Source: Yersinia proxima
Lineage (GTDB): Bacteria; Pseudomonadota; Gammaproteobacteria; Enterobacterales; Enterobacteriaceae
Assembly (NCBI RefSeq): GCF_902170785.1
Contig: NZ_CABHYG010000001.1
Location: 248,001-312,000 of the forward strand
DNA length: 64,000 nucleotides
Direction of reading: 5' to 3'
In this document: in pieces, positions 1 to 64,000 of the stretch
Layout: the number at the start of each line of letters is the position of its first letter
Numbering within the stretch: position 1 is the first letter of the stretch
Notes under the pieces: generated by a model
Databases searched by the model: none
Seen by the model: the letters and a program-made list of their open reading frames with translations, nothing else
What the model was told of the DNA's origin: nothing
Program-made: the position numbers and the translations under genes

Positions 1-1041
1 GTCTGCACTTTCTCCTATTAATGCCATGGGTGAGTCAAAATGACCTTTCCTGCCCTGATTTGAAATCCACCAGGTTTCAAATCCGGCGCGTGAAGCGAGC
101 GTAACGATATTGTTATTGAGTTCTGCCGCATTACCGCGACTACGGGCCAGTGTATTGGTCAGGGAAAGTACGGTGGAGGGCCCTGCAGAGATATAATGGG
201 TAAACAGCGTGGCTGGTGTGTTATCAAGCCATGGCGTGTTGGGATACTTTTCCCCGTAGGCATGCAGATAATCGCGGCGTGCGCTTTCTCCGATAACCAG
301 AATGTAGGTTTTGTGCTGACCCGGTAAAGAGACCGGCTTCCAAATGCTACCCGTGGTCATTATTCTGGCGAAGTACTGATTGTTGTCACGTACTGCCAGG
401 TAAGACGTATAGATGTCATGAATAAAACGTATCTCAGGTAATCCGCTGCTGAGCACTCGCCCCTGTCGGAGCGGTGACCATAATGCAGAAGCAACGAAGA
501 ATATGACCAGAAAACTGTAAACGCCCCGTGTGAAGGGTACGCTTTTATGCCCGGAAAACGATGACACGATAGTAGCTATACCGGAGACAATAACAGACGC
601 AGATAGTAGCCAGGCGGCTGTCGGGATATTACCGACGAACTCATGGGCTTCATTCGTACTGGTGTACATCAGCGAGCCAATGACATTGATATCCGGGAAG
701 CCATAGTTAATGCCAACCGGCGCATAAAATGCACCAGCCAGTGTAAATACCATCACCACGCAACGGTAAATTATTTTCCCTGCATATCTGAGCAGTAATA
801 ATCCGGATAAAGCTGAAAAGACATAGATTAATTTATATTGATACCCCAGTGCGTAATGCAGAAGTAATACCCATAACAGCAGGTACAGATTTTCTCTGTT
901 AATTTGTCTGTGACGCCGATACGCTGGGCAGTCACGGTGATGTCTATATTGCGATTTATCAGGAACTGTCTTTGTTACTTTCAGAAAGCGGTGGGCCAGC
1001 TGACATTTAAGCCCCAGAGCTGATAGATAAGATGAATGACA
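1..1041 (-). pseudogene. Phosphoethanolamine transferase (sulfatase fold), no start codon, runs off the window
   Basis: The reverse strand is open from 1041 to the window edge. It reads as an inner-membrane phosphoethanolamine transferase of the EptA/CptA type, enzymes that decorate lipid A or core with PEtN. Visible are hydrophobic helices around 910-720 and 600-480, the linker YAPVGINYGFPDINVIGSL typical of the family, the metal-site motif VIGESARRDY, and SAGPSTVLSL, whose Thr is the expected PEtN-accepting nucleophile. Upstream an in-frame TAA sits at 1042-1044. No ATG, GTG or TTG occurs before the second membrane helix, so the 5' end appears to be lost. The catalytic C-terminal half lies beyond base 1. 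The break is near the decayed integrase, which suggests an island-edge deletion. Family call is firm; loss of function is inferred. Confidence 0.7.
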
Positions 1042-1280
1042 TTATTGAGAGTCACGATTCGGGGATGTTGGTAAAACCATCTGAACTGCTGTTCTTCAAC
1101 CTATTTTTCTTTAGTAAATTCACTTAAAATTGTAAAAACTATCTTCTTTTAACTCATTGATATATTAATGTTATTAATCAAAATTTATTGAGTATATAAA
1201 GTAGATCTATTGTAATTTATATATTTATAATTCAATGAATTAGATTTGATTGGCGAGTCCGGTAAGCGAACATTGCTGAA

Positions 1281-2112
1281 TTGAGGACAAGGGATCTGCT
1301 TGTACCAATCAAAGCAGTCGAGTCATCCGGGCGGCTCGAAGTCGCCGCTCGTTTACAGCAACGAACTACCGCGATTATGCACTTTGCCGTTCAGAGCGGC
1401 TTAATCGACTATAACCCCGCGCAAGAGATTGCCGGTGCGATTGCTACGGCGAAAAGACAGCATCGTGCTGCTCTGGAACTTAATCGCATTCCTGAATTAC
1501 TTCACCACATCGATCACTATTCTGGCAGGCCGTTAACTCGACTGGCAGTTGAACTCACTTTGTTGGTTTTCATCCGTTCAAGTGAGCTGCGTTTTGCCCG
1601 CTGGTCAGAAGTGGGTTTTGAAACGGCCATGTGGACGATTCCGGGTGAGCGTGAACCACTTGAAGGAGTTAAGCATTCTCAACGTGGTTCAAAGATACGG
1701 ACTCCTCATCTTGTTCCTTTGTCGCGGCAGGCTCTAGGCGTTTTGGAAAAGATCAAAAGCATGAGTGGGAATCGAGAGCTGATTTTTGTAGGCGATCACG
1801 GTCCGCGTAAAACCATGAGTGAGAATACGGTGAACAAGGCTCTGCGAGTGATGGGTTATGACACGGAAACGGAAGTATGTGGGCATGGTTTCAGGACGAT
1901 GGCGTGTAGTTCGTTGATTGAGTCGGGGTTGTGGTCGAGGGATGCGGTAGAGAGGCAGATGAGCCATCAGGAGCGCTGCTTATATTCATAAGGCGGAACA
2001 TCTTGGGGAACGGAGGTTGATGTTACAGTGGTGGGCGGATTATTTGGATGCGAATCGCAATGAGGCTATATCACCTTATCTGTATGCAAAGATTAATGAA
2101 CCATTATCCTGA
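1281..2112 (+). pseudogene. P4-type tyrosine integrase, N-truncated and frameshifted
   Basis: The frame from 1281 matches the core-binding and catalytic parts of P4-like prophage or island integrases. It has the catalytic Arg in FIRSSELRFARW, the lysine-containing beta region leading to HLVPLSRQA, and the HGFR box. The usual N-terminal arm-binding domain (about 150 residues) is absent; the frame starts in the DLLVPIKAVE segment. After MSHQER the frame shifts and stops at 1991. The expected C-terminus with the nucleophile Tyr (YIHKAEHLGERR, then WWADYLDANRN) continues in another frame to a TGA at 2110-2112. The junction lacks the residues that normally lie between QER and AAYIHKA, consistent with a small non-multiple-of-three deletion of about 14 bp. 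It cannot make an active recombinase. It marks this region as an integrated island; no tRNA attachment site is in the window. Confidence 0.85.
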
Positions 2113-2159
2113 TTGAATATAAACAGCCATTCAGTTATTTATTTATGAAATGGCTGTTT

Positions 2160-2634
2160 ATATTCATGTTGTGCACTGTAACGTCAACGGCAGTACGACC
2201 ACCAGGCAACCTTCCTCCTTCAGGGCGGACTTCAACATATTTTGATAATGCTCTTGTTTGATGGCTTCGCTGCGCCGGAGGCCATGTGTAACGTGGTTTA
2301 GAGTAAGTAATGTTGGTGATTTATCCAGAGATAGATTCTTCTAGTCACTAACATAAATTGATAACTGTTGGCTAACAACGCTGGACGGCCCTCTGCCAAC
2401 GGCGAAGATAATCGGCCAGGTGTTGAAGGTGGCATATTCTTCCAGCAGCCAAGTGGATTTGCCGACATTGCTGCCCGTGCTTGCTAGGCTCATCATAAAA
2501 ATTAATCGCTTAAACGCGGCTCTTGGATTGGATTTTATACTGCCTATTTTATCATCCAGCCAAAACACATAACCCATGTGAATGTTATGGTTTTTATGCT
2601 TGTTCTTCAGCTCAGTCACGGTATGATTTAACAA
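2160..2634 (-). pseudogene. Remnant of an unrecognised gene with a P-loop-like segment
   Basis: On the reverse strand a frame starting near 2634 contains MSLASTGSNVGKSTWLLEEY, which resembles a Walker A loop (GSNVGKST), followed by FAVGRGPSSVVSQQL. It meets a TAG at 2341-2343. The same frame then continues downstream with protein-like sequence (HVTHGLRRSEAIKQEHYQ, ALKEEGCLVVVLPL) until a stop near 2168. This reads like one gene interrupted by a nonsense codon, or the surviving 3' part of an ATPase-like gene from the island. I cannot assign a family. The neighbours are the broken integrase and another broken gene, so decay is plausible. Low confidence: the upper part could be a chance open frame. 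Confidence 0.3.
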
Positions 2635-2690
2635 TTCGCCCTTCAGTTTATGCTTTTTGCCTTTGCTAATAAAGAAGCAACTCGGGAAGC

Positions 2691-3250
2691 ATGATCAGCT
2701 ATCAATATCTTGAAATGGCTTATCAAATGTCAACTTACCCCGGTGATATGAGACTGATGCGTAACCAGCATTTTATTTGTTATGGTCGATGCGGGAAGGT
2801 AGCCGAAATTGTTAGTGAAAAAAACATCAATGTTGAGGCGAAAAATAGTTGGCAGCCGTCTTTATCAGGTGGTGAAGAGATGTGTATTCATGTTGTTGTT
2901 CGTCAGGGACGGTTCACTATTTATTGGAAAGGCGACTACCACATCACAGTGTGTGCTCAAATAGTAAACACGCTGTAGATATGGCCTATCCTGCACGGTT
3001 TTAAGACCGTCTCATTTGCTGCCGTGGTTGATGAAGTTGAAAAAACACGTTCGGGAAAGTTAAGCAGACGCTAAGCAATGCACTACAGGAAGGTTTACCC
3101 CCTGAGTCCCGTCTTGCCGAGAGTATCGCTGAAAAGTGCCTCGAAAAATATGATGAATATTTATCGGAGACGTTTCTGGCGCGGGAGTATGGGTTACGGG
3201 TTTTTGACGTTGAGCGTGTGACAGAGTGGCTGCAGGGGCATTTATATTAA
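2691..3250 (+). pseudogene. Disrupted unknown gene directly upstream of the helicase-nuclease gene
   Basis: An open frame from 2691 ends at a TAG (2976-2978). The same frame carries on with coherent protein sequence (ILHGFKTVSFAAVVDEVEK) to about 3059. There a one-base shift is needed to reach the frame encoding LSNALQEGLPPESRLAESIA and ending REYGLRVFDVERVTEWLQGH, with TAA at 3248-3250. That stop is only 11 bases before the ATG of the helicase-nuclease gene, so this looks like the first gene of the same operon, now broken by one nonsense and one frameshift mutation. The products resemble nothing I recognise. The 2691 start is uncertain. Sequencing error is an alternative for the frameshift. 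Confidence 0.4.
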
Positions 3251-3261
3251 GGGGAAGAAGA

Positions 3262-6200
3262 ATGAGAAAAAGCTGGACTATAGAGGAAGATTATAAGCTG
3301 CTTACCTTGATACGTCAGCACTTTTCCGCGTTAGTCAGCCATAACCGGCTAAATGCCACAATGCCATTTAGCCAGCAGCTCCACGATGCATTTGACTCAC
3401 CTGATCGCGATGCCGCAGCATTGCTGTATCGACTCGAACAGGCAAAAATCCTGGGATTTGCCAGCCGTCCTAGAGGCGATCCCACTAAACAGCTGTTTCG
3501 CTGTCTGATAAACAATGATTTGGCGCTATACGATTACAGCCTCACCTTTCCCACTCTCAGAAAAGCATTGCATCCAGATACCGTTGCGGCCGCGCTAAAC
3601 TACTTCACTATTAGCAATCCGCACGAGCCACTGTCCAATACTATTAATGAAATCGCGACAACCTTGCATCTTGTCCCAATGCAGGTGGAAAAGATTCTGA
3701 TCGAAAGCGGCCAAATAACCATCAATAGCTATCGTAAGTGTGAACGTGTTGGCGAGAAAACTATCAATAATAATCTGCAAGATCTTATCTCCAGACAAAT
3801 TCCTGACGTAAATCTAGTTGAAGATATTAACGCTTGTCGCGCCCAAGTCTCTCAACTTTACCACGTACATGAACGTGATAGTGCTGAGGTCATCTTCAGT
3901 TCCGATGGCACGGGATTCGGTAAAAGCTATGGAGTGATTCAAGGGTATGTCGAATATCTGGAGCGCTTCGTCAAAACCCAAAAGCCAGATGATCTATTTC
4001 CCGAAGTTGGCTTTACCAACCTGCTGTTCATGTCGCCGCAAAAATCACAAATTGACCTAGACAGCAGCCAGAAAGATAAAATTCTTGCCTCTGGCGGCGA
4101 ATTCGTTTGCGTTCTCTCTCGTAAGGATATTGCCGACCTTGACTTTATGGACTGGGCTTCTGGCCTGAAAAACCGCGACCGCTATATTCAGTGGTACGAA
4201 GGGGCGAAAGGCAGCAAATATATCGGCGGTGCCATGCGTTCGCTCAATTATCATGTCTCACAAATTGATCGCTGTGAAGATCAGTTAAAAAAGCTAGCAA
4301 CATACGGTACTCAGGATACCAACTACGAAAGAGAAATTCTCGAAGAGCAGCTAAAAAACTGCCGTCACAGCATCCGCAATACGATTGAGTCGGCCTGTAA
4401 ATTGCTATTTGGACCAGATAGTGAAAAAACCTCCATTAAAGAGTACATTCGTCGCGGACTCTTGGCGCGCCAAGAGCGAATGCAAAACGCGGAAACAGCA
4501 CGAAAACCAGGAACGCCTGAACCTAAGATAAGCATACACGAAGTCTACTTCGAGCTTATCAAACAGGTATTGCCTTTCGAAGTTTGCCAGTACCGCCCGT
4601 CGGTGCTATTAATGACCACGAATAAGTTCGACACATCAACTTACCGGCTGGCGCCTCGTCAGCGGGGCGAAGGTGTGCGTTTTGAGTCCGTAGGTTTTGA
4701 TTTGCTGATTGGCGGCAAGCTGAAACCCAAAGATCCACAGATCAGCACCGTTGCGGCAGCCGGTCATGCCGGGCAGGTTGCCTATCTTCGAGACGAACAC
4801 TTCAGACGCAATCCAGACTGTACTTTTCGCCAGAAAAATATTCGCTTTACGGTGATCATTGATGAACTACATGAAGCCTATACCCGTCTTGAAGAAACAT
4901 GCCATGTGAAACTGATCACACAGGAAAATAACCTGGCACACGTTATTTCCGTCGCAGGACGTATTCACAATGCGGTACTCAGCCTGGAGCGACGGAACAA
5001 GCCAAAAGAAGCTCAAACGACCTTTGAGCAAGAGATGGTCAAATTCATCACCACCCTGCGCGACCTACTGGCAGAGAAGTGTGAACTTTCATCCGGTACG
5101 ACGCTGGGATCGATCCTTGAGATGTTTCGAGACCAGTTAGGGGCATTTGAAGTCAACGGCGATGCCGCCGAACGTATCATCTCAATCACCCGGAACGTGT
5201 TCAGTTTTAACCCCAAAATGTACGTCAATGAAGAGGGGCTGAAACGCATTCGTATGCGCAACAGCGAAGGCGACATAACGCGCACCGAGCTGTATTACGA
5301 AGTTGAAAATGATGCCAGTGACACCAATCCCACCTTGCACGACCTGTTCCAGTTGGTCTCCGTCATCCTTGCCGCCTGCTCTGAAATCACCAACCGACAC
5401 TTTAAGCGCTGGGTAAAGAATGGCGGCCAGGATAACTCCAGCAGCCAGAATACGCCTTTGGGCCAGTTTGTTGACGCAGCCAATAACGTAGCCGGCGTGG
5501 TGCGACATATCTTCGATCGTACCACCGATAAAAACTTGTTGATTGAGCATTTCTACACTTACCTGCAACCCAAAACCGTATTTACAATGACGCCGATAGC
5601 TGAACTCAATTACGTAAATAGGGGAGCCGAGCGCACAATTATTCTGGCGTTCGAAATGGATCTGGTACAAGAGTTGCCCGAAGTCATGCTGCTGCGTTTA
5701 TTAATTGGCACGCACAATAAAGTGATTGGGCTTAGTGCCACCAGCGGTTTCAGCCACACCAAAAACGGTAACTTCAATCGTCACTTCTTGGCACGCTATA
5801 GCCGTGACCTTGTATATCGGGTAGTTGAACGCGAAAAAGCAGATATTGATACGCTTAAAGCATTACGCGGGTTGAGGGCCAGTATCCGCAACGTCGATTT
5901 CACAGTATTTGATGATAACCAACTCAAATTGAGCGATCTCTACCAAAACTGCGAGCTCTTTCGTAGGACATATGACGACTTTTTCGAAGCCCTGAAGAAA
6001 CCGCTGGAATACGCCCTGAGAAGCTCTCACAAATCGCGCCAGTACCACCGGGAGTTAGAAGCGTTATTGCTTGCCGCCTACGAGGGTAAAAATAGCCTGA
6101 TTCTGTCACTTTCAGGTGCGTTTAAGAGGGCATTTATCAGCGCCTGGCGCACGAATCAATCCGACTGGCGTCAGCAGTACGGTATGTGCTCCCGGTGCGA

Positions 6201-7974
6201 TGGAAAAGATAACAGTAAAAAACATGATCAGATACTAACTTTTACCCCATTTAAAGGGCGTCACACGATTCATTTGGTCTTTTTCGATTCACCGTTAGCC
6301 AATGTCGAAGATATCAGGCAAGAAACTTATATCCAGAACAGCAACACCGTACTGGTATTTATGAGCAGCTACAAAAGTGCGGGCACCGGCCTCAACTACT
6401 TCGTTAAATACCATGACGGCGATATTAATGATACGAATGCATCGCGTCTGGATGTCGATTTTCAACGCTTAGTGCTCATCAACTCTTCGTTTTATAGTGA
6501 AGTAAAGGACAACAGCGGTAATCTCAATACATTACCCAACTATGTCACTGTACTTAAACACTACGCCGATGACGATATTACCGTCCACAAGCTGGCCGAT
6601 TTCAGCGTTAATTTCGCCCAAGGTGAAAATTATCGCCTGCTGATGGCCGAACATGATATGAGCTTGTTCAAAGTCGTCGTGCAGGCCGTAGGCCGTGTCG
6701 AGCGCCGCGACACTCTATTGAAAACAGAAATCTTTTTACCTCGCGACGTGTTCCGTAATGTCGCATTCCAGTTCGCCGCTATCAGTGAAGACATCGGCAA
6801 TGAGGTAGTATCAGAAAGCATGTCCTTGCTTAACCACCGCCTTATGGAGGAGTGCGAAAAACTGAGTCAGAGCCACTCATTTAGTGATACTGAACAGCGG
6901 CATGCGTTTGAACAGGCTATCGTAGCAAATGGTCGCCGCATCGATGCAGTTCACAAACGAGTCCTGAAAACCGACTGGATAAATCAGGTACGCGCCAGCA
7001 ATGTCGATTATCTCGCACTGTGTAATTTATTCCGCGATCCTGACTCCTTTTCCGACCCCCAACGATGGCAGGAAAAACTCCAGGCTAATCCCTTGTATGC
7101 CGACAATCGTCAAATGCAGTCCATCCACAACGCCTTGTTTATCGATCGTCGGCAAGGGAATCAAACTATTTTACTTTGCCACAAGCGCGGCTCGGATGGA
7201 CTTGCCCACAGAGATTATTCCGCCCTGTCGGACTTTGCTGGCGGTGCCAAAGCATATCAGCCAGAACTCACTATCTTTCCACAGTACAGAAACGATGTTG
7301 ATTTTACTTCCGGCAACGTGGTCGGTGAATTGATTACTGAATGCGACAGAATCCAAAAAACGGCATTCGAAAAATGGGTGCCAAACCCCAGACTGGTTCC
7401 ATTGCTCAAAGGTAATGTCGGCGAATTTCTTTTTGATAAGGTGCTGAAACATTATGGTGTGACACCTCTCACCGACCAACAAGTGTTTGAGCGCCTTGCT
7501 CCGTTGGTATATGAATTCTTTGACCGCTTTATTGAAGTGGGCGACGACCTACTCTGCATCGACGTTAAGCGCTGGGCGACACAGTTGGACGATTTGACAC
7601 GGGCAAAAGAAACGCTTGAGAAAAGCGACAACAAGATTTGCCAGATCCGAAATATCGCCAGCCAAAAGGCAGATACAGAAGGGCAGAAACAGATTCAGAC
7701 TGTGCTGGCAGGCCGTTATGAGCGCATTCGATTTGTCTATCTGAACGTTGCTTACAGCCTGAACCCCAATAATCTGATGTGGCAGGATAACGTGGATCAC
7801 ACGATCCACTACCTCAACCTATTGCAAACCGACTACCAGTATTATCAGCCAAAAAATCGAGAGAGCGGACGCGCTCTGGAAAGCTCGAAACTGCGCGCCA
7901 CGTTGGACATTAACCCGATGTTACGAACCCTACTGGGTATAGAAGGATTACCGACTAAAGGAAAAGATTCATGA
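3262..7974 (+). CDS. SF2 helicase fused to a C-terminal PD-(D/E)XK nuclease, candidate anti-mobile-element defence protein
   Basis: About 1570 residues. I chose the ATG at 3262, preceded by AAGGGGAAGAAG, over the in-frame GTG at 3226. Residues 1-200 form an N-terminal extension rich in short helices. Helicase motifs follow: Walker A GTGFGKS (216-222), Walker B DELH (534-537), SAT (825-827), a GTGLN segment and the motif VI-like QAVGRVERR (1141-1149). The spacing between motifs I and II is unusually long (about 310 residues). The C-terminus has the nuclease pattern E1388 (NVGEFLFDK), D1421 (FFDRFIEV) and D1434-V-K1436 (CIDVKRW). It therefore probably unwinds and cuts DNA. Its stop overlaps the next gene's start (ATGA). 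Helicase-plus-nuclease with a roughly 700-residue partner recalls the DdmDE plasmid-elimination pair by architecture only; this protein is longer and I have no alignment. Confidence 0.75.
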   Translation: MRKSWTIEEDYKLLTLIRQHFSALVSHNRLNATMPFSQQLHDAFDSPDRDAAALLYRLEQAKILGFASRPRGDPTKQLFRCLINNDLALYDYSLTFPTLRKALHPDTVAAALNYFTISNPHEPLSNTINEIATTLHLVPMQVEKILIESGQITINSYRKCERVGEKTINNNLQDLISRQIPDVNLVEDINACRAQVSQLYHVHERDSAEVIFSSDGTGFGKSYGVIQGYVEYLERFVKTQKPDDLFPEVGFTNLLFMSPQKSQIDLDSSQKDKILASGGEFVCVLSRKDIADLDFMDWASGLKNRDRYIQWYEGAKGSKYIGGAMRSLNYHVSQIDRCEDQLKKLATYGTQDTNYEREILEEQLKNCRHSIRNTIESACKLLFGPDSEKTSIKEYIRRGLLARQERMQNAETARKPGTPEPKISIHEVYFELIKQVLPFEVCQYRPSVLLMTTNKFDTSTYRLAPRQRGEGVRFESVGFDLLIGGKLKPKDPQISTVAAAGHAGQVAYLRDEHFRRNPDCTFRQKNIRFTVIIDELHEAYTRLEETCHVKLITQENNLAHVISVAGRIHNAVLSLERRNKPKEAQTTFEQEMVKFITTLRDLLAEKCELSSGTTLGSILEMFRDQLGAFEVNGDAAERIISITRNVFSFNPKMYVNEEGLKRIRMRNSEGDITRTELYYEVENDASDTNPTLHDLFQLVSVILAACSEITNRHFKRWVKNGGQDNSSSQNTPLGQFVDAANNVAGVVRHIFDRTTDKNLLIEHFYTYLQPKTVFTMTPIAELNYVNRGAERTIILAFEMDLVQELPEVMLLRLLIGTHNKVIGLSATSGFSHTKNGNFNRHFLARYSRDLVYRVVEREKADIDTLKALRGLRASIRNVDFTVFDDNQLKLSDLYQNCELFRRTYDDFFEALKKPLEYALRSSHKSRQYHRELEALLLAAYEGKNSLILSLSGAFKRAFISAWRTNQSDWRQQYGMCSRCDGKDNSKKHDQILTFTPFKGRHTIHLVFFDSPLANVEDIRQETYIQNSNTVLVFMSSYKSAGTGLNYFVKYHDGDINDTNASRLDVDFQRLVLINSSFYSEVKDNSGNLNTLPNYVTVLKHYADDDITVHKLADFSVNFAQGENYRLLMAEHDMSLFKVVVQAVGRVERRDTLLKTEIFLPRDVFRNVAFQFAAISEDIGNEVVSESMSLLNHRLMEECEKLSQSHSFSDTEQRHAFEQAIVANGRRIDAVHKRVLKTDWINQVRASNVDYLALCNLFRDPDSFSDPQRWQEKLQANPLYADNRQMQSIHNALFIDRRQGNQTILLCHKRGSDGLAHRDYSALSDFAGGAKAYQPELTIFPQYRNDVDFTSGNVVGELITECDRIQKTAFEKWVPNPRLVPLLKGNVGEFLFDKVLKHYGVTPLTDQQVFERLAPLVYEFFDRFIEVGDDLLCIDVKRWATQLDDLTRAKETLEKSDNKICQIRNIASQKADTEGQKQIQTVLAGRYERIRFVYLNVAYSLNPNNLMWQDNVDHTIHYLNLLQTDYQYYQPKNRESGRALESSKLRATLDINPMLRTLLGIEGLPTKGKDS

Positions 7975-10202
7975 TCCCTAATCTGAATGAGCTGACAGAT
8001 ACCCCGATTGCCCGCACCAATTTGCTCAAGCTTGAAGAAGATCAGCTGACCACCATCCAACGTCTATTAGCTCCAGTATCTAATATTTATACGATAGATT
8101 TTATGGTTCAGCGCTTTACTAAAGAGCGAAAAGAGAAATCCGCCGATTATCATGCGCGTATCCATCAGGAGGTCAAATCCTGTGTGCGGCAGAAGCTTGG
8201 ACTAGAGGGCGGGGAGGACGTAAAATATGAGCTACATCTTTTACCTACTTATGAGCACGTCTTTTTTTTCCTGGCGCCTGCTGCTGCACCGAATAGCCTA
8301 GCTCATCGGACTTTGGCAGAACGCATTGAAACTCTATGTCAGCAGCTCACCACTGAGAATTATGATCTGTCTCGCCTGATTCAGGGATTATTCAGCCTCC
8401 ATTTGAAAATGGTAATGCTGGAACAAGCCAGCGAGCGCTTTTCGGTATCGCCGACCTACTTCAACTCGACGCTCTATCTCAACGCTCGCCTGAGTCAACC
8501 CGTTATGCAAAAAAGCGGCACCGGGGTGATGGAAGCATTCGAGCTCGACATTTACGCCTCAGAATATAACGAACTCGCCTTTACCCTGCACAAACGAAAA
8601 TTTCTCGTCGAACCGGCGGATGAGTTGCACCTCTCTCTGGATGAGACCAGCGTGTGGTTTAATATCGATAATCGTCGACTCAAAGCCCGGCGCAAACTTG
8701 ATGCCCGAGATAATAAACTGGACTTTTTCCGTGAACGAAGTGGCTATGGCGAATGTCAGGCCTACACCTATAACGTGGTTATGAATGCCGCCCGAGAGCG
8801 CCTCAGTGAACTAGAGATCCCACACCAGCCTATCTCATTTCAGGCCACCCATGAGGTCAATCAGTTTGCTACCGACCTCGATCAACAGCTGGCTAATACG
8901 CTGTTGGTGGTTAATAACGGTGTCGAATTCAGCGCCACACAAGAAGCTTATTTCTTTGACGCATTAGCCATCCAGTTCCCCGGATATCAACTCTGGCCGT
9001 TGGCGTCGCTTAAACATTCTCAGCAAACCGGCTTTTCTGAGCTGCCTGCCAATACTTCTATTTTGGTGCTCAATGCGGTAGATGAAGAGCGGAGCAACAG
9101 CATCCGTCAGCAAGATAATGAATCTGTTGAGTACAGTGATTTCTATGCAGCCTTTGCCGACGCCCGAAAGCAATCTGAACTCAATTGGGATACTTATACC
9201 CAGCTTAAGCTGGGTCGATTGCAAGGGTGGCTAAATCAGCAACCGCTGCCTGTGGTCTTGCAAGGTATGAATATTGATCGCAAATTGTTGGATGAAATTG
9301 ATTTTATTAATGAACGCTTGGTAAGCGACCCTGCTCAATACGAAATCGAAATTACGAAATTTCACAGTCGCCTCAAGTCAGCAGTTACCCTGCTAAACAG
9401 TAAGGTACGCCGAACAAAAACCGAACTATGGTTTAAAGAGAGTTTAGTCAATCAGCATCGCATTCTACTGCCAGAACTGGCGGACGGGCACTATACCGCC
9501 TATGCGGTACGCAAAACGAAGAGCAATCATTCCCTGCTTGGGTATGTTGAACTGAAAGTAGAGCATGGCCAACTTTGGGTTGTTGATGCCGGGATCGCTG
9601 AAGGTAAATTAGATTGGTTATCGGTTGATCATCCCCCATTGGGACGGTTAAAAAAAATATTCGACAAAAGCTTCTATCTTTACGACCACACTGCAGATGT
9701 CCTGCTTACCACCTACAACAGCGTACGCGTGCCGCGCCTGATTGGCCCAGCGCAACTTAATATCGTAGATTCATACGTTTATCAGGAGCAAGAAAAAGCG
9801 CTGACAGAGCGTAAAGGGGATAAATTTAACGAGTACACCATCACCCGCTCAGCAAAACCGGACCAAAATGTATTGCCCTATCTGATATCACCTGGCCGTT
9901 CGAAACACGACCCGTTGACAAAAGCGCAAAAGATGAAGCATCACCATATTTACCTGCAACCGCATGAGAACGGAGTGTTTGTTCTGGTGAGCGATGCTCA
10001 GCCTACAAATCCTACTATTGCACGGCCTAACCTGGTGGAAAATCTGCTGATATGGGATGCCCGGGGCAAAGCCGTAGATGTATTTAACCACCCGTTAACT
10101 GGCGCTTACCTTAATAGCTTCACCTTGGATATGCTCAGGAGTGGCGAAAGTAGTAAGAGTTCGATTTTTGCAAAGCTTGCTCGTTTGATGGTGGAGAACT
10201 AA
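7971..10202 (+). CDS. Unrecognised 743-aa partner of the helicase-nuclease
   Basis: This gene is translationally coupled to the helicase-nuclease through an ATGA overlap, so the two products are almost certainly made together and probably work together. I do not recognise the family. It has no signal peptide or membrane helices and no obvious nuclease or P-loop motif. The middle part (about 300-380) alternates hydrophobic strands and helices (NTLLVVNNGVEFSATQEAYF, then SILVLNAVDEERSNS). A basic segment follows (LLNSKVRRTKTELWFKES), then a beta-rich region (GYVELKVEHGQLWVVDAG), and a C-terminus ending FAKLARLMVEN. Length and gene order would fit an Argonaute-like, catalytically inactive guide-binding protein of the DdmE or pPIWI-RE kind, but no PIWI catalytic residues can be pointed to. 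That is a hypothesis to test by structure prediction. A CCCCCA/TGGGGG hairpin follows the stop. Confidence 0.7.
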   Translation: MIPNLNELTDTPIARTNLLKLEEDQLTTIQRLLAPVSNIYTIDFMVQRFTKERKEKSADYHARIHQEVKSCVRQKLGLEGGEDVKYELHLLPTYEHVFFFLAPAAAPNSLAHRTLAERIETLCQQLTTENYDLSRLIQGLFSLHLKMVMLEQASERFSVSPTYFNSTLYLNARLSQPVMQKSGTGVMEAFELDIYASEYNELAFTLHKRKFLVEPADELHLSLDETSVWFNIDNRRLKARRKLDARDNKLDFFRERSGYGECQAYTYNVVMNAARERLSELEIPHQPISFQATHEVNQFATDLDQQLANTLLVVNNGVEFSATQEAYFFDALAIQFPGYQLWPLASLKHSQQTGFSELPANTSILVLNAVDEERSNSIRQQDNESVEYSDFYAAFADARKQSELNWDTYTQLKLGRLQGWLNQQPLPVVLQGMNIDRKLLDEIDFINERLVSDPAQYEIEITKFHSRLKSAVTLLNSKVRRTKTELWFKESLVNQHRILLPELADGHYTAYAVRKTKSNHSLLGYVELKVEHGQLWVVDAGIAEGKLDWLSVDHPPLGRLKKIFDKSFYLYDHTADVLLTTYNSVRVPRLIGPAQLNIVDSYVYQEQEKALTERKGDKFNEYTITRSAKPDQNVLPYLISPGRSKHDPLTKAQKMKHHHIYLQPHENGVFVLVSDAQPTNPTIARPNLVENLLIWDARGKAVDVFNHPLTGAYLNSFTLDMLRSGESSKSSIFAKLARLMVEN

Positions 10203-10241
10203 CACGGCCGTAACCCTACGGCTTCCCTCATCACGAATTCT

Positions 10242-10276
10242 ACCCCCATCGACTCAAGGTGGGGGAGTTGACCCAG
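10242..10276 (+). terminator. Possible terminator after the helicase-nuclease operon
   Basis: ACCCCCA and TGGGGG arms with a GACTCAAGG-type loop lie 40 bases after the stop of the 743-aa protein. A run of six T follows only some 15 bases later, so this is a moderate rather than strong intrinsic terminator. Confidence 0.4.
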
Positions 10277-10455
10277 CTCATTTTTTAACTATCGTTGTTT
10301 GAAATATATGCGTGACTTCTGAGTATTACATTCCATTTTATCCCCTTGACACTGCCCTTCATGTTATCTTTAAGCCCCTCTTTTTTATCGCAGTGTGCAG
10401 CGTCATATCGTTGGGATAGTGTTACCGCCACTGCCTCATACAGACAGAAGAACCG

Positions 10456-10956
10456 ATGAATAAGCAAAATTATGCGCATGGAATGCGGGTGGTTATTCGT
10501 GATGCAGAGTGGCGCATTCGCCGGGCGGATGACAGCGGAGATGGTGGCAGCCTGCTGACCTGTGATGGCATTTCGGAGCTGGTACGCGGTAAAGAAGGGC
10601 TGTTTCTGACAAAGCTGGAACAAAAAGTCGAGATTCTCGATCCAGCAAAGACAAATCTGGTTGAAGATGAGTCAGCCAATTACCAGGCGGCTCAGTTGTA
10701 CATAGAGAGCCAACTACGCCAACGCGTACCGACTGACAGCAAAGTCCATTTTGGGCATCAGGCTGCGATGGATTCAATGCCATTTCAGCTTGATCCCACG
10801 CGTATGGCGCTGGCGCAGCCGCGCCAGCGGATATTAATTGCTGATGCGGTAGGACTGGGTAAAACGCTTCTTCATGGGGATGTCCTCATGTGGCTTATGA
10901 AGGCATTACTAACATCGGGGTGTACTAATCAACGGGGAGCAGGTCATATGTACTGA
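10456..10956 (+). pseudogene. N-terminal fragment of an SNF2-type helicase (DrmD/HepA-like)
   Basis: The first 130 residues read like the N-terminus of large SNF2-family helicases found in defence loci, for example DrmD of DISARM. There is a small beta domain (GMRVVIRDAEWRIRRADD), the linker FGHQAAMDSMPFQLDP and the Walker A segment ILIADAVGLGKT. The normal continuation (LEAGIL and the remaining roughly 800 residues) is missing. Directly after GLGKT the reading frame passes into unrelated sequence and stops at 10956. It is a 3'-truncated relic and cannot be an ATPase. A SNF2 family call is solid from the GLGKT context; the DrmD label is my inference. Confidence 0.65.
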
Positions 10957-10971
10957 AAGTGACGGGAAGGC

Positions 10972-11154
10972 GTGGTTAACGCAATTTTTGATGAATGGAA
11001 AGAATTAGAACAAGATCCGAGTGAATTTCTTCGCTCATTGGAGCTGAATACACGAAAGCGTCTGTTCGCGAGCTGTAATTTTCTAAAAAAACCGTTCCTC
11101 GATGCCTGTAATGATCTCGGTTTGTTTGACGTGTTACCACAACAGTCTGAGTAA
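10972..11154 (+). pseudogene. C-terminal remnant of an unknown protein
   Basis: An open frame of about 60 codons (VVNAIFDEWKELEQDPSEF, ending LGLFDVLPQQSE) begins without a convincing start or ribosome site, right after the truncated helicase. In an overlapping frame just upstream, INGEQVICTESDGKAWLTQF also looks protein-like. The simplest reading is several deletion scars joining 3' ends of former island genes. I do not recognise either piece. It could also be a small functional ORF starting at the GTG at 10972. Confidence 0.3.
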
Positions 11155-11307
11155 TAATCGGCCTGATGAAACCGAGAGAGAATATAAGATTTGTATTCGT
11201 TATTTTAAGTTGTTTTGATTTTTTAATCTGTTATCGACGTCAGTTTATTTTTTATCGTAAGTCGTTAGTCTGTTAGAATTCTTTCTTGATAAAGCATTAA
11301 GGCAGAG

Positions 11308-11547
11308 ATGATGGCAACTTATAAAGAAATTATCGCAGATGTCAAAGCCAGAACAGGGAAAACAATACATCATCCCTGTTGGATTGCTCATGTTAAATCA
11401 ATGCATGGACTGACGACCAGACAAGCCCATAATCGTCAAGATCCTGACAAGCGAGTTAAACCTTGCCCGGATGATTGGGTTCATGAAATAGAAAAATCAC
11501 TTATAAACCTTGGAATGATGTGTTCATTTTTAGAGCGGAAGAAATGA
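11308..11547 (+). CDS. Small conserved hypothetical protein (about 79 aa)
   Basis: The protein reads MMATYKEIIADVKARTGK, then CWIAHVKSMHGLTTRQAHNR, then PCPDDWVHEIEKSLINLGM. This pattern (YKEI, CWIAHVK, R.A.NR, PCP...I...L...GM) recurs in a widespread family of roughly 80-residue bacterial proteins of unknown role, often seen in accessory regions. The size is full for that family. The start is the ATG at 11308 or the adjacent one at 11311, behind a weak AGGCAGAG. It lies alone between gene remnants and the NucS-like nuclease, with AT-rich flanks. The family resemblance is from memory; function is unknown. Confidence 0.6.
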   Translation: MMATYKEIIADVKARTGKTIHHPCWIAHVKSMHGLTTRQAHNRQDPDKRVKPCPDDWVHEIEKSLINLGMMCSFLERKK

Positions 11548-11670
11548 GAGTATGGCCTGACTGCTTCCCTGATAATATAAATTATGACGTTATCTCAAAT
11601 ATTTAATTCGATATACATTATATTACTGTTTTTGCTTTTTCTAAATTAAACTGATGAAAAGGAATGATAG

Positions 11671-12666
11671 ATGGGGTTGTATAATATTCTTGATAAAAAC
11701 CTTACGGAATTAAAAGAGACATCGTATACCCTGGAAGGGTTACAGGAACGATATGATTTACAGGAAGCCATCAAGAAGAACATTAAAATTCTTGCTCCTG
11801 ATTGTTTGATAATTTCTGAAGAGTTTTCCGACTGGGAAGACAGTAAGCGCAGAATTGATTTACTTGCTATAGATAAACAAGCAAATCTTGTCGTGATTGA
11901 ACTCAAACGGGATGATATTGGCGCCCATATGGAATTGCAGGCATTAAGGTATGCAGCAATGATCTCAACAATGAGTTTTGCTAAAGCATGTGAATGCTAT
12001 GAGAAGTATTTGCAAAAGCATGATATGGATATTAATGCTAAATCTGCCATTCTTGATTTCGTTGAACTTGATGAGACCGAGTTAGTAGATTTTGGTAAAG
12101 ATATTCGTATTGTCCTTGCTTCTGCTAATTTTGGGAAAGAGCTGACGACTACGGCAATATGGCTTAGAGATAAAGGTGTCGATATTAGATGTGTCCGACT
12201 TACTCCATATAATTTTAATGGTGAAATATTAATTAACGCAGAGCAAATTATCCCTGTCCCCGAACTGGAGGATTATCAGGTTCGATTCAGAGAAAAACGT
12301 ACCGAACAAATTGTAAGCAGCCAAAAATCTGAAAAAGATTACTCTGAGTATAAATATAACGGAGTGATATATAATAAGCGTAAGCTCGCCCTTGAGCTTT
12401 TCACTGATTGGATAAATAAGCATAAACCTGCAGATTTTAATGAACTCAAAAATAAGTTGGGTGCAGTATTAAAAAGTAGAACGATTGCTTTAGTGGATCA
12501 GATATCAAAAGAAAGAGAAAATAGATTCCATATTCAAGAGGATTGTTTAATCGAATTGCCGTCTGGGGAGCTTATTGCTATCTCTAATCAGTGGGGTATA
12601 GGGAATATCAACAGGTTACTTGACTTTGTTCGACGTGATGGTTTTATCATCGAAAAGGCTGAATAA
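11671..12666 (+). CDS. NucS/DUF91-like PD-(D/E)XK nuclease
   Basis: A 331-residue soluble protein. Residues 45-85 hold a clear PD-(D/E)XK core: IISEEFSDWED, RRIDLLAIDKQ with D63, and VVIELKRD with E77-L-K79, followed by the helix HMELQALRYAAMISTMSF. This arrangement is that of DUF91/NucS-type endonuclease-like proteins, common in defence islands and phage-rich loci. The C-terminal part (about 220-331) is a separate lysine-rich region probably used for substrate or partner binding. The ATG at 11671 follows AAAGGAATGATAG. It stands alone, with a terminator hairpin at 12710. Codon use is AT-rich, like an acquired gene. A nuclease fold is well supported; substrate and role are unknown. Confidence 0.75.
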   Translation: MGLYNILDKNLTELKETSYTLEGLQERYDLQEAIKKNIKILAPDCLIISEEFSDWEDSKRRIDLLAIDKQANLVVIELKRDDIGAHMELQALRYAAMISTMSFAKACECYEKYLQKHDMDINAKSAILDFVELDETELVDFGKDIRIVLASANFGKELTTTAIWLRDKGVDIRCVRLTPYNFNGEILINAEQIIPVPELEDYQVRFREKRTEQIVSSQKSEKDYSEYKYNGVIYNKRKLALELFTDWINKHKPADFNELKNKLGAVLKSRTIALVDQISKERENRFHIQEDCLIELPSGELIAISNQWGIGNINRLLDFVRRDGFIIEKAE

Positions 12667-12709
12667 TAGACTAAGAGTAACAATTTTCAGTGTGATAACT
12701 ATTAATTAT

Positions 12710-12733
12710 GCCCAGGTTTTTCTGGGCGTTTTA
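12710..12733 (+). terminator. Intrinsic terminator after the NucS-like gene
   Basis: The stem GCCCAG/CTGGGC with a GTTTTT loop is followed by GTTTTACT, 44 bases after the nuclease stop codon. Confidence 0.7.
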
Positions 12734-12754
12734 CTATTATTTTTACAAAAGATA

Positions 12755-13150
12755 TCAATTACTCTTTTCAGACATCAACCTCAACCACGGATTATTCACC
12801 GGCACGTTATCGGCAAATAGCCGTTGCGACTCCGGCAACATAAGACCTTTCAGGTTACAGACTCTGTGTGGTGATTTGACTTCGAAGGCCCAGATATAAG
12901 TGTCTTCTTCATTACTTCGCTTCAGCATTCCTGATGCCTGTAATGCCCCCATTCATCCCCGACTCCGACCAAATCGATAGACATAGGCGCGCGGATTATT
13001 AACCTTGTCGTGGGCGGTGACATGAATTTTTAGCTATTCCATAAGGGACATAGTGCTACCACTAATGGGATGGACGACTGCTGGCATCACGGGCGGGTCG
13101 GATATGATTAATTCGGGGATGGGTGCGGCCTTAGTGATTTCCTAATGTTC
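12755..13150 (-). pseudogene. Decayed unknown gene with two in-frame stops
   Basis: One reverse-strand frame stays protein-like across three pieces separated only by stop codons: IPELIISDPPVMPAVVHPIS, then IHVTAHDKVNNPRAYVYRFG, then ASGMLKRSNEEDTYIWAFEV followed by LMLPESQRLFADNVPVNNPW. The interruptions are a TAG near 13035 and a TGA near 12953. The continuity of frame suggests a single former gene of an island or conjugative element rather than chance. I cannot name the family. The 3' end stops near 12755, close to the terminator of the neighbouring gene. Confidence 0.4.
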
Positions 13151-13229
13151 AATGACCAGAGTGACACTAATATTAAGTAGCAAACTTAATGGATTGGAAG
13201 AGAGATGAGCGGCTCCCCCTATGGCAAGT

Positions 13230-13381
13230 GACTCTTGCTCTGCGGGTGGAGCCGTAAATTATGGATAGATTTCCCCGATGAGGCCCTGGTGAGGCGATAT
13301 CAGCATTTGCAGGCAGAGCTGGAAAAACACCAATACCATTACAAGTTGTGTTGGTATTTTTTAGCTCCGTCACAATAACTA
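13230..13381 (+). pseudogene. Short coding remnant
   Basis: A forward frame reads RKLWIDFPDEALVRRYQHLQ and continues AELEKHQYHYK to a TAA at about 13379-13381, with no start codon. It looks like the tail of a lost gene between the decayed reverse-strand gene and the acetyltransferase. No family is recognised. Confidence 0.2.
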
Positions 13382-13517
13382 TAAACACTTAACCGGATGG
13401 CGGGAACGGGTGAAAACCACTCTTGTAACACTTTAAGGAAAATGATATTACAAGAAGTTGTGATCAATTAATTTAATTGCAATTTGAACTATTAAAATAG
13501 GAAGGCATGTTCCGAAA

Positions 13518-13928
13518 ATGAAGATAAACGTTACAGACAAACCAAACCCACAGGACGAAGAGTATGTTATTGATGGCCTATGGGCCCACAATGATAAAAC
13601 TCAAAAGGTAGACATTCATCCGCTGTTCTTAACTGTGACCGATGATGATGGAAAAATTGTTGCAGGGTTAGTTGCCAGAACTTGGTGGGGCGGGCTTGAA
13701 ATCCAATATCTTTGGGTGAGTGACGACTATCGTAAAAGTGGCTATGGCCGCCAATTAATGGAAAAAGCGGAAGAAGAAGCCTTGAAGCGTGGATGTCACA
13801 TGGCTTATGTCGATACTTTCGATTTTCAGGCCAAAGGCTTTTATGAAAAATTAGGCTATCGTGTATATGGCAATTTAGGCGGGTATGCGAAAAAGCATAC
13901 GCGACACTATCTGGCAAAAGAAATTTAA
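13518..13928 (+). CDS. GNAT-family N-acetyltransferase
   Basis: A 136-residue protein with the GNAT fold signature. The central strand is LEIQYLWVSDDYRKSGYGRQ, whose R-x-x-G-x-G-R-type acetyl-CoA loop (RKSGYGRQLM) is intact. It is followed by AEEEALKRGCHMAYVDTFDF and FYEKLGYRVYGNL. The acyl acceptor cannot be predicted; the family acetylates small molecules, antibiotics or protein N-termini. The start at 13518 is fixed because the nearest upstream ATG is out of frame and stops at once; AGGAAGG lies about 13 bases upstream. The stop is 25 bases before the PAS-LuxR regulator, so the two are probably cotranscribed. Confidence 0.85.
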   Translation: MKINVTDKPNPQDEEYVIDGLWAHNDKTQKVDIHPLFLTVTDDDGKIVAGLVARTWWGGLEIQYLWVSDDYRKSGYGRQLMEKAEEEALKRGCHMAYVDTFDFQAKGFYEKLGYRVYGNLGGYAKKHTRHYLAKEI

Positions 13929-13953
13929 CCCATTCTTCATCGGCGAGGTCGCC

Positions 13954-14643
13954 ATGGATTTGCCCGATAAAAATAATGAAACTTATTTCAAGGGCCTTAT
14001 TGCCATGATGGAGCACTTAAGTGAGCCATGGGGCATTAAAGATCTTAATTCCCGCCATATCTATATGAATAAGGCTGCCTTTCTCTACACCAATACACCC
14101 TTGGATTTTGAGGTTGAGGGGAAGATGGACCATGAATTTCCCGGAAATTGGACGGAATTTGCGCCTGACCTGATAGAGCATGACAAGCGGACAGAAGAAA
14201 CGCAGGATCGGGTGACGGTAATAGAAACCCATTATTGGTATGGGAAAAACACCCTGACTCCGTTTATCAGCGAGAAACTACCTGTTTATAACGACAGAAA
14301 AGAAGTTATTGGTGTGATGTGGAATGCTAAACCATTTAATACATTATCCCCATTAAAATATATCAACCAACAAAAACCCAGTATTCTGACAACTGAAATT
14401 AATAACAGTATGTTCACTCGTGCTGAGCTTGACGTTATATTTTTAATGCTGCAAAGACTTTCCGTTAAAGAAATTGCGAAGATATATAATATCAGCACTA
14501 AAACGATAGAAAATAGAATATATACAATTTATCAAAAATCTGACGTCCACACGCTGCAACAGTTTGAGGAGTTTTGCAAATTTGCGCATTTGGATAATTA
14601 CATTCCGGATCGCCTGGTGGCAAAAGGAATCCAATTTATCTAA
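13954..14643 (+). CDS. PAS-LuxR type transcriptional regulator
   Basis: About 229 residues from the ATG at 13954; a longer frame opens at 13885 inside the acetyltransferase gene and is unlikely. The N-terminal half resembles a PAS sensor domain (SEPWGIKDLNSRHIYMNKAA to VIGVMWNAKPF). Near residues 150-215 is a LuxR-type helix-turn-helix: FTRAELDVIFLMLQRLSVKE, then IAKIYNISTKTIENRIYTIY. Many Enterobacteria carry such PAS-LuxR proteins next to a transporter or enzyme they control. Here the next gene, 36 bases on, is a cytosine/purine-type permease, which makes it the likely target. The ligand is unknown. Confidence 0.8.
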   Translation: MDLPDKNNETYFKGLIAMMEHLSEPWGIKDLNSRHIYMNKAAFLYTNTPLDFEVEGKMDHEFPGNWTEFAPDLIEHDKRTEETQDRVTVIETHYWYGKNTLTPFISEKLPVYNDRKEVIGVMWNAKPFNTLSPLKYINQQKPSILTTEINNSMFTRAELDVIFLMLQRLSVKEIAKIYNISTKTIENRIYTIYQKSDVHTLQQFEEFCKFAHLDNYIPDRLVAKGIQFI

Positions 14644-14679
14644 ACAACAAGCTATCTGAACAACAAGGTACAGCTCATC

Positions 14680-15987
14680 GTGATCAAAATTGAAGATTAT
14701 CCATTAAGCAGGGTGCCACAGGATAAGAGAGTTTCTTTTTTAAGTGTTGCTATTGTTCATATGGGAATGCTGACCGCGCTGGATCAATTTATGCTCGGTG
14801 CCGTACTCGGTAATTCCATGACGCTGACCGATGCGTTTACCGCGATTCTCATCGGCAGCATTATATTTGGTGTGGTGACTTACGGTCTTGGTCTGGCGGG
14901 GATGCGTGAAGGGATCTCTGGCAGTTTGCTAGCCCGTTGGTGTGGTTTTGGCCGCTTGGGATCTGTACTGATTGGGATTGTAGTGGCAGTCAGTTTATTG
15001 GGTTGGTTTGGTATCCAAAATGCTATTTTTGCCAAATCACTTGATTTTGCTCTGGGCCATAAATTGGGGTTTGGATTAGCTGCGGCTTTATCGGGCAGCT
15101 TGCTAACTATCCTGGTTGCTTTTGGTTTTAAGGCATTGCGTATTGCGGCTCGAATTGCTGTACCGATGTTTATATTGCTGGTGGCCTATATCTCCATTAG
15201 CACATTATCTGGTCATAATCTGAATGAAATTATCCAGTTGATTCCACCGGGTGAATCCTTGTCTATCAGCGCGGGTATTACTATCGTGGTCGGCGGCGCT
15301 ATTGTGGCCAGCCTGATGACACCTGATCTGACGCGCTACTCAAAAAACGGCAAACATGTCCTTGGTGTGACGATATTTACCATTGTCGCTGGCGAGTTTG
15401 TGGTCAATGGGTTGGCTATATTGATTGCTAAAACCCTTGGGACGGCGGATGTCGTGACGATAATGTCTCAAGCCGCGGGGGGCGCGGGTTTGCTGGTCGT
15501 AGTGTTCTCCACCTTAAGGGTCAATGACCTTAATTTGTACTCTTCTTCACTCGGTATTGTTAATGCAGTCGAGGGGCTAACGGGTAAAAAACTCAGATAT
15601 ATATCAACCACATTGGTTATTGGTGTGCTAGGCACCACACTATCAGTGTTGGGAATTCTCGACCGGTTTGTTGATTTCCTGACGGTGCTTGGCGTGGTAT
15701 TCCCACCGATTATAGGCATCATGCTGGTGGATTATTATGTGCTGCGCTCCCATCGCAAAATTTTGGATAAAACCCGACAGGAAGGGACGTTACCTGATGA
15801 AAAACAAACACCTGTCATTGGCTGGGTGGCGATTATAGCCAGTATTATCGGCAGTATTGTTGGGCTGGTAACCGAGTGGGGCATCCCGACTATTAACTCA
15901 CTGGTTGTTGCGAGCTTTATCTACTGGGCGTTCAAAGTGGCTGTCAGCCGTAATCGACAGTCAATTGAATCGGAAGAAACGGTTTAA
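14680..15987 (+). CDS. NCS1-family (CodB-like) nucleobase permease
   Basis: A 435-residue inner-membrane protein with about 12 hydrophobic helices. The N-terminus (PLSRVPQDKRVSFLSVAIVH) leads into the NCS1 opening region, and GGAIVASLMTPDLTRYSKNG is the signature seen in CodB and related cytosine, purine and hydantoin symporters. C-terminal VVFPPIIGIMLVDYYVLR is also typical. It probably imports a nucleobase or a related heterocycle with H+ or Na+. No deaminase gene lies beside it, unlike codBA. The start is a GTG at 14680 with only a weak ribosome site. It follows the acetyltransferase and PAS-LuxR genes in the same direction and probably forms one unit with them. Confidence 0.85.
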   Translation: MIKIEDYPLSRVPQDKRVSFLSVAIVHMGMLTALDQFMLGAVLGNSMTLTDAFTAILIGSIIFGVVTYGLGLAGMREGISGSLLARWCGFGRLGSVLIGIVVAVSLLGWFGIQNAIFAKSLDFALGHKLGFGLAAALSGSLLTILVAFGFKALRIAARIAVPMFILLVAYISISTLSGHNLNEIIQLIPPGESLSISAGITIVVGGAIVASLMTPDLTRYSKNGKHVLGVTIFTIVAGEFVVNGLAILIAKTLGTADVVTIMSQAAGGAGLLVVVFSTLRVNDLNLYSSSLGIVNAVEGLTGKKLRYISTTLVIGVLGTTLSVLGILDRFVDFLTVLGVVFPPIIGIMLVDYYVLRSHRKILDKTRQEGTLPDEKQTPVIGWVAIIASIIGSIVGLVTEWGIPTINSLVVASFIYWAFKVAVSRNRQSIESEETV

Positions 15988-16006
15988 TAATTTTGTGAAT
16001 AATACA

Positions 16007-16032
16007 AACACTCCCTCCTGGGGGAGTGTTAT
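16007..16032 (+). terminator. Hairpin terminator after the permease
   Basis: ACACTCCC and GGGAGTGT arms around TCCTGG form a strong hairpin 20 bases after the permease stop. The T-run behind it is poor. Confidence 0.5.
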
Positions 16033-16132
16033 CAATCCCCATTCATCATGCTTCATTCATACACTTTTTCCCGCATACCTGGCATAGTTAACCCATTCAA
16101 TAAGGCGACTCACTCATTCTGGATGGCGATGC

Positions 16133-16897
16133 ATGGCAGCAGCAAATCACTGGATGCGGGATCAACTGTTAGTTGCTTTCACATTGTATAGTCAAATTCC
16201 CTTTGGCAAATTGCACTCCAGGAATCCTGATATTATTCATTACGCCGCATTAATTGGCAGAACGCCGTCGGCATTGGCGATGAAATTAGTTAATTTCGCT
16301 AGTCTTGATCCCTATATTATCGATTCTGGTCGCAAAGGGTTAAGCGGAGCTTCTAAGGCTGATCGTGCATTGTGGTTGGAGATGAATGAGAATACCGAAG
16401 GTTTTGAACGGCAATGTCAGCAGGTGATGAACCAGTTAGAAATACCCGTGACCAAGCTATTTGATAGTGGTATTAAAGATTTCAGTGGTAAAGAAAAGAC
16501 TACTATTATTAAGGCGCGGGTTGGGCAGCAGTTATTTCGCAAAAACGTATTACATGTTTATGAGAACCGCTGCTGCATTACCGACTTAGAAGAACCTATA
16601 TTATTAGTCGCCAGCCATATTCGCCCCTGGAGCCACGGTACAGAGCATCGGCTTAATCCAAGTAATGGCCTATGCTTGTCGAATTTACATGATCGAGCTT
16701 TTGATCAGGGATTAATAACCTTTAATGAGCATCTGGAAATGGTGTTATCTCCCCAGATCAAAAAACTTAAAAGTAGTATCAGTGAAGAGAATTTCGTTAA
16801 GTATGAAGGGCGAAAACTGCGGTTACCGGTACAGTTTTTTCCTGATGAGGGGCAGATGGCCTATCACCGTCAGAATATTTTCTTAAGCGGCAAATAG
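16133..16897 (+). CDS. HNH endonuclease domain protein
   Basis: A 254-residue protein. The N-terminal half (to about 150) is a helical domain that includes GRTPSALAMKLVNFASLDP, seen in many restriction-related HNH proteins. The C-terminal half holds an HNH_2-type nuclease: VYENRCCITDLEEPILLVAS with HIRPWS, then LNPSNGLCLSNLHDRAFDQG. The His of ASHIRPW and the N/H pair of GLCLSNLHDRAFD form the expected metal-binding core. It is a stand-alone gene without a methyltransferase, so it may restrict modified DNA or act on incoming DNA; this is inferred from relatives. The start at 16133 is an ATG with weak upstream signal. Confidence in the fold is high and in the role is low. Confidence 0.85.
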   Translation: MAAANHWMRDQLLVAFTLYSQIPFGKLHSRNPDIIHYAALIGRTPSALAMKLVNFASLDPYIIDSGRKGLSGASKADRALWLEMNENTEGFERQCQQVMNQLEIPVTKLFDSGIKDFSGKEKTTIIKARVGQQLFRKNVLHVYENRCCITDLEEPILLVASHIRPWSHGTEHRLNPSNGLCLSNLHDRAFDQGLITFNEHLEMVLSPQIKKLKSSISEENFVKYEGRKLRLPVQFFPDEGQMAYHRQNIFLSGK

Positions 16898-16953
16898 GCC
16901 ATATTTGGAATACAGCCTATTACTTAAGCCAAATTTTTCTATTTCTTATTCCA

Positions 16954-17436
16954 TTATTTCAACAAGAATGACTGGCCTTGTTTCAGCACTAAATCACAGG
17001 CTTTGGTTTTAATCTTTTCTGTAATTTGTTCGCTACCCAAGTCGTTCAGATTCAGGCTTTTCCCTTCACCGGTTTTCAGCAACCCACCGAGGCCTTCCTG
17101 GTAGTCTTGGCTCTTGGCATTTTCAGTGCTGGTGATCCCCAGTTTGCTCATCAATTGATCTTTAATTGCCGTAGTTCCGTTGGCAGAAAGCACATTATTT
17201 TGAACGCAATACTGCAAAATACCGGCCGCATTAGTCATGGTGCTGGCGCTCAGGGCTTTATCGCCACCATTGAGCAAACCGGTTAATGATGACAGTGAAG
17301 ATGAGCTGTCACCTGATTTACTGTATTGATCTGCCGCGCTTTTTACTGAGTCTAATAAGCTATTTGCGCTAGCAGTACCGGCCAGTAATGTGCTGGAGAA
17401 AGCGAAAGCCAGCATCAGGCGATGAGTTGTATTCAT
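16954..17436 (-). CDS. yjjA: DUF2501 periplasmic protein (YjjA-like)
   Basis: A 160-residue protein with a clear signal peptide (LMLAFAFSSTLLAGTASA, cleavage before NSLLDS). The remainder is the DUF2501 domain: Ser-rich linker, GILQYCVQNNVLSANG, an internal KLGITSTENAKSQDYQEGLG stretch and a KTKACDLVLKQ end with two conserved cysteines. It is exported to the periplasm and its function is unknown. Length matches E. coli YjjA. AGGAG lies just upstream of the ATG on the reverse strand. It lies 124 bases after the start-distal end of the hydrolase gene on the same strand and is likely transcribed alone. Confidence 0.85.
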   Translation of the reverse strand: MNTTHRLMLAFAFSSTLLAGTASANSLLDSVKSAADQYSKSGDSSSSLSSLTGLLNGGDKALSASTMTNAAGILQYCVQNNVLSANGTTAIKDQLMSKLGITSTENAKSQDYQEGLGGLLKTGEGKSLNLNDLGSEQITEKIKTKACDLVLKQGQSFLLK

Positions 17437-17560
17437 AGAAACTCCTGTTTTACGGTGGGTATCACGGCACTGGGGCGTTATACCAGAATCATTATCTTCG
17501 GTGCTAAGAATAACTTAATGAATTCATTTTTATGATAGGTGTTATCTGATATCAGCCCGC

Positions 17561-18469
17561 TCAATCATCTTGAACTTTAAATTTGCCGTGTTGCTCGAAC
17601 CAGCCAAATTGCTGTGCGGCATAAGCTGACATTTTGCTGCCACTGTGCCCCACACCCGGCAAAATTGTAAATTGCCAGTTAAATGGCACTTTATCGTGCC
17701 TGGCTTGTTGTTCAGCAGCCATAAAATAGGCTTTAGCGCGCTGTAAACGGCTATCTCCCTGAGCCAGGGCTTGAGGTGTGCGCCGCAGCAATGGGTGATT
17801 AGGATTATTATCTTTGCCGCCAACGGCGATAAGTACTGGTAAGGCAAAATAGTGGGCTAATTGTTGCTGGCTGACCGCGATCGGGGCGTTATCTAAACCA
17901 TACGGCCACGGAATTTGGATATTTGGCATGGTCCACCAACCGGCTGCCGCGCAAATAGCCGCTTTAACTTTTGTTGCGGGCATCAAAGTCAGCATGCGGT
18001 GGACAAACTGGCAGCCGGCACTATTGCCGAACAAGTAATAGCTTTTTTGCCGGGTAATCCCTTGTTTTTGCATTTCTGTAAATAGACCGTCGATGACAGT
18101 AAATGCCCATTCTCCCTGCGGGTTCAGCTTTCCGGTCTGGGGATTGATTATGTTGCCCAGATTATAGCTATCACTGCCGGGATAATCTTGTTGGCTAAAA
18201 TATGGGGCAATCACAATCAGTTTGTTTTTCCTGGCGTTTTCTACCCAGGCATCACGATATTTATCGGCATCGCGGCTCAATCCCGTCAGCACGAATACGA
18301 TTGGTGTGAGAGCATTCGCCTCCGGCGGTAGATAACTGAAAACTTGAATTTTTTTAGCAGATTGCGGCACAGTAAAATGAAAACTTCCACTACCAGTAGG
18401 TAGCACAGCGGCATCGGTTGCCGGACAATTGAAGAGCAGGGTACTCAACAGCACTAAGATATTTTTCAT
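17561..18469 (-). CDS. Secreted alpha/beta hydrolase (esterase/depolymerase-like)
   Basis: A 302-residue protein with an N-terminal signal sequence (ILVLLSTLLFNCPATDA) and an alpha/beta-hydrolase fold. The nucleophile elbow is GNSAG in SYYLFGNSAGCQFVHRML, preceded by the oxyanion-region strand TPIVFVLTGLSRDADKYRDA. The acid is probably in VLIAVGGKDNNPNHP and the His in LPGVGHSGSKMS. This layout resembles PHB depolymerase/esterase-D-like proteins of the periplasm. The substrate is unknown. The neighbouring lsr operon ends upstream with its own terminator, so this gene should have a separate promoter in the short spacer 18470-18530. Confidence 0.75.
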   Translation of the reverse strand: MKNILVLLSTLLFNCPATDAAVLPTGSGSFHFTVPQSAKKIQVFSYLPPEANALTPIVFVLTGLSRDADKYRDAWVENARKNKLIVIAPYFSQQDYPGSDSYNLGNIINPQTGKLNPQGEWAFTVIDGLFTEMQKQGITRQKSYYLFGNSAGCQFVHRMLTLMPATKVKAAICAAAGWWTMPNIQIPWPYGLDNAPIAVSQQQLAHYFALPVLIAVGGKDNNPNHPLLRRTPQALAQGDSRLQRAKAYFMAAEQQARHDKVPFNWQFTILPGVGHSGSKMSAYAAQQFGWFEQHGKFKVQDD

Positions 18470-18532
18470 GCAGAATATCCGCCAGGATGATTAAAAAATC
18501 ATAGCGCAAATTGGGTGTCATATTCAGCGGGG

Positions 18533-18566
18533 GAAAAGAAAGGGCAGCGTGGGGGAACAACTGCCC
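18533..18566 (-). terminator. Terminator of the lsr operon
   Basis: On the reverse strand GGGCAG and CTGCCC arms are followed by TTTCTTTT, seven bases after the lsrG stop codon. Confidence 0.7.
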
Positions 18567-18573
18567 ATCTCGG

Positions 18574-18864
18574 TTAAGGCATCAGACCAATAAAGGTCGT
18601 TTTCTTGCGCGGGCCGGTCATCAAACCCTCTAGCGCTTCAACACACTTGAGGTAATGAGGTGTTTTCTTATGCGCCGCGACGGCGGCTTCATCAACATAG
18701 GCTTCATAGATATAAAAGCGTGTTGGGATCGATTCATCCTGCAAAACATCAAAGCGTAAATTTCCCGGCTCCAGGATAGATCCCTGATGATTAGCGCGGA
18801 AAACCTCAATAAATTGCTCAACTTTGTCTTCTTTTACATTAATTTCGACGAGGGTGACATGCAT
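18574..18864 (-). CDS. lsrG: LsrG, phospho-AI-2 isomerase
   Basis: A 96-residue protein starting [20 protein letters not shown]; an upstream ATG at 18909 would add 15 residues not found in the family, so I use 18864, behind AAGGAGAACGGT. It is an antibiotic-biosynthesis-monooxygenase-fold (ABM) protein: [44 protein letters not shown] and the end [13 protein letters not shown] all match E. coli LsrG, also 96 residues. It isomerises phosphorylated AI-2 before LsrF acts on it. It is the last gene of lsrACDBFG. Confidence 0.95.
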
Positions 18865-18925
18865 ACCGTTCTCCTTATCACAGAAGGTCTCCTTGTCATA
18901 GCGGGTCAATCAACGGTCAGTTGAC

Positions 18926-19801
18926 TCAGCCTTTTTCATGTAAAAACAGCTTATACGCCGTTTCTGCATTCTCATTTTTATGCACCACGGCATGAACCGC
19001 TTTCAACATGGCAATCGGGGCTTCTGATTGGAAGATATTGCGCCCCATATCCACCCCAGATGCGCCTTGATCAATGGCTTGATAACACATTTCCAGCGCA
19101 TCCCTTTCAGGGAGTTTTTTACCGCCAGCAATGACGATAGGTACCGGGCAACCGGCAGCAATACGTTCAAAACCACTGTCGACATAATAGGTTTTGATCA
19201 CCTGAGCGCCCATTTCCGCTGCGATACGGGTCGCCAGTGAGAAGTAACGCTGATCGCGCGCCATATCTTTGCCTACGCCAGTCACCGCCATAGTTGGCAT
19301 ACCGTAGCGAATACCCTGATCGACCAACTGGATGATGTTCTTGATGGACTGATGCTCGTGCTCAGTACCGATATAGACCTGGGCCGCGACGGCGCAGGAG
19401 TTGAGCCGCAGGGCATCTTCCATCGCGACCGCCACCGCCTCGTTGGATAAATCAGTCAGAATTGAGTTTGCCCCCGATGCGCGCAGTACCACCGGGCGAT
19501 TGGCTGCAGCGGGCACGATGCTACGCAAAATACCACGGGTACACATTAAGACATCGGCATATTCAAACAGCGGGGCGATATTGATATCAATTCGCTCCAA
19601 ACCGGTGGTCGGCCCCTGAAAATAGCCGTGGTCAAATGCCAGCATCACCGTGCGGTTGGTTTTCGGATTAAAAATCCGCGCCAGACGCGATTGCATCCCC
19701 CAATCCAGCGAACCGCAGCCTTTAAGTGTAAATGCAGGATTCTGCTGTGGTACGCCAATACCGAAATCTTTACCGTCTTTGATATCGTCTAAATCAGCCA
19801 T
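18926..19801 (-). CDS. lsrF: LsrF, 3-hydroxy-2,4-pentadione-5-phosphate thiolase
   Basis: A 291-residue class I aldolase-like TIM barrel. LsrF transfers an acetyl group from the phospho-AI-2 breakdown product to CoA, giving DHAP and acetyl-CoA. Typical segments are [34 protein letters not shown], the Schiff-base lysine region [16 protein letters not shown], and the phosphate-binding [17 protein letters not shown] and [13 protein letters not shown]. Length equals that of E. coli LsrF. It sits 55 bases after lsrB and 61 before lsrG in the same operon. Confidence 0.95.
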
Positions 19802-19856
19802 CTGTCATAACTCCCTTAGGTCTGTTCAAGCCCGCCAGTGAGACGGGCCGCCGAGA

Positions 19857-20930
<1,074 letters not shown>

Positions 20931-20947
20931 TTATAAAAAAGAGCAGG

Positions 20948-21943
20948 TTAAACCACGGTATTTCTGCGACGTTGCAGCCATTCATAAATCAAATGCCGGT
21001 GCAGGCTGATGGAACGCCCGACTACCACCAGAATCAGTAAGGCACCAGACAGCGCGCTGGATATCTGGTTTGGTGTACCAATCATTTGCAGGCCTTGTTG
21101 CAAGTAACCCACCAGTAGAACTGCCAGAGCCGTACCGAGAATGGAGCCGGAGCCACCATAAATATTGGCCCCTCCCAATACCACGGCGGTGATAGCGGGC
21201 ATCAGGAATGATGCTCCTAAGTCAGATCGTGCCGAGCCAAAGTAAGAAACCAGCAGGACAGCGGCAATGGCGGAGGCCATGCCGGTCAAGGCATACAAAA
21301 GGCATAAGGTGCGGGCGACGGGCAGGGCGCTGTATCGTGCCACTCGGCTGTTTTGCCCGATAAGAAAGACGTTACGGCCACTGTGGGTGCGGTGCATCAG
21401 CAACCAGAACAGCAACACGCAGACCATAAAGATCACCAGCGGCACCGGCAGACCGAAGAGGGTTTGGTTGGCAAAATCGGTAAAAGCGGTTGGGAAGCCA
21501 CCAATCCCTTCATAACCGGTTGCGCCGGAAATGCCGGATAACAACAGCGCACTGCCACCAAACAGGTACATGGTGCCAAGCGTGATGACCAGCGGGTTGA
21601 CGCCGGTATACAGAATTAGCCCGGCATTAATCAGCCCGCACAGCGCGCCAACCAGCAGGGTCAGCGGGATGGCGATGCTCATTGGTACGCCCGCCTGGAA
21701 CATCACGCCAAGGAATATTGAGCACAACCCAATGGTGGAGCCAAATGAGATATCGATACCACCACTGACAATCACCATCGTTAACGGCAGAGCGACGATA
21801 CCGATGCAGATAAAATCACTGGTGCTGAATAGCAGCACATTGATATCCAACATGCGTGAGTTGGATAAACCAAACAGCCCGATCTCTAGCACCAACAGTG
21901 CAGCCAGAGCCAGTTCCCATCCATAACGCTTATGAATATTCAT
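20948..21943 (-). CDS. lsrD: LsrD, AI-2 ABC transporter permease
   Basis: A 331-residue BPD_transp_2 family permease with about ten helices. The cytoplasmic coupling loop [20 protein letters not shown] is the conserved EAA-like signature of ribose-type permeases, and [17 protein letters not shown] is the usual N-terminal-half motif. With LsrC it forms the membrane channel. Its start overlaps the lsrC stop by four bases, indicating translational coupling. Confidence 0.93.
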
Positions 21944-23019
21944 CGCGCCACCTCTTTCTTAGTGAATGACTTGCCATTAGGCGCTTTGCTATCTGGTGTC
22001 TTTGACGGGGCGGCGGCGGATTTTTTATCACTCGCTACCGGACGAGTTGTAAAGCGAGCATATTTTTGCTGGCGGATATTGCGCTCGACGGCGCAACGCA
22101 GGCGGCCATCGAACACCAGTACACCCAGTAACACCAAACCGGCGATAAAATCATTCCACCATGCCGGTAGGCGCAGCAGCACCAGTACGCTGTCAATTTG
22201 TGTTAGTAAATAAGCCCCGAGGATCGCGCCGATAATGGTGCCGGTGCCGCCGAGCAAGCTGATCCCGCCGAGCACACAAGCGGCAATAGCTTTCATTTCC
22301 AGGCCGCTGCCGGTTTGATTGGGGATAAAACCAATTTGTGAGGCAAAGACTATCCCGGCCAGAGCCGCCATCACGCCATTCATGGAGAAAGCAAAAATAC
22401 GAATGCTATCAGTGCGAATTCCCAATTGGCGTGCGCCCTGCAAGTTATCACCGGTGGCATAGAAGCTGCGGCCAAAGGCGGTTTTGCCCAGCAGCAAGGC
22501 CATGGCGACAATCAGCAACATAATCAGCCAGCCAATGGGCGAGATAGAAAACAGAATTGGCGTCGATAAACTTTTCAGATCCGCTGGTAACCCTTCGATC
22601 CATTTGCCGCCAGTCAGCAACAGCATCAGGCCGCGATACAACCCCAGCGTACCGAGCGTGGCGACAATTGCCGGAATGCGCAGCCAGGTCACCAGAATGC
22701 CATTAAAGAAGCCCGCCCCCATGCCAACCAATAGCGCAAACAGGCAGGATAGCGCCAGCCCGAAACCGGCATTGAGCGCCATGCCGACCGTCACCGCACA
22801 TAAGCCGGTGATCGAACCAACAGAGACGTCAATATTGCGGGTTAGCATCACCATAGTGGCCCCGATCGCCAGCAGGATCAGGATCTGCGCGCTGCTAAAG
22901 ATCATGGTGAAGGTTTGCAAATTGAAGTAATTACGGTCGATCACGCCGAGCAGGGCAAATAAGGCGAGGATCGCCAGCAGAGCGGTGCCTTCGCGATTGT
23001 TCTGAATGAATTTCAACAT
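21940..23019 (-). CDS. lsrC: LsrC, AI-2 ABC transporter permease
   Basis: A 359-residue ribose-type permease. [20 protein letters not shown] and [20 protein letters not shown] are the two family signatures. The C-terminal tail after the last helix is basic and longer than needed (from [20 protein letters not shown] on), rich in Lys, Ser and Pro. The start overlaps the lsrA stop by seven bases. Family and operon position make the assignment firm. Confidence 0.93.
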
Positions 23020-24587
23020 GATGCGCCCTCATTTTCAGCCGACTGACGTTCACCAAAAGCTGTCTGTTCACCAAAAGCCAAATGCATAATGGTGTCGACA
23101 TTCATGGCACTGCCCTCCAGCGCGCCACTGATTTCCCCCTGGTGCATAACCAATACGCGATCCGCCATTTGCACCACTTCTTCCAGATCAGATGAGATAA
23201 AAATGATCGCCACATGCTGAGCCGCGATGCTGCGGATCAATTGATAAATATCGCTGCGGGCAGACACATCCACGCCACGAGTTGGTTCATCAATAATCAG
23301 TAGTAGCGGGTTAGCCTCCAGACACTTGGCAATCAGCAGCTTTTGTTGATTACCGCCGGATAAGGTGCGAACCGGCTGTTCGAGGTGACTAAATTTGATG
23401 TTTAACGCGCGGCGATAGCGCTCTAAAATGGCGGCTTCCTGTGCCGGATGAGTCCATATCCCCTGGTTACCTTGAGTGAGTGAACAGACATTCCAGCTCA
23501 ATGGGGCGTCGAGATAGAGGCCGGAGGCCTGCCGGTCTTCTGGCAAATAAACCAGGCCGGTAGCCAGTCGATTGACGGTTTTCATCGTGGTGATGTCGCT
23601 CTCTTCCAACATGACTTTGCCCCCGCTGACGGGTCGCAAACCATAGAGCGTTTCGGCTAATTCTGTTCTGCCAGCGCCAACCACTCCCGCCAGGCCAAGA
23701 ATTTCACCGGCGCGTACCTCAAAAGAGATATGAGCAAAACCTTCGCCACTCAGGTCGCACACTTGTATCACCGGTTGATTGGACTGCGCCCGGGCCTGAG
23801 AGCGGCGATTGCCCGGCAACTCTAGCCATAACTTCTGGGTATCCGTTAGCTCACTGTTTTTGGCTTGTGGGGTAATTGCCTGAATAATGGTGTCGGTTGA
23901 GAACTCTTGAGTGGCACCACTCAGCGCAATTCCACCATCGCGCATCACACTGACCCAATCGGCTAATTGGCGAATTTCAGGGAGTTTGTGGGAGATAAAT
24001 ACCACCCCAACCCCTTGTTGTAATAACATTTTTATTTGGCTGAATAAGCGATTAGTTTCCGCTGGTGTTAGCGAGGCGGTGGGTTCATCAAGAATCAAAA
24101 TTCGCGAGTCACGCATCAGGCCGCGCATGATCTCGACTAATTGTTGGTCAGCGACATCCAGCGAACCAGCATTGACTGCCAAATCCAAGTGACAGCCTAA
24201 ACTTTGCAGCAACTGCGCCATTTTCTTTTTGTCTGCTTGATGCTTTGGCAAGCGGAACAGAATATTTTCCTGAACCGACAAATTAGCAAATAGCATTGGC
24301 TCCTGCGGCACCAGATAAATACCTAGCTGGTGGGCTTTAGCTGGGGTGAGATTTAGACAAGGTTGCCCATCTATCTCAATGTTGCCGCTGTCGGGGGGAA
24401 GCACTCCGGCAATGATCTTCATGAGTGTTGATTTACCTGCCCCGTTGCCCCCCAATAGCGCATGAACCTGGCCCGGTTGCAGAGTAAAGTCGATACTTTT
24501 CAATACCACTACGCCGGAAAACTGTTTGCTGATACCACGTACCTGAAGCAGCGGTGGCGGGTTGGTGTGCGGCATCAGTGACCCCAT
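23013..24587 (-). CDS. lsrA: LsrA, AI-2 ABC transporter ATPase (tandem NBD)
   Basis: A 524-residue protein with two ABC ATPase halves as in RbsA/LsrA. The first half has Walker [10 protein letters not shown] and Walker [14 protein letters not shown]. The second has degenerate Walker [10 protein letters not shown], signature LSGGNQQK and Walker [13 protein letters not shown]. It energises LsrCD. Two starts are possible (24587, or the Met at 24575, which begins MPHTNPPP); neither has a clear ribosome site. It is the first gene of lsrACDBFG and is transcribed away from lsrR. Confidence 0.93.
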
Positions 24588-24803
24588 CTAGTGAACAAAA
24601 ATAATTTAAAATTAAAAGTGTTCAAAAAAGATAGCGTCATAATCCCATTAATGGCGTAATCAAGATCACAATTCTGTGAATAAAAAAATTTAAATTAAAA
24701 TGTGTTCAAATATGTGGTTTAAGCTGTTAGCGTAGTTATCAATCAAGATTTAACATTCATGATGTACACATTTGAGTCGATAAGTGGTTTGCATCGATAA
24801 GCA
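24588..24803. promoter_or_regulatory. Divergent lsrA/lsrR control region with two similar dyads
   Basis: Two related inverted repeats flank the middle of this AT-rich spacer. One has TGAACA (24592) and TGTTCA (ending 24624), and the other TGAATA (24677) and TGTTCA (ending 24708). The arms enclose A/T tracts of near-equal length (total 33 and 32 bases). They are good candidates for LsrR operators controlling both directions. The regulatory role is inferred from position. Confidence 0.6.
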
Positions 24804-24860
24804 GTGAGAAGAGAACAGCCGGTAATGATGAAAGAAAAACCAGTAACAAAAGAAAAACCT

Positions 24861-25820
24861 ATGTCGTCCAACGATGAATACAAATATCCGGGTAATAGCA
24901 TGAGTGAAGAGGAACTGCTCGCTCGCATTGCGTGGTTTTATTATCACGATGGCTTAACACAAGGGGATATTGGCGAACTGCTGGGGCTGACCAGATTGAA
25001 GGTCTCCAGATTGCTGGAGAAAGGCCGTCAGTCTGGGGTTATCCGGGTACAGATTAATTCGCGTTATGAGGGTTGTCTGGAACTGGAAAATGCGCTGCAA
25101 CAGCATTTCGGCCTGAAGCATATCCGCATTTTACCTTCTTTGGCTGACCTTAGTATCAGCAGTCGGTTAGGGATTGGCGCGGCACATTTATTGATGGCAT
25201 TGGTACAACCACAGCAGCTATTGGCGGTTGGCTTTGGTGAAACCACTATGTGCGCCTTGCAACATTTAAGTGGCTTTATTGCCTCGCAGCAGGTGCGCTT
25301 GGTGACTCTTTCCGGTGGTGTAGGTTCTTATATGACTGGGATTGGGCAGCTTGATGCGGCCTGTCAGGTCAGCATTATTCCTGCGCCGTTGCGTGCTTCC
25401 AGTGCCAAAGTTGCTGAAACATTCCGCCAGGAAAATAGTGTGCGCGATGTGATGCTGGCGGCGTGTGCGGCTGATGTTGCTGTCGTAGGGATTGGTTCGG
25501 TCAATCAACAAAAAGAAGCCACTATTTTGCGCTCTGGCTATATAAGCGAAGGTGAACAGCTGATGTTTAGCCGCAAAGGCGCGGTCGGCGATATCCTCGG
25601 TTACTTTATGCAGGCCGATGGCGCGCTCGCCGCAGATATGCAGATTCACCAGGAATTAATCGGTATTTCACTGGCAGATTTGACAAACATTCCTACGGTG
25701 ATTGGTGTGGCGGGCGGGGTGGAGAAATCTGAAGCCATTGTAGCTGCGCTAAAAGGCCAGTATGTGAATGCTTTGGTAACTGATGAGTTGACCGCAAGAT
25801 CAATCATCAAACTGATTTAA
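24861..25820 (+). CDS. lsrR: LsrR, AI-2 responsive repressor
   Basis: A DeoR/SorC-family regulator. The N-terminal HTH reads [20 protein letters not shown] followed by [20 protein letters not shown]; the C-terminal SorC-type effector domain follows ([14 protein letters not shown], then [17 protein letters not shown]). It represses lsr until phospho-AI-2 binds. Several in-frame starts exist (GTG 24804, ATG 24825 and 24828, ATG 24861). The last gives about 319 residues, closest to the 317 of E. coli LsrR, and begins right where similarity would begin. Transcribed divergently from lsrA. Confidence 0.92.
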
Positions 25821-26000
25821 TTGGCTATTTTACTTGCCAGCTTAGGCTTTCGCAGTGCTCACAAAATGCTGGCATTTTGAACGCTCTTTAGAGCGGCCCA
25901 GAGGGTGAGCGAAGCGAGTAAAATCCTCACGTACTACGTGTACGCTCCGGTTTTTCCGCGCTGGGCGCACCTAATCTGACGGCGACAATTACGCCAATAG
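25821..26000. repeat. Intergenic repeat, family 1, copy A (variant)
   Basis: This spacer stretch shares TTACTTGCCAGCTT, GCAGTGCTCA and TACTACGTGTACGCTCCG with two copies downstream of lsrK (27804 and 27933). It differs by an insertion around 25870-25920. It contains no gene. Confidence 0.6.
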
Positions 26001-26024
26001 TCAGATTGCTGACAAAGTCGATTG

Positions 26025-26092
26025 AAGGGGAAATGTTCCGTTGGGGTCGTAGTCGCGTAAGCGACCGAAGTGCCCCTAGGGACAGTCGCTCC
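26025..26092. repeat. Intergenic repeat, family 2, copy D
   Basis: CCGTTGGGGTCGTAG, then a 14-base hairpin (26053-26066, stem GTCGC/GCGAC, loop GTAA), then GCCCCTAGGGACAG. A related copy lies at 28100-28172. No gene is present between lsrR and lsrK. Confidence 0.6.
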
Positions 26093-26222
26093 TTCACGCA
26101 CCAGGCTTGATGCTGGGTTTGCCATTAACCTCCAATAGTTTTTGTTTTTTCGAGAAAAGGCAGTAGAGGACAGGTTTATACACGAATTTATATAAAAACA
26201 CATTGAAGCTGAGGATCGAACA

Positions 26223-27803
26223 ATGAATCAACTCTCATCGGCTGAATATCTGATGGCTTTGGATGCAGGCACCGGCAGTGTCCGGGCGGTAATATTTGAT
26301 CTTAATGGAAATCAGATAGCAGCCGGACAGGCTGAATGGCTACATTTGCCAGTACCTGATGTCCCTGGGTCGATGGAGTTTGATTTAACCACCAACTGGA
26401 AGCTGACCTGTCAATGCATCCGTCAGGCGTTGCATCAGGCCAACTTGCCCGCCAGTGCTATCCGCGCGGTTGCCGCCTGCTCAATGCGCGAAGGGATTGT
26501 GCTCTATGACCGCAGCGGTAAACCTATTTGGGCCTGTGCTAACGTGGATGCCCGAGCCAGCCGTGAAGTCAGTGAATTGAAAGAGTTGCACAATAATGGC
26601 TTTGAGCTTGAAGTCTATCAGTGCTCCGGTCAGACACTGGCTTTAAGTGCGATGCCTCGATTACTGTGGCTGGCGCATTACCGTCCTGATATTTATCGTC
26701 AGGCCGGGACACTCACCATGATAAGCGACTGGTTGGCGAATATGCTCAGTGGCGAGCTGGCGGTAGACCCCTCCAATGCGGGCACTACCGGAATGCTGGA
26801 TTTAGTCACGCGCAACTGGCAGCCGAACTTGCTGGAAATGGCCGGGCTACGCGCTGATATCTTATCGCCAGTTAAAGAAACCGGTACTTTGCTCGGGCAT
26901 GTCACGGCAGAGGCCGCACAAGAGTGTGGTTTGTTGGCTGGAACGCCAGTAGTGATGGGCGGCGGTGACGTACAACTCGGCTGCTTAGGATTAGGAGTGG
27001 TACAACCGGGGCAGACAGCGGTGCTGGGGGGCACTTTCTGGCAGCAGGTGGTTAACCTACCCAAACCGATTACTGATCCCAATATGAACACACGTATTAA
27101 CCCTCACGTCATTTCTGGCATGGTGCAAGCAGAATCCATCAGCTTCTTTACCGGCCTGACCATGCGCTGGTTCCGTGATGCATTCTGTGCCGAAGAGAAA
27201 TTACTCGCCCAGCGGTTAGGGATTGATACTTATAGTTTGCTGGAAGATATGGCGGCGCGGGTGCCTGCTGGTGCTTACGGAGTGATGCCTATTTTCTCTG
27301 ATGTTATGCGCTTTAAATCCTGGTATCACGCCGCACCTTCCTTTATTAATCTGTCGCTCGACCCTGAAAAATGCAACAAAGCTACTTTATTCCGTGCTTT
27401 GGAAGAGAACGCAGCAATCGTTTCGGCCTGTAATTTGGCACAAATTGCGGAATTCTCCGGTGTCAAAGCCTCGTCAGTGGTATTTGCTGGCGGCGGTTCA
27501 AAAGGCAAACTATGGAGTCAGATTCTGGCAGATGTGACTGGTATTCCGGTTCGTGTACCGGTAGTGAAAGAGGCCACCGCTTTAGGCTGTGCGATTGCAG
27601 CAGGTGTCGGTGTTGGGCTATATGAAGCGCTTGATAAAACCGGAGAGCGGCTGGTGCGCTGGGAGCGAGAATACCAGCCCAATATTGAACATAAAGCGCT
27701 ATATCAAGCGGCCAAAACCAACTGGCAAGCCGTGTATACCGATCAGTTGACGTTAGTAGACAGTGGGCTGACGACTTCTCTCTGGAAAGCCCCCGGCCTT
27801 TAA
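26223..27803 (+). CDS. lsrK: LsrK, autoinducer-2 kinase
   Basis: A 526-residue FGGY-family carbohydrate kinase that phosphorylates AI-2 (DPD) in the cytoplasm, creating the inducer of LsrR. The N-terminal phosphate loop [20 protein letters not shown], the middle [19 protein letters not shown] and the C-terminal ATP-site motif [20 protein letters not shown] are characteristic. Length is close to E. coli LsrK (530). The start is the ATG at 26223 behind GAGGATCG. It is on the lsrR strand but separated by 400 bases of repeats, so it may have its own promoter. Confidence 0.95.
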
Positions 27804-27926
27804 AATTGACTATCTTACTTGCCAGCTTGAGCTTCGGGGCAGTGCTCATCACCGTCACATACTGATGTATGCTCCGGTTCTTGCGCGCTGTCCGCACTCA
27901 ATCCGCCTGCGCCGATAACGTCAATT
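27804..27926. repeat. Intergenic repeat, family 1, copy B
   Basis: About 123 bases with inverted ends: AATTGACTATC at the start and GATAACGTCAATT at the end. It contains TTACTTGCCAGCTT and GCAGTGCTCA. Copy C follows six bases later. Confidence 0.7.
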
Positions 27927-27932
27927 TTCTCT

Positions 27933-28054
27933 GATTGACTATCTTACTTGCCATTTTGAACGTGAGCAGTGCTCGCCGCCGTCACGTACTACGTGTACGC
28001 TCCGTTGGCTGTGCGCTGGTCGCGTCCAAACTGCCTGCGCCGATGACGTCAATT
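27933..28054. repeat. Intergenic repeat, family 1, copy C
   Basis: About 122 bases with the same inverted ends (ATTGACTATC and GATGACGTCAATT) and internal TACTACGTGTACGCTCCG. In tandem with copy B in the lsrK-waaQ spacer. Confidence 0.7.
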
Positions 28055-28099
28055 GGTTATATTGTTTGATAAGCGCAGACAACCCCAATGTGAAACGGC

Positions 28100-28172
28100 G
28101 GGGAAACGTGCCGTTGGGGTCGTAGCGACGTAAGTCGCCGGAGCGCCCCTAGGTACGGTCAACCCGTCGCAC
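28100..28172. repeat. Intergenic repeat, family 2, copy E
   Basis: CCGTTGGGGTCGTAG, a 14-base hairpin (28125-28138, stem GCGAC/GTCGC, loop GTAA), then CGCCCCTAGGTACGGTC. The stem arms are exchanged relative to copy D, yet pairing is kept. Confidence 0.6.
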
Positions 28173-28240
28173 ACGATCAAATAAAGAATTGCCATGCAGT
28201 AAACGGCTGATATAGCATTACAGCCCCTCTTTCGTTGCCG

Positions 28241-29413
28241 ATGATGGCGCATCCTATGATGAATACATCAAATAAGACAGAATCACCTGCCGGGCAACTT
28301 TCTGCTCCTGCTCGCGTCAGTGCCGTTAATTTACCGGCCTTACTGCGAGAGAAAGAGAATGTTAAACGCATTTTGGTCATCAAATTACGCCATTTCGGCG
28401 ATGTTCTCCTCACCACGCCTTTACTCAACACATTAAAAGCCAACTATCCACAGGCCAAAATCGATGTGCTGCTGTATGGTGGAACGCAAGATATGCTGCG
28501 GGAGAACAAAACGGTTAATCATGCATTTATTGTCGACCGCGGCCTAAAACATGCGGGCTTAACAGCCCAAATCAGCGGCGAAAAAGCGTTGTTTAATGCA
28601 TTGAAAGAGCACCATTATGATCTGATCCTCAATTTATCTGATCAATGGCGAGCTGCCGCTTACTGCCGTTTATTAAAACCGGGCTTTAGCATCGGCTTTC
28701 ATTACCCAAAACGCGATACCTGGCTATGGCGCTACTGCCACTCCACCTTGGTCGATATTCCCAATGCCGCCGAACGGCACACGGTTCTCAATAACCTGGA
28801 TATCCTCGCGCCGTTACAACTGACGAATATCAGCACTGACGTCAGCATGGCTTATGGCCCGTACGATATTGAGCGAGTAAAACAACTGTGCCAGCAACGT
28901 AATATTGCGGATTACATCCTGATTCAACCTTCTGCGCGCTGGAAGTTTAAAACCTGGGCCAGTGAATCATTCAGTCAATTGATAAACCACCTCACCGAAC
29001 AAGGCGAAACAGTGCTGTTAACCGGCGGTAAAGACAACGCTGAACTGGACTATATCGCTGACATTATTGCTGGCTGCGCGCAACCCGAAAAAGTTGTCAA
29101 TTTATCCGGCCTTTTGGCACTGCCGGAACTGGCGGTTTTGATAGATAACGCTAAGTTATTTATTGGTGTGGATTCCGTGGCAATGCATATGGCGGCTGCA
29201 TTACAAACTCCCGCAGTGGTGCTATTTGGCCCCAGCAATCTTAACCAATGGCACCCATGGCAAGCCCCACACACCCTGTTATGGGCGGGTCATTACCGCA
29301 CATTGCCACATCCTAACGAGATAGATACTGACACGACGGATCGCTATTTGAACGCTATCCCTGTCGATGATGTCATAGATGCCGTTGACGCCTGGCGCAC
29401 TCAAAGCCAGTAG
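28241..29413 (+). CDS. waaQ: LPS core heptosyltransferase (WaaQ-like)
   Basis: A GT9-family heptosyltransferase of about 390 residues. VKRILVIKLRHFGDVLLTTP is the hallmark N-terminus, LIQPSARWKFKTWASESFSQ the donor-binding region, and LFIGVDSVAMHMAAALQTPA the C-terminal ADP-heptose site. It adds a heptose to the inner core (HepIII in WaaQ) at the cytoplasmic face of the inner membrane. The N-terminus has about 35 extra residues before the family start, and several ATGs (28241 to 28259) are possible. It is followed 65 bases later by the O-antigen ligase gene, so the two form a small LPS unit outside a full waa cluster. Confidence 0.88.
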   Translation: MMAHPMMNTSNKTESPAGQLSAPARVSAVNLPALLREKENVKRILVIKLRHFGDVLLTTPLLNTLKANYPQAKIDVLLYGGTQDMLRENKTVNHAFIVDRGLKHAGLTAQISGEKALFNALKEHHYDLILNLSDQWRAAAYCRLLKPGFSIGFHYPKRDTWLWRYCHSTLVDIPNAAERHTVLNNLDILAPLQLTNISTDVSMAYGPYDIERVKQLCQQRNIADYILIQPSARWKFKTWASESFSQLINHLTEQGETVLLTGGKDNAELDYIADIIAGCAQPEKVVNLSGLLALPELAVLIDNAKLFIGVDSVAMHMAAALQTPAVVLFGPSNLNQWHPWQAPHTLLWAGHYRTLPHPNEIDTDTTDRYLNAIPVDDVIDAVDAWRTQSQ

Positions 29414-29478
29414 TATGCTAATAATGGGCTTGTGTCAGCCCATTTAGAGTCTTCCAACCAGCTTAAGCTGAGAGAATT

Positions 29479-30723
29479 ATGATAACTCCATCGACTTCCA
29501 CGCCGGGCATATCCCCGGCTAACCCGCGTGGTGAAATGCTCAACAGTATTGCGGCATTACTGTTAGGTATCGCTTTACCCACCTCCAACCCACTTATCAA
29601 TATATCGCTGGTTTTAATTCTTATCAGCTTGATCATTAACCGTAAATCTCTGCCATTAAAACCTTTACTGACCAACCCATTAATCTATTTGCCCGCCGCT
29701 ATGTTTGCACTGTTAGCGCTGTCATTATTGTTCCATCACAACAGCTATGGCCCGGAGATGGTGAGTAAGGATAAGAAATTTCTTTATGTACTGCCGTTGG
29801 CACTGTTCTTTATTAACCAACCACAGCGGGTGAAACTGTTTTGTCTGGGGTTCTTACTCGCCAATGCCGTGGCGTTGGTTGGGACTCTGGCTGTAGGGGT
29901 GCTACATATTCCCATTGGCCATGTGGATCCGACAAACCCAACCATCTTTAAACTGCAAATTACCCAAAACTTCTTTATGGCATTGGCGGCTATGTTATGG
30001 CTGATGCTCGCTGTCAAAAGTCAGGGCTGGAAACGCTGGGGATACGGTTTGCTGGTAGCAGCAGCCTGTTACAGCATCCTATTTTTGGTATTGGGCCGCA
30101 CCGGGTATGTTGCTCTGGTTGTTGGCTTAGGGGTATGGCTATTTTTCTCGCTAGGCAGTCGCCAACGCTGGCTCCTGGTGCTGCTGGGAGCCATTGCATT
30201 TACGGCACTGCTGCTAATTCCCAATAAAGCGACTCAGCGGATCACTCAAGGTGTGGATGAGATTAAAGTCTGCATGGCGGCCTCTGCGGATAACGTCAAT
30301 GATGCATGCTCAACGTCAATGGGGCAGCGTTCTGCCTTTGCCATCGAGGCGGTTCGATTAATTAAGGAAGCGCCTATTCTGGGCCACGGTGCTGGCGGCT
30401 TTTATTATGAGAACCCGGAAATCAACTACAAGATAAACAACCCACATAATCAATATTTGTTGGAAACTATCCAATCCGGTGTTGTTGGTTTGATTATCTT
30501 CCTGGCATGGATTGTCTGCTGTTACCGTGTTATTTGGCAACAGGCACCCGCGCTACGTAATGTCTTGCTGGCGGTATTGACCAGCTATATGGCGTGTAAC
30601 TTCTTTAATTCATTCTTGCTGGATTCTTCTGAAGGTCATCTATTTATGATTTTTGTTGCCATTCTGGCGGGGTATTCTGCCGCCGGTACTCAGCAGAATA
30701 CTGATAAACGCTTAACAGAATAG
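29479..30723 (+). CDS. waaL: O-antigen ligase (WaaL-like)
   Basis: A 414-residue inner-membrane protein with about eleven helices and one large periplasmic loop. It joins undecaprenyl-linked O-polysaccharide to lipid A-core. The loop and following helix carry the Wzy_C/WaaL features: conserved Arg near GRTGYVALVVGLG, MGQRSAFAIEAVRLI, GHGAGGFYYENPE, and the catalytic His region NNPHNQYLLETIQSGVVGLI. Cysteines in the loop (KVCMAASADNVNDACS) could form a disulfide. A terminator follows directly. Confidence 0.88.
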   Translation: MITPSTSTPGISPANPRGEMLNSIAALLLGIALPTSNPLINISLVLILISLIINRKSLPLKPLLTNPLIYLPAAMFALLALSLLFHHNSYGPEMVSKDKKFLYVLPLALFFINQPQRVKLFCLGFLLANAVALVGTLAVGVLHIPIGHVDPTNPTIFKLQITQNFFMALAAMLWLMLAVKSQGWKRWGYGLLVAAACYSILFLVLGRTGYVALVVGLGVWLFFSLGSRQRWLLVLLGAIAFTALLLIPNKATQRITQGVDEIKVCMAASADNVNDACSTSMGQRSAFAIEAVRLIKEAPILGHGAGGFYYENPEINYKINNPHNQYLLETIQSGVVGLIIFLAWIVCCYRVIWQQAPALRNVLLAVLTSYMACNFFNSFLLDSSEGHLFMIFVAILAGYSAAGTQQNTDKRLTE

Positions 30724-30753
30724 CGGTAAGTACGTGCATATAACTGGCTAAGT

Positions 30754-30781
30754 AACGGCTCCCAATTGGGGGCCGTTTTTC
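30754..30781 (+). terminator. Intrinsic terminator after waaL
   Basis: ACGGCTCCC and GGGGGCCGT arms with an AATT loop are followed by TTTTTC, about 30 bases after the waaL stop. Confidence 0.85.
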
Positions 30782-31922
30782 GGTATACCAATGTCGTTAT
30801 CATACATCGGGTAATGATACTAAATACCCTGAAGTTAAAGAGATCACTTTAATAAAACTCTCAAGATGTATATTGGGATAGTAGGTTATTTAATAAAGTG
30901 TGAGTTTTATATACTAAATTAACCAGTTTTATTTACGTTATTTTAGATGAAAAGAGAATAATCAGTTTAAGCATCAGTAAATTCCCACGTTACTTTCATC
31001 AACATAGTCTTGCAAACTGTCAGATATTTCAACATGAAACATCAGACTTTCTAATGCCACCATTAAGAAAAGTCGATATTTTCTTTATTTAAATTAACTA
31101 GTTATGCTGGTGTTTTATCCTGTTATATTGGGTTAATTTAAAATGAAACACTATTGGTTGGTTATTTGGCAGCGTTAGATTGTAATGATTTCCGTTAAGG
31201 AGAATGTAAAAATTAAAAGTTAACCATTTTGTAACAAATGTAAGGCAAACTTAAATGAAATCTAAATGAAATCTAAATAATGACTATCAGATTACATGCA
31301 TTATTGATTTTTTATGCAGGCATGACTATGCGTAAGGATATAAAGAATGGCTTATAACTTTGTTTCATAAAAATCAAAATGCAGGCTGTAAATGCCGCGA
31401 TTATCTGATTTTTTGTTTTTGGTTAAGGGAGCCAGGATGGGGGGCTTGGACATGAATGAATAGTTTTTTATTTAAGAAATTGACTATTTTTTTCACAAAA
31501 GAAAATGTTAGTAACATATTGAATTAATTGATTATTTTTATATTTATTTTAGTGCTTAATCATTAAGCATAGTTGATGGGGGTATAGCATGCAACTTGAC
31601 GCTAGTTATATTTTTATAAGCATCATTGATGACAGGAACATATTGAAATCATCCTAAGTCACACGTATTTTAAAAAAAGATTTCTATGCTAATGAAATGG
31701 CTTTTATTCAGTGAATTAAACTGGTTTGTTTTTTATTGAATATACGAAATGATGACCTGGATCACTATTAGAAAATTCTGATGTGTGTGATAATTTTTGC
31801 AACAATTTACATATTGTAAGATTTGGTCTACTTTCCGGACATTATGCAATAGTTTTAAAGGAAGCTATGATAACTATGTATTTATATCGCTAAGTGGGTC
31901 CAGGTGAATCTGTTTGTGGGAT
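30782..31922. other. 1.1-kb AT-rich gene-free region
   Basis: No open frame on either strand looks like a gene. The stretch is strongly AT-rich. At 31253-31279 an 11-base unit (AATGAAATCTA) is repeated in tandem, giving half-sites at helical-turn spacing as used by OmpR/PhoP-type regulators. The rest shows no clear sRNA, terminator or riboswitch by eye. Confidence 0.5.
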
Positions 31923-32047
31923 ATACCTGTCATACTTCAAGTTGCATGTGCGTTGGCTGCGCTTAATCACCCGAATCACTTGCTCATGTAAGCTCATCGG
32001 GACTCTCTCGCTTGCCACCTTCCTGTAACTCGAATTATTTAGGGTAT
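31923..32047. repeat. ERIC element
   Basis: Typical enterobacterial repetitive intergenic consensus of about 125 bases. It has ends ATACCTGTCATACTTCAAG and AACTCGAATTATTTAGGGTA, and the core CACCCGAATCACTTGC then GTAAGCTCATCGGGA. It lies 50 bases upstream of the antiporter gene. Confidence 0.9.
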
Positions 32048-32096
32048 AGGCAGAATTTACATTTAACTTAATTTATCCAACGTCATTGAGAACATC

Positions 32097-33605
32097 ATGG
32101 CCAATTCATCTACGAATAAATTATCTTTACCGGCCCTAACTTCTTTAGTGGTCGGCTCAATGATCGGTGCCGGTATATTCTCGTTACCAGCAACGTTCGG
32201 CAGGGCAACAGGTGGTTTTGGTGCACTCATTGCCTGGTGTATCGCTGGTGGTGGGATGTTAATGCTGGCTTTTGTTTTTCAAACATTAGCTCAGCGTAAA
32301 CCTAATCTGGATTCCGGTGTATTCATATACGCAAAAGAGGGGTTTGGTGATTATCTTGGTTTTGCATCTGCATTAGGTTTTTGGGCCGGTACTTGTATTG
32401 GTAACGTTTCTTATTTTGTTCTGATCAAATCCACATTAGGGGCGTTCTTCCCTATATTTGGTGACGGTAATACCATTCCTGCGGTATTAGTGGCCTCGGT
32501 TATTCTATGGGGATTCCATATCCTGATATTGCGAGGTGTCAAAGAGGCGGCGGCGATTAATACCATTGCCACCTTCGCAAAAATAATCCCCATTTTTATC
32601 TTCGTCATCGTACTGATTTTTGCCTTTAAAGGTGATGTGTTCGCACTGAACTTCTGGGGCACGCCAGATGTAGTTAAGAGTGTTGATTTATCCCACCTGA
32701 ATGACTACGGCTATGTTGGTCATGCAGCGGCGGTCATGCCAGCGGTTGTTGAACCTGAATCTCTCTTCTCCCAAGTTCGTAGCACCATGTTGGTGACGGT
32801 CTTTGTGTTCCTGGGTATTGAAGGCGCGAGTGTGTATTCGCGTTACGCCAAAGAACGTAGCCATGTTGGTATTGCCACGGTTCTGGGCTTTATTGGTGTG
32901 CTGTGCTTGTTGGTATTAATCACCATGTTGTCTTACGGTGTGCTGTTGCGTCCTGATTTGGCGGCATTACGTCAGCCATCCATGGCCGGGGTTTTGGAAG
33001 CCATAGTCGGGCGCTGGGGAGCGATCTTTATCAGCGTGGGCCTGATTATCTCAGTATTGGGTGCGTATTTATCCTGGTCACTATTGGCTGCGGAAGTGCT
33101 GTTCTCGGCAGCGAAAAGCAAAAGCATGCCAAAAATATTTGGTACTGAAAACAGCAATGCGGTTCCTTCAGCGGCGGTATGGCTGACCAATATCTTTATT
33201 CAAGTGTTCTTAATTCTGACACTGTTTACTGATTATGCTTTCCAACTGGCACTGGAGTTAACCAGCTCATTAACCCTGATCCCTTATCTGTTGGTGGGCG
33301 CTTACGGACTAAAACTGGCCTGGACCGGTGAAACTTACGAAACCAATGCTCGTGGGCACAGAAAAGATCTCATCTTTGCCCTTATTGCCACTTTCTATTC
33401 CGCACTGATGATTTATGCCGGTGGTCTGAAATACTTGCTGCTGTCGGCCATCATTTACGGCCCAGGTACGATTTTGTATCTGATTGCCAAACGTGAACAG
33501 CATCAGAAAGCGTTTAATACCTACGAAAGAATACTGTTTATCGTTCTTATTGTGGCTGCGGTTGCTGCGATTTATAGCATTGCCACTGGAATCATCACCA
33601 TATAA
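32097..33605 (+). CDS. APC-family arginine/ornithine-type antiporter (ArcD/YdgI-like)
   Basis: A 502-residue basic-amino-acid/polyamine antiporter with about 12 helices. LTSLVVGSMIGAGIFSLPAT is the substrate-binding GxG motif of helix 1, and FVFLGIEGASVYSRYAKERS the helix 6 region. With the arginine deiminase gene 15 bases downstream, arginine/ornithine or arginine/citrulline exchange is likely. Agmatine exchange (AdiC) is less likely because no decarboxylase is present. The ATG at 32097 follows an ERIC element rather than a clear ribosome site. Confidence 0.85.
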   Translation: MANSSTNKLSLPALTSLVVGSMIGAGIFSLPATFGRATGGFGALIAWCIAGGGMLMLAFVFQTLAQRKPNLDSGVFIYAKEGFGDYLGFASALGFWAGTCIGNVSYFVLIKSTLGAFFPIFGDGNTIPAVLVASVILWGFHILILRGVKEAAAINTIATFAKIIPIFIFVIVLIFAFKGDVFALNFWGTPDVVKSVDLSHLNDYGYVGHAAAVMPAVVEPESLFSQVRSTMLVTVFVFLGIEGASVYSRYAKERSHVGIATVLGFIGVLCLLVLITMLSYGVLLRPDLAALRQPSMAGVLEAIVGRWGAIFISVGLIISVLGAYLSWSLLAAEVLFSAAKSKSMPKIFGTENSNAVPSAAVWLTNIFIQVFLILTLFTDYAFQLALELTSSLTLIPYLLVGAYGLKLAWTGETYETNARGHRKDLIFALIATFYSALMIYAGGLKYLLLSAIIYGPGTILYLIAKREQHQKAFNTYERILFIVLIVAAVAAIYSIATGIITI

Positions 33606-33620
33606 TTTATTGGAGTTCTT

Positions 33621-34904
33621 ATGTCAGATAAAGCTAAGAAAACTCACACCAAACCCAAATTTGGTGTTCACTCTGAAGTTGGCCAGTTGCATAAAGTTAT
33701 GGTCTGCGCACCTGGGCGTGCCCATAACCGCCTGACCCCCAGTAATTGTGATGAATTATTATTTGATGATGTTCTGTGGGTTGAAAGAGCCAAACGCGAC
33801 CATTTTGATTTTATGACCAAAATGCGCGAACGTGGTGTTGATGTAGTGGAGATGCATAATCTGCTGGCTGAAACCGTGGCAATTCCTGCGGCCAAAAAGT
33901 GGATTCTGGATCAGCAAATTGTACCAAATGAAGTGTCACTGGGTATTTTGCAAGAAACCCGCAATTATCTGGAAAGCCTGGAGCCGCGCTTGTTAGCTGA
34001 AGTGCTGATTGGCGGTTTATCTACCACTGAACTCCATAAAGATGGCAAATGCGACAAAGAAGAGTTGAAGCTGATCCGCGAGGCGGTTGGCATTACGGAA
34101 TATCTGCTTCCGCCGCTGCCCAATACCCTTTACACCCGCGATACCACTTGCTGGATTTATGGCGGCGTAACTCTGAATCCGCTGTATTGGCCAGCACGTC
34201 ATGAAGAAACCATTCTGACCACGGCTATCTATAAATTCCATCCGGACTTTGGCGACGCCAATGTGAAGGTGTGGTGGGGCGACCCAACACAGCATCACGG
34301 CAGCGCGACATTAGAAGGTGGCGATGTGATGCCAATTGGCAACAAAACCGTGCTCATCGGTATGAGTGAGCGCACCTCTCATCAGGCTATCACTCAGTTG
34401 GCTCAGTCACTGTTTAAAAACAGCGAAGGCCAAGTTGAACGCGTGATGATTGCCGCTATGCCAAAATTGCGTGCTGCCATGCATCTGGATACCGTGTTCA
34501 CTTTCTGCGACCGCGATGTGGTTACTCTTTATCCGGCGATTGTTAATCAGATTCAAACCTTCTCATTGCGCCCAGATAATGGCCCAACTGGCATTAAATT
34601 AAGCCGCGATAAAGGCACATTTGTTGAAGCGGTGGCCGGTGCATTGAACCTGAAAAAACTGCGGGTAGTTGAGACTGAAGGTAATGATTACGACACCGAG
34701 CGCCAACAGTGGGACAGCGGTAATAACATGGTTGCGCTTTCGCCAGGGGTAGTGTTGGCTTACGACCGTAATACCAAAACCAACACCCAACTACGTAAAG
34801 AAGGGGTGGAAGTGATTGAGATTGTCGGCAGTGAGTTAGGTCGCGGACGTGGCGGCGGTCATTGTATGACTTGTCCAATCATCCGGGATGCCGTTGATTA
34901 CTAA
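33621..34904 (+). CDS. arcA: Arginine deiminase
   Basis: A 427-residue guanidino-group hydrolase converting arginine to citrulline and ammonia. Visible are [40 protein letters not shown], the substrate-binding [10 protein letters not shown], the catalytic His segment [15 protein letters not shown], and the nucleophile Cys in [17 protein letters not shown]. All core catalytic residues seem intact. GGAG precedes the ATG. No arcB (ornithine carbamoyltransferase) or arcC (carbamate kinase) follows. So, with the antiporter, it may give acid resistance by ammonia release rather than ATP, unless those genes lie elsewhere. Confidence 0.95.
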
Positions 34905-35095
34905 TTCCCTTCGGCCTTGAAGCCACAGGGTTGTTAGCTGCACGCACTTACCCGAATCACTTACATGGGTAAGCTCATCGGGATGCGTTTGCTGGCTGCC
35001 TACCTGTGGCTCCAATGACTTTGGGAACATCCTTCGGCCTTGAAGTCACAGGGTTGTTAGCTGCCGCCTACTACAACTCGAATTATTTAGGGATA
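34905..35095. repeat. Composite ERIC: one complete and one internally deleted copy
   Basis: A full ERIC variant (34905-35030; CCCTTCGGCCTTGAAGCCAC at one end, TGTGGCTCCAATGACTTTGG at the other) is followed at once by a second. The second begins with the same CCTTCGGCCTTGAAGTCACA but soon jumps to the AACTCGAATTATTTAGGGA end. Region 35096-35385 holds no gene and should contain the promoter of the efflux operon. Confidence 0.8.
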
Positions 35096-35385
35096 GCGCG
35101 GTTGCTCTTAAAAAAATAGCTGATAGTGAGTAGCAGAGTAGCGCTATTTCGCTATTGGCTATTTGTCCGTTAACTTATCTTTATTTTTCACGCAAATAAC
35201 ACTACCCATTTTAGTGCTAATTGTGCTGATCTACTTTTAGGGATATTTACAGGGGGATTATTAATCACACTTTTAAAAAAACTGGTGCGTGGTATGCCAC
35301 AGAAAAATGGCGCAGAAAACAGATACAACAGTGTGAATAACTAATCTGCAATAACTTTGAAAATCTGACTCAACGAGATCTTATA

Positions 35386-36468
35386 GTGAAGATAAAAACA
35401 GTCGTCACCTTGCTATTAACGTTTCTTCTCGCTGCTTGCGACAGAACTCCCCCAGAAGTCGTGGAAAGTGTGCGTCCGGTAAAAATATTTACCGTGGAAG
35501 ACAGTGGACAAAATGGGACTCGTTATTTCCCTGCGCGGCTACAAGCGGGCGATGAAACGCAACTCTCCTTTAAACGTAGCGGGCAACTACAACAACTGCT
35601 GGTTCGGGAAGGTGAGCAGGTGAAGAAGGGCCAGGTAATTGCTAAGTTGAATGATACTGATCTGACTCTGCGCGTCAGGGATCGTCAGTCCACCTTCAAC
35701 CTGGCACGAGATCAGTTTAATCGTTTCAATACATTGCAAGGTCAAAGGGCTGTCTCACGCGCTGAGCTAGATGTTCGCCGCGCCGAGATGGAATCTGCTC
35801 GTGCAGCATTGGAAATTGCGCAAAAAGAACTCAGTGATGCCACGATTACCGCCCCGTTCGATGGCATTATCGCCAATGTTAATGCGCGAAACCATCAGGT
35901 CATGGCTCCAGGCCAGCCGGTGGCAACTCTAAGCGCATTGGATACGCTGGATGTCGTTTTCAGTGTGCCAGAACGCCTGTTTACCACTCTCGACATTAGC
36001 AACCGCAACTACAAACCAACGGTATTACTTAATCATCTGCCGGGGCGTGAATTTGTTGCGGAATATAAAGAACATACCACCTCAACCACCTCAGCTTCCC
36101 AGACTTTCCAGGTGACACTCACCATGAAGCGCCCGCCAGATATGCCATTGCTTTCTGGTATCAGTGGCCGGGTCAGAATCAACTCTGGCAATTTGTCTGG
36201 TACTGACCACCCGACTATTGTCGTACCCGTCGAAGCGGTATTTAACCCTGACAGTACCCAGTTGAATGATGCGCGCGTTTGGGTCATCAAGAATGATGAT
36301 GGCCAGATGCATGTTGAAGAGCGCAATGTGCAAGTGGGTCAGCTGACAGCGAACGGCATTCAAATCACTTCTGGATTGGCAGATGGTGAGCAAATTGTCG
36401 CAGCTGGCACCGGTGAGCTTCGTCCTAATCAAGTTGTTCGGGCTTGGGTACGTGAGCGGGGTCTCTAA
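35386..36468 (+). CDS. RND efflux periplasmic adaptor lipoprotein
   Basis: A 360-residue membrane-fusion protein. A lipoprotein signal (VVTLLLTFLLAAC, lipobox LAAC) anchors it to the inner membrane. The biotinyl-lipoyl domain halves are QLQQLLVREGEQVKKGQVIA and SDATITAPFDGIIANVNAR-like sequence, joined by a helical hairpin (residues about 95-145). The start is a GTG at 35386. It bridges the RND pump encoded next (stop and start overlap as TAATG) to an outer-membrane channel; none is encoded here, so TolC is presumably used. Confidence 0.9.
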   Translation: MKIKTVVTLLLTFLLAACDRTPPEVVESVRPVKIFTVEDSGQNGTRYFPARLQAGDETQLSFKRSGQLQQLLVREGEQVKKGQVIAKLNDTDLTLRVRDRQSTFNLARDQFNRFNTLQGQRAVSRAELDVRRAEMESARAALEIAQKELSDATITAPFDGIIANVNARNHQVMAPGQPVATLSALDTLDVVFSVPERLFTTLDISNRNYKPTVLLNHLPGREFVAEYKEHTTSTTSASQTFQVTLTMKRPPDMPLLSGISGRVRINSGNLSGTDHPTIVVPVEAVFNPDSTQLNDARVWVIKNDDGQMHVEERNVQVGQLTANGIQITSGLADGEQIVAAGTGELRPNQVVRAWVRERGL

Positions 36469-39400
36469 TGAAGCTGCTTGATAATTATATCAATAATAGT
36501 ACCCGTATCTGGTTAACGATTCTGTTGCTGGGTGTTGGGGGTATTATTGCCTATCTCAATATAGGCAGGCTGGAAGATCCAGCCTTTACCATCAAAACGG
36601 CAGTCGTTGTCACCCGCTATGATGGCGCGTCGGCACAACAGGTTGAAGAAGAAGTGACGTTACCGCTGGAGAATGCCATTCAGGAACTCTCTTATGTCGA
36701 TGACGTCACCTCCATTTCCAGTGCGGGCTTATCGCAAATTACTATCAATATTCGTGCGCAATATGGGGCGAATGAGTTACCGCAAATCTGGGATGAATTG
36801 CGGCGTAAGATAAATGATAACAGTGTGCGGCTGCCACCGGGGGCCAGTGCGCCGATGGTCAATGACGATTTTGGCGATGTGTACGGCTTCTTCTTCTCTC
36901 TCACCGGCGATGGCTACAGTAATCAGGATTTACGCAACTTTGCCGAGCAATTACGGCGTGAGTTGGTACTGGTGCCGGGGGTCGGTAAAGTAGGGATTGT
37001 CGGCATTTTACCTGAAGAAGTTCAGGTGGAGATTTCTCGCGCCCAGATGACCGCCGCAGGTATTACGCCACAACAGCTATCCGACTTGCTGGCTCGTCAG
37101 AATGTGGTGTCCGATGCCGGCCAACTACAGGTGGGGAGTGAGTCGATTCGCTTGCACCCAACCGGCGAATTCCAGAGTGTGCAAGAGCTGGGGAACTTAC
37201 TGGTCAGTCAGCCCGGTAGCCCAAAAAGCGTTTATTTACGTGACATCGCGACAGTGACGCAAGGTTTTGGTCATTCACCGACCAATATATACCGCGCTAA
37301 CGGTAAGCCTGCGTTGGCGTTGGGGATCTCATTTGCCCCGAACGTCAACGTGGTAAATGTGGGTAATGCCATTAAAGCTCGACTGGCGCAGTTAGAAGGT
37401 GAACGCCCGTCAGGTATGCATATCAACGTGTTTTATGACCAGTCCCATGAAGTAGAGGGGGCGGTCAACGGCTTTATCCTTAACTTCCTGCTGGCTCTGC
37501 TCATTGTTGTTGTCACTTTGCTTATCTTTATGGGGGTGCGCAGCGGTGTGGTGATTGCCATCTCGCTGGCACTGAACGTACTCGGCACCTTGCTCATTAT
37601 GTGGCTGTTTAATATCGAGCTACAGCGAGTGTCGCTAGGAGCGCTAATTATCGCGCTAAGTATGTTGGTAGATAATGCCATTGTGGTGGTGGAAGGGGTT
37701 GTGGTGGGCCGCCAGCGCGGCGAAAGTCTCTCGACGGCGATCGGCAATGTCGTGAAGCGTTCCATGATGCCGTTGTTAGGCGCAACCATTATTGCCATTT
37801 TGGCCTTTGCCCCGATTGGCCTGTCCAACGATGCAACTGGTGAATATTGTAAATCGCTATTCCAGGTGCTGTTAATCTCGCTGATGTTGAGCTGGATTAC
37901 CGCACTGACGCTGACGCCGGTATTTTCTAAGTGGGCATTCCAGAACCAAAAGCCTGCGAAGGTGGATGAGGATAAACCGGCTAAGCAACCTTATGATGGC
38001 TGGTTGTTCCGCTATTATCGGGTGGTATTGAATAAATTACTGCAATACCGAGCAGTCACTTTGGTCTTGTTGGCGGCGATGTTAGTAGCATCGGTCGTGG
38101 GCTTTGGTAACGTTCGCCAGAGCTTCTTCCCACCGTCTAACACACCTATCTTCTTTGTTGATATTTGGCTGCCGTATGGCACAGATATCAGTTATACCGA
38201 AGGAGTGGCGGATAAGGTTGAGCAGTACATCAAGCAGCAAAAAGGGGTGGCTGACACCATGGCGACAATCGGTCAGGGCGCGATGCGCTTTATGCTGACT
38301 TATAACGCCCAGCGTCATTATCCTAACTATGCGCAGGTGATGGTTCGAACCGAGCAGCTAGACCAAATTCCGGGTTTGATTGATGAAATCGAAGCCTATA
38401 TGCATGACGAATACCCACAAGTGGATGCGCAGATAAAACGCATCATGTTCGGGCCGTCAAACAACAGCTCGATTGAAGCCCGCTTTATTGGCCCTGATCC
38501 TGAGGTGCTGCGTTCTCTGGCCGCTCAGGCGGAAAAAGCGATCATTGCCGATCCGATGGCCGATGGTGCAAGGCATGACTGGCAAGATCGTAGCAAAATG
38601 ATCCGACCTCAATTCTCTGATTATCTGGGCCGCGAGCTGGGTGTGGATAAACGCGAGGTTGATGGCACCTTGCGCATGAGCTTTGGTGGCTTGCCGGTTG
38701 GCTTATACCGCGATGGAACGCGCCTGATGCCGATTGTATTACGCACACCGGATTCCGAGCGGCTCAATGCTGAACGACTCAATGATGTGATGGTCTGGAG
38801 TCAGGCACGGCAGGCCTTTATCCCGATCGATAACGTCGTGACCAGTTTTGAGACTGAGTGGGAAGATCCGCTTATCATGCGGCTGGATCGCAAACGGACA
38901 TTGACGGTGCAAACTGATCCAACTCAGCAAGGGGGCGAAACCTCGGCTGAGTTATTACAGCGCATCAGACCAGGGGTTGAGTCTATTCAATTGCCGCGCG
39001 GCTATGAACTTGAATGGGGCGGTGACTACGAAAGTACCAAAGAAGCACAACGGGGTATTTTCATCAGTTTGCCGATAGCATTCCTGATTATGTTTGTAGT
39101 GACCGTCTTGATGTTTAGCTCTGTGCGTAACGCGCTGGCTATCTGGCTGACGGTGCCATTAGCACTGATTGGTGTGACTGTGGGCTTCTTGCTCACCGGT
39201 ATTCCATTTGGTTTTATGGCGCTATTGGGGCTATTGAGTCTGAGTGGGATGTTGATACGTAACGGCATTGTGTTGGTGGAAGAAATTGGCCTCCAGCGGC
39301 AGGAAAAACCACTGCGTGATGCCATTATTGATGCTTCCACTGCGCGTTTGCGCCCTATCATGTTAACCGCATTTACCACGGTCTTGGGGCTGGCCCCGCT

Positions 39401-39554
39401 GCTCAGCGATGCTTTCTTCCAGAGCATGGCGGTGGTGATTATGTTCGGTCTGGGCTTTGCAACTGTACTGACCCTACTGGTGTTGCCAGTGATATATAGC
39501 TGTATGAACCCGGAACCAAAAGAAAAGGCGCATGATGAGCCAGTCAGTGAATAA
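36468..39554 (+). CDS. RND (HAE1-type) efflux transporter
   Basis: A 1028-residue proton-driven pump of the AcrB superfamily with 12 membrane helices and two large periplasmic loops. Typical features are the helix 4 motif ALIIALSMLVDNAIVVVEGV with the proton-relay Asp, and the second-half equivalent LLGLLSLSGMLIRNGIVLVE. The N-terminus (NNSTRIWLTILLLGVGGIIA) is of the branch that includes VexB-like and other less studied pumps rather than AcrB itself. Substrates are unknown. A terminator follows at 39582. Confidence 0.92.
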   Translation: MKLLDNYINNSTRIWLTILLLGVGGIIAYLNIGRLEDPAFTIKTAVVVTRYDGASAQQVEEEVTLPLENAIQELSYVDDVTSISSAGLSQITINIRAQYGANELPQIWDELRRKINDNSVRLPPGASAPMVNDDFGDVYGFFFSLTGDGYSNQDLRNFAEQLRRELVLVPGVGKVGIVGILPEEVQVEISRAQMTAAGITPQQLSDLLARQNVVSDAGQLQVGSESIRLHPTGEFQSVQELGNLLVSQPGSPKSVYLRDIATVTQGFGHSPTNIYRANGKPALALGISFAPNVNVVNVGNAIKARLAQLEGERPSGMHINVFYDQSHEVEGAVNGFILNFLLALLIVVVTLLIFMGVRSGVVIAISLALNVLGTLLIMWLFNIELQRVSLGALIIALSMLVDNAIVVVEGVVVGRQRGESLSTAIGNVVKRSMMPLLGATIIAILAFAPIGLSNDATGEYCKSLFQVLLISLMLSWITALTLTPVFSKWAFQNQKPAKVDEDKPAKQPYDGWLFRYYRVVLNKLLQYRAVTLVLLAAMLVASVVGFGNVRQSFFPPSNTPIFFVDIWLPYGTDISYTEGVADKVEQYIKQQKGVADTMATIGQGAMRFMLTYNAQRHYPNYAQVMVRTEQLDQIPGLIDEIEAYMHDEYPQVDAQIKRIMFGPSNNSSIEARFIGPDPEVLRSLAAQAEKAIIADPMADGARHDWQDRSKMIRPQFSDYLGRELGVDKREVDGTLRMSFGGLPVGLYRDGTRLMPIVLRTPDSERLNAERLNDVMVWSQARQAFIPIDNVVTSFETEWEDPLIMRLDRKRTLTVQTDPTQQGGETSAELLQRIRPGVESIQLPRGYELEWGGDYESTKEAQRGIFISLPIAFLIMFVVTVLMFSSVRNALAIWLTVPLALIGVTVGFLLTGIPFGFMALLGLLSLSGMLIRNGIVLVEEIGLQRQEKPLRDAIIDASTARLRPIMLTAFTTVLGLAPLLSDAFFQSMAVVIMFGLGFATVLTLLVLPVIYSCMNPEPKEKAHDEPVSE

Positions 39555-39581
39555 CTGAGCGTTTCGTGTCTGAACTAACTT

Positions 39582-39613
39582 AAACAGCTCCATTCTTGGG
39601 GCTGTTTTTTTTG
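39582..39613 (+). terminator. Intrinsic terminator after the RND operon
   Basis: AACAGCTCC and GGGGCTGTT arms are followed by TTTTTTT, about 30 bases after the pump stop. Confidence 0.85.
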
Positions 39614-39702
39614 CTTTATACCCAGTGACGCTGATTTCTCTTGATGCTCATAAAGCATTCTGTGCACTACCTCTCTTCCTGCCCCAGGCTCTTCATTCAT
39701 TC

Positions 39703-39749
39703 GTTTCACTATGAAACCTCACTGACCTAACTTGGTTTCATTTTGGAAC
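39703..39749. promoter_or_regulatory. Two 15-base dyads upstream of gldA
   Basis: GTTTCACTATGAAAC (39703-39717) is a perfect inverted repeat. GTTTCATTTTGGAAC (39735-39749) is a one-mismatch copy. Their centres are 32 bases apart, near three helical turns. They are candidate sites for DhaR or another regulator of gldA-dhaKLM; this is inferred from position only. Confidence 0.45.
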
Positions 39750-39865
39750 GTTTTAACTATCGATTCTCAGCCTGTTTTTTGCGCTTATAGTGGTTCCAGT
39801 TTCATCAAATTGACCCTAAAAAAAGATTCATTCTTACGTTCTCTCTTACGCTATAGGAGCAAGGT

Positions 39866-40960
39866 ATGCTGAAAGTCATTCAATCTCCGTCTAAATATAT
39901 TCAAGGTGCCAATGCACTACAGTCCATTGGTGAATTTGCTAAGTTACTGGCTAATAACTACTTTATTATTGCTGATGATTTTGTGATGAAGCTAACGGCG
40001 GATGCTGTTGGCACCAGTTTGCAAGGCAGTGAGCTGGAAAATCATTTCAGCCGTTTTAACGGTGAATGTTCCCGCCACGAAATTGAGCGCTTAACGGTTG
40101 AACTGAAAAAACACAAATGTAATGGGGTAATTGGTATCGGTGGTGGTAAAACCCTCGATACAGCTAAAGCGATTGCTCACTATCAACATATCCCAGTGAT
40201 CGTGGTGCCGACCATTGCTTCTACCGATGCGCCAACCAGTGCTTTGTCAGTGATTTATACCGAACAGGGTGAGTTCGCTGAATATCTGATTTACCCAAAA
40301 AACCCAGACATCGTGCTGATGGATACCGCGATTATTGCCAAAGCGCCAGTACGTTTGCTGATCTCCGGTATGGGCGATGCGCTCTCTACTTACTTTGAAG
40401 CTCAGGCCTGTTTTGATGCCAAGGCCATCAGCATGGCGGGCGGCGCCTCAACATTAGCCGCCGTCACTCTGGCTCGTTTGTGTTACGAAACCCTGTTGGC
40501 AGAGGGCTACAAAGCCAAACTGGCTGTCGAAGCAGGGGTGGTTACCGAAGCGGTGGAGCGCATCATCGAAGCCAATACTTATCTGAGTGGTATTGGTTTT
40601 GAAAGTAGTGGCCTGGCGGCAGCTCACGCCATTCATAACGGGTTCACTGTATTGGAAGAGTGTCATCACCTGTATCACGGTGAAAAAGTTGCTTTCGGGA
40701 CACTGACCCAATTGGTATTACAGAACAGCAGCATGGAAGAGATCGAAACTGTGCTTTCATTCTGCCAACAACTCGGTTTACCAATCACATTGGCCGAAAT
40801 GGGTGTTTCACAGGATATCGAACGCAAAATTCGTGCGGTCGCCGAGGCCAGCTGTGCTGAGGGTGAAACTATTCACAATATGCCGTTTGCCGTCACAGCA
40901 GACAGTGTTTATGCCGCTATTATTGTGGCTGACCGTTTAGGCCAGGCTTTCCTCAATTAA
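39866..40960 (+). CDS. gldA: Glycerol dehydrogenase
   Basis: A 364-residue iron/zinc-dependent alcohol dehydrogenase oxidising glycerol to dihydroxyacetone with NAD+. Features are the NAD-binding GVIGIGGGKTLDTAKAIAHY, VVPTIASTDAPTSALSVIY, and metal ligands in ISGMGDALSTYFEA (Asp), AAAHAIHNGFTV (His) and YHGEKVAFGTL (His). An AGGAGC ribosome site precedes the ATG. It is the first gene of gldA-dhaKLM; its product feeds DhaKLM directly. Confidence 0.95.
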   Translation: MLKVIQSPSKYIQGANALQSIGEFAKLLANNYFIIADDFVMKLTADAVGTSLQGSELENHFSRFNGECSRHEIERLTVELKKHKCNGVIGIGGGKTLDTAKAIAHYQHIPVIVVPTIASTDAPTSALSVIYTEQGEFAEYLIYPKNPDIVLMDTAIIAKAPVRLLISGMGDALSTYFEAQACFDAKAISMAGGASTLAAVTLARLCYETLLAEGYKAKLAVEAGVVTEAVERIIEANTYLSGIGFESSGLAAAHAIHNGFTVLEECHHLYHGEKVAFGTLTQLVLQNSSMEEIETVLSFCQQLGLPITLAEMGVSQDIERKIRAVAEASCAEGETIHNMPFAVTADSVYAAIIVADRLGQAFLN

Positions 40961-41053
40961 GTGGTTCGATAGACAAGCTAACTGACTGAGTTTGCCGGTG
41001 CCCCTCATCATCGGCAACTCTATTTCCCGGCATTCCCGTTCGCGGAGCATAAA

Positions 41054-42121
41054 ATGAAAAAATTAATTAACAGCGTTGAGAGTGTATTACAGGAACAAAT
41101 TAAGGGGTTGGTTGAGGCCCATCCTGAGCTGGTATTGCATCAGGACCCAGTTTTTGTCACCCGCAGAGATGCGCCAGTGAAAGGAAAAGTCGCGCTGATG
41201 TCTGGTGGTGGCAGTGGCCATGAGCCTATGCATTGTGGGTTTATCGGTGAAGGCATGTTGGATGGGGCTTGCCCTGGTGAGATTTTTACTTCACCCACCC
41301 CAGACCAAATGTATGAATGCGGTCAAGCCATAGATGGTGGCGAAGGCGTTCTGATGCTGATTAAAAACTACACCGGCGATATTCTTAATTTTGAAACGGC
41401 GGCTGAACTGTTGCATGCCGAGGGTACTGCAGTGGCAACACTGGTCATTGACGATGATGTAGCCGTTAAGGACAGCTTGTATACCGCCGGGCGGCGGGGC
41501 GTAGCCAACACCGTTATTATTGAAAAGTTACTCGGGGCGGCTGCGGTTCGTGGTGATTCATTGGATGAATGCGTAGCACTCGGCCAGAAAATCAACAATC
41601 AAGGACATTCTATTGGCATCGCGCTTGGGGCTTGTACTGTGCCAGCCGCAGGTAAACCCTCCTTTACCCTGGCTGAAAACGAAATGGAATTTGGTGTAGG
41701 AATTCACGGTGAGCCGGGCATTGAACGGCGACCATTTACTTCGTTGAATGACACCGTGGATGCGATGTTCGATACCTTGATTGAACACGGCCACTATAAG
41801 CGCAAACTGCGTCATTGGGACAGACAAGCTGGCGACTGGTGCGAAACAGAACAAAGTAAGCAGCCACTGGCGAAAGGCGATCGAGTTATTGCTCTGGTCA
41901 ATAACTTGGGGGCGACACCTCTGTCAGAATTGTATGGTGTCTGGCATCGTCTGGCCGCATGCTGCGCTGAATTCGGTTTGACCGTCGAGCGCAAACTGAT
42001 CGGCTCTTATTGCACCTCACTGGATATGCAGGGTATGTCCATCACATTGCTGAAAGTTGATGATGAGCTGTTGTCACTGTGGGATGCGCCGGTCGATACC
42101 CCTGCGCTGGTTAAAAAATAA
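41054..42121 (+). CDS. dhaK: PTS-dependent dihydroxyacetone kinase, DhaK subunit
   Basis: A 355-residue substrate-binding subunit. The dihydroxyacetone is held covalently by the His of FGVGIHGEPGIERR; other family blocks are GGGSGHEPMHCGFIGEGMLD and LIKNYTGDILNFETAAELLH. Works with DhaL (ADP carrier) and DhaM (phosphate supply). E. coli DhaK has 356 residues. The stop codon is shared with the upstream edge of the dhaL ribosome site. Confidence 0.95.
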   Translation: MKKLINSVESVLQEQIKGLVEAHPELVLHQDPVFVTRRDAPVKGKVALMSGGGSGHEPMHCGFIGEGMLDGACPGEIFTSPTPDQMYECGQAIDGGEGVLMLIKNYTGDILNFETAAELLHAEGTAVATLVIDDDVAVKDSLYTAGRRGVANTVIIEKLLGAAAVRGDSLDECVALGQKINNQGHSIGIALGACTVPAAGKPSFTLAENEMEFGVGIHGEPGIERRPFTSLNDTVDAMFDTLIEHGHYKRKLRHWDRQAGDWCETEQSKQPLAKGDRVIALVNNLGATPLSELYGVWHRLAACCAEFGLTVERKLIGSYCTSLDMQGMSITLLKVDDELLSLWDAPVDTPALVKK

Positions 42122-42138
42122 TGTATCAGGAGAAAACC

Positions 42139-42771
42139 ATGGGACTTACCAAACAACAAATTGTCAGTTGGTTGCAGCTCTGCGCGGAGGTGTTCAGTGA
42201 ACAGCGGGACTTCCTGACACAGCTGGATACTGAAATTGGGGATGGCGACCACGGCCTGAATATGAATCGCGGCTTTAATAAAGTGGTCGAAAAACTGCCC
42301 TCTTTTGCCGATAAAGACATCGGTTTTATCCTGAAAAACACCGGTATGACCCTGCTTTCAAGTGTTGGTGGTGCCAGTGGCCCCTTGTTCGGTACGTTCT
42401 TTATTCGTGCCGCGCAAAGTACTAATGCCAAACAGAGCCTTGATCTGCCTGCCGTCTGTCAGATGTTTAAAGATGGTGTTGAAGGTGTGGTAATGCGCGG
42501 TAAGGCTGAACCGGGCGATAAAACCATGTGTGATGTTTGGTGGGCTGTGGTGGCGCAACTTGAACAGGCAAACCAGCAGGGTGTGCCGCTGGTGGATGCT
42601 TTGCAGCAAAGTGTCGAACGCGCACAGCTTGCATTGGCGGGAACCATCACCATGCAAGCTCGCAAAGGTCGCGCCAGTTATCTTGGCGAGCGCAGCATTG
42701 GTCATCAAGACCCTGGGGCGACATCGGCCATGTTGATGATGCAGGCTCTATGGCAGGTTGCCAGCCACTAG
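42139..42771 (+). CDS. dhaL: Dihydroxyacetone kinase, DhaL subunit
   Basis: About 210 residues starting MGLTKQQIVSWLQLCAEVF. I prefer the ATG at 42139 because AGGAG sits nine bases upstream; the frame is open from 42121. It holds a permanently bound ADP: the Mg-binding acidic loop is TEIGDGDHGLNMNRGF, and SVGGASGPLFGTFF and RASYLGERSIGHQDPGATS complete the nucleotide site. It transfers phosphate from DhaM to dihydroxyacetone on DhaK. Confidence 0.95.
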   Translation: MGLTKQQIVSWLQLCAEVFSEQRDFLTQLDTEIGDGDHGLNMNRGFNKVVEKLPSFADKDIGFILKNTGMTLLSSVGGASGPLFGTFFIRAAQSTNAKQSLDLPAVCQMFKDGVEGVVMRGKAEPGDKTMCDVWWAVVAQLEQANQQGVPLVDALQQSVERAQLALAGTITMQARKGRASYLGERSIGHQDPGATSAMLMMQALWQVASH

Positions 42772-42805
42772 TGTGGCCAAATCGATAAGATTATCAGGAG
42801 GAAAG

Positions 42806-44239
42806 ATGGTCAATCTCGTTGTAGTTTCTCATAGCGCGCTGCTGGCTCAGGGTGTGGCCGAACTGGCACAGCAAATGACACAAGGAGGCTGCCAGTTAGC
42901 GGTGGCCGCCGGTGTAGACGACGTGGATCATCCTATTGGCACGGATGCCATCAAAGTGATGGAAGCCATTGAATCGGTTTACTCCCCCTCGGGCGTATTG
43001 GTGTTGATGGATTTAGGCAGCGCATTACTCAGTGCCGAAACAGCACTGGAGTTATTAGACCCAGAGATGGCAAGAAATGTACAGCTCTGCGCAGCCCCAC
43101 TGGTCGAAGGGACTCTGGCCGCGGTGGTGGCCGCTTCATCTGGTGCTTCACTGGCTGAGGTGCGTGCTGAAGCGATGGGGGCATTGGTGGCAAAAGCGGC
43201 TCAGCTAGGTGAGGGCATTGCACCGGATGCTAACAGTGCTGTGGCGACCAAGGCTGCCCCCGATGCACAAAGTGTCAGTTGGATTGTCCGCAATCCTAAC
43301 GGATTACATGTCCGGCCAGCGGCTAAATTGGTCGAAGTATTAGCGCCATTTGCCGCAGATTTGTTGCTGGAAAAAAATGGTCAATGTGTGAATCCGCGTA
43401 GCCTGAATCAGCTCGCCATTTTACAAGTACGCAAGGGAGATACCATTCGCCTGCTAGCCAGTGGTGAGCAAGCCGGTGAGGCGCTGGATGCTTTTATGCA
43501 ACTGGCCCATCAGCATTTTGGCGAGTCCGTTAGCACCATCAGTGATAGTGGATTCACTGGTGTAATGGCTCCTCGTGGCACTATTGCTGCCACTGTATTT
43601 CAGTGGTTGCCAGGCAAGCCTGTGTTTTTGCCGCAAACTATCAGTATCGAACAGGTTACTGGTGAACAATTGCGTTTACATCAGGCCTTAGCACACACCG
43701 TGGCGGACTTGCAGCATTTAGCGCAGCAGGCAGAACAGCAAATTGGTACTCAGGCAGCGGCTATCTTCCATGCCCATGCCATGTTGATTGATGATGAAGA
43801 ATTATATGCGTCGATGGACAGGCGGATAGAACAGCAGCTGGTGTGTGCGGAATCGGCATTGCAGGATGAGTTGATGAGCATGGTGGCAGACTATCAGGCA
43901 CTCGCTGATGACTATTTGCGCGTCCGTGAACTGGATATTCGCGATATTCTTAATCGTACTTTGGGCCATTTGACCGGATTGCCGCCAATTCCCCTTTCAG
44001 TCGACAGTAAAATTTTACTGTTAGCGGAGGAGTTATTCCCTTCGCAAATGATTGGCTTAAATCGCCAGCAAGTAAAAGCTATCTGTTTAAGTAAAGGACA
44101 TATCCTCTCTCACAGCGCCATTTTGGCAACAGAATTGGATATTCCGATGTTAGTCGGGGCTGTTGGTTGCCTTGATGTCAGCCGAAATGGCCAAAACGCC
44201 CTATTGGATACCGCAACTGGAGTGCTCAAGCTCCAGTAA
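42806..44239 (+). CDS. dhaM: DhaM, PTS phosphoryl donor for dihydroxyacetone kinase
   Basis: About 477 residues from the ATG at 42806, preceded by AGGAGGAAAG; the frame opens earlier at 42758. Three PTS domains occur in order. First is an EIIA-Man-like domain (VVSHSALLAQGVAEL, active His near residue 9). Second is HPr (IVRNPNGLHVRPAAKLVEVL). Third is an EI-like N-terminal domain with the phospho-His segment KGHILSHSAILATELDIPML. This is the long, E. coli-type DhaM. Phosphate flows from EI through HPr to DhaM and then DhaL-ADP. Confidence 0.95.
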   Translation: MVNLVVVSHSALLAQGVAELAQQMTQGGCQLAVAAGVDDVDHPIGTDAIKVMEAIESVYSPSGVLVLMDLGSALLSAETALELLDPEMARNVQLCAAPLVEGTLAAVVAASSGASLAEVRAEAMGALVAKAAQLGEGIAPDANSAVATKAAPDAQSVSWIVRNPNGLHVRPAAKLVEVLAPFAADLLLEKNGQCVNPRSLNQLAILQVRKGDTIRLLASGEQAGEALDAFMQLAHQHFGESVSTISDSGFTGVMAPRGTIAATVFQWLPGKPVFLPQTISIEQVTGEQLRLHQALAHTVADLQHLAQQAEQQIGTQAAAIFHAHAMLIDDEELYASMDRRIEQQLVCAESALQDELMSMVADYQALADDYLRVRELDIRDILNRTLGHLTGLPPIPLSVDSKILLLAEELFPSQMIGLNRQQVKAICLSKGHILSHSAILATELDIPMLVGAVGCLDVSRNGQNALLDTATGVLKLQ

Positions 44240-44265
44240 GCGGTATAGCCATAAGTTCAGATAGA

Positions 44266-44297
44266 AAAATAGCGGCCTCAATTCAAGGCTGCTATTT
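44266..44297. terminator. Bidirectional terminator between dhaM and the glycosyltransferase gene
   Basis: AAAATAGCGGCC and GGCTGCTATTT arms around TCAATTCAA form a near-symmetric hairpin with A- and T-rich flanks on both strands, at the convergent ends. It overlaps the 3' end of the minus-strand gene. Confidence 0.65.
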
Positions 44298-45633
44298 GAG
44301 GAATTAAGTGACTTAGCGGTGTTAATATCTGGTTTTTCCAGTTATAGCGCTCTTCTATTAATGTAGCGCTTGCCAGCCTGATGTCCGCTATTTCACGTTC
44401 TGTTAATTGGCATACATGATGTATCACTTCTGCTAAATCTATGGCATCCCCCGGAATATGCAGAAATCCATCTATGCCGTGCTCAACTTGTTCTCGTAGG
44501 CCACCTGAGTCGGCGACAACTAATATTGCCCCCTGCTGTCTGGCTAACCAGCGCGACTCCATAGGAATTAATCCATTCGGTTCATTTTCGGCAGACAGAA
44601 CACACACCCGCGTATTACGCCACTGAATCAGGCAGGCCATCAGTTCGCGATCAAATGAATTTATAACCGAAGCGTGTATATCAAGCTGACTGGCTAATAC
44701 TGATAACTCCGGCAACACAGGATCACTGACGATAACGGCGTGAATATCATCACCCAGATAACTGGCTGCCGTTAGTAACAAATCATAGCGCTTATAATGC
44801 ACACCTCTCCCAAGCGTAATAGCCAGCGGATTTTCGAGTGGTATTCCGTGAGCGGATAGCGTGTCGCAAATCTCTTGCTCACTGCGTATCCGAAACCATG
44901 AGTCGTTAATATTTACCCCTGCTGGAACCGATACCATGGTATGAGGATCAGCACCATATTGTGAAACTAAATGGTCGGCCAGAAAATTACTGATAGTGCC
45001 CAGCTTGATATTAGGATCAATCTTTGCCCATTGAACAGGCAATGATTCAGCCATAAGCCTGTCAGGGTTAGGTAATGGCATTTCATGATTGAATGCAGTG
45101 CCATGAGACACATAGATAACTTTTAATTTTTCGCCTTCAACAGCGGTATGTAAGCTGACAATTAAAGGCGTAAATGAAAATGGCAGCTCATGGCAAAATG
45201 CCAGAGTAATATCGTAGTTCTCACTAATATCAATAATCTTTGCTGCTGCGGCGGCAGAGGATATCTTCCAGTTTTGTAAGTTGCCGAGGAAAGCATCACC
45301 GTAAGGCCATAAACATCCAGTTTCGTTACCTAATGTCATGTTGGGTACTGTCGAGAATGAACCCCCTATCTTATGAATTTCTTCTATATAATGGGAGTGG
45401 CAATCAATATCAAAAAAGGCATTGTATTTATTGTATGCAATCTCAATAAAATGTGGTTCCAGGCTGATATTATGGGCGGATAAAAAATCTATCACCTCAG
45501 GTAGCGCCTGAATTTGTCCTCTGATATAAGAGCCGACACCCCCAACGAAGATTTGGATACCTTCTGTGGATAAATGGATAACGCCTATTTTTAACGTGCT
45601 TTTTTTGTGAATGGGAAATATGTTTTCTTGCAT
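44278..45633 (-). CDS. GT4-type glycosyltransferase of the putative biosynthetic cluster
   Basis: A 451-residue GT-B glycosyltransferase. The N-terminal acceptor lobe has IGVIHLSTEGIQIFVGGVGS (GGVGSYI is the usual glycine loop). The C-terminal donor lobe has NPLAITLGRGVHYKRYDLLL, ENEPNGLIPMESRWLARQQG (the acidic E-x7-E-type donor motif) and VADSGGLREQVEHGIDGFLH. It is the last gene of the six-gene cluster and less AT-rich than the rest, 42 bases after the carbamoyltransferase. No sugar-nucleotide synthesis genes accompany it. Acceptor and donor are unknown. Confidence 0.82.
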   Translation of the reverse strand: MQENIFPIHKKSTLKIGVIHLSTEGIQIFVGGVGSYIRGQIQALPEVIDFLSAHNISLEPHFIEIAYNKYNAFFDIDCHSHYIEEIHKIGGSFSTVPNMTLGNETGCLWPYGDAFLGNLQNWKISSAAAAAKIIDISENYDITLAFCHELPFSFTPLIVSLHTAVEGEKLKVIYVSHGTAFNHEMPLPNPDRLMAESLPVQWAKIDPNIKLGTISNFLADHLVSQYGADPHTMVSVPAGVNINDSWFRIRSEQEICDTLSAHGIPLENPLAITLGRGVHYKRYDLLLTAASYLGDDIHAVIVSDPVLPELSVLASQLDIHASVINSFDRELMACLIQWRNTRVCVLSAENEPNGLIPMESRWLARQQGAILVVADSGGLREQVEHGIDGFLHIPGDAIDLAEVIHHVCQLTEREIADIRLASATLIEERYNWKNQILTPLSHLIPQIAALN

Positions 45634-45674
45634 ATAAAACCTCGCAATTTTAACGAGAAATATTATTTGTTATT

Positions 45675-47372
45675 TTATTTCTTCGATACCTTATAATTTT
45701 TGATAAACAAAACATCTAAACCACAATTCAAAAATAGATCAATTGCATCTTTGGGTGTTTCTACTATTGGCATACCTTTAATATTGAGTGAAGTATTCAG
45801 CAATAGAGGTATTCTAGTCTTTTCGAAAAAAGAAGTTATCAATTTATGGAATTTTCTGTTGATATCTTTTTTAACAGTTTGAACACGAGCACTTCCATCA
45901 ACATGGACTATTGAAGGAAGGTCCGTTCGATATTGTTCTTTTACATAGGCAATGAATAACATGTAGTCACTGTCATGATTTAAGTGGAAATATCCCTGCA
46001 TTTTTTCATGTAAAATCGCGGGCGCAAAAGGTCGGAAATCCTCGCGAAACTTCACATTGGCATTAATGTGATCTTTCATCTGTATGCTGCGAGGATCGGC
46101 AAGAATACTTCTGTTACCCAATGCGCGCGGCCCGAATTCAGACTCTCCCTGGAACCATGCAATGACCTGACCAGATGCAATAGAGTCAGCTGCTATGACT
46201 TCAATATTTTCGCAGTAAGTGTATTCAATCTTATCGCTGTGTTTTTCCAGTTCAGTTATTACACTACTATCATTATAGTTCTTACCAAAAAATGGCGAAC
46301 CCGTATGTTTGACTCGTTCTTTTTTAAGGACTTCCAGCCAACCATAATAACAACACCCGATGGAAAGACCATTGTCACCCGCCGCAGGTTGAATATATAA
46401 GTTATCAAAATTACAGCCATTAATGAGCTTTTCATTCGCAGTGGCATTTAACGCAACCCCTCCGGCATAAGCGAAGTTCTTCATAGGATGAAGTTGATAG
46501 TAATAGTTAAACAGGTAGAATAAAGCCTCTTCAAGTTTGGTTTGTGCCCAATAGGCCAAGTCTGCATAATATTGGAAGTTATTCCGAAAATGTGCTGGAT
46601 CAGTATTTAACAATGGATCAATATTTGTCCACCAGTCATTCCGTAATATTATTTTTCCTGAATTGAAAAAGAACGGTTGCCAATCAATCGCATTTGCTCT
46701 GCCATAGGGCGCCAGACCCATTAATTTGCCCGCACAGTCAAGTTCACCAAAAATATATAAGGCAATGCCTTCGTAAAATTCACCGATAGAATTTTCTATT
46801 TCCCATGTGGAAACGGGATAGATCTTTCTATCCTTTCGATTAACCCAGCGGGAAAAGTCTTTAAAGATGGGCAGCATTTTGCCATTTTGATACACGTAGT
46901 AACTGCATGTTTCCCAATAACGGTAACGATTATTATAATGAATATTATTAGAGCCGCAGGCATTATCATTAATATCATTACAGTTATCTACGCTGCCACC
47001 ATGCCCATCAATAACCACAACTCCCATATCATCAAAAGGAGATGTGCCTACTGCGCTATAAGCATGTGCCAGGTGATGTGAAAGTGTTACCACAGGAACC
47101 ATAGGAGGTAAGATCCTATTTTTACGGTATTCTAATTGCTCACTAAAGATTGGATTATGCGAATTTTGTTCTACGATTAATGTCAGATCATTATATTCAA
47201 TACCCGCAGCGTCTAAACAATATTGAATAGTATAATTATCATTAAAACCATCATGTTTTACTCTTGATATTCTTTCTTTTTCTATTGCAAATATAATCTC
47301 TCCATCTTTCATTAAACAGCTTGAACCATCATGGGATAGGGCAGTGCCAAGAATGTAAATGGGTTTATGCAT
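45675..47372 (-). CDS. NodU/CmcH/TobZ-family O-carbamoyltransferase
   Basis: A 565-residue protein that should transfer a carbamoyl group from carbamoyl phosphate, via carbamoyl-AMP, to a hydroxyl of a sugar or antibiotic. The N-terminal Kae1-like domain begins YILGTALSHDGSSCLMKDGE and has the metal-binding LSHHLAHAYSAVGTSP (about residues 98-113) and VVVIDGHGGSVDN. The YrdC-like domain ends with ESEFGPRALGNRSILADPRS and KFREDFRPFAPAIL. It is full length for the family. It sits between the GMC oxidoreductase and the terminal glycosyltransferase, all on one strand with short gaps. Confidence 0.92.
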   Translation of the reverse strand: MHKPIYILGTALSHDGSSCLMKDGEIIFAIEKERISRVKHDGFNDNYTIQYCLDAAGIEYNDLTLIVEQNSHNPIFSEQLEYRKNRILPPMVPVVTLSHHLAHAYSAVGTSPFDDMGVVVIDGHGGSVDNCNDINDNACGSNNIHYNNRYRYWETCSYYVYQNGKMLPIFKDFSRWVNRKDRKIYPVSTWEIENSIGEFYEGIALYIFGELDCAGKLMGLAPYGRANAIDWQPFFFNSGKIILRNDWWTNIDPLLNTDPAHFRNNFQYYADLAYWAQTKLEEALFYLFNYYYQLHPMKNFAYAGGVALNATANEKLINGCNFDNLYIQPAAGDNGLSIGCCYYGWLEVLKKERVKHTGSPFFGKNYNDSSVITELEKHSDKIEYTYCENIEVIAADSIASGQVIAWFQGESEFGPRALGNRSILADPRSIQMKDHINANVKFREDFRPFAPAILHEKMQGYFHLNHDSDYMLFIAYVKEQYRTDLPSIVHVDGSARVQTVKKDINRKFHKLITSFFEKTRIPLLLNTSLNIKGMPIVETPKDAIDLFLNCGLDVLFIKNYKVSKK

Positions 47373-47402
47373 AATTAATATCCTTATTAATTTATGATAG
47401 AG

Positions 47403-48902
47403 TCAGTTAAGTATATAAGCGAGGCGCCGAGACAGTGCGAGTGTCGTTAATGACGGGTTGGCAGCACCGGGGCGTGGAAATGTACTAGGGCCGATAGCAA
47501 ATAAATTACTTATTTGGTTAAACTCATGATTTTCATTTAATACAATGCCTAAAGGGAGTGTACTACTTTCATGGTTTTCAGTGCCTAGGGGGCTAATCCA
47601 CGTAGTTGGGACATTGTAATTGACGACTCTTGATGGTGAGCGAAATTGGCTGTGTACATCTCCCATTGTGCGGGCATGTATGATAAATCCGTCATCAAAA
47701 TTTAAAGGTTTAAATGGGATGTTTGTATTTTTACATATTTCTCGCCAGAATATATTTAATTCATACTTTTCTTTTTTTATCAATATATTGTCTGTGTGAA
47801 TTAAATTACAACTAATATCCAATGGTATTGACTCATGCTGTTTTTTTATAGTGATACTTCCTTGGGTTGATGGGATTTGTTCACCCATTGCCCACGCCTC
47901 TAATTCAATACCAAAATCTGAATGGCCGATTGTAAAAAATAAATTGAATCTTTCATCAGATATGCTATGGCTAAAAAATATAGTATCAGGATTACTCTCA
48001 ATTAACTGACTTATTGTAGATGGAACATTATCATATTCAAATGTAACATTAAATCCTTGAACAATATGGTCAACAAGGCCTGTTATTTTTTTCTCCATAA
48101 AATTTCCCGTATCATAAAGTGCTTGAGTGGCTAAGCGTGAATTTTCTATTGTCCCTAAAGCAAGCACACATTTATCTGATAATATGTGATGTACCTCATT
48201 GGATTCTATATTTCTTAACTTGGCTCCAACACATTTTCCATTTTTAATAATTAGTTCTTCTGCTTCATATCCGGAGATGATAATTGGTGGCTTTTCGAGT
48301 TTGTTATCTTCTTTCCAATAAGATAAAGGAGAATAGGCTTCCCAGCGATCAGCATCTTCAAGTGTTCTGGTCGCTTGAGGTACGATCTGAAATTCAAAAT
48401 GAGAAAGTTTGAACCGATAATCTGCATTATAGTTTTTTTCAGCCCACGCCAATATGTCAGACTGTACCAGGGTGTAAAGAGGAGGCCCTCCTAACCAGTT
48501 TTCTGTTAAATCACTGACAATATTTGCTGGCCAATACCTGAGTGTATCGGATGCTATTGGCAAGATAACGCCATGCCAATAGAGTGAGCGGCCGCCGACT
48601 CTTCGTCGCAAACATGTTCCTTTTGAAAAGTGAGGTTCACTTAACGATCGCCATGAGCGGTAGGCATATTTATCGGATTGTTCATTCTTCCAAAATTCAT
48701 TAGCTCGTAGATATTCTTCTCCTGCATTTATATGATTGCAATCTTCAGCCGGTCCAGCTTCTATAACAATATTCTCTACTTCTCTGGTGTGTAAATGTTT
48801 AGCTAACTCTAAACCTGACATACCACCACCGAGTATAAGAATGTTAACTTTGTCAGGAATATCAGCTATATTTTTTGATAGACTCGTCGATACGATACTC
48901 AT
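47403..48902 (-). CDS. GMC-type FAD-dependent oxidoreductase
   Basis: A 499-residue flavoenzyme. The FAD-binding Rossmann motif is NILILGGGMSGLELAKHLHT followed by VIEAGP. The GMC substrate entrance is RRRVGGRSLYWHGVILP. The C-terminal signature is NLFAIGPSTFPRPGAANPSL, with an upstream His (IIHARTMGDVHSQF) in the usual active-site region. The family oxidises alcohols, including sugar primary alcohols; paromamine 6'-dehydrogenases of aminoglycoside pathways are members. It likely oxidises a hydroxyl on the cluster's product. AT-rich codon use. 30 bases separate it from the carbamoyltransferase. Confidence 0.82.
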   Translation of the reverse strand: MSIVSTSLSKNIADIPDKVNILILGGGMSGLELAKHLHTREVENIVIEAGPAEDCNHINAGEEYLRANEFWKNEQSDKYAYRSWRSLSEPHFSKGTCLRRRVGGRSLYWHGVILPIASDTLRYWPANIVSDLTENWLGGPPLYTLVQSDILAWAEKNYNADYRFKLSHFEFQIVPQATRTLEDADRWEAYSPLSYWKEDNKLEKPPIIISGYEAEELIIKNGKCVGAKLRNIESNEVHHILSDKCVLALGTIENSRLATQALYDTGNFMEKKITGLVDHIVQGFNVTFEYDNVPSTISQLIESNPDTIFFSHSISDERFNLFFTIGHSDFGIELEAWAMGEQIPSTQGSITIKKQHESIPLDISCNLIHTDNILIKKEKYELNIFWREICKNTNIPFKPLNFDDGFIIHARTMGDVHSQFRSPSRVVNYNVPTTWISPLGTENHESSTLPLGIVLNENHEFNQISNLFAIGPSTFPRPGAANPSLTTLALSRRLAYILN

Positions 48903-48925
48903 TGTAAACCCTCCGCTAAAAAATT

Positions 48926-50368
48926 TTATTTAGAAATAAGTGGAGTTGCATTCAAATTACATGATGTGTCTTGCAGTTTATGTATAAAATCTTGCCATGG
49001 TCCTTTAGGGAATTTTGAATTAACCAGAAGTTTATTACTGGATAATCGTATTTTAATTTCTGTTTCTCCGGCGGCCAGCATACGCATCCATTCAAATAAC
49101 TGTTGAGCTGCTTCATTAGGACTGTCTGGTCTGACTTTTATATGATAATATTCTGAACCATAAAATTCGGTGAAAGCTGTGTACTCTGTAACCGCGCAAG
49201 GAATGCTTGCAATAGCGGCAAGGGCTGGGCCTAAGCCGACACTTTCAACATTTTCCACATTAGGAGTAAATAAAACGGCACCTGATAATGCATGACAAAT
49301 TATAAGCAAATCAACTTCATCTAAATACCATTTATTGTCTTCACTCTTATATGTTTGAAGCGGAACCTCATCTAAAAAAATGATGTCATTAGTAAGAAGT
49401 AATTCATCCACCTGGACTTTTAGACAATGAGCGTACTCAGGATCCTCATTCATATTTCCAAATATAAGTAATTTCGGTGGAGGGAATCCTTTATTTTTAT
49501 AAATATTCAGTAATGCACTGAAAACATTAATGGAAATTTCAATACCTTTTACTCGGAATACCCGAACGGGAACAATAATGATTGATGAGCCTGCAGGGAT
49601 ATTATGCTGATTTAAAAACTCACTATGAATATCATTAAATCCAGATTTATCCATACAGGGAAGAATATTAGGAATAACATTTGCTATCAGTTCCGTTGGG
49701 TAATGTTTGGATTCATTTGCCAAAGCCTCAGAGGCAACTATCCATTTAGTGTAGGTATTATTCTGTGGTATCGGTGTTAAGATATTTGGTTTTTGGGGAT
49801 ACAATCTTTCAGTCTGTTCATAAATAGCATAACTACCAAAAAGATCATGATCCCAGAAAATAACACCTCCATAACCCTTTTTTTTCCAATAATTCTTGGC
49901 AACATTATGAATAGCCAAATTAACTGGAACAGCATCTGAAAGCGTCATGTTTAAAGCAAAAAGCCAGTCAACTTCATTGTCTTCAAGCCAATTAAGGAAA
50001 TAGTTTTGATAGTATTCTGAAATTAAAAGTATAATTTTCTTAAGTTCTATTATTTCTGATTCTTTCAACGATTCATATTGGGCAACTTTACTTCTTATTT
50101 TAGTAAAATCATTGCCAAAGTCTTCGTTTCTTATTTCATATTGATTGATAGAACTAACTTTCATCCATGTTGGATAGTACGATTCATGACTACCATTAGG
50201 GAAGAAATTAACTTTATCTGGTCGCCATGAAAACCCAAGATCTGTTGGTATTTCATTAATTATAATATTATTGTTTATTGCTATTTCAGCTACATTTCTG
50301 AATATGGTCAATAGACCACTGGTAGGAAGGCCGTCTCCTGATATAATCGCCCATTTCATTTTTTTCAT
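48926..50368 (-). CDS. Probable GT-B glycosyltransferase
   Basis: A 480-residue protein beginning MKKMKWAIISGDGLPTSGLL. That N-terminal strand-loop is typical of GT-B enzymes, with a following long acceptor lobe (DEVDLLIICHALSGAVLFTP). The donor lobe contains IIIVPVRVFRVKGIEISINV (the R-x4-K donor phosphate site) and ENVESVGLGPALAAIASIPC with CAVTEYTAFTEFYGSE. It resembles the GT4 family but is divergent. It is the second glycosyltransferase of the cluster, 23 bases before the GMC gene. Substrates unknown. Confidence 0.7.
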   Translation of the reverse strand: MKKMKWAIISGDGLPTSGLLTIFRNVAEIAINNNIIINEIPTDLGFSWRPDKVNFFPNGSHESYYPTWMKVSSINQYEIRNEDFGNDFTKIRSKVAQYESLKESEIIELKKIILLISEYYQNYFLNWLEDNEVDWLFALNMTLSDAVPVNLAIHNVAKNYWKKKGYGGVIFWDHDLFGSYAIYEQTERLYPQKPNILTPIPQNNTYTKWIVASEALANESKHYPTELIANVIPNILPCMDKSGFNDIHSEFLNQHNIPAGSSIIIVPVRVFRVKGIEISINVFSALLNIYKNKGFPPPKLLIFGNMNEDPEYAHCLKVQVDELLLTNDIIFLDEVPLQTYKSEDNKWYLDEVDLLIICHALSGAVLFTPNVENVESVGLGPALAAIASIPCAVTEYTAFTEFYGSEYYHIKVRPDSPNEAAQQLFEWMRMLAAGETEIKIRLSSNKLLVNSKFPKGPWQDFIHKLQDTSCNLNATPLISK

Positions 50369-50384
50369 TATTTAACTCCTTATG

Positions 50385-51584
50385 TCATATATCTAGTCGA
50401 ATTGACTTTTCTGATAAAACACTAATTAATGAAAATATTAATATGCAACTAAAAAATATAGCAATAAAAGCAATCCTCAATGATGTAACATCTGCTAAAA
50501 TACCGATTAGTGGAGGGGATATAAGTAAGCCTAGCCTTGACACCCATGTGGCGAAAGTAACTCCACTAGTTGTGTTTATATTTGGTAATTGCCCAATAAA
50601 TGATATTATTAATGGGAATGTGACAGATATTCCTAATCCAATGAGAGAAAAACCTAGTATGGTAAAAAAAGATGAGTGAATATTTATTACTAATAACATC
50701 CCAAATGCAGATGTTATAATTCCTGATTTTAATATTATTATTTTTCCAAACTTATTTGTAAAATAATCACCAAAAATACGGCCTATTACCATGAATATTT
50801 GGCATGCAAGATAAGGTAATCCAGAAATAACGAGTGAAACATTGTAATTATCTTTCATATATATTGCACCCCAAATGCTTGCAGTTTCTTCTATACCACA
50901 TGTAAATACAAGTATGATTAACGCAATGATATATGGGTTTTTTTCTTGTGGATTAGTTGTTTTCTGAATTTTCCCACAAAAATAAATATCACTTCTCATA
51001 TGGTTGGCTTGAAATGAAAAAATATAAATAGTTATCATAACCAAATTTATAATTAATAATGTAATGCTAAATTCCTTTATCGAAAATTCCAGACCAATAG
51101 CTGTGATAGCAACTAATCCTCCCCATATTGTGCCGATGCTACCTGCTCCGTGAAGTCGATTTATCAAACTTTTCCCGTATGATTTTTGTATATTGAGTGC
51201 TTGTATATTAATACAAGTATCACCCCAAGAATCAAAGACACCAAACATAAAAAGCAATAATGTTATCTCATACCATGATGATGAAAATGCAATTGTTGAT
51301 ATAAGAATAATTAATGATAAAAATGTTATATTAGTAGCAAAATACAGACCAGTAACCTTGATAAGTTTCTTAGATAATAAACCGAAAATTATAGACCCGG
51401 CTGGTATCGCTGACATCATAATACCTACCATGTAATTACTAAGAGCAAATTTTTCTCTTAAATCTGGGATCCATGGAACCAGGCTAGCATAGGCAACTCC
51501 ATGGATAAAAAATAGTATCGATAATATGACACTTTGCTTTTTTGCATTTTTAATTGTCATTAAATTAATTTCACATGAAACCAT
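50385..51584 (-). CDS. MFS transporter, probable product exporter
   Basis: A 399-residue major facilitator protein with 12 helices. VYASLVPWIPDLREKFALS-like sequence follows helix 1, and FGLLSKKLIKVTGLYFATNI contains the loop 2-3 basic motif region. FGVFDSWGDTCINIQALNIQ resembles the FucP/YbjJ-type subgroup. Likely exports the cluster product or gives self-protection; import is also possible. It starts two bases after the dioxygenase stop, so it is translationally linked; the internal Met at residue 9 is an alternative start. Very AT-rich. Confidence 0.82.
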   Translation of the reverse strand: MVSCEINLMTIKNAKKQSVILSILFFIHGVAYASLVPWIPDLREKFALSNYMVGIMMSAIPAGSIIFGLLSKKLIKVTGLYFATNITFLSLIILISTIAFSSSWYEITLLLFMFGVFDSWGDTCINIQALNIQKSYGKSLINRLHGAGSIGTIWGGLVAITAIGLEFSIKEFSITLLIINLVMITIYIFSFQANHMRSDIYFCGKIQKTTNPQEKNPYIIALIILVFTCGIEETASIWGAIYMKDNYNVSLVISGLPYLACQIFMVIGRIFGDYFTNKFGKIIILKSGIITSAFGMLLVINIHSSFFTILGFSLIGLGISVTFPLIISFIGQLPNINTTSGVTFATWVSRLGLLISPPLIGILADVTSLRIAFIAIFFSCILIFSLISVLSEKSIRLDI

Positions 51585-51586
51585 AG

Positions 51587-52453
51587 TTATGATGCGTAAT
51601 TGAAATCAAATCCCAATATATTTCTGTAACCTATTTTAAGTGATGGTTCTTTTAATTTTATTGGTGTGACTTGGTGCCAAATAGTTGAGTTTTTGTCTAT
51701 ATGAAATAAACCCTCACCACACTCTAAAGTGTGTGATTTAATAAGAGTGTCTTTTTTTGTACAGTATAATTTACTAGTGCCTCCTTCAATATTGTATTTA
51801 TCGATAACTAATGCGGATACAATATAGTTGCTCCCATCCTGATGTAAACCTTCTGGTGAGTTGGATGCGGTGAGAGTGGAGTTATCAATAATTAAAGATA
51901 TTTGATGGCAAGTGACTTCAACTTTTTTCAGTTTTCTATTCGGTTCACATTCGGATAGCATCTCGACGAGATTTTTAATCAATATCTTTAATATTGGAGA
52001 ATGGCACACTGCGTGCTCCATAGGAGCAAAACGGCGTATGAGCTTTCTTAAATCTAACTGGTGGTCAGCCTGTTGAGTAAAATTAACTAACTGGGGAAGG
52101 TCAACATTGTTAACTTCCCATTTATTATCAATGCACTCAACCATGAATTGACTAATACTTCTTTTTCTAAAAGGTTTACAGGCATAAAAAATTTTTTTAT
52201 TAGGTACAGATAAGGAGGATATTAGATTTTGAATACTCTCAGGGACTGAGTTGTTATCAAGGTAGTGTTGAGCCCCCTGCAAAATTATTTTTCTGTGTTT
52301 GAAGTTTTTACTAATAAGAAATCTTAATTGAGATAGCTTTATATCATTAATATCCCAAATTAATTTGTCAAATGACAATTCATCTTTGATTGATTTTATA
52401 TTTAATCCAAACTCATCTATATTGAACTTAACAATATTATGTTTAATTTCCAT
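51587..52453 (-). CDS. 2OG-Fe(II) dioxygenase (amino-acid-hydroxylase-like)
   Basis: A 288-residue protein and the first gene of the cluster. Its C-terminal half carries the iron facial triad: H-x-D in SPEGLHQDGSNYIVSALVID and a distal His in FHIDKNSTIWHQVTPIKLK; a basic residue near the end (KIGYRN) could bind 2-oxoglutarate. The layout recalls the 2OG-Fe dioxygenase family of L-isoleucine 4-hydroxylase. The N-terminal 120 residues are not recognisable. It probably hydroxylates an amino acid or the assembled product. Its upstream spacer is AT-rich and should hold the cluster promoter. Confidence 0.75.
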   Translation of the reverse strand: MEIKHNIVKFNIDEFGLNIKSIKDELSFDKLIWDINDIKLSQLRFLISKNFKHRKIILQGAQHYLDNNSVPESIQNLISSLSVPNKKIFYACKPFRKRSISQFMVECIDNKWEVNNVDLPQLVNFTQQADHQLDLRKLIRRFAPMEHAVCHSPILKILIKNLVEMLSECEPNRKLKKVEVTCHQISLIIDNSTLTASNSPEGLHQDGSNYIVSALVIDKYNIEGGTSKLYCTKKDTLIKSHTLECGEGLFHIDKNSTIWHQVTPIKLKEPSLKIGYRNILGFDFNYAS

Positions 52454-52946
52454 GGTATTAATATCCTGTTAATTATATCTACATTAGTGCGTTATATTAA
52501 TTAGAGTAATAAATTAAAAATTATAATTTATTGTTGGCTGACGAGTTTTAATGTTTTTTTATTTTGTCATTTTTATATCTCAAAGATTTCTTTTCAGCAA
52601 TCCTTTATGAATAAAAATAAAAACATATGTTTATTTAATTATGTATTGTTGATGTTTTTTTATCTATGATTATATATAGAGATATTTAATAAGTAACTTC
52701 TTAGAGTAATTTATTTAATTTAGTGGTTTATGTAAGTGGTGATGTCTTTAATTTCCATTACTCAGCTTAAGTTGGGAAATCTTTCTTTATATTATTTTCA
52801 TAATAATTACGAAAATGTGATGTAAGTAAATGGAATGGTGTTTCATTTTGTGTATCATTATTTCAATGTTAAAGTTATCTTTACATTGTAAATAATAACG
52901 CAACGTGAGTTTAATCTGGCGAATATTAGTCACTAAGGATCACGAA
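52454..52946. promoter_or_regulatory. Divergent AT-rich spacer with a KdgR-like box
   Basis: This 490-base spacer separates the minus-strand cluster from the pectinesterase. AATGGAATGGTGTTTCATTT at 52829-52848 matches 16 of 20 positions of the KdgR operator consensus as I recall it (AATGAAACATTGTTTCATTT). No gene is visible. Confidence 0.55.
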
Positions 52947-54032
52947 ATGCCAATTCATTTTCTGAGTAAAGCGCTATTGTTAGGGTTGATGTCATTTTCT
53001 GTCTTGGGCGGAGCGAATGCTGCGCAGTATAATGCCGTGGTTTCTACCACTCCTCAGCGAGACGAGTTCTCCTCGATTAATGCAGCACTGAAGTCGGCCC
53101 CTGCAGATGAGTCTCCTTTCGTCATCTTCTTGAAGAATGGAGTTTATACTGAACGGCTAGAGGTAACTCGTAGTCATGTCACCCTGAAAGGAGAGAGCCG
53201 GGATGGTACTGTGATCGGTGCCGATACTGCGGCGGGAATGCTTAATCCACAAGGCGAGAAATGGGGAACTTCCGGTAGTAGCACTGTGCTGGTTAATGCC
53301 CCGAACTTTACAGCAGAAAATTTAACTATCCGTAATGATTTTGATTTTCCGGCCAATAAAAAGAAAGCGGATACTGATCCAACGAAATTAAAAGATACTC
53401 AAGCGGTGGCACTATTATTAGCGGAAAATAGTGATAAGGCACGTTTTAATAAAGTAAAACTGGAAGGCTACCAGGATACGCTTTATAGCAAAACCGGCAG
53501 CCGGAGTTATTTCACTGACTGTGAAATCAGTGGTCATGTTGATTTTATTTTTGGCTCGGGTATCACAGTATTTGATAATTGCAATATCGTGGCGCGAGAT
53601 CGAAGCGATATCGAGCCGCCTTATGGCTATATCACAGCCCCGAGTACATTAAAGACTTCACCTTATGGTCTGATATTTATTAATAGCCGATTGACCAAAG
53701 AGCCCGGTGTTCCCGCCAACAGTTTTGCTTTAGGGCGTCCATGGCATCCGACAACCACTTTTGCTGATGGTCGTTATGCCGATCCGGCGGCAATTGGTCA
53801 GGCGGTATTTATCAATACGACGATGGATGATCATATTTACGGTTGGGATAAAATGTCTGGCAAAGATAAACAAGGCGAGAAAATTTGGTTCTATCCGCAA
53901 GATTCACGTTTCTTTGAGGCGAATAGTCAGGGGCCGGGAGCAGCGATTAACGAGGGACGCCGCCAGTTATCGGCGGAGCAACTTAAAGCATTCACGTTAC
54001 CTATGATTTTCCCTGACTGGGCAGTTCATTGA
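52947..54032 (+). CDS. pemA: Secreted pectinesterase
   Basis: About 361 residues from the ATG at 52947 (AAGGATCAC upstream); the frame opens at 52905. Signal peptide SKALLLGLMSFSVLGGANAA is followed by a right-handed beta-helix of the CE8 family, which removes methyl groups from pectin. Active-site features are intact: GYQDTLYSK and GHVDFIFGSG with the two catalytic Asp, and the Arg of LGRPWHP. Export to periplasm or outside is expected. A KdgR-like box lies 100 bases upstream. It converges on dhaR with only two bases between stops. The gene symbol is by family. Confidence 0.88.
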   Translation: MPIHFLSKALLLGLMSFSVLGGANAAQYNAVVSTTPQRDEFSSINAALKSAPADESPFVIFLKNGVYTERLEVTRSHVTLKGESRDGTVIGADTAAGMLNPQGEKWGTSGSSTVLVNAPNFTAENLTIRNDFDFPANKKKADTDPTKLKDTQAVALLLAENSDKARFNKVKLEGYQDTLYSKTGSRSYFTDCEISGHVDFIFGSGITVFDNCNIVARDRSDIEPPYGYITAPSTLKTSPYGLIFINSRLTKEPGVPANSFALGRPWHPTTTFADGRYADPAAIGQAVFINTTMDDHIYGWDKMSGKDKQGEKIWFYPQDSRFFEANSQGPGAAINEGRRQLSAEQLKAFTLPMIFPDWAVH

Positions 54033-54034
54033 AA

Positions 54035-55954
54035 CTAAAATGGCAGCGATTCACCCCCCTTGAATTGGTGGATATCCAGCCGGTGAAGTTTCACTTTTCG
54101 CCATAATGTGGTGCGGCCTATCCCCAATAAGGCCGCCATTTCATTCAGTTGCCCCTGGCAGACCAATGCGGCACGAATAATGGCCTGCCTTTCTAATTCT
54201 TGTAGTGATAAGACCGGCTGAGGTTGTGGCATATCCGGTTCCAATAGCAATCTTTCACCTAGCAGATGTTCCGGCAAGTCATTGAGATTGATGCGGTTGT
54301 TGCGACAGGCCATCGCGGCCCGCTCAACCACACTTTTCAGTTCTTGATCATTACCCGGCCAAGGGTATTGGCATAACTGGCGAATAACACTTTCATCTGG
54401 CTGATATTGGCAGTGAAAATGTTGCCCAAGGCTGGTCAACGTATGCTGAACCAGTAGGGGAATATCTTGCTGGCGTTGGCGCAGCGGCGGGATATGCAGC
54501 TCAAAAGATTGCAAGGTATAGAATAGTTGACGACGAAAACGGCCCTGTTTTACTAACAAGGGCAGGTCTGCACCGGTGGCGGTAATGATCCGTACATCCA
54601 CTGGTATCACTCGATTAGAGTTTACCCGCATCACCATGCCGGTTTTGACAATTTGCAGCAACGCGGATTGCATTTCTGGCGACAAGTATTCGACTTGCTC
54701 CAAATATAAGGTGCCGCCGTTGGCTAATTCAAATTTGCTGGGCTGCCCGGATTCACCTTCACTGGCATCACTACCCAGGAATTCCCGTGCCATAAGATTT
54801 TGCGGCAATGCCTGACAATTCAATACGATATAGGGGCCAGCTGCTCGATTACTGGCATTATGAATGGCTTGCCCCAATTGTTGCTTACCCACACCTTCTT
54901 CCCCGTGCAGTAAAATGGGGTGTCTACCTTTAGCTGCTTGTTTGCCATAACGAATTAAGCGGCGCATTTCCAGTGATGCCACTGGCATATCGTCAAAGGT
55001 ATAACTGGCTCGCCCTAATTGGTTGTTAACCATTTGCCGCAGTAATTCTTGTGGATGCAGAAGGGCAATAAATCCACAACGATCGCCATCTGGAATAGGT
55101 TTGAGAGTCAACAAAGCAGGAATAAATTGTTGTTGGTTCTCAAAAGTGACTTCCACATGGCTGAGGGGGGTACGCTGCAAAATAGCATGGGTCAGCACAG
55201 CGGGTAGGGTGAGCAAATCAGTGACTGGCTTACCGAGACTGTTGGTCTCATTGAGTTGCAAGATGGCTGCTGCCCGACGGTTAAGGTACAACAGACAACC
55301 GCGTTGATCCCAGGCCATTACGCCATCTTCAACGCCATCCAGCAGGGCGTTGAGTTCGTTCAGATGACGGTTGGTTTCGGCCAATAAAGTATCGGCATGA
55401 AGGTAATTCCCAATTTCTCGGGCAATTGCCAGTGTCAGCGGCAAGTCACTGGCGGCGTTATCAACCAGTAAACTCCCCAGAACAATCACGGCCCGTTGGC
55501 GGCCACTGTTGTCATACACTGGCGTGGCGCAGAAGTGCCAGGGATGCAGGGCCTGCTTGAAGTGTTGCTGGCCGCTGACCTGTATCGGATGCCCTTCGGC
55601 TATTGCCAGAGCAGGGGCATTGGTGCCGATTAATCCTTCAGCCCAATAGCTGCCACAATCAATACCTAACGCTTTTAACTGATTCATGGTCTGCGGATGA
55701 CCGCATTGCCACAGGGTACAACCACTTTCATCAAGAATGAGTAGAACGCAGTGGCGCGATTCCATGTATTCATAGGCATCTTCCAGTGCGGCCTGGCCTA
55801 ACACCAATAAATCGTTTTTTCGCTGACAAATTGACTGGAAAGTTGCCCCTGCTGCGCGATGTGGTGCACGCCATTGCTGGGCTTGCATCAGTTTTTGACA
55901 GCGCTGCCACGAACCGATTAGCGCCGGAGTGGCAACGGGCTCAGTGTTGCTCAT
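54035..55954 (-). CDS. dhaR: DhaR, activator of the dha operon
   Basis: A 639-residue enhancer-binding-type regulator. The GAF/PAS N-terminus starts with [24 protein letters not shown] stretch ([20 protein letters not shown]) follows, then an AAA+ domain with Walker [17 protein letters not shown] and [16 protein letters not shown], and a Fis-type HTH ([20 protein letters not shown]). The sigma-54 contact loop GAFTGA is absent; the equivalent position reads [11 protein letters not shown]. This fits E. coli DhaR, reported to act with sigma-70. It lies 10 kb from dhaKLM. Its start overlaps the scrR stop region by 14 bases. Confidence 0.9.
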
Positions 55955-56975
55955 TGAGTGCCTTGGAACCCGGGTGCCGCCAATGGATTTGGCCCGGCAG
56001 AATCAGCTGATTTTGCGCCAAAGGCGTTTCGGCGATCAGGGCGGTGATCATCTCAAAGCTATGGCGTGCCAACCCTTGGCAATCCTGCGCAATGGTATCT
56101 ATTTTTAAGGGCAAGCAATCAAACAGGTAATGGTCATCAAAGCTACAAAGATGAATATCACTGTCCATTAATTGATGCTGATTGAGATAGCGTAATACCC
56201 CTTCCAGCAGGCCACAGGCAGCGGTAAATACTGCTTTGGGCGGGCGGCCTAATTGCGCGCAAAGCTGGGCAATCATTTCATAACCGGAGCTGGGCAAGTA
56301 ATGGCCATTTAGGATCCATTCGGGGCGGCATTCGATCCCAGCTTGTTGTAGCCCTTGCTGGAAACCCGCCAAACGGTCACGCGTCGGCGAAATCCGGGGC
56401 TGGCCGCCGAGAAAGTAAAATTCATTCGGATGTTGGCGAGCCACATTTTCAACCAAGGCGCTGGTAGAGGCGATGGAATCGGTAATCACCAGCGGTAACG
56501 TTGATTCACCAATCAATCTATCCATCTGCACTACTGGCAGGCGAGCATTGATTTTTTGATATTCGCCATCATTGAGCTGGCTGGACGCGACAATCAGGCC
56601 ATCAACCTGGCGCTGTACCAAACTGTTTACCGCCATCATTTCCTGGCCGGGATTCTCGTCGGTACAGGCAATAAGCAACTGTAACCCTGCCTCACGACAT
56701 AACATCTCCAGCTCTCGCGAAATAAGCGCAAAGCCGTGGTTGGTCATCTCTGGCACCACCAATCCTATGGTGTGACTGCGGGTGGATCGCAGCGAACGGG
56801 CGTGGAAACTGGGCTGATAGTTATGTTCGTTGGCCAGAGCAATAATACGATCCCGCGTTTCATCTGAAACACGATATTCCTTACTGCGTCCATTGAGCAC
56901 CAGACTGGTGGTCGATTTCGACACACCAGCCAGTTTGGCAATATCGTTGATGGTAATACGTTTATTGTTTTTCAC
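55941..56975 (-). CDS. scrR: ScrR, LacI-family sucrose operon repressor
   Basis: A 344-residue LacI/GalR repressor. The HTH reads [20 protein letters not shown] followed by [20 protein letters not shown]; the periplasmic-binding-like effector domain starts at [20 protein letters not shown]. It should release its operators in the presence of fructose or fructose-1-phosphate. Three matching operator-like sites lie upstream of scrY and scrK. It follows scrB by 46 bases on the same strand and runs into dhaR with a 14-base overlap. Confidence 0.92.
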
Positions 56976-57021
56976 AGATTAATGTTGTTCGCCGAGTGAA
57001 TCTGTCGCCTTGAAAGATAGT

Positions 57022-58431
57022 TCATTCTAACATGGGCGAAGACAACAGCCAGTGTTGCACTCGCAGTTCAGCACTTCCCGCAAAAATGGCTTGTGGCGGT
57101 ACTGGTGGGAAGTAACTCGACGTCATCACCGCTTCCCCTTGATTGATAAAAATCTCTATGCTGCAACGATCACAAAGTAACTGTAATTGTTGCAATTGAC
57201 CGCGCCAGTAACGGAATTCCCGCAATCCGGTGCGCAGATTATTACGGCTTAAAATCAAGCACGCACCATCCCACTCCAACAGCAATGTATTGCCCAATTC
57301 GAGGGTAAAAGGCGCACTGACGTCGATTATCATTTCGGCGCTACCGATCGCAAAAGCAGGGGCTTCTTGGGCACGGCCTTGCCACTGCGTATGTTCACAC
57401 CGCAGCACGGCTAACTCGCGGGCCGGTTGCTGAATCAGTTTATCGCCATTAAGACTCAACTCGCGCGGGCAAGTCATGGTGTGGATCCAGCCATAATCCA
57501 CTGTGGGTTGATAAAATTCATCTTCATCTGGAATGCCCATCCAGCCGAATAATAAGCGACGACCATCTGCGGCCAGTGTGGTTTGCGGCGCGTAAAACTC
57601 AAAGCCAGCGTCCAACTCGTGGAATGCCTGATGATTGAAGGTGGCGTTGGCATAATCCAATTTGCCCAGTAAATAGCCCGCCTGAAAGGTATTACGGAAA
57701 CGTTCGGCTTCGGCCGGAATACCCTGTGGGCAGAAAATCAAAACGTCTTTATCTGCCAGAGTAAACAGGTCGGGGCATTCCCACATATAGCCAAAAGGCC
57801 CAAGCCCCCCCAGACCAGAGCCAGCTATCTCACCGAGGTTATGCCATTCGCGCAAATCATCGGATCGCAGCAGTAGCACCTTACCTTGCAGTTGTTTGTC
57901 CTGAGCGCCTAACACCATGTACCACTGGCCGTCGTGCTGCCAGACTTTCGGGTCACGCACATGTCCGGTATAGCCAGCGGGCAAGGGGAGCACTGGCCCT
58001 AACTTGTCGAACTGGCCCCGTTCATTTTCCTGTGCCAGACATTGGAATGCGGTACGGGAGCCATCGGGGTATTTCACATTTCCGGTGTAAATCAGGGTAA
58101 TAAGGTCATCAGCAATCACCGCCGAACCGGAGTAACAACCATGACTTTCGTAGGCTTCGCTCGGCACCAATGCCACTGGTTGATGTTCCCAATGTACTAA
58201 GTCAGTGCTGCGCCAGTGACCCCAATATTTACTGCCGTGGCGGCAATCCAGCGGATTCCATTGATAAAACAGATGATAATAGCCAGCATGATAAATAAAC
58301 CCATTAGGGTCATTCAGCAACCCGACACAGGGAGCTAAGTGCCAGCCCGGCCGGTGTGGGTCTTGTAATGCGCGGCTCTGACCGCGCATTACTGCCAGCG
58401 TAAGATGTTTAAGCAAACTGGCTTCTTGCAT
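57022..58431 (-). CDS. scrB: Sucrose-6-phosphate hydrolase
   Basis: A 469-residue GH32 invertase splitting sucrose-6-phosphate into glucose-6-phosphate and fructose. The catalytic triad is visible: nucleophile Asp in APCVGLLNDPNGFIYHAGYY, transition-state Asp in TGHVRDPKVWQHDG, and acid/base Glu in GYMWECPDLFTLAD. A C-terminal beta-sandwich completes the fold. Its start overlaps the scrA stop by one base. Confidence 0.95.
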   Translation of the reverse strand: MQEASLLKHLTLAVMRGQSRALQDPHRPGWHLAPCVGLLNDPNGFIYHAGYYHLFYQWNPLDCRHGSKYWGHWRSTDLVHWEHQPVALVPSEAYESHGCYSGSAVIADDLITLIYTGNVKYPDGSRTAFQCLAQENERGQFDKLGPVLPLPAGYTGHVRDPKVWQHDGQWYMVLGAQDKQLQGKVLLLRSDDLREWHNLGEIAGSGLGGLGPFGYMWECPDLFTLADKDVLIFCPQGIPAEAERFRNTFQAGYLLGKLDYANATFNHQAFHELDAGFEFYAPQTTLAADGRRLLFGWMGIPDEDEFYQPTVDYGWIHTMTCPRELSLNGDKLIQQPARELAVLRCEHTQWQGRAQEAPAFAIGSAEMIIDVSAPFTLELGNTLLLEWDGACLILSRNNLRTGLREFRYWRGQLQQLQLLCDRCSIEIFINQGEAVMTSSYFPPVPPQAIFAGSAELRVQHWLLSSPMLE

Positions 58432-59801
58432 TATTCGCTGTCCGTTTTGTATTTAAGTAGCAAGGAAATAATAAACGCAGCACCAAAGGCAATCACTAAA
58501 CCAATCAGATAGTTAACAATTGAATTGCCTTGCACGATGGCGATACCGGGGATGCCGGTCAAGCCCACTGCGGTCATATTGACATGATTGGCCACCACCC
58601 ATGCGCCACCGAGTGCTCCGCCCGCCAGTGCTGCCAGGAAGGGTTTGATAAAGCGCAGGTTAATCCCGAAAATAGCCGCTTCAGTTATCCCCAGCATGGC
58701 GGAAAATGCCGAGGGGATCACAATGGCTTTAATTTTGGCATCGCGGGTTTTAAAGTAGACCGCCAGACAAGCCCCACCTTGCGCAACATTCGCCATCGAC
58801 CAGATAGGTAGCAGGAAGTTAACACCAATATTGGGATTACCCAATAAACCTGCTTCGATTGCATGGAAACTATGGTGAATACCGGTTATCACGATAACGG
58901 AATATAGCCCACCAAATAACAATCCAGCCAGCCAACCGGCATGGGTAATCAGGGTACTGAGTACCAGTGAAATACCATCACCCAGCACACGCCCGGCAGG
59001 GCCAATAAATAGCAGTGCAACGAATCCGGTAATAATGACGGTTAAAAATGGCGTGAGAATCAAATCCAGCGCATCTGGAATAATCTTGCGCAGGCGTTTT
59101 TCCAATATACTCATAAACCACACGGCGAGCAGGACGGGGAATACCGTGCCCTGATAGCCAATCATCGCCACCTCCATTCCGAAGAAGTTCATGGTATGGA
59201 AACCGCCAGCCACTCCCCAGGCATTGGTCAGTGCCGGATGGGTCAGTATGCCGCCCAGCGTGGCCCCCAGATAGGGGTTACCGCCAAACTCTTTGGCTGC
59301 GGTAAAACCAATCAAAATCGGCAAAATAATGAAAGCAGCGGAGCTAAACATATCCAGCATGATAAATAGCGCGCTGTTGGCATCGGCCCAGCCATAGGTT
59401 TTCACCATGCCGAGCAAACCCATCAGCAAACCGGAGGCTACAATTGCCGGAATGATCGGCACAAAAATATTAGAAAGCAGCCGGGCAATGCGCTGGAATG
59501 GATTTAGCTTGCGGGCGGCGGCATCGGCCGCTTCTGATTTACTGGATTCGCTAATCCCTGCCACTTTAATAAATTCGGCATACACTTTATTCACCAGTCC
59601 GGTGCCGAAAATAATCTGCAATTGCCCTGCATTACTAAAACAGCCTTTAACGCCTTCGACTTTCTCTACCGCTGATTTTTGTACCAGCGAGTCATCAGCC
59701 AATACCAAACGCAGGCGTGTTGCGCAGTGCGCTGCGCTGACAATATTGTCTTTGCCGCCGAGCAATGGGAGTAGAGCCTTTGCGGTCTCATTAATATTCA
59801 T
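58431..59801 (-). CDS. scrA: Sucrose-specific PTS enzyme IIBC
   Basis: A 456-residue PTS permease. The IIB domain holds the phospho-Cys in SAAHCATRLRLVLADDSLVQ. A short linker leads to the IIC domain of about ten helices (VITGIHHSFHAIEAGLLGNP, and MLGITEAAIFGINLRFIKPF with the substrate-binding region). No IIA domain is present, so it relies on IIA-Glc (Crr), as usual for ScrA. Imports sucrose as sucrose-6-phosphate. 68 bases after scrY, including a hairpin-rich spacer. Confidence 0.95.
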   Translation of the reverse strand: MNINETAKALLPLLGGKDNIVSAAHCATRLRLVLADDSLVQKSAVEKVEGVKGCFSNAGQLQIIFGTGLVNKVYAEFIKVAGISESSKSEAADAAARKLNPFQRIARLLSNIFVPIIPAIVASGLLMGLLGMVKTYGWADANSALFIMLDMFSSAAFIILPILIGFTAAKEFGGNPYLGATLGGILTHPALTNAWGVAGGFHTMNFFGMEVAMIGYQGTVFPVLLAVWFMSILEKRLRKIIPDALDLILTPFLTVIITGFVALLFIGPAGRVLGDGISLVLSTLITHAGWLAGLLFGGLYSVIVITGIHHSFHAIEAGLLGNPNIGVNFLLPIWSMANVAQGGACLAVYFKTRDAKIKAIVIPSAFSAMLGITEAAIFGINLRFIKPFLAALAGGALGGAWVVANHVNMTAVGLTGIPGIAIVQGNSIVNYLIGLVIAFGAAFIISLLLKYKTDSE

Positions 59802-59869
59802 TATGTCCCTCGCATATAAATTAGGTTACCCGCCGTGGCTGCCAATCCCCTGCCGACGGCGGGGAATGA

Positions 59870-61524
<1,655 letters not shown>

Positions 61525-61707
61525 CAGCTATTGTGATCTGCTCTGCAAATTGAGTGGTGTAGTGAGGGAAGTGGCGCTATGAAAGGGATGAATCAGTCAG
61601 CATTAAGCCGGTAAACGTATTGTCGTGAGCTGGGTGTTTAGCAAGGATGAATGAGTAGGAGAGGAAACCGGATGCCAACGCAGGGCATCCGACAGGCGGG
61701 ACCGCGG

Positions 61708-62643
61708 TTAGTGGCTGCGTTGCAGAAAATGCGCCAATTCCTGCGCATTCGGTAGGGCGGTCATTGCCCCTTTGGCGCTGGTAGCCAGCGCACCGCATGC
61801 TTGCGCTTGATCGATAGCCGCACTTAAATCCTGGCTTTGGTGCCAGTTGGGTTGTTGCGACAATGCTGCCAGCAACCCGGCAACAAATGCATCTCCGGCT
61901 CCGGTGGTGTCTATCGGGGTGATTTTCCGGCTGGCATATTTTTGCAACTTTCTACGGTTATGCACCCAAACCCCCTCTGCACCCAGTGTCACCAGCAATA
62001 ATTTACAGGAATAGTCAGCCATAATCTGCTCCATAGCTGTCGCAATATCCTGCTGCGGGCAGATAAAATCCAGTTCTTCCCGTGACAGTTTTACCACATC
62101 GGCTAACTGCAATGCTTGTTGCAGGCAAGGGAGTAACTCTTGCGGTTGACGCCAGATATCAGCGCGAATATTGGGATCAAAACTAACCCAACCTCCATCG
62201 GCTTTGATGCGGCGCATAGCCTCAAAGGCGGTGCTGCGGCTGGGTTCCTGACTCAATGCAATGGAGCACAGATGTAGCCATTGATTTGGTTTAAATTCTG
62301 GTAAATCAGTAGGTTGCAGGAATAAATCAGCACTTGGCATCACCATGAATGTAAATGTGCGCTCGCCATGCTGATCCAAATCCACAACAACAGTTGAGGT
62401 TCGATGCTCCGCATCCAGCGTCATGGCACGAGTATCGACATTTTCCTGCTGCAAAACCTGCTGCATAAAACGGCCAAAGCTGTCTTGCCCAACCCGACCA
62501 ATAAATGCACTTTTACCCCCCAATCTGGCAATGCCTACCGCGACATTAGCGGGTGCACCACCTGGGCATTTAAGGTAACTATTTGAATTTTCAGGAACAA
62601 GGTCAATAACAGCATCGCCCAAAACCCAAACGGTATTCTCCAT
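61708..62643 (-). CDS. scrK: Fructokinase
   Basis: A 311-residue PfkB-family sugar kinase phosphorylating the fructose released by ScrB. The first PfkB signature is GGAPANVAVGIARLGGKSAF, and the second, with the catalytic Asp and anion hole, is DTTGAGDAFVAGLLAALSQQ. Length is typical of ScrK. It is first in the order scrK-scrY-scrA-scrB-scrR, with its own operator-like site just upstream of its ATG. Confidence 0.95.
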   Translation of the reverse strand: MENTVWVLGDAVIDLVPENSNSYLKCPGGAPANVAVGIARLGGKSAFIGRVGQDSFGRFMQQVLQQENVDTRAMTLDAEHRTSTVVVDLDQHGERTFTFMVMPSADLFLQPTDLPEFKPNQWLHLCSIALSQEPSRSTAFEAMRRIKADGGWVSFDPNIRADIWRQPQELLPCLQQALQLADVVKLSREELDFICPQQDIATAMEQIMADYSCKLLLVTLGAEGVWVHNRRKLQKYASRKITPIDTTGAGDAFVAGLLAALSQQPNWHQSQDLSAAIDQAQACGALATSAKGAMTALPNAQELAHFLQRSH

Positions 62644-62690
62644 GATAAACCCCTATTCTCTTCAATTCTATTTGCTGCTAAAAGTAGAAG

Positions 62691-62706
62691 AATCGGTTTA
62701 GCAAAG
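62691..62706 (-). promoter_or_regulatory. ScrR-like operator upstream of scrK
   Basis: AATCGGTTTAGCAAAG on the plus strand is, reversed, TTTGCTAAACCGATT, nearly identical to the site at 61510-61524. Confidence 0.6.
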
Positions 62707-62801
62707 CAATAAAATAATCTACAATCCGATAAAAACAGCGAATGGTACGATGAAAAAAGAATTTATCGATACACCGCAGACAATGATTCAATTTCTCAAA
62801 A

Positions 62802-62820
62802 GATATGGATTATCATTAGC
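62802..62820 (+). promoter_or_regulatory. Fur-box-like site
   Basis: GATATGGATTATCATTAGC matches 15 of 19 positions of the Fur consensus GATAATGATAATCATTATC. It lies 27 bases upstream of the iron-siderophore-type binding protein ATG. Confidence 0.6.
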
Positions 62821-62846
62821 GTTCAATTTTTCCTAAAGGACATTTC

Positions 62847-63992
62847 ATGCCCGGTCGCATTGTCAGCAGGTTTTTATCATTAGTCGCTATGTGTCTAGCA
62901 ATAACGGCATCATTTTCTGTTTTAGCACAGCCGATTGTGGTGACAGATGTTGCCGGCCGGCAGGTGACATTAGCTCAGCCTGCATCACGAGTGATATTAG
63001 CGGATGCCAGGGCATTGATGGCATTGAATATTCTCCATCCGCAAACACCGTTAAAAGGCATTATCGCCTGGGATAACTCACTGAAAGTGAAAGCTGCCGA
63101 TCTGGTAGAGGCGTACGCCAAAAAATTCCCAGAAGTGAATAAGATCCCGATATTTGATAACCCCTATGTCACTGATTTCAGTGTTGAGCGGGCAGTATCA
63201 ATGCAGCCAGACTTAATTATCTTTGATACTGGATTACTGGCAAAACTCAAAGCCAGTGGCGTATTGGCGCAGTTGGATAAATCGGGTATTCCGGTGCTGT
63301 TTATTGATTTCCGCCAACAGCCGTTGACCAACACAGTTCCCAGTATGCAACTGCTCGGAAAAGTGTTTGGCGAAGAAAAGAATGCACAAGATTTTGCCCA
63401 GTTTTATCAGCAGCGGCTTAACTTGATTCGCCAACGAGTCGCTACTCTTAAACCTGAACAGCGCCCAAGTGTTTTTATTGAACGCCACGCAGGTATGTCG
63501 GGTGATGAGTGTTGTTCGACTTTTGGTAAAGGCAGTTTTGGGCAATTTATTGCCGAGGCTGGTGGGAATAACATTGGCAGCCAACTGTTCCCGGAAATGG
63601 GCGGTGAGATTAACGTTGAGCAGCTTATTGCCAGCAACCCTGATTTTTATTTAATGACCGGAGCTGACTGGAGTCGAGGCCATAAAGGTTCTGTGGCAGT
63701 GCCTTTAGGCTACAACACTGATACCGCAACGACACAGGCAAAGTTGACCCATCTGATGGGGCGAACTGGTATCAGTATATTGAAATCCGTGCAGGATAAG
63801 AAAGTGATGGCGGTTTATCACCAGTTTTATGATAGCCCGCTTAATGTGGTCGCTGTTGAAGCCATTGCCAAATTCCTGCATCCAGAATTATTTGCTGATT
63901 TGGATCCACAGGCGGATTTGGAAATGATTCATCAAAAGTATACTGCGATAGATTATAGCGGCGTGTTTTGGGTCACTGCCCTGCGCCCTTGA
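62847..63992 (+). CDS. Iron/siderophore-type ABC transporter binding protein
   Basis: A 381-residue periplasmic binding protein of the FecB/FhuD class. Signal peptide SLVAMCLAITASFSVLAQ is followed by the class III start PIVVTDVAGRQVTLAQPASR. DFSVERAVSMQPDLIIFDTG and PVLFIDFRQQPLTN are typical of ferric-chelate binders. Two adjacent cysteines in GMSGDECCSTFGKGSFGQF are unusual and appear in some heme- or cobalamin-like binders. A Fur-like box upstream supports iron control. Permease and ATPase genes would lie beyond the window end. Confidence 0.85.
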   Translation: MPGRIVSRFLSLVAMCLAITASFSVLAQPIVVTDVAGRQVTLAQPASRVILADARALMALNILHPQTPLKGIIAWDNSLKVKAADLVEAYAKKFPEVNKIPIFDNPYVTDFSVERAVSMQPDLIIFDTGLLAKLKASGVLAQLDKSGIPVLFIDFRQQPLTNTVPSMQLLGKVFGEEKNAQDFAQFYQQRLNLIRQRVATLKPEQRPSVFIERHAGMSGDECCSTFGKGSFGQFIAEAGGNNIGSQLFPEMGGEINVEQLIASNPDFYLMTGADWSRGHKGSVAVPLGYNTDTATTQAKLTHLMGRTGISILKSVQDKKVMAVYHQFYDSPLNVVAVEAIAKFLHPELFADLDPQADLEMIHQKYTAIDYSGVFWVTALRP

Positions 63993-64000
63993 CGCCGCAG

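What the first reader, a model, noticed from the sequence alone, without database searches (positions are those of the whole stretch)
3262..10202. Two-gene helicase-nuclease module that may be an undescribed defence system
A 1570-residue protein joins SF2 helicase motifs (GTGFGKS, DELH, SAT, QAVGRVERR) to a C-terminal PD-(D/E)XK nuclease. It is coupled by ATGA overlap to a 743-residue protein of no recognisable family. Both are intact while almost everything around them in the island is broken, which suggests selection for function. The organisation resembles DdmD/DdmE (helicase-nuclease plus Argonaute-like partner), but this helicase is several hundred residues longer and has an extra N-terminal region of about 200 residues before Walker A. 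It may be a distant branch or a new system.
Basis: partly seen in the sequence, partly recalled or inferred. Interest (0 to 1): 0.88.

Follow-up and report, generated by a model that had tools for sequence, protein, structure and literature searches.

The report
ApsAB anti-plasmid system, new host
The two genes are an intact copy of ApsAB, a plasmid-destroying bacterial defence system already described in E. coli in 2024; what is added here is that it sits behind the wreck of a second defence system (Shango) and that its partner protein is predicted to fold like an Argonaute.

Summary
The pair is real and correctly read: window 3262-7974 (1570 aa) and 7971-10202 (743 aa), ATGA overlap. It is not undescribed. 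It is ApsAB, the anti-plasmid system of Zongo et al. 2024 (PMC11096173): the published ApsA motifs and ApsB guide-pocket residues are all present, and three E. coli copies whose numbering equals the published one are 89-91% identical to it. Additions: (1) the predicted ApsB fold matches DdmE and long Argonautes over residues 12-743, although the paper says PIWI is not conserved and the DdmE fold differs; (2) the C-terminal half of ApsA ranks twelve DdmD entries first in one of two fold comparisons, and its nuclease domain aligns to DdmD by sequence; (3) a broken sngC (Shango helicase) lies just upstream, and in Brenneria, Budvicia, Erwinia and some E. coli the pair are genes 4-5 of a five-gene Shango-ApsAB array. 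On the protein tree Shango changed state at least three times while apsAB stayed whole (dN/dS 0.10-0.13). Verdict: already known system, new host, modest interest.

The parts
3262..7974 (+). apsA orthologue, 1570 aa: SF2 helicase with C-terminal PD-(D/E)XK nuclease (an upstream GTG at 3226 would add 12 residues)
   Evidence: named by comparison with PMC11096173
7971..10202 (+). apsB orthologue, 743 aa: predicted Argonaute fold with MID guide-pocket motif
3913..3927 (+). Walker A GFGKS, residues 218-222 (published GFGKS 218-222; K221A abolishes activity)
4861..4872 (+). motif II DELH, residues 534-537 (published 532-535; E533A abolishes activity)
5734..5742 (+). SAT motif, residues 825-827 (published 823-825)
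6682..6708 (+). QAVGRVERR motif, residues 1141-1149 (published QAVGRVER 1140-1147)
7522..7569 (+). PD-(D/E)XK active site D1421...D1434-V-K1436 (published D1420...D1433-V-K1435)
9195..9437 (+). ApsB MID motif Y409, K413, Q431, K489 (C-terminal N743 at 10197-10199), same numbering as published
2727..3247 (+). broken 3' remnant of sngC (Shango helicase), in more than one frame; its last sense codon ends 14 bases before the apsA ATG
1281..1991 (+). tyrosine integrase fragment of the island (N-terminal part missing)

Best explanation
This is an intact chromosomal ApsAB anti-plasmid system. Proposed working: ApsB, an Argonaute-fold protein, holds the 5' end of a short nucleic-acid guide in its MID pocket (Y409, K413, Q431, K489, C-terminal N743), pairs it with plasmid DNA without cutting, and brings in ApsA, whose SF2 helicase motor moves on and unwinds the DNA while its C-terminal PD-(D/E)XK domain degrades it, so that plasmids are lost. 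Shown by others in E. coli: both genes are needed, plasmids are actively eliminated, helicase and MID mutants are dead, the nuclease mutant is partly dead. Shown here: orthology, intact motifs, purifying selection, predicted-fold resemblance to DdmD and DdmE. Inferred: the guide, recruitment of ApsA by ApsB, activity of this particular copy.
Against: The ST38 sequence itself was not obtained; the L012 type is taken as it from numbering. No guide has been shown for ApsB, here or in the parts of the paper that I read. Foldseek gave no hit at E <= 0.001 for ApsA 800-1570 and no DdmD in the 50 rows it showed; the VIA alignments to DdmD have rmsd near 20, i.e. they hold domain by domain. The A5 and A4 profiles found no DdmD or DdmE among PDB sequences, and ApsB against DdmE by sequence gave nothing. 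Activity in this host is untested, and a same-genus genome keeps only the 3' end of apsB at the matching site.
Confidence: 0.93

Rival explanations
1. The pair is DdmDE itself, in a long form.
For: Same two-gene design; predicted folds rank DdmE or DdmD first; nuclease domains alignable.
Against: ApsB and the DdmE-like protein of L022 show no sequence similarity; against the true DdmD of L022 (pair of 1194 and 659 aa; PDB matches 9.2e-83 and 2.4e-21) only 104 columns of ApsA align, in the nuclease; the paper puts ApsA-like and DdmD-like proteins in separate parts of one tree.
Confidence: 0.1
2. The pair are genes 4 and 5 of a five-gene Shango variant and work with SngABC, so that the window copy is a half-system left over from decay.
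For: Full-length sngABC lie directly upstream on the same strand, within 15 bases of apsA, in L011, L013, L026, L027, L032; 21 of 157 E. coli genomes that match the junction query keep at least 80% of it.
Against: ApsAB was active when expressed alone in MG1655. 13 of 24 scan loci have no Shango detected near apsA (12 of them with apsB). Shango changed state at least three times on the tree while apsAB stayed intact under dN/dS 0.10-0.13. Shango is described as a three-gene system with anti-phage activity.
Confidence: 0.07
3. The window copy is already dead: intact frames, but silent or newly decaying because its promoter went with Shango.
For: The upstream operon is wrecked; no sigma-70-like site on the + strand between 2000 and 3400 by consensus scan; a congener keeps only the last part of apsB.
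Against: All catalytic and pocket residues intact; low dN/dS; the ST38-like copies, whose type was shown to work, also keep only about 170 bases of sngC. dN/dS averages over the whole branch, so recent death is not excluded.
Confidence: 0.15

Closest known systems
ApsAB (Zongo et al. 2024, PMC11096173; abstract, outline, sections 9, 11 and 36 and passages of others read)
   Same: Gene order, length, helicase, nuclease and MID motifs; 88-92% protein identity to the intact E. coli copies fetched
   Different: A host other than E. coli; the sngC remnant is longer than in the ST38-like copies; activity untested
DdmDE of Vibrio cholerae and Lactobacillus casei (PMC12409362, passages; PDB 9ezy, 8u3k, 9ix4)
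   Same: SF2 helicase + PD-(D/E)XK protein with an Argonaute-fold partner; VIA ranks these entries first for both models, Foldseek for ApsB
   Different: ApsA about 380 residues longer; no ApsB-DdmE sequence similarity
Long prokaryotic Argonautes (e.g. Thermus thermophilus)
   Same: Predicted fold aligned over residues 4-743; MID pocket motif
   Different: No acidic residue where the first catalytic aspartate is expected (R514 invariant); of the tetrad at most D572 remains (read from secondary structure and conservation, not from a superposition)
Shango, SngABC (PMC10250203, passages)
   Same: Often directly upstream; remnant of SngC in the window
   Different: A separate three-gene anti-phage system; none of its three models matches ApsA or ApsB

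Membership tests
ApsAB | ApsA with SF2 motifs GFGKS, DELH, SAT, QAVGRVER | tested here: met
   invariant core in 22 of 22
ApsAB | PD-(D/E)XK site D...DVK in the ApsA C-terminus | tested here: met
ApsAB | ApsB MID-like motif Y[X]3K[X]nQG[X]nK and C-terminal N | tested here: met
   Y409, K413, Q431, G432, K489, N743 in 23 of 23
ApsAB | apsA-apsB operon order | tested here: met
   ATGA overlap; 22 of 24 scan loci have apsB next
ApsAB | eliminates plasmids | not testable with these tools
   shown for the ST38 copy and for E. coli copies of 92/92% and 28/25% identity to it in PMC11096173
DdmDE | partner protein is a DdmE by sequence | tested here: not met
   hhalign A4 against the DdmE-like protein of L022: probability 0.3; no DdmE among PDB sequences with the A4 profile
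DdmDE | helicase-nuclease with DdmD fold | tested here: met
   C-terminal half only, and by one of two programs: 12 best VIA rows are DdmD, Foldseek showed none in 50 rows; nuclease by sequence; N-terminal half not folded
DdmDE | partner has a DdmE-like Argonaute fold | tested here: met
   other rows come close (12.6 for 8xih_B, titled only 'protein-DNA complex', 12.1 for Thermus Argonaute), so DdmE is best or nearly tied
long pAgo | MID and PIWI (RNase H-like) domains | tested here: met
long pAgo | DEDX catalytic tetrad | tested here: inconclusive
   not superposed; conservation leaves at most D572
Shango | sngA, sngB and sngC present | tested here: not met
   window holds only a broken sngC 3' end; no SngA or SngB match at 1e-3

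The most novel reading that the evidence does not exclude
ApsB is a full, slicing-dead Argonaute of the DdmE type, so that ApsAB and DdmDE are two branches of one guide-directed machine (against the published statement that their partner proteins differ and that the PIWI fold is not conserved in ApsB); and in Enterobacterales ApsAB travels as the plasmid-directed arm of a five-gene Shango-ApsAB array that covers phages and plasmids together, of which the plasmid arm is repeatedly the one that survives.
Probability: 0.45. Interest if true: 0.5.

Novelty: already known. Interest (0 to 1): 0.25.

Why it matters
It closes a finding that looked like a new defence system and names it correctly. No model in the Pfam, NCBIfam and PADLOC (2023) copies used here matched it, and the gene is annotated 'hypothetical protein' in the 50 E. 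coli records listed, so it is easily rediscovered. The fold result gives a testable correction to the published description of ApsB, and the Shango-ApsAB array suggests a combined phage and plasmid defence locus whose two halves decay at different rates.

Tried and rejected
Undescribed system: rejected. Family libraries: no meaningful hit for either protein, nor for the E. coli L011 copies (only weak hits of E 0.03-0.04 for ApsB in NCBIfam). PDB by sequence: single sequences nothing useful, profiles nothing useful. Viral contigs: 58 stretches matched a pattern, none a relative. Phages: no match for ApsA. Plasmids: one E. coli record, a 1.0 Mb 'plasmid', for ApsA and ApsB, plus a short ApsB piece in Oceanisphaera. 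N-terminal region of ApsA: weak Myb-like hit in 1 of 8 tested (E 0.061, below Pfam's cut-off, among other equally weak ones), not relied on. Promoter in the sngC remnant: none on the + strand by consensus scan. The sngC remnant as chance: rejected, 74-82% nucleotide identity to intact operons. pPIWI-RE was not tested separately. Host name: not settled; flanking window DNA has only 77- and 127-base matches in the best E. coli records shown, so it is not E. coli.

Rows left out: alignments A3-A5 use 22 (ApsA) or 23 (ApsB) sequences; left out are near-copies or the same contigs (L024, L025, L031, L028, L034; L002-L006 are shorter pieces of L017-L021), partial loci (L044, L046; L021 for ApsA), the DdmD locus L022 and all E. 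coli or plasmid loci L008-L016 (not accepted for structure jobs). The tree uses 18 loci. L029 was kept in the tree as 'none' although it has under 600 bases upstream of apsA, and L012 and L024 as 'remnant' on nucleotide similarity or a short stretch.

Full report
What is there. The window holds two complete + strand genes, 3262-7974 (1570 aa) and 7971-10202 (743 aa), overlapping by ATGA. Its family also holds G177, whose matching contig has the length of the Xenorhabdus griffiniae contig of L028, so the host is of the Enterobacterales; its flanking DNA is not that of E. coli. The first gene has one match in that genome. Of 25 genomes of its genus searched, 2 match the second gene: the window's own, complete, and G399, a fragment.

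It is a known system. Pfam, NCBIfam and PADLOC give nothing meaningful for either protein. Relatives led to the answer: 147 of 5426 E. coli genomes carry DNA like the first gene (144 of them over at least 80% of the query), 'hypothetical protein' in the 50 records listed. In two E. coli loci the pair directly follows three genes; in L011 PADLOC names them SngA, SngB, SngC (Shango), and those of L013 are 94-99% identical. A search for Shango papers returned PMC11096173, which describes ApsAB, an anti-plasmid system of E. coli ST38 with a helicase-nuclease protein and an Argonaute-like partner. The published ApsA numbers (GFGKS 218, DELH 532, SAT 823, QAVGRVER 1140, DVK 1433) are exactly those of three of the six E. 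coli proteins tested, L012, L014 and L016; the window protein has them at 218, 534, 825, 1141 and 1434. The published ApsB residues Y409, K413, Q431, K489 and N743 have identical numbers in the window and are invariant in 23 of 23 ApsB. Identity of the window pair to L012 is 88.8/89.6% and to L011 91.7/91.5%. The paper reports that both genes are needed, that K221A, E533A and ApsB K413A abolish activity while K1435A has a partial effect, that several but not all plasmid types are destabilised, and that eight phages were unaffected.

Shango. In the window a broken sngC end lies at 2727-3247, its last sense codon 14 bases before apsA; nucleotide identity to intact operons is 74-82%. Of the 24 loci of the genome scan, 3 have full-length sngABC directly upstream on the same strand (L026 Brenneria, L027 Budvicia, L032 Erwinia), 1 has a divergent sngABC on the other strand (L042 Pseudomonas), 5 have an sngC remnant (L023, L024, L025, L028, L031), 13 have none detected at that cut-off, 1 has too little upstream DNA to tell (L029) and 1 is a short partial match (L046). 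In E. coli, 157 of 5426 genomes match a 4-kb query that spans the sngC-apsA junction and 21 keep at least 80% of it; among the 60 rows shown, 8 cover the whole query (one of them, H75, split by an IS1), 47 start 144-169 bases before the end of sngC, 4 match the sngC part alone and 1 is a short piece of apsA. On a tree of 18 ApsA+ApsB pairs the remnant state needs at least 3 changes, forced by well supported branches, and intact and remnant lineages are interspersed. Because remnants sit at the same junction, the changes are read as losses of Shango. The paper notes Shango in some of the islands; it is the only held paper with both words, and its two mentions of Shango do not describe one operon.

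State of the window copy. dN/dS against seven relatives is 0.109-0.131 and 0.098-0.114. In a same-genus genome (L049) there is a stretch 66% identical to the window's integrase region and only the last part of apsB (372 bases matching window 9840-10211), followed two bases on by DNA matching window 13169 onward: the system can be lost in this genus. No sigma-70-like site was found on the + strand upstream of apsA, so what drives transcription of the window copy is unknown.

Mechanism. Most likely ApsB holds a guide and finds plasmid DNA, and ApsA is the motor and nuclease, as described for DdmDE (PMC12409362, passages: DdmE binds DNA guides and recruits an autoinhibited DdmD dimer, which moves along and cuts plasmid DNA). 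A review, PMC12904381 (passages), gives the same picture but appears to exchange the names DdmD and DdmE in one sentence. Guide and recruitment are inference for ApsAB.

Verdict. Already known system; new host; two modest additions (predicted fold of ApsB; five-gene Shango-ApsAB array with repeated loss of the Shango half).

Noticed in passing
window 10456-10956 +: N-terminal fragment (166 aa) of a DrmD/DpdE-like SNF2 helicase (NF038317, 2.8e-9, profile 5-139 of 1021).
   Followed up: partly
window 11671-12666 +: Intact 331-aa protein of the PADLOC candidate defence family PDC-S11 (4.4e-111) with weak NucS-like nuclease similarity.
   Followed up: partly
window 16133-16897 +: Intact HNH endonuclease related to phosphorothioated-DNA restriction enzymes (PADLOC HNH 7.7e-130; NF045808 1.1e-17, below its cut-off).
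   Followed up: no
window 44278-52453 -: Mostly AT-rich cluster (27-40% GC from 45 to 53 kb): a glycosyltransferase and a second weak one, a carbamoyltransferase, an FAD-dependent GMC-like oxidoreductase (weak), an MFS transporter and a 2OG-Fe dioxygenase; looks like a horizontally acquired small-molecule pathway of unknown product.
   Followed up: partly
L049 9849-10220 (same-genus genome): Solo 3' end of apsB (95% identical) next to DNA that matches window 13169 onward: ApsAB lost there.
   Followed up: partly
E. coli hits H30, H60, H75, H99: apsA, or the sngC-apsA stretch, is split by extra DNA; an IS903B or IS1 transposase is listed under the match for H30, H75 and H99 and rbbA for H60, which recalls the IS inactivation selected in the published evolution experiments.
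   Followed up: no
L042 3763-9549 and 9926-15957: Pseudomonas locus with a divergent Shango operon back to back with ApsAB: the two systems also meet outside Enterobacterales, in another arrangement.
   Followed up: no
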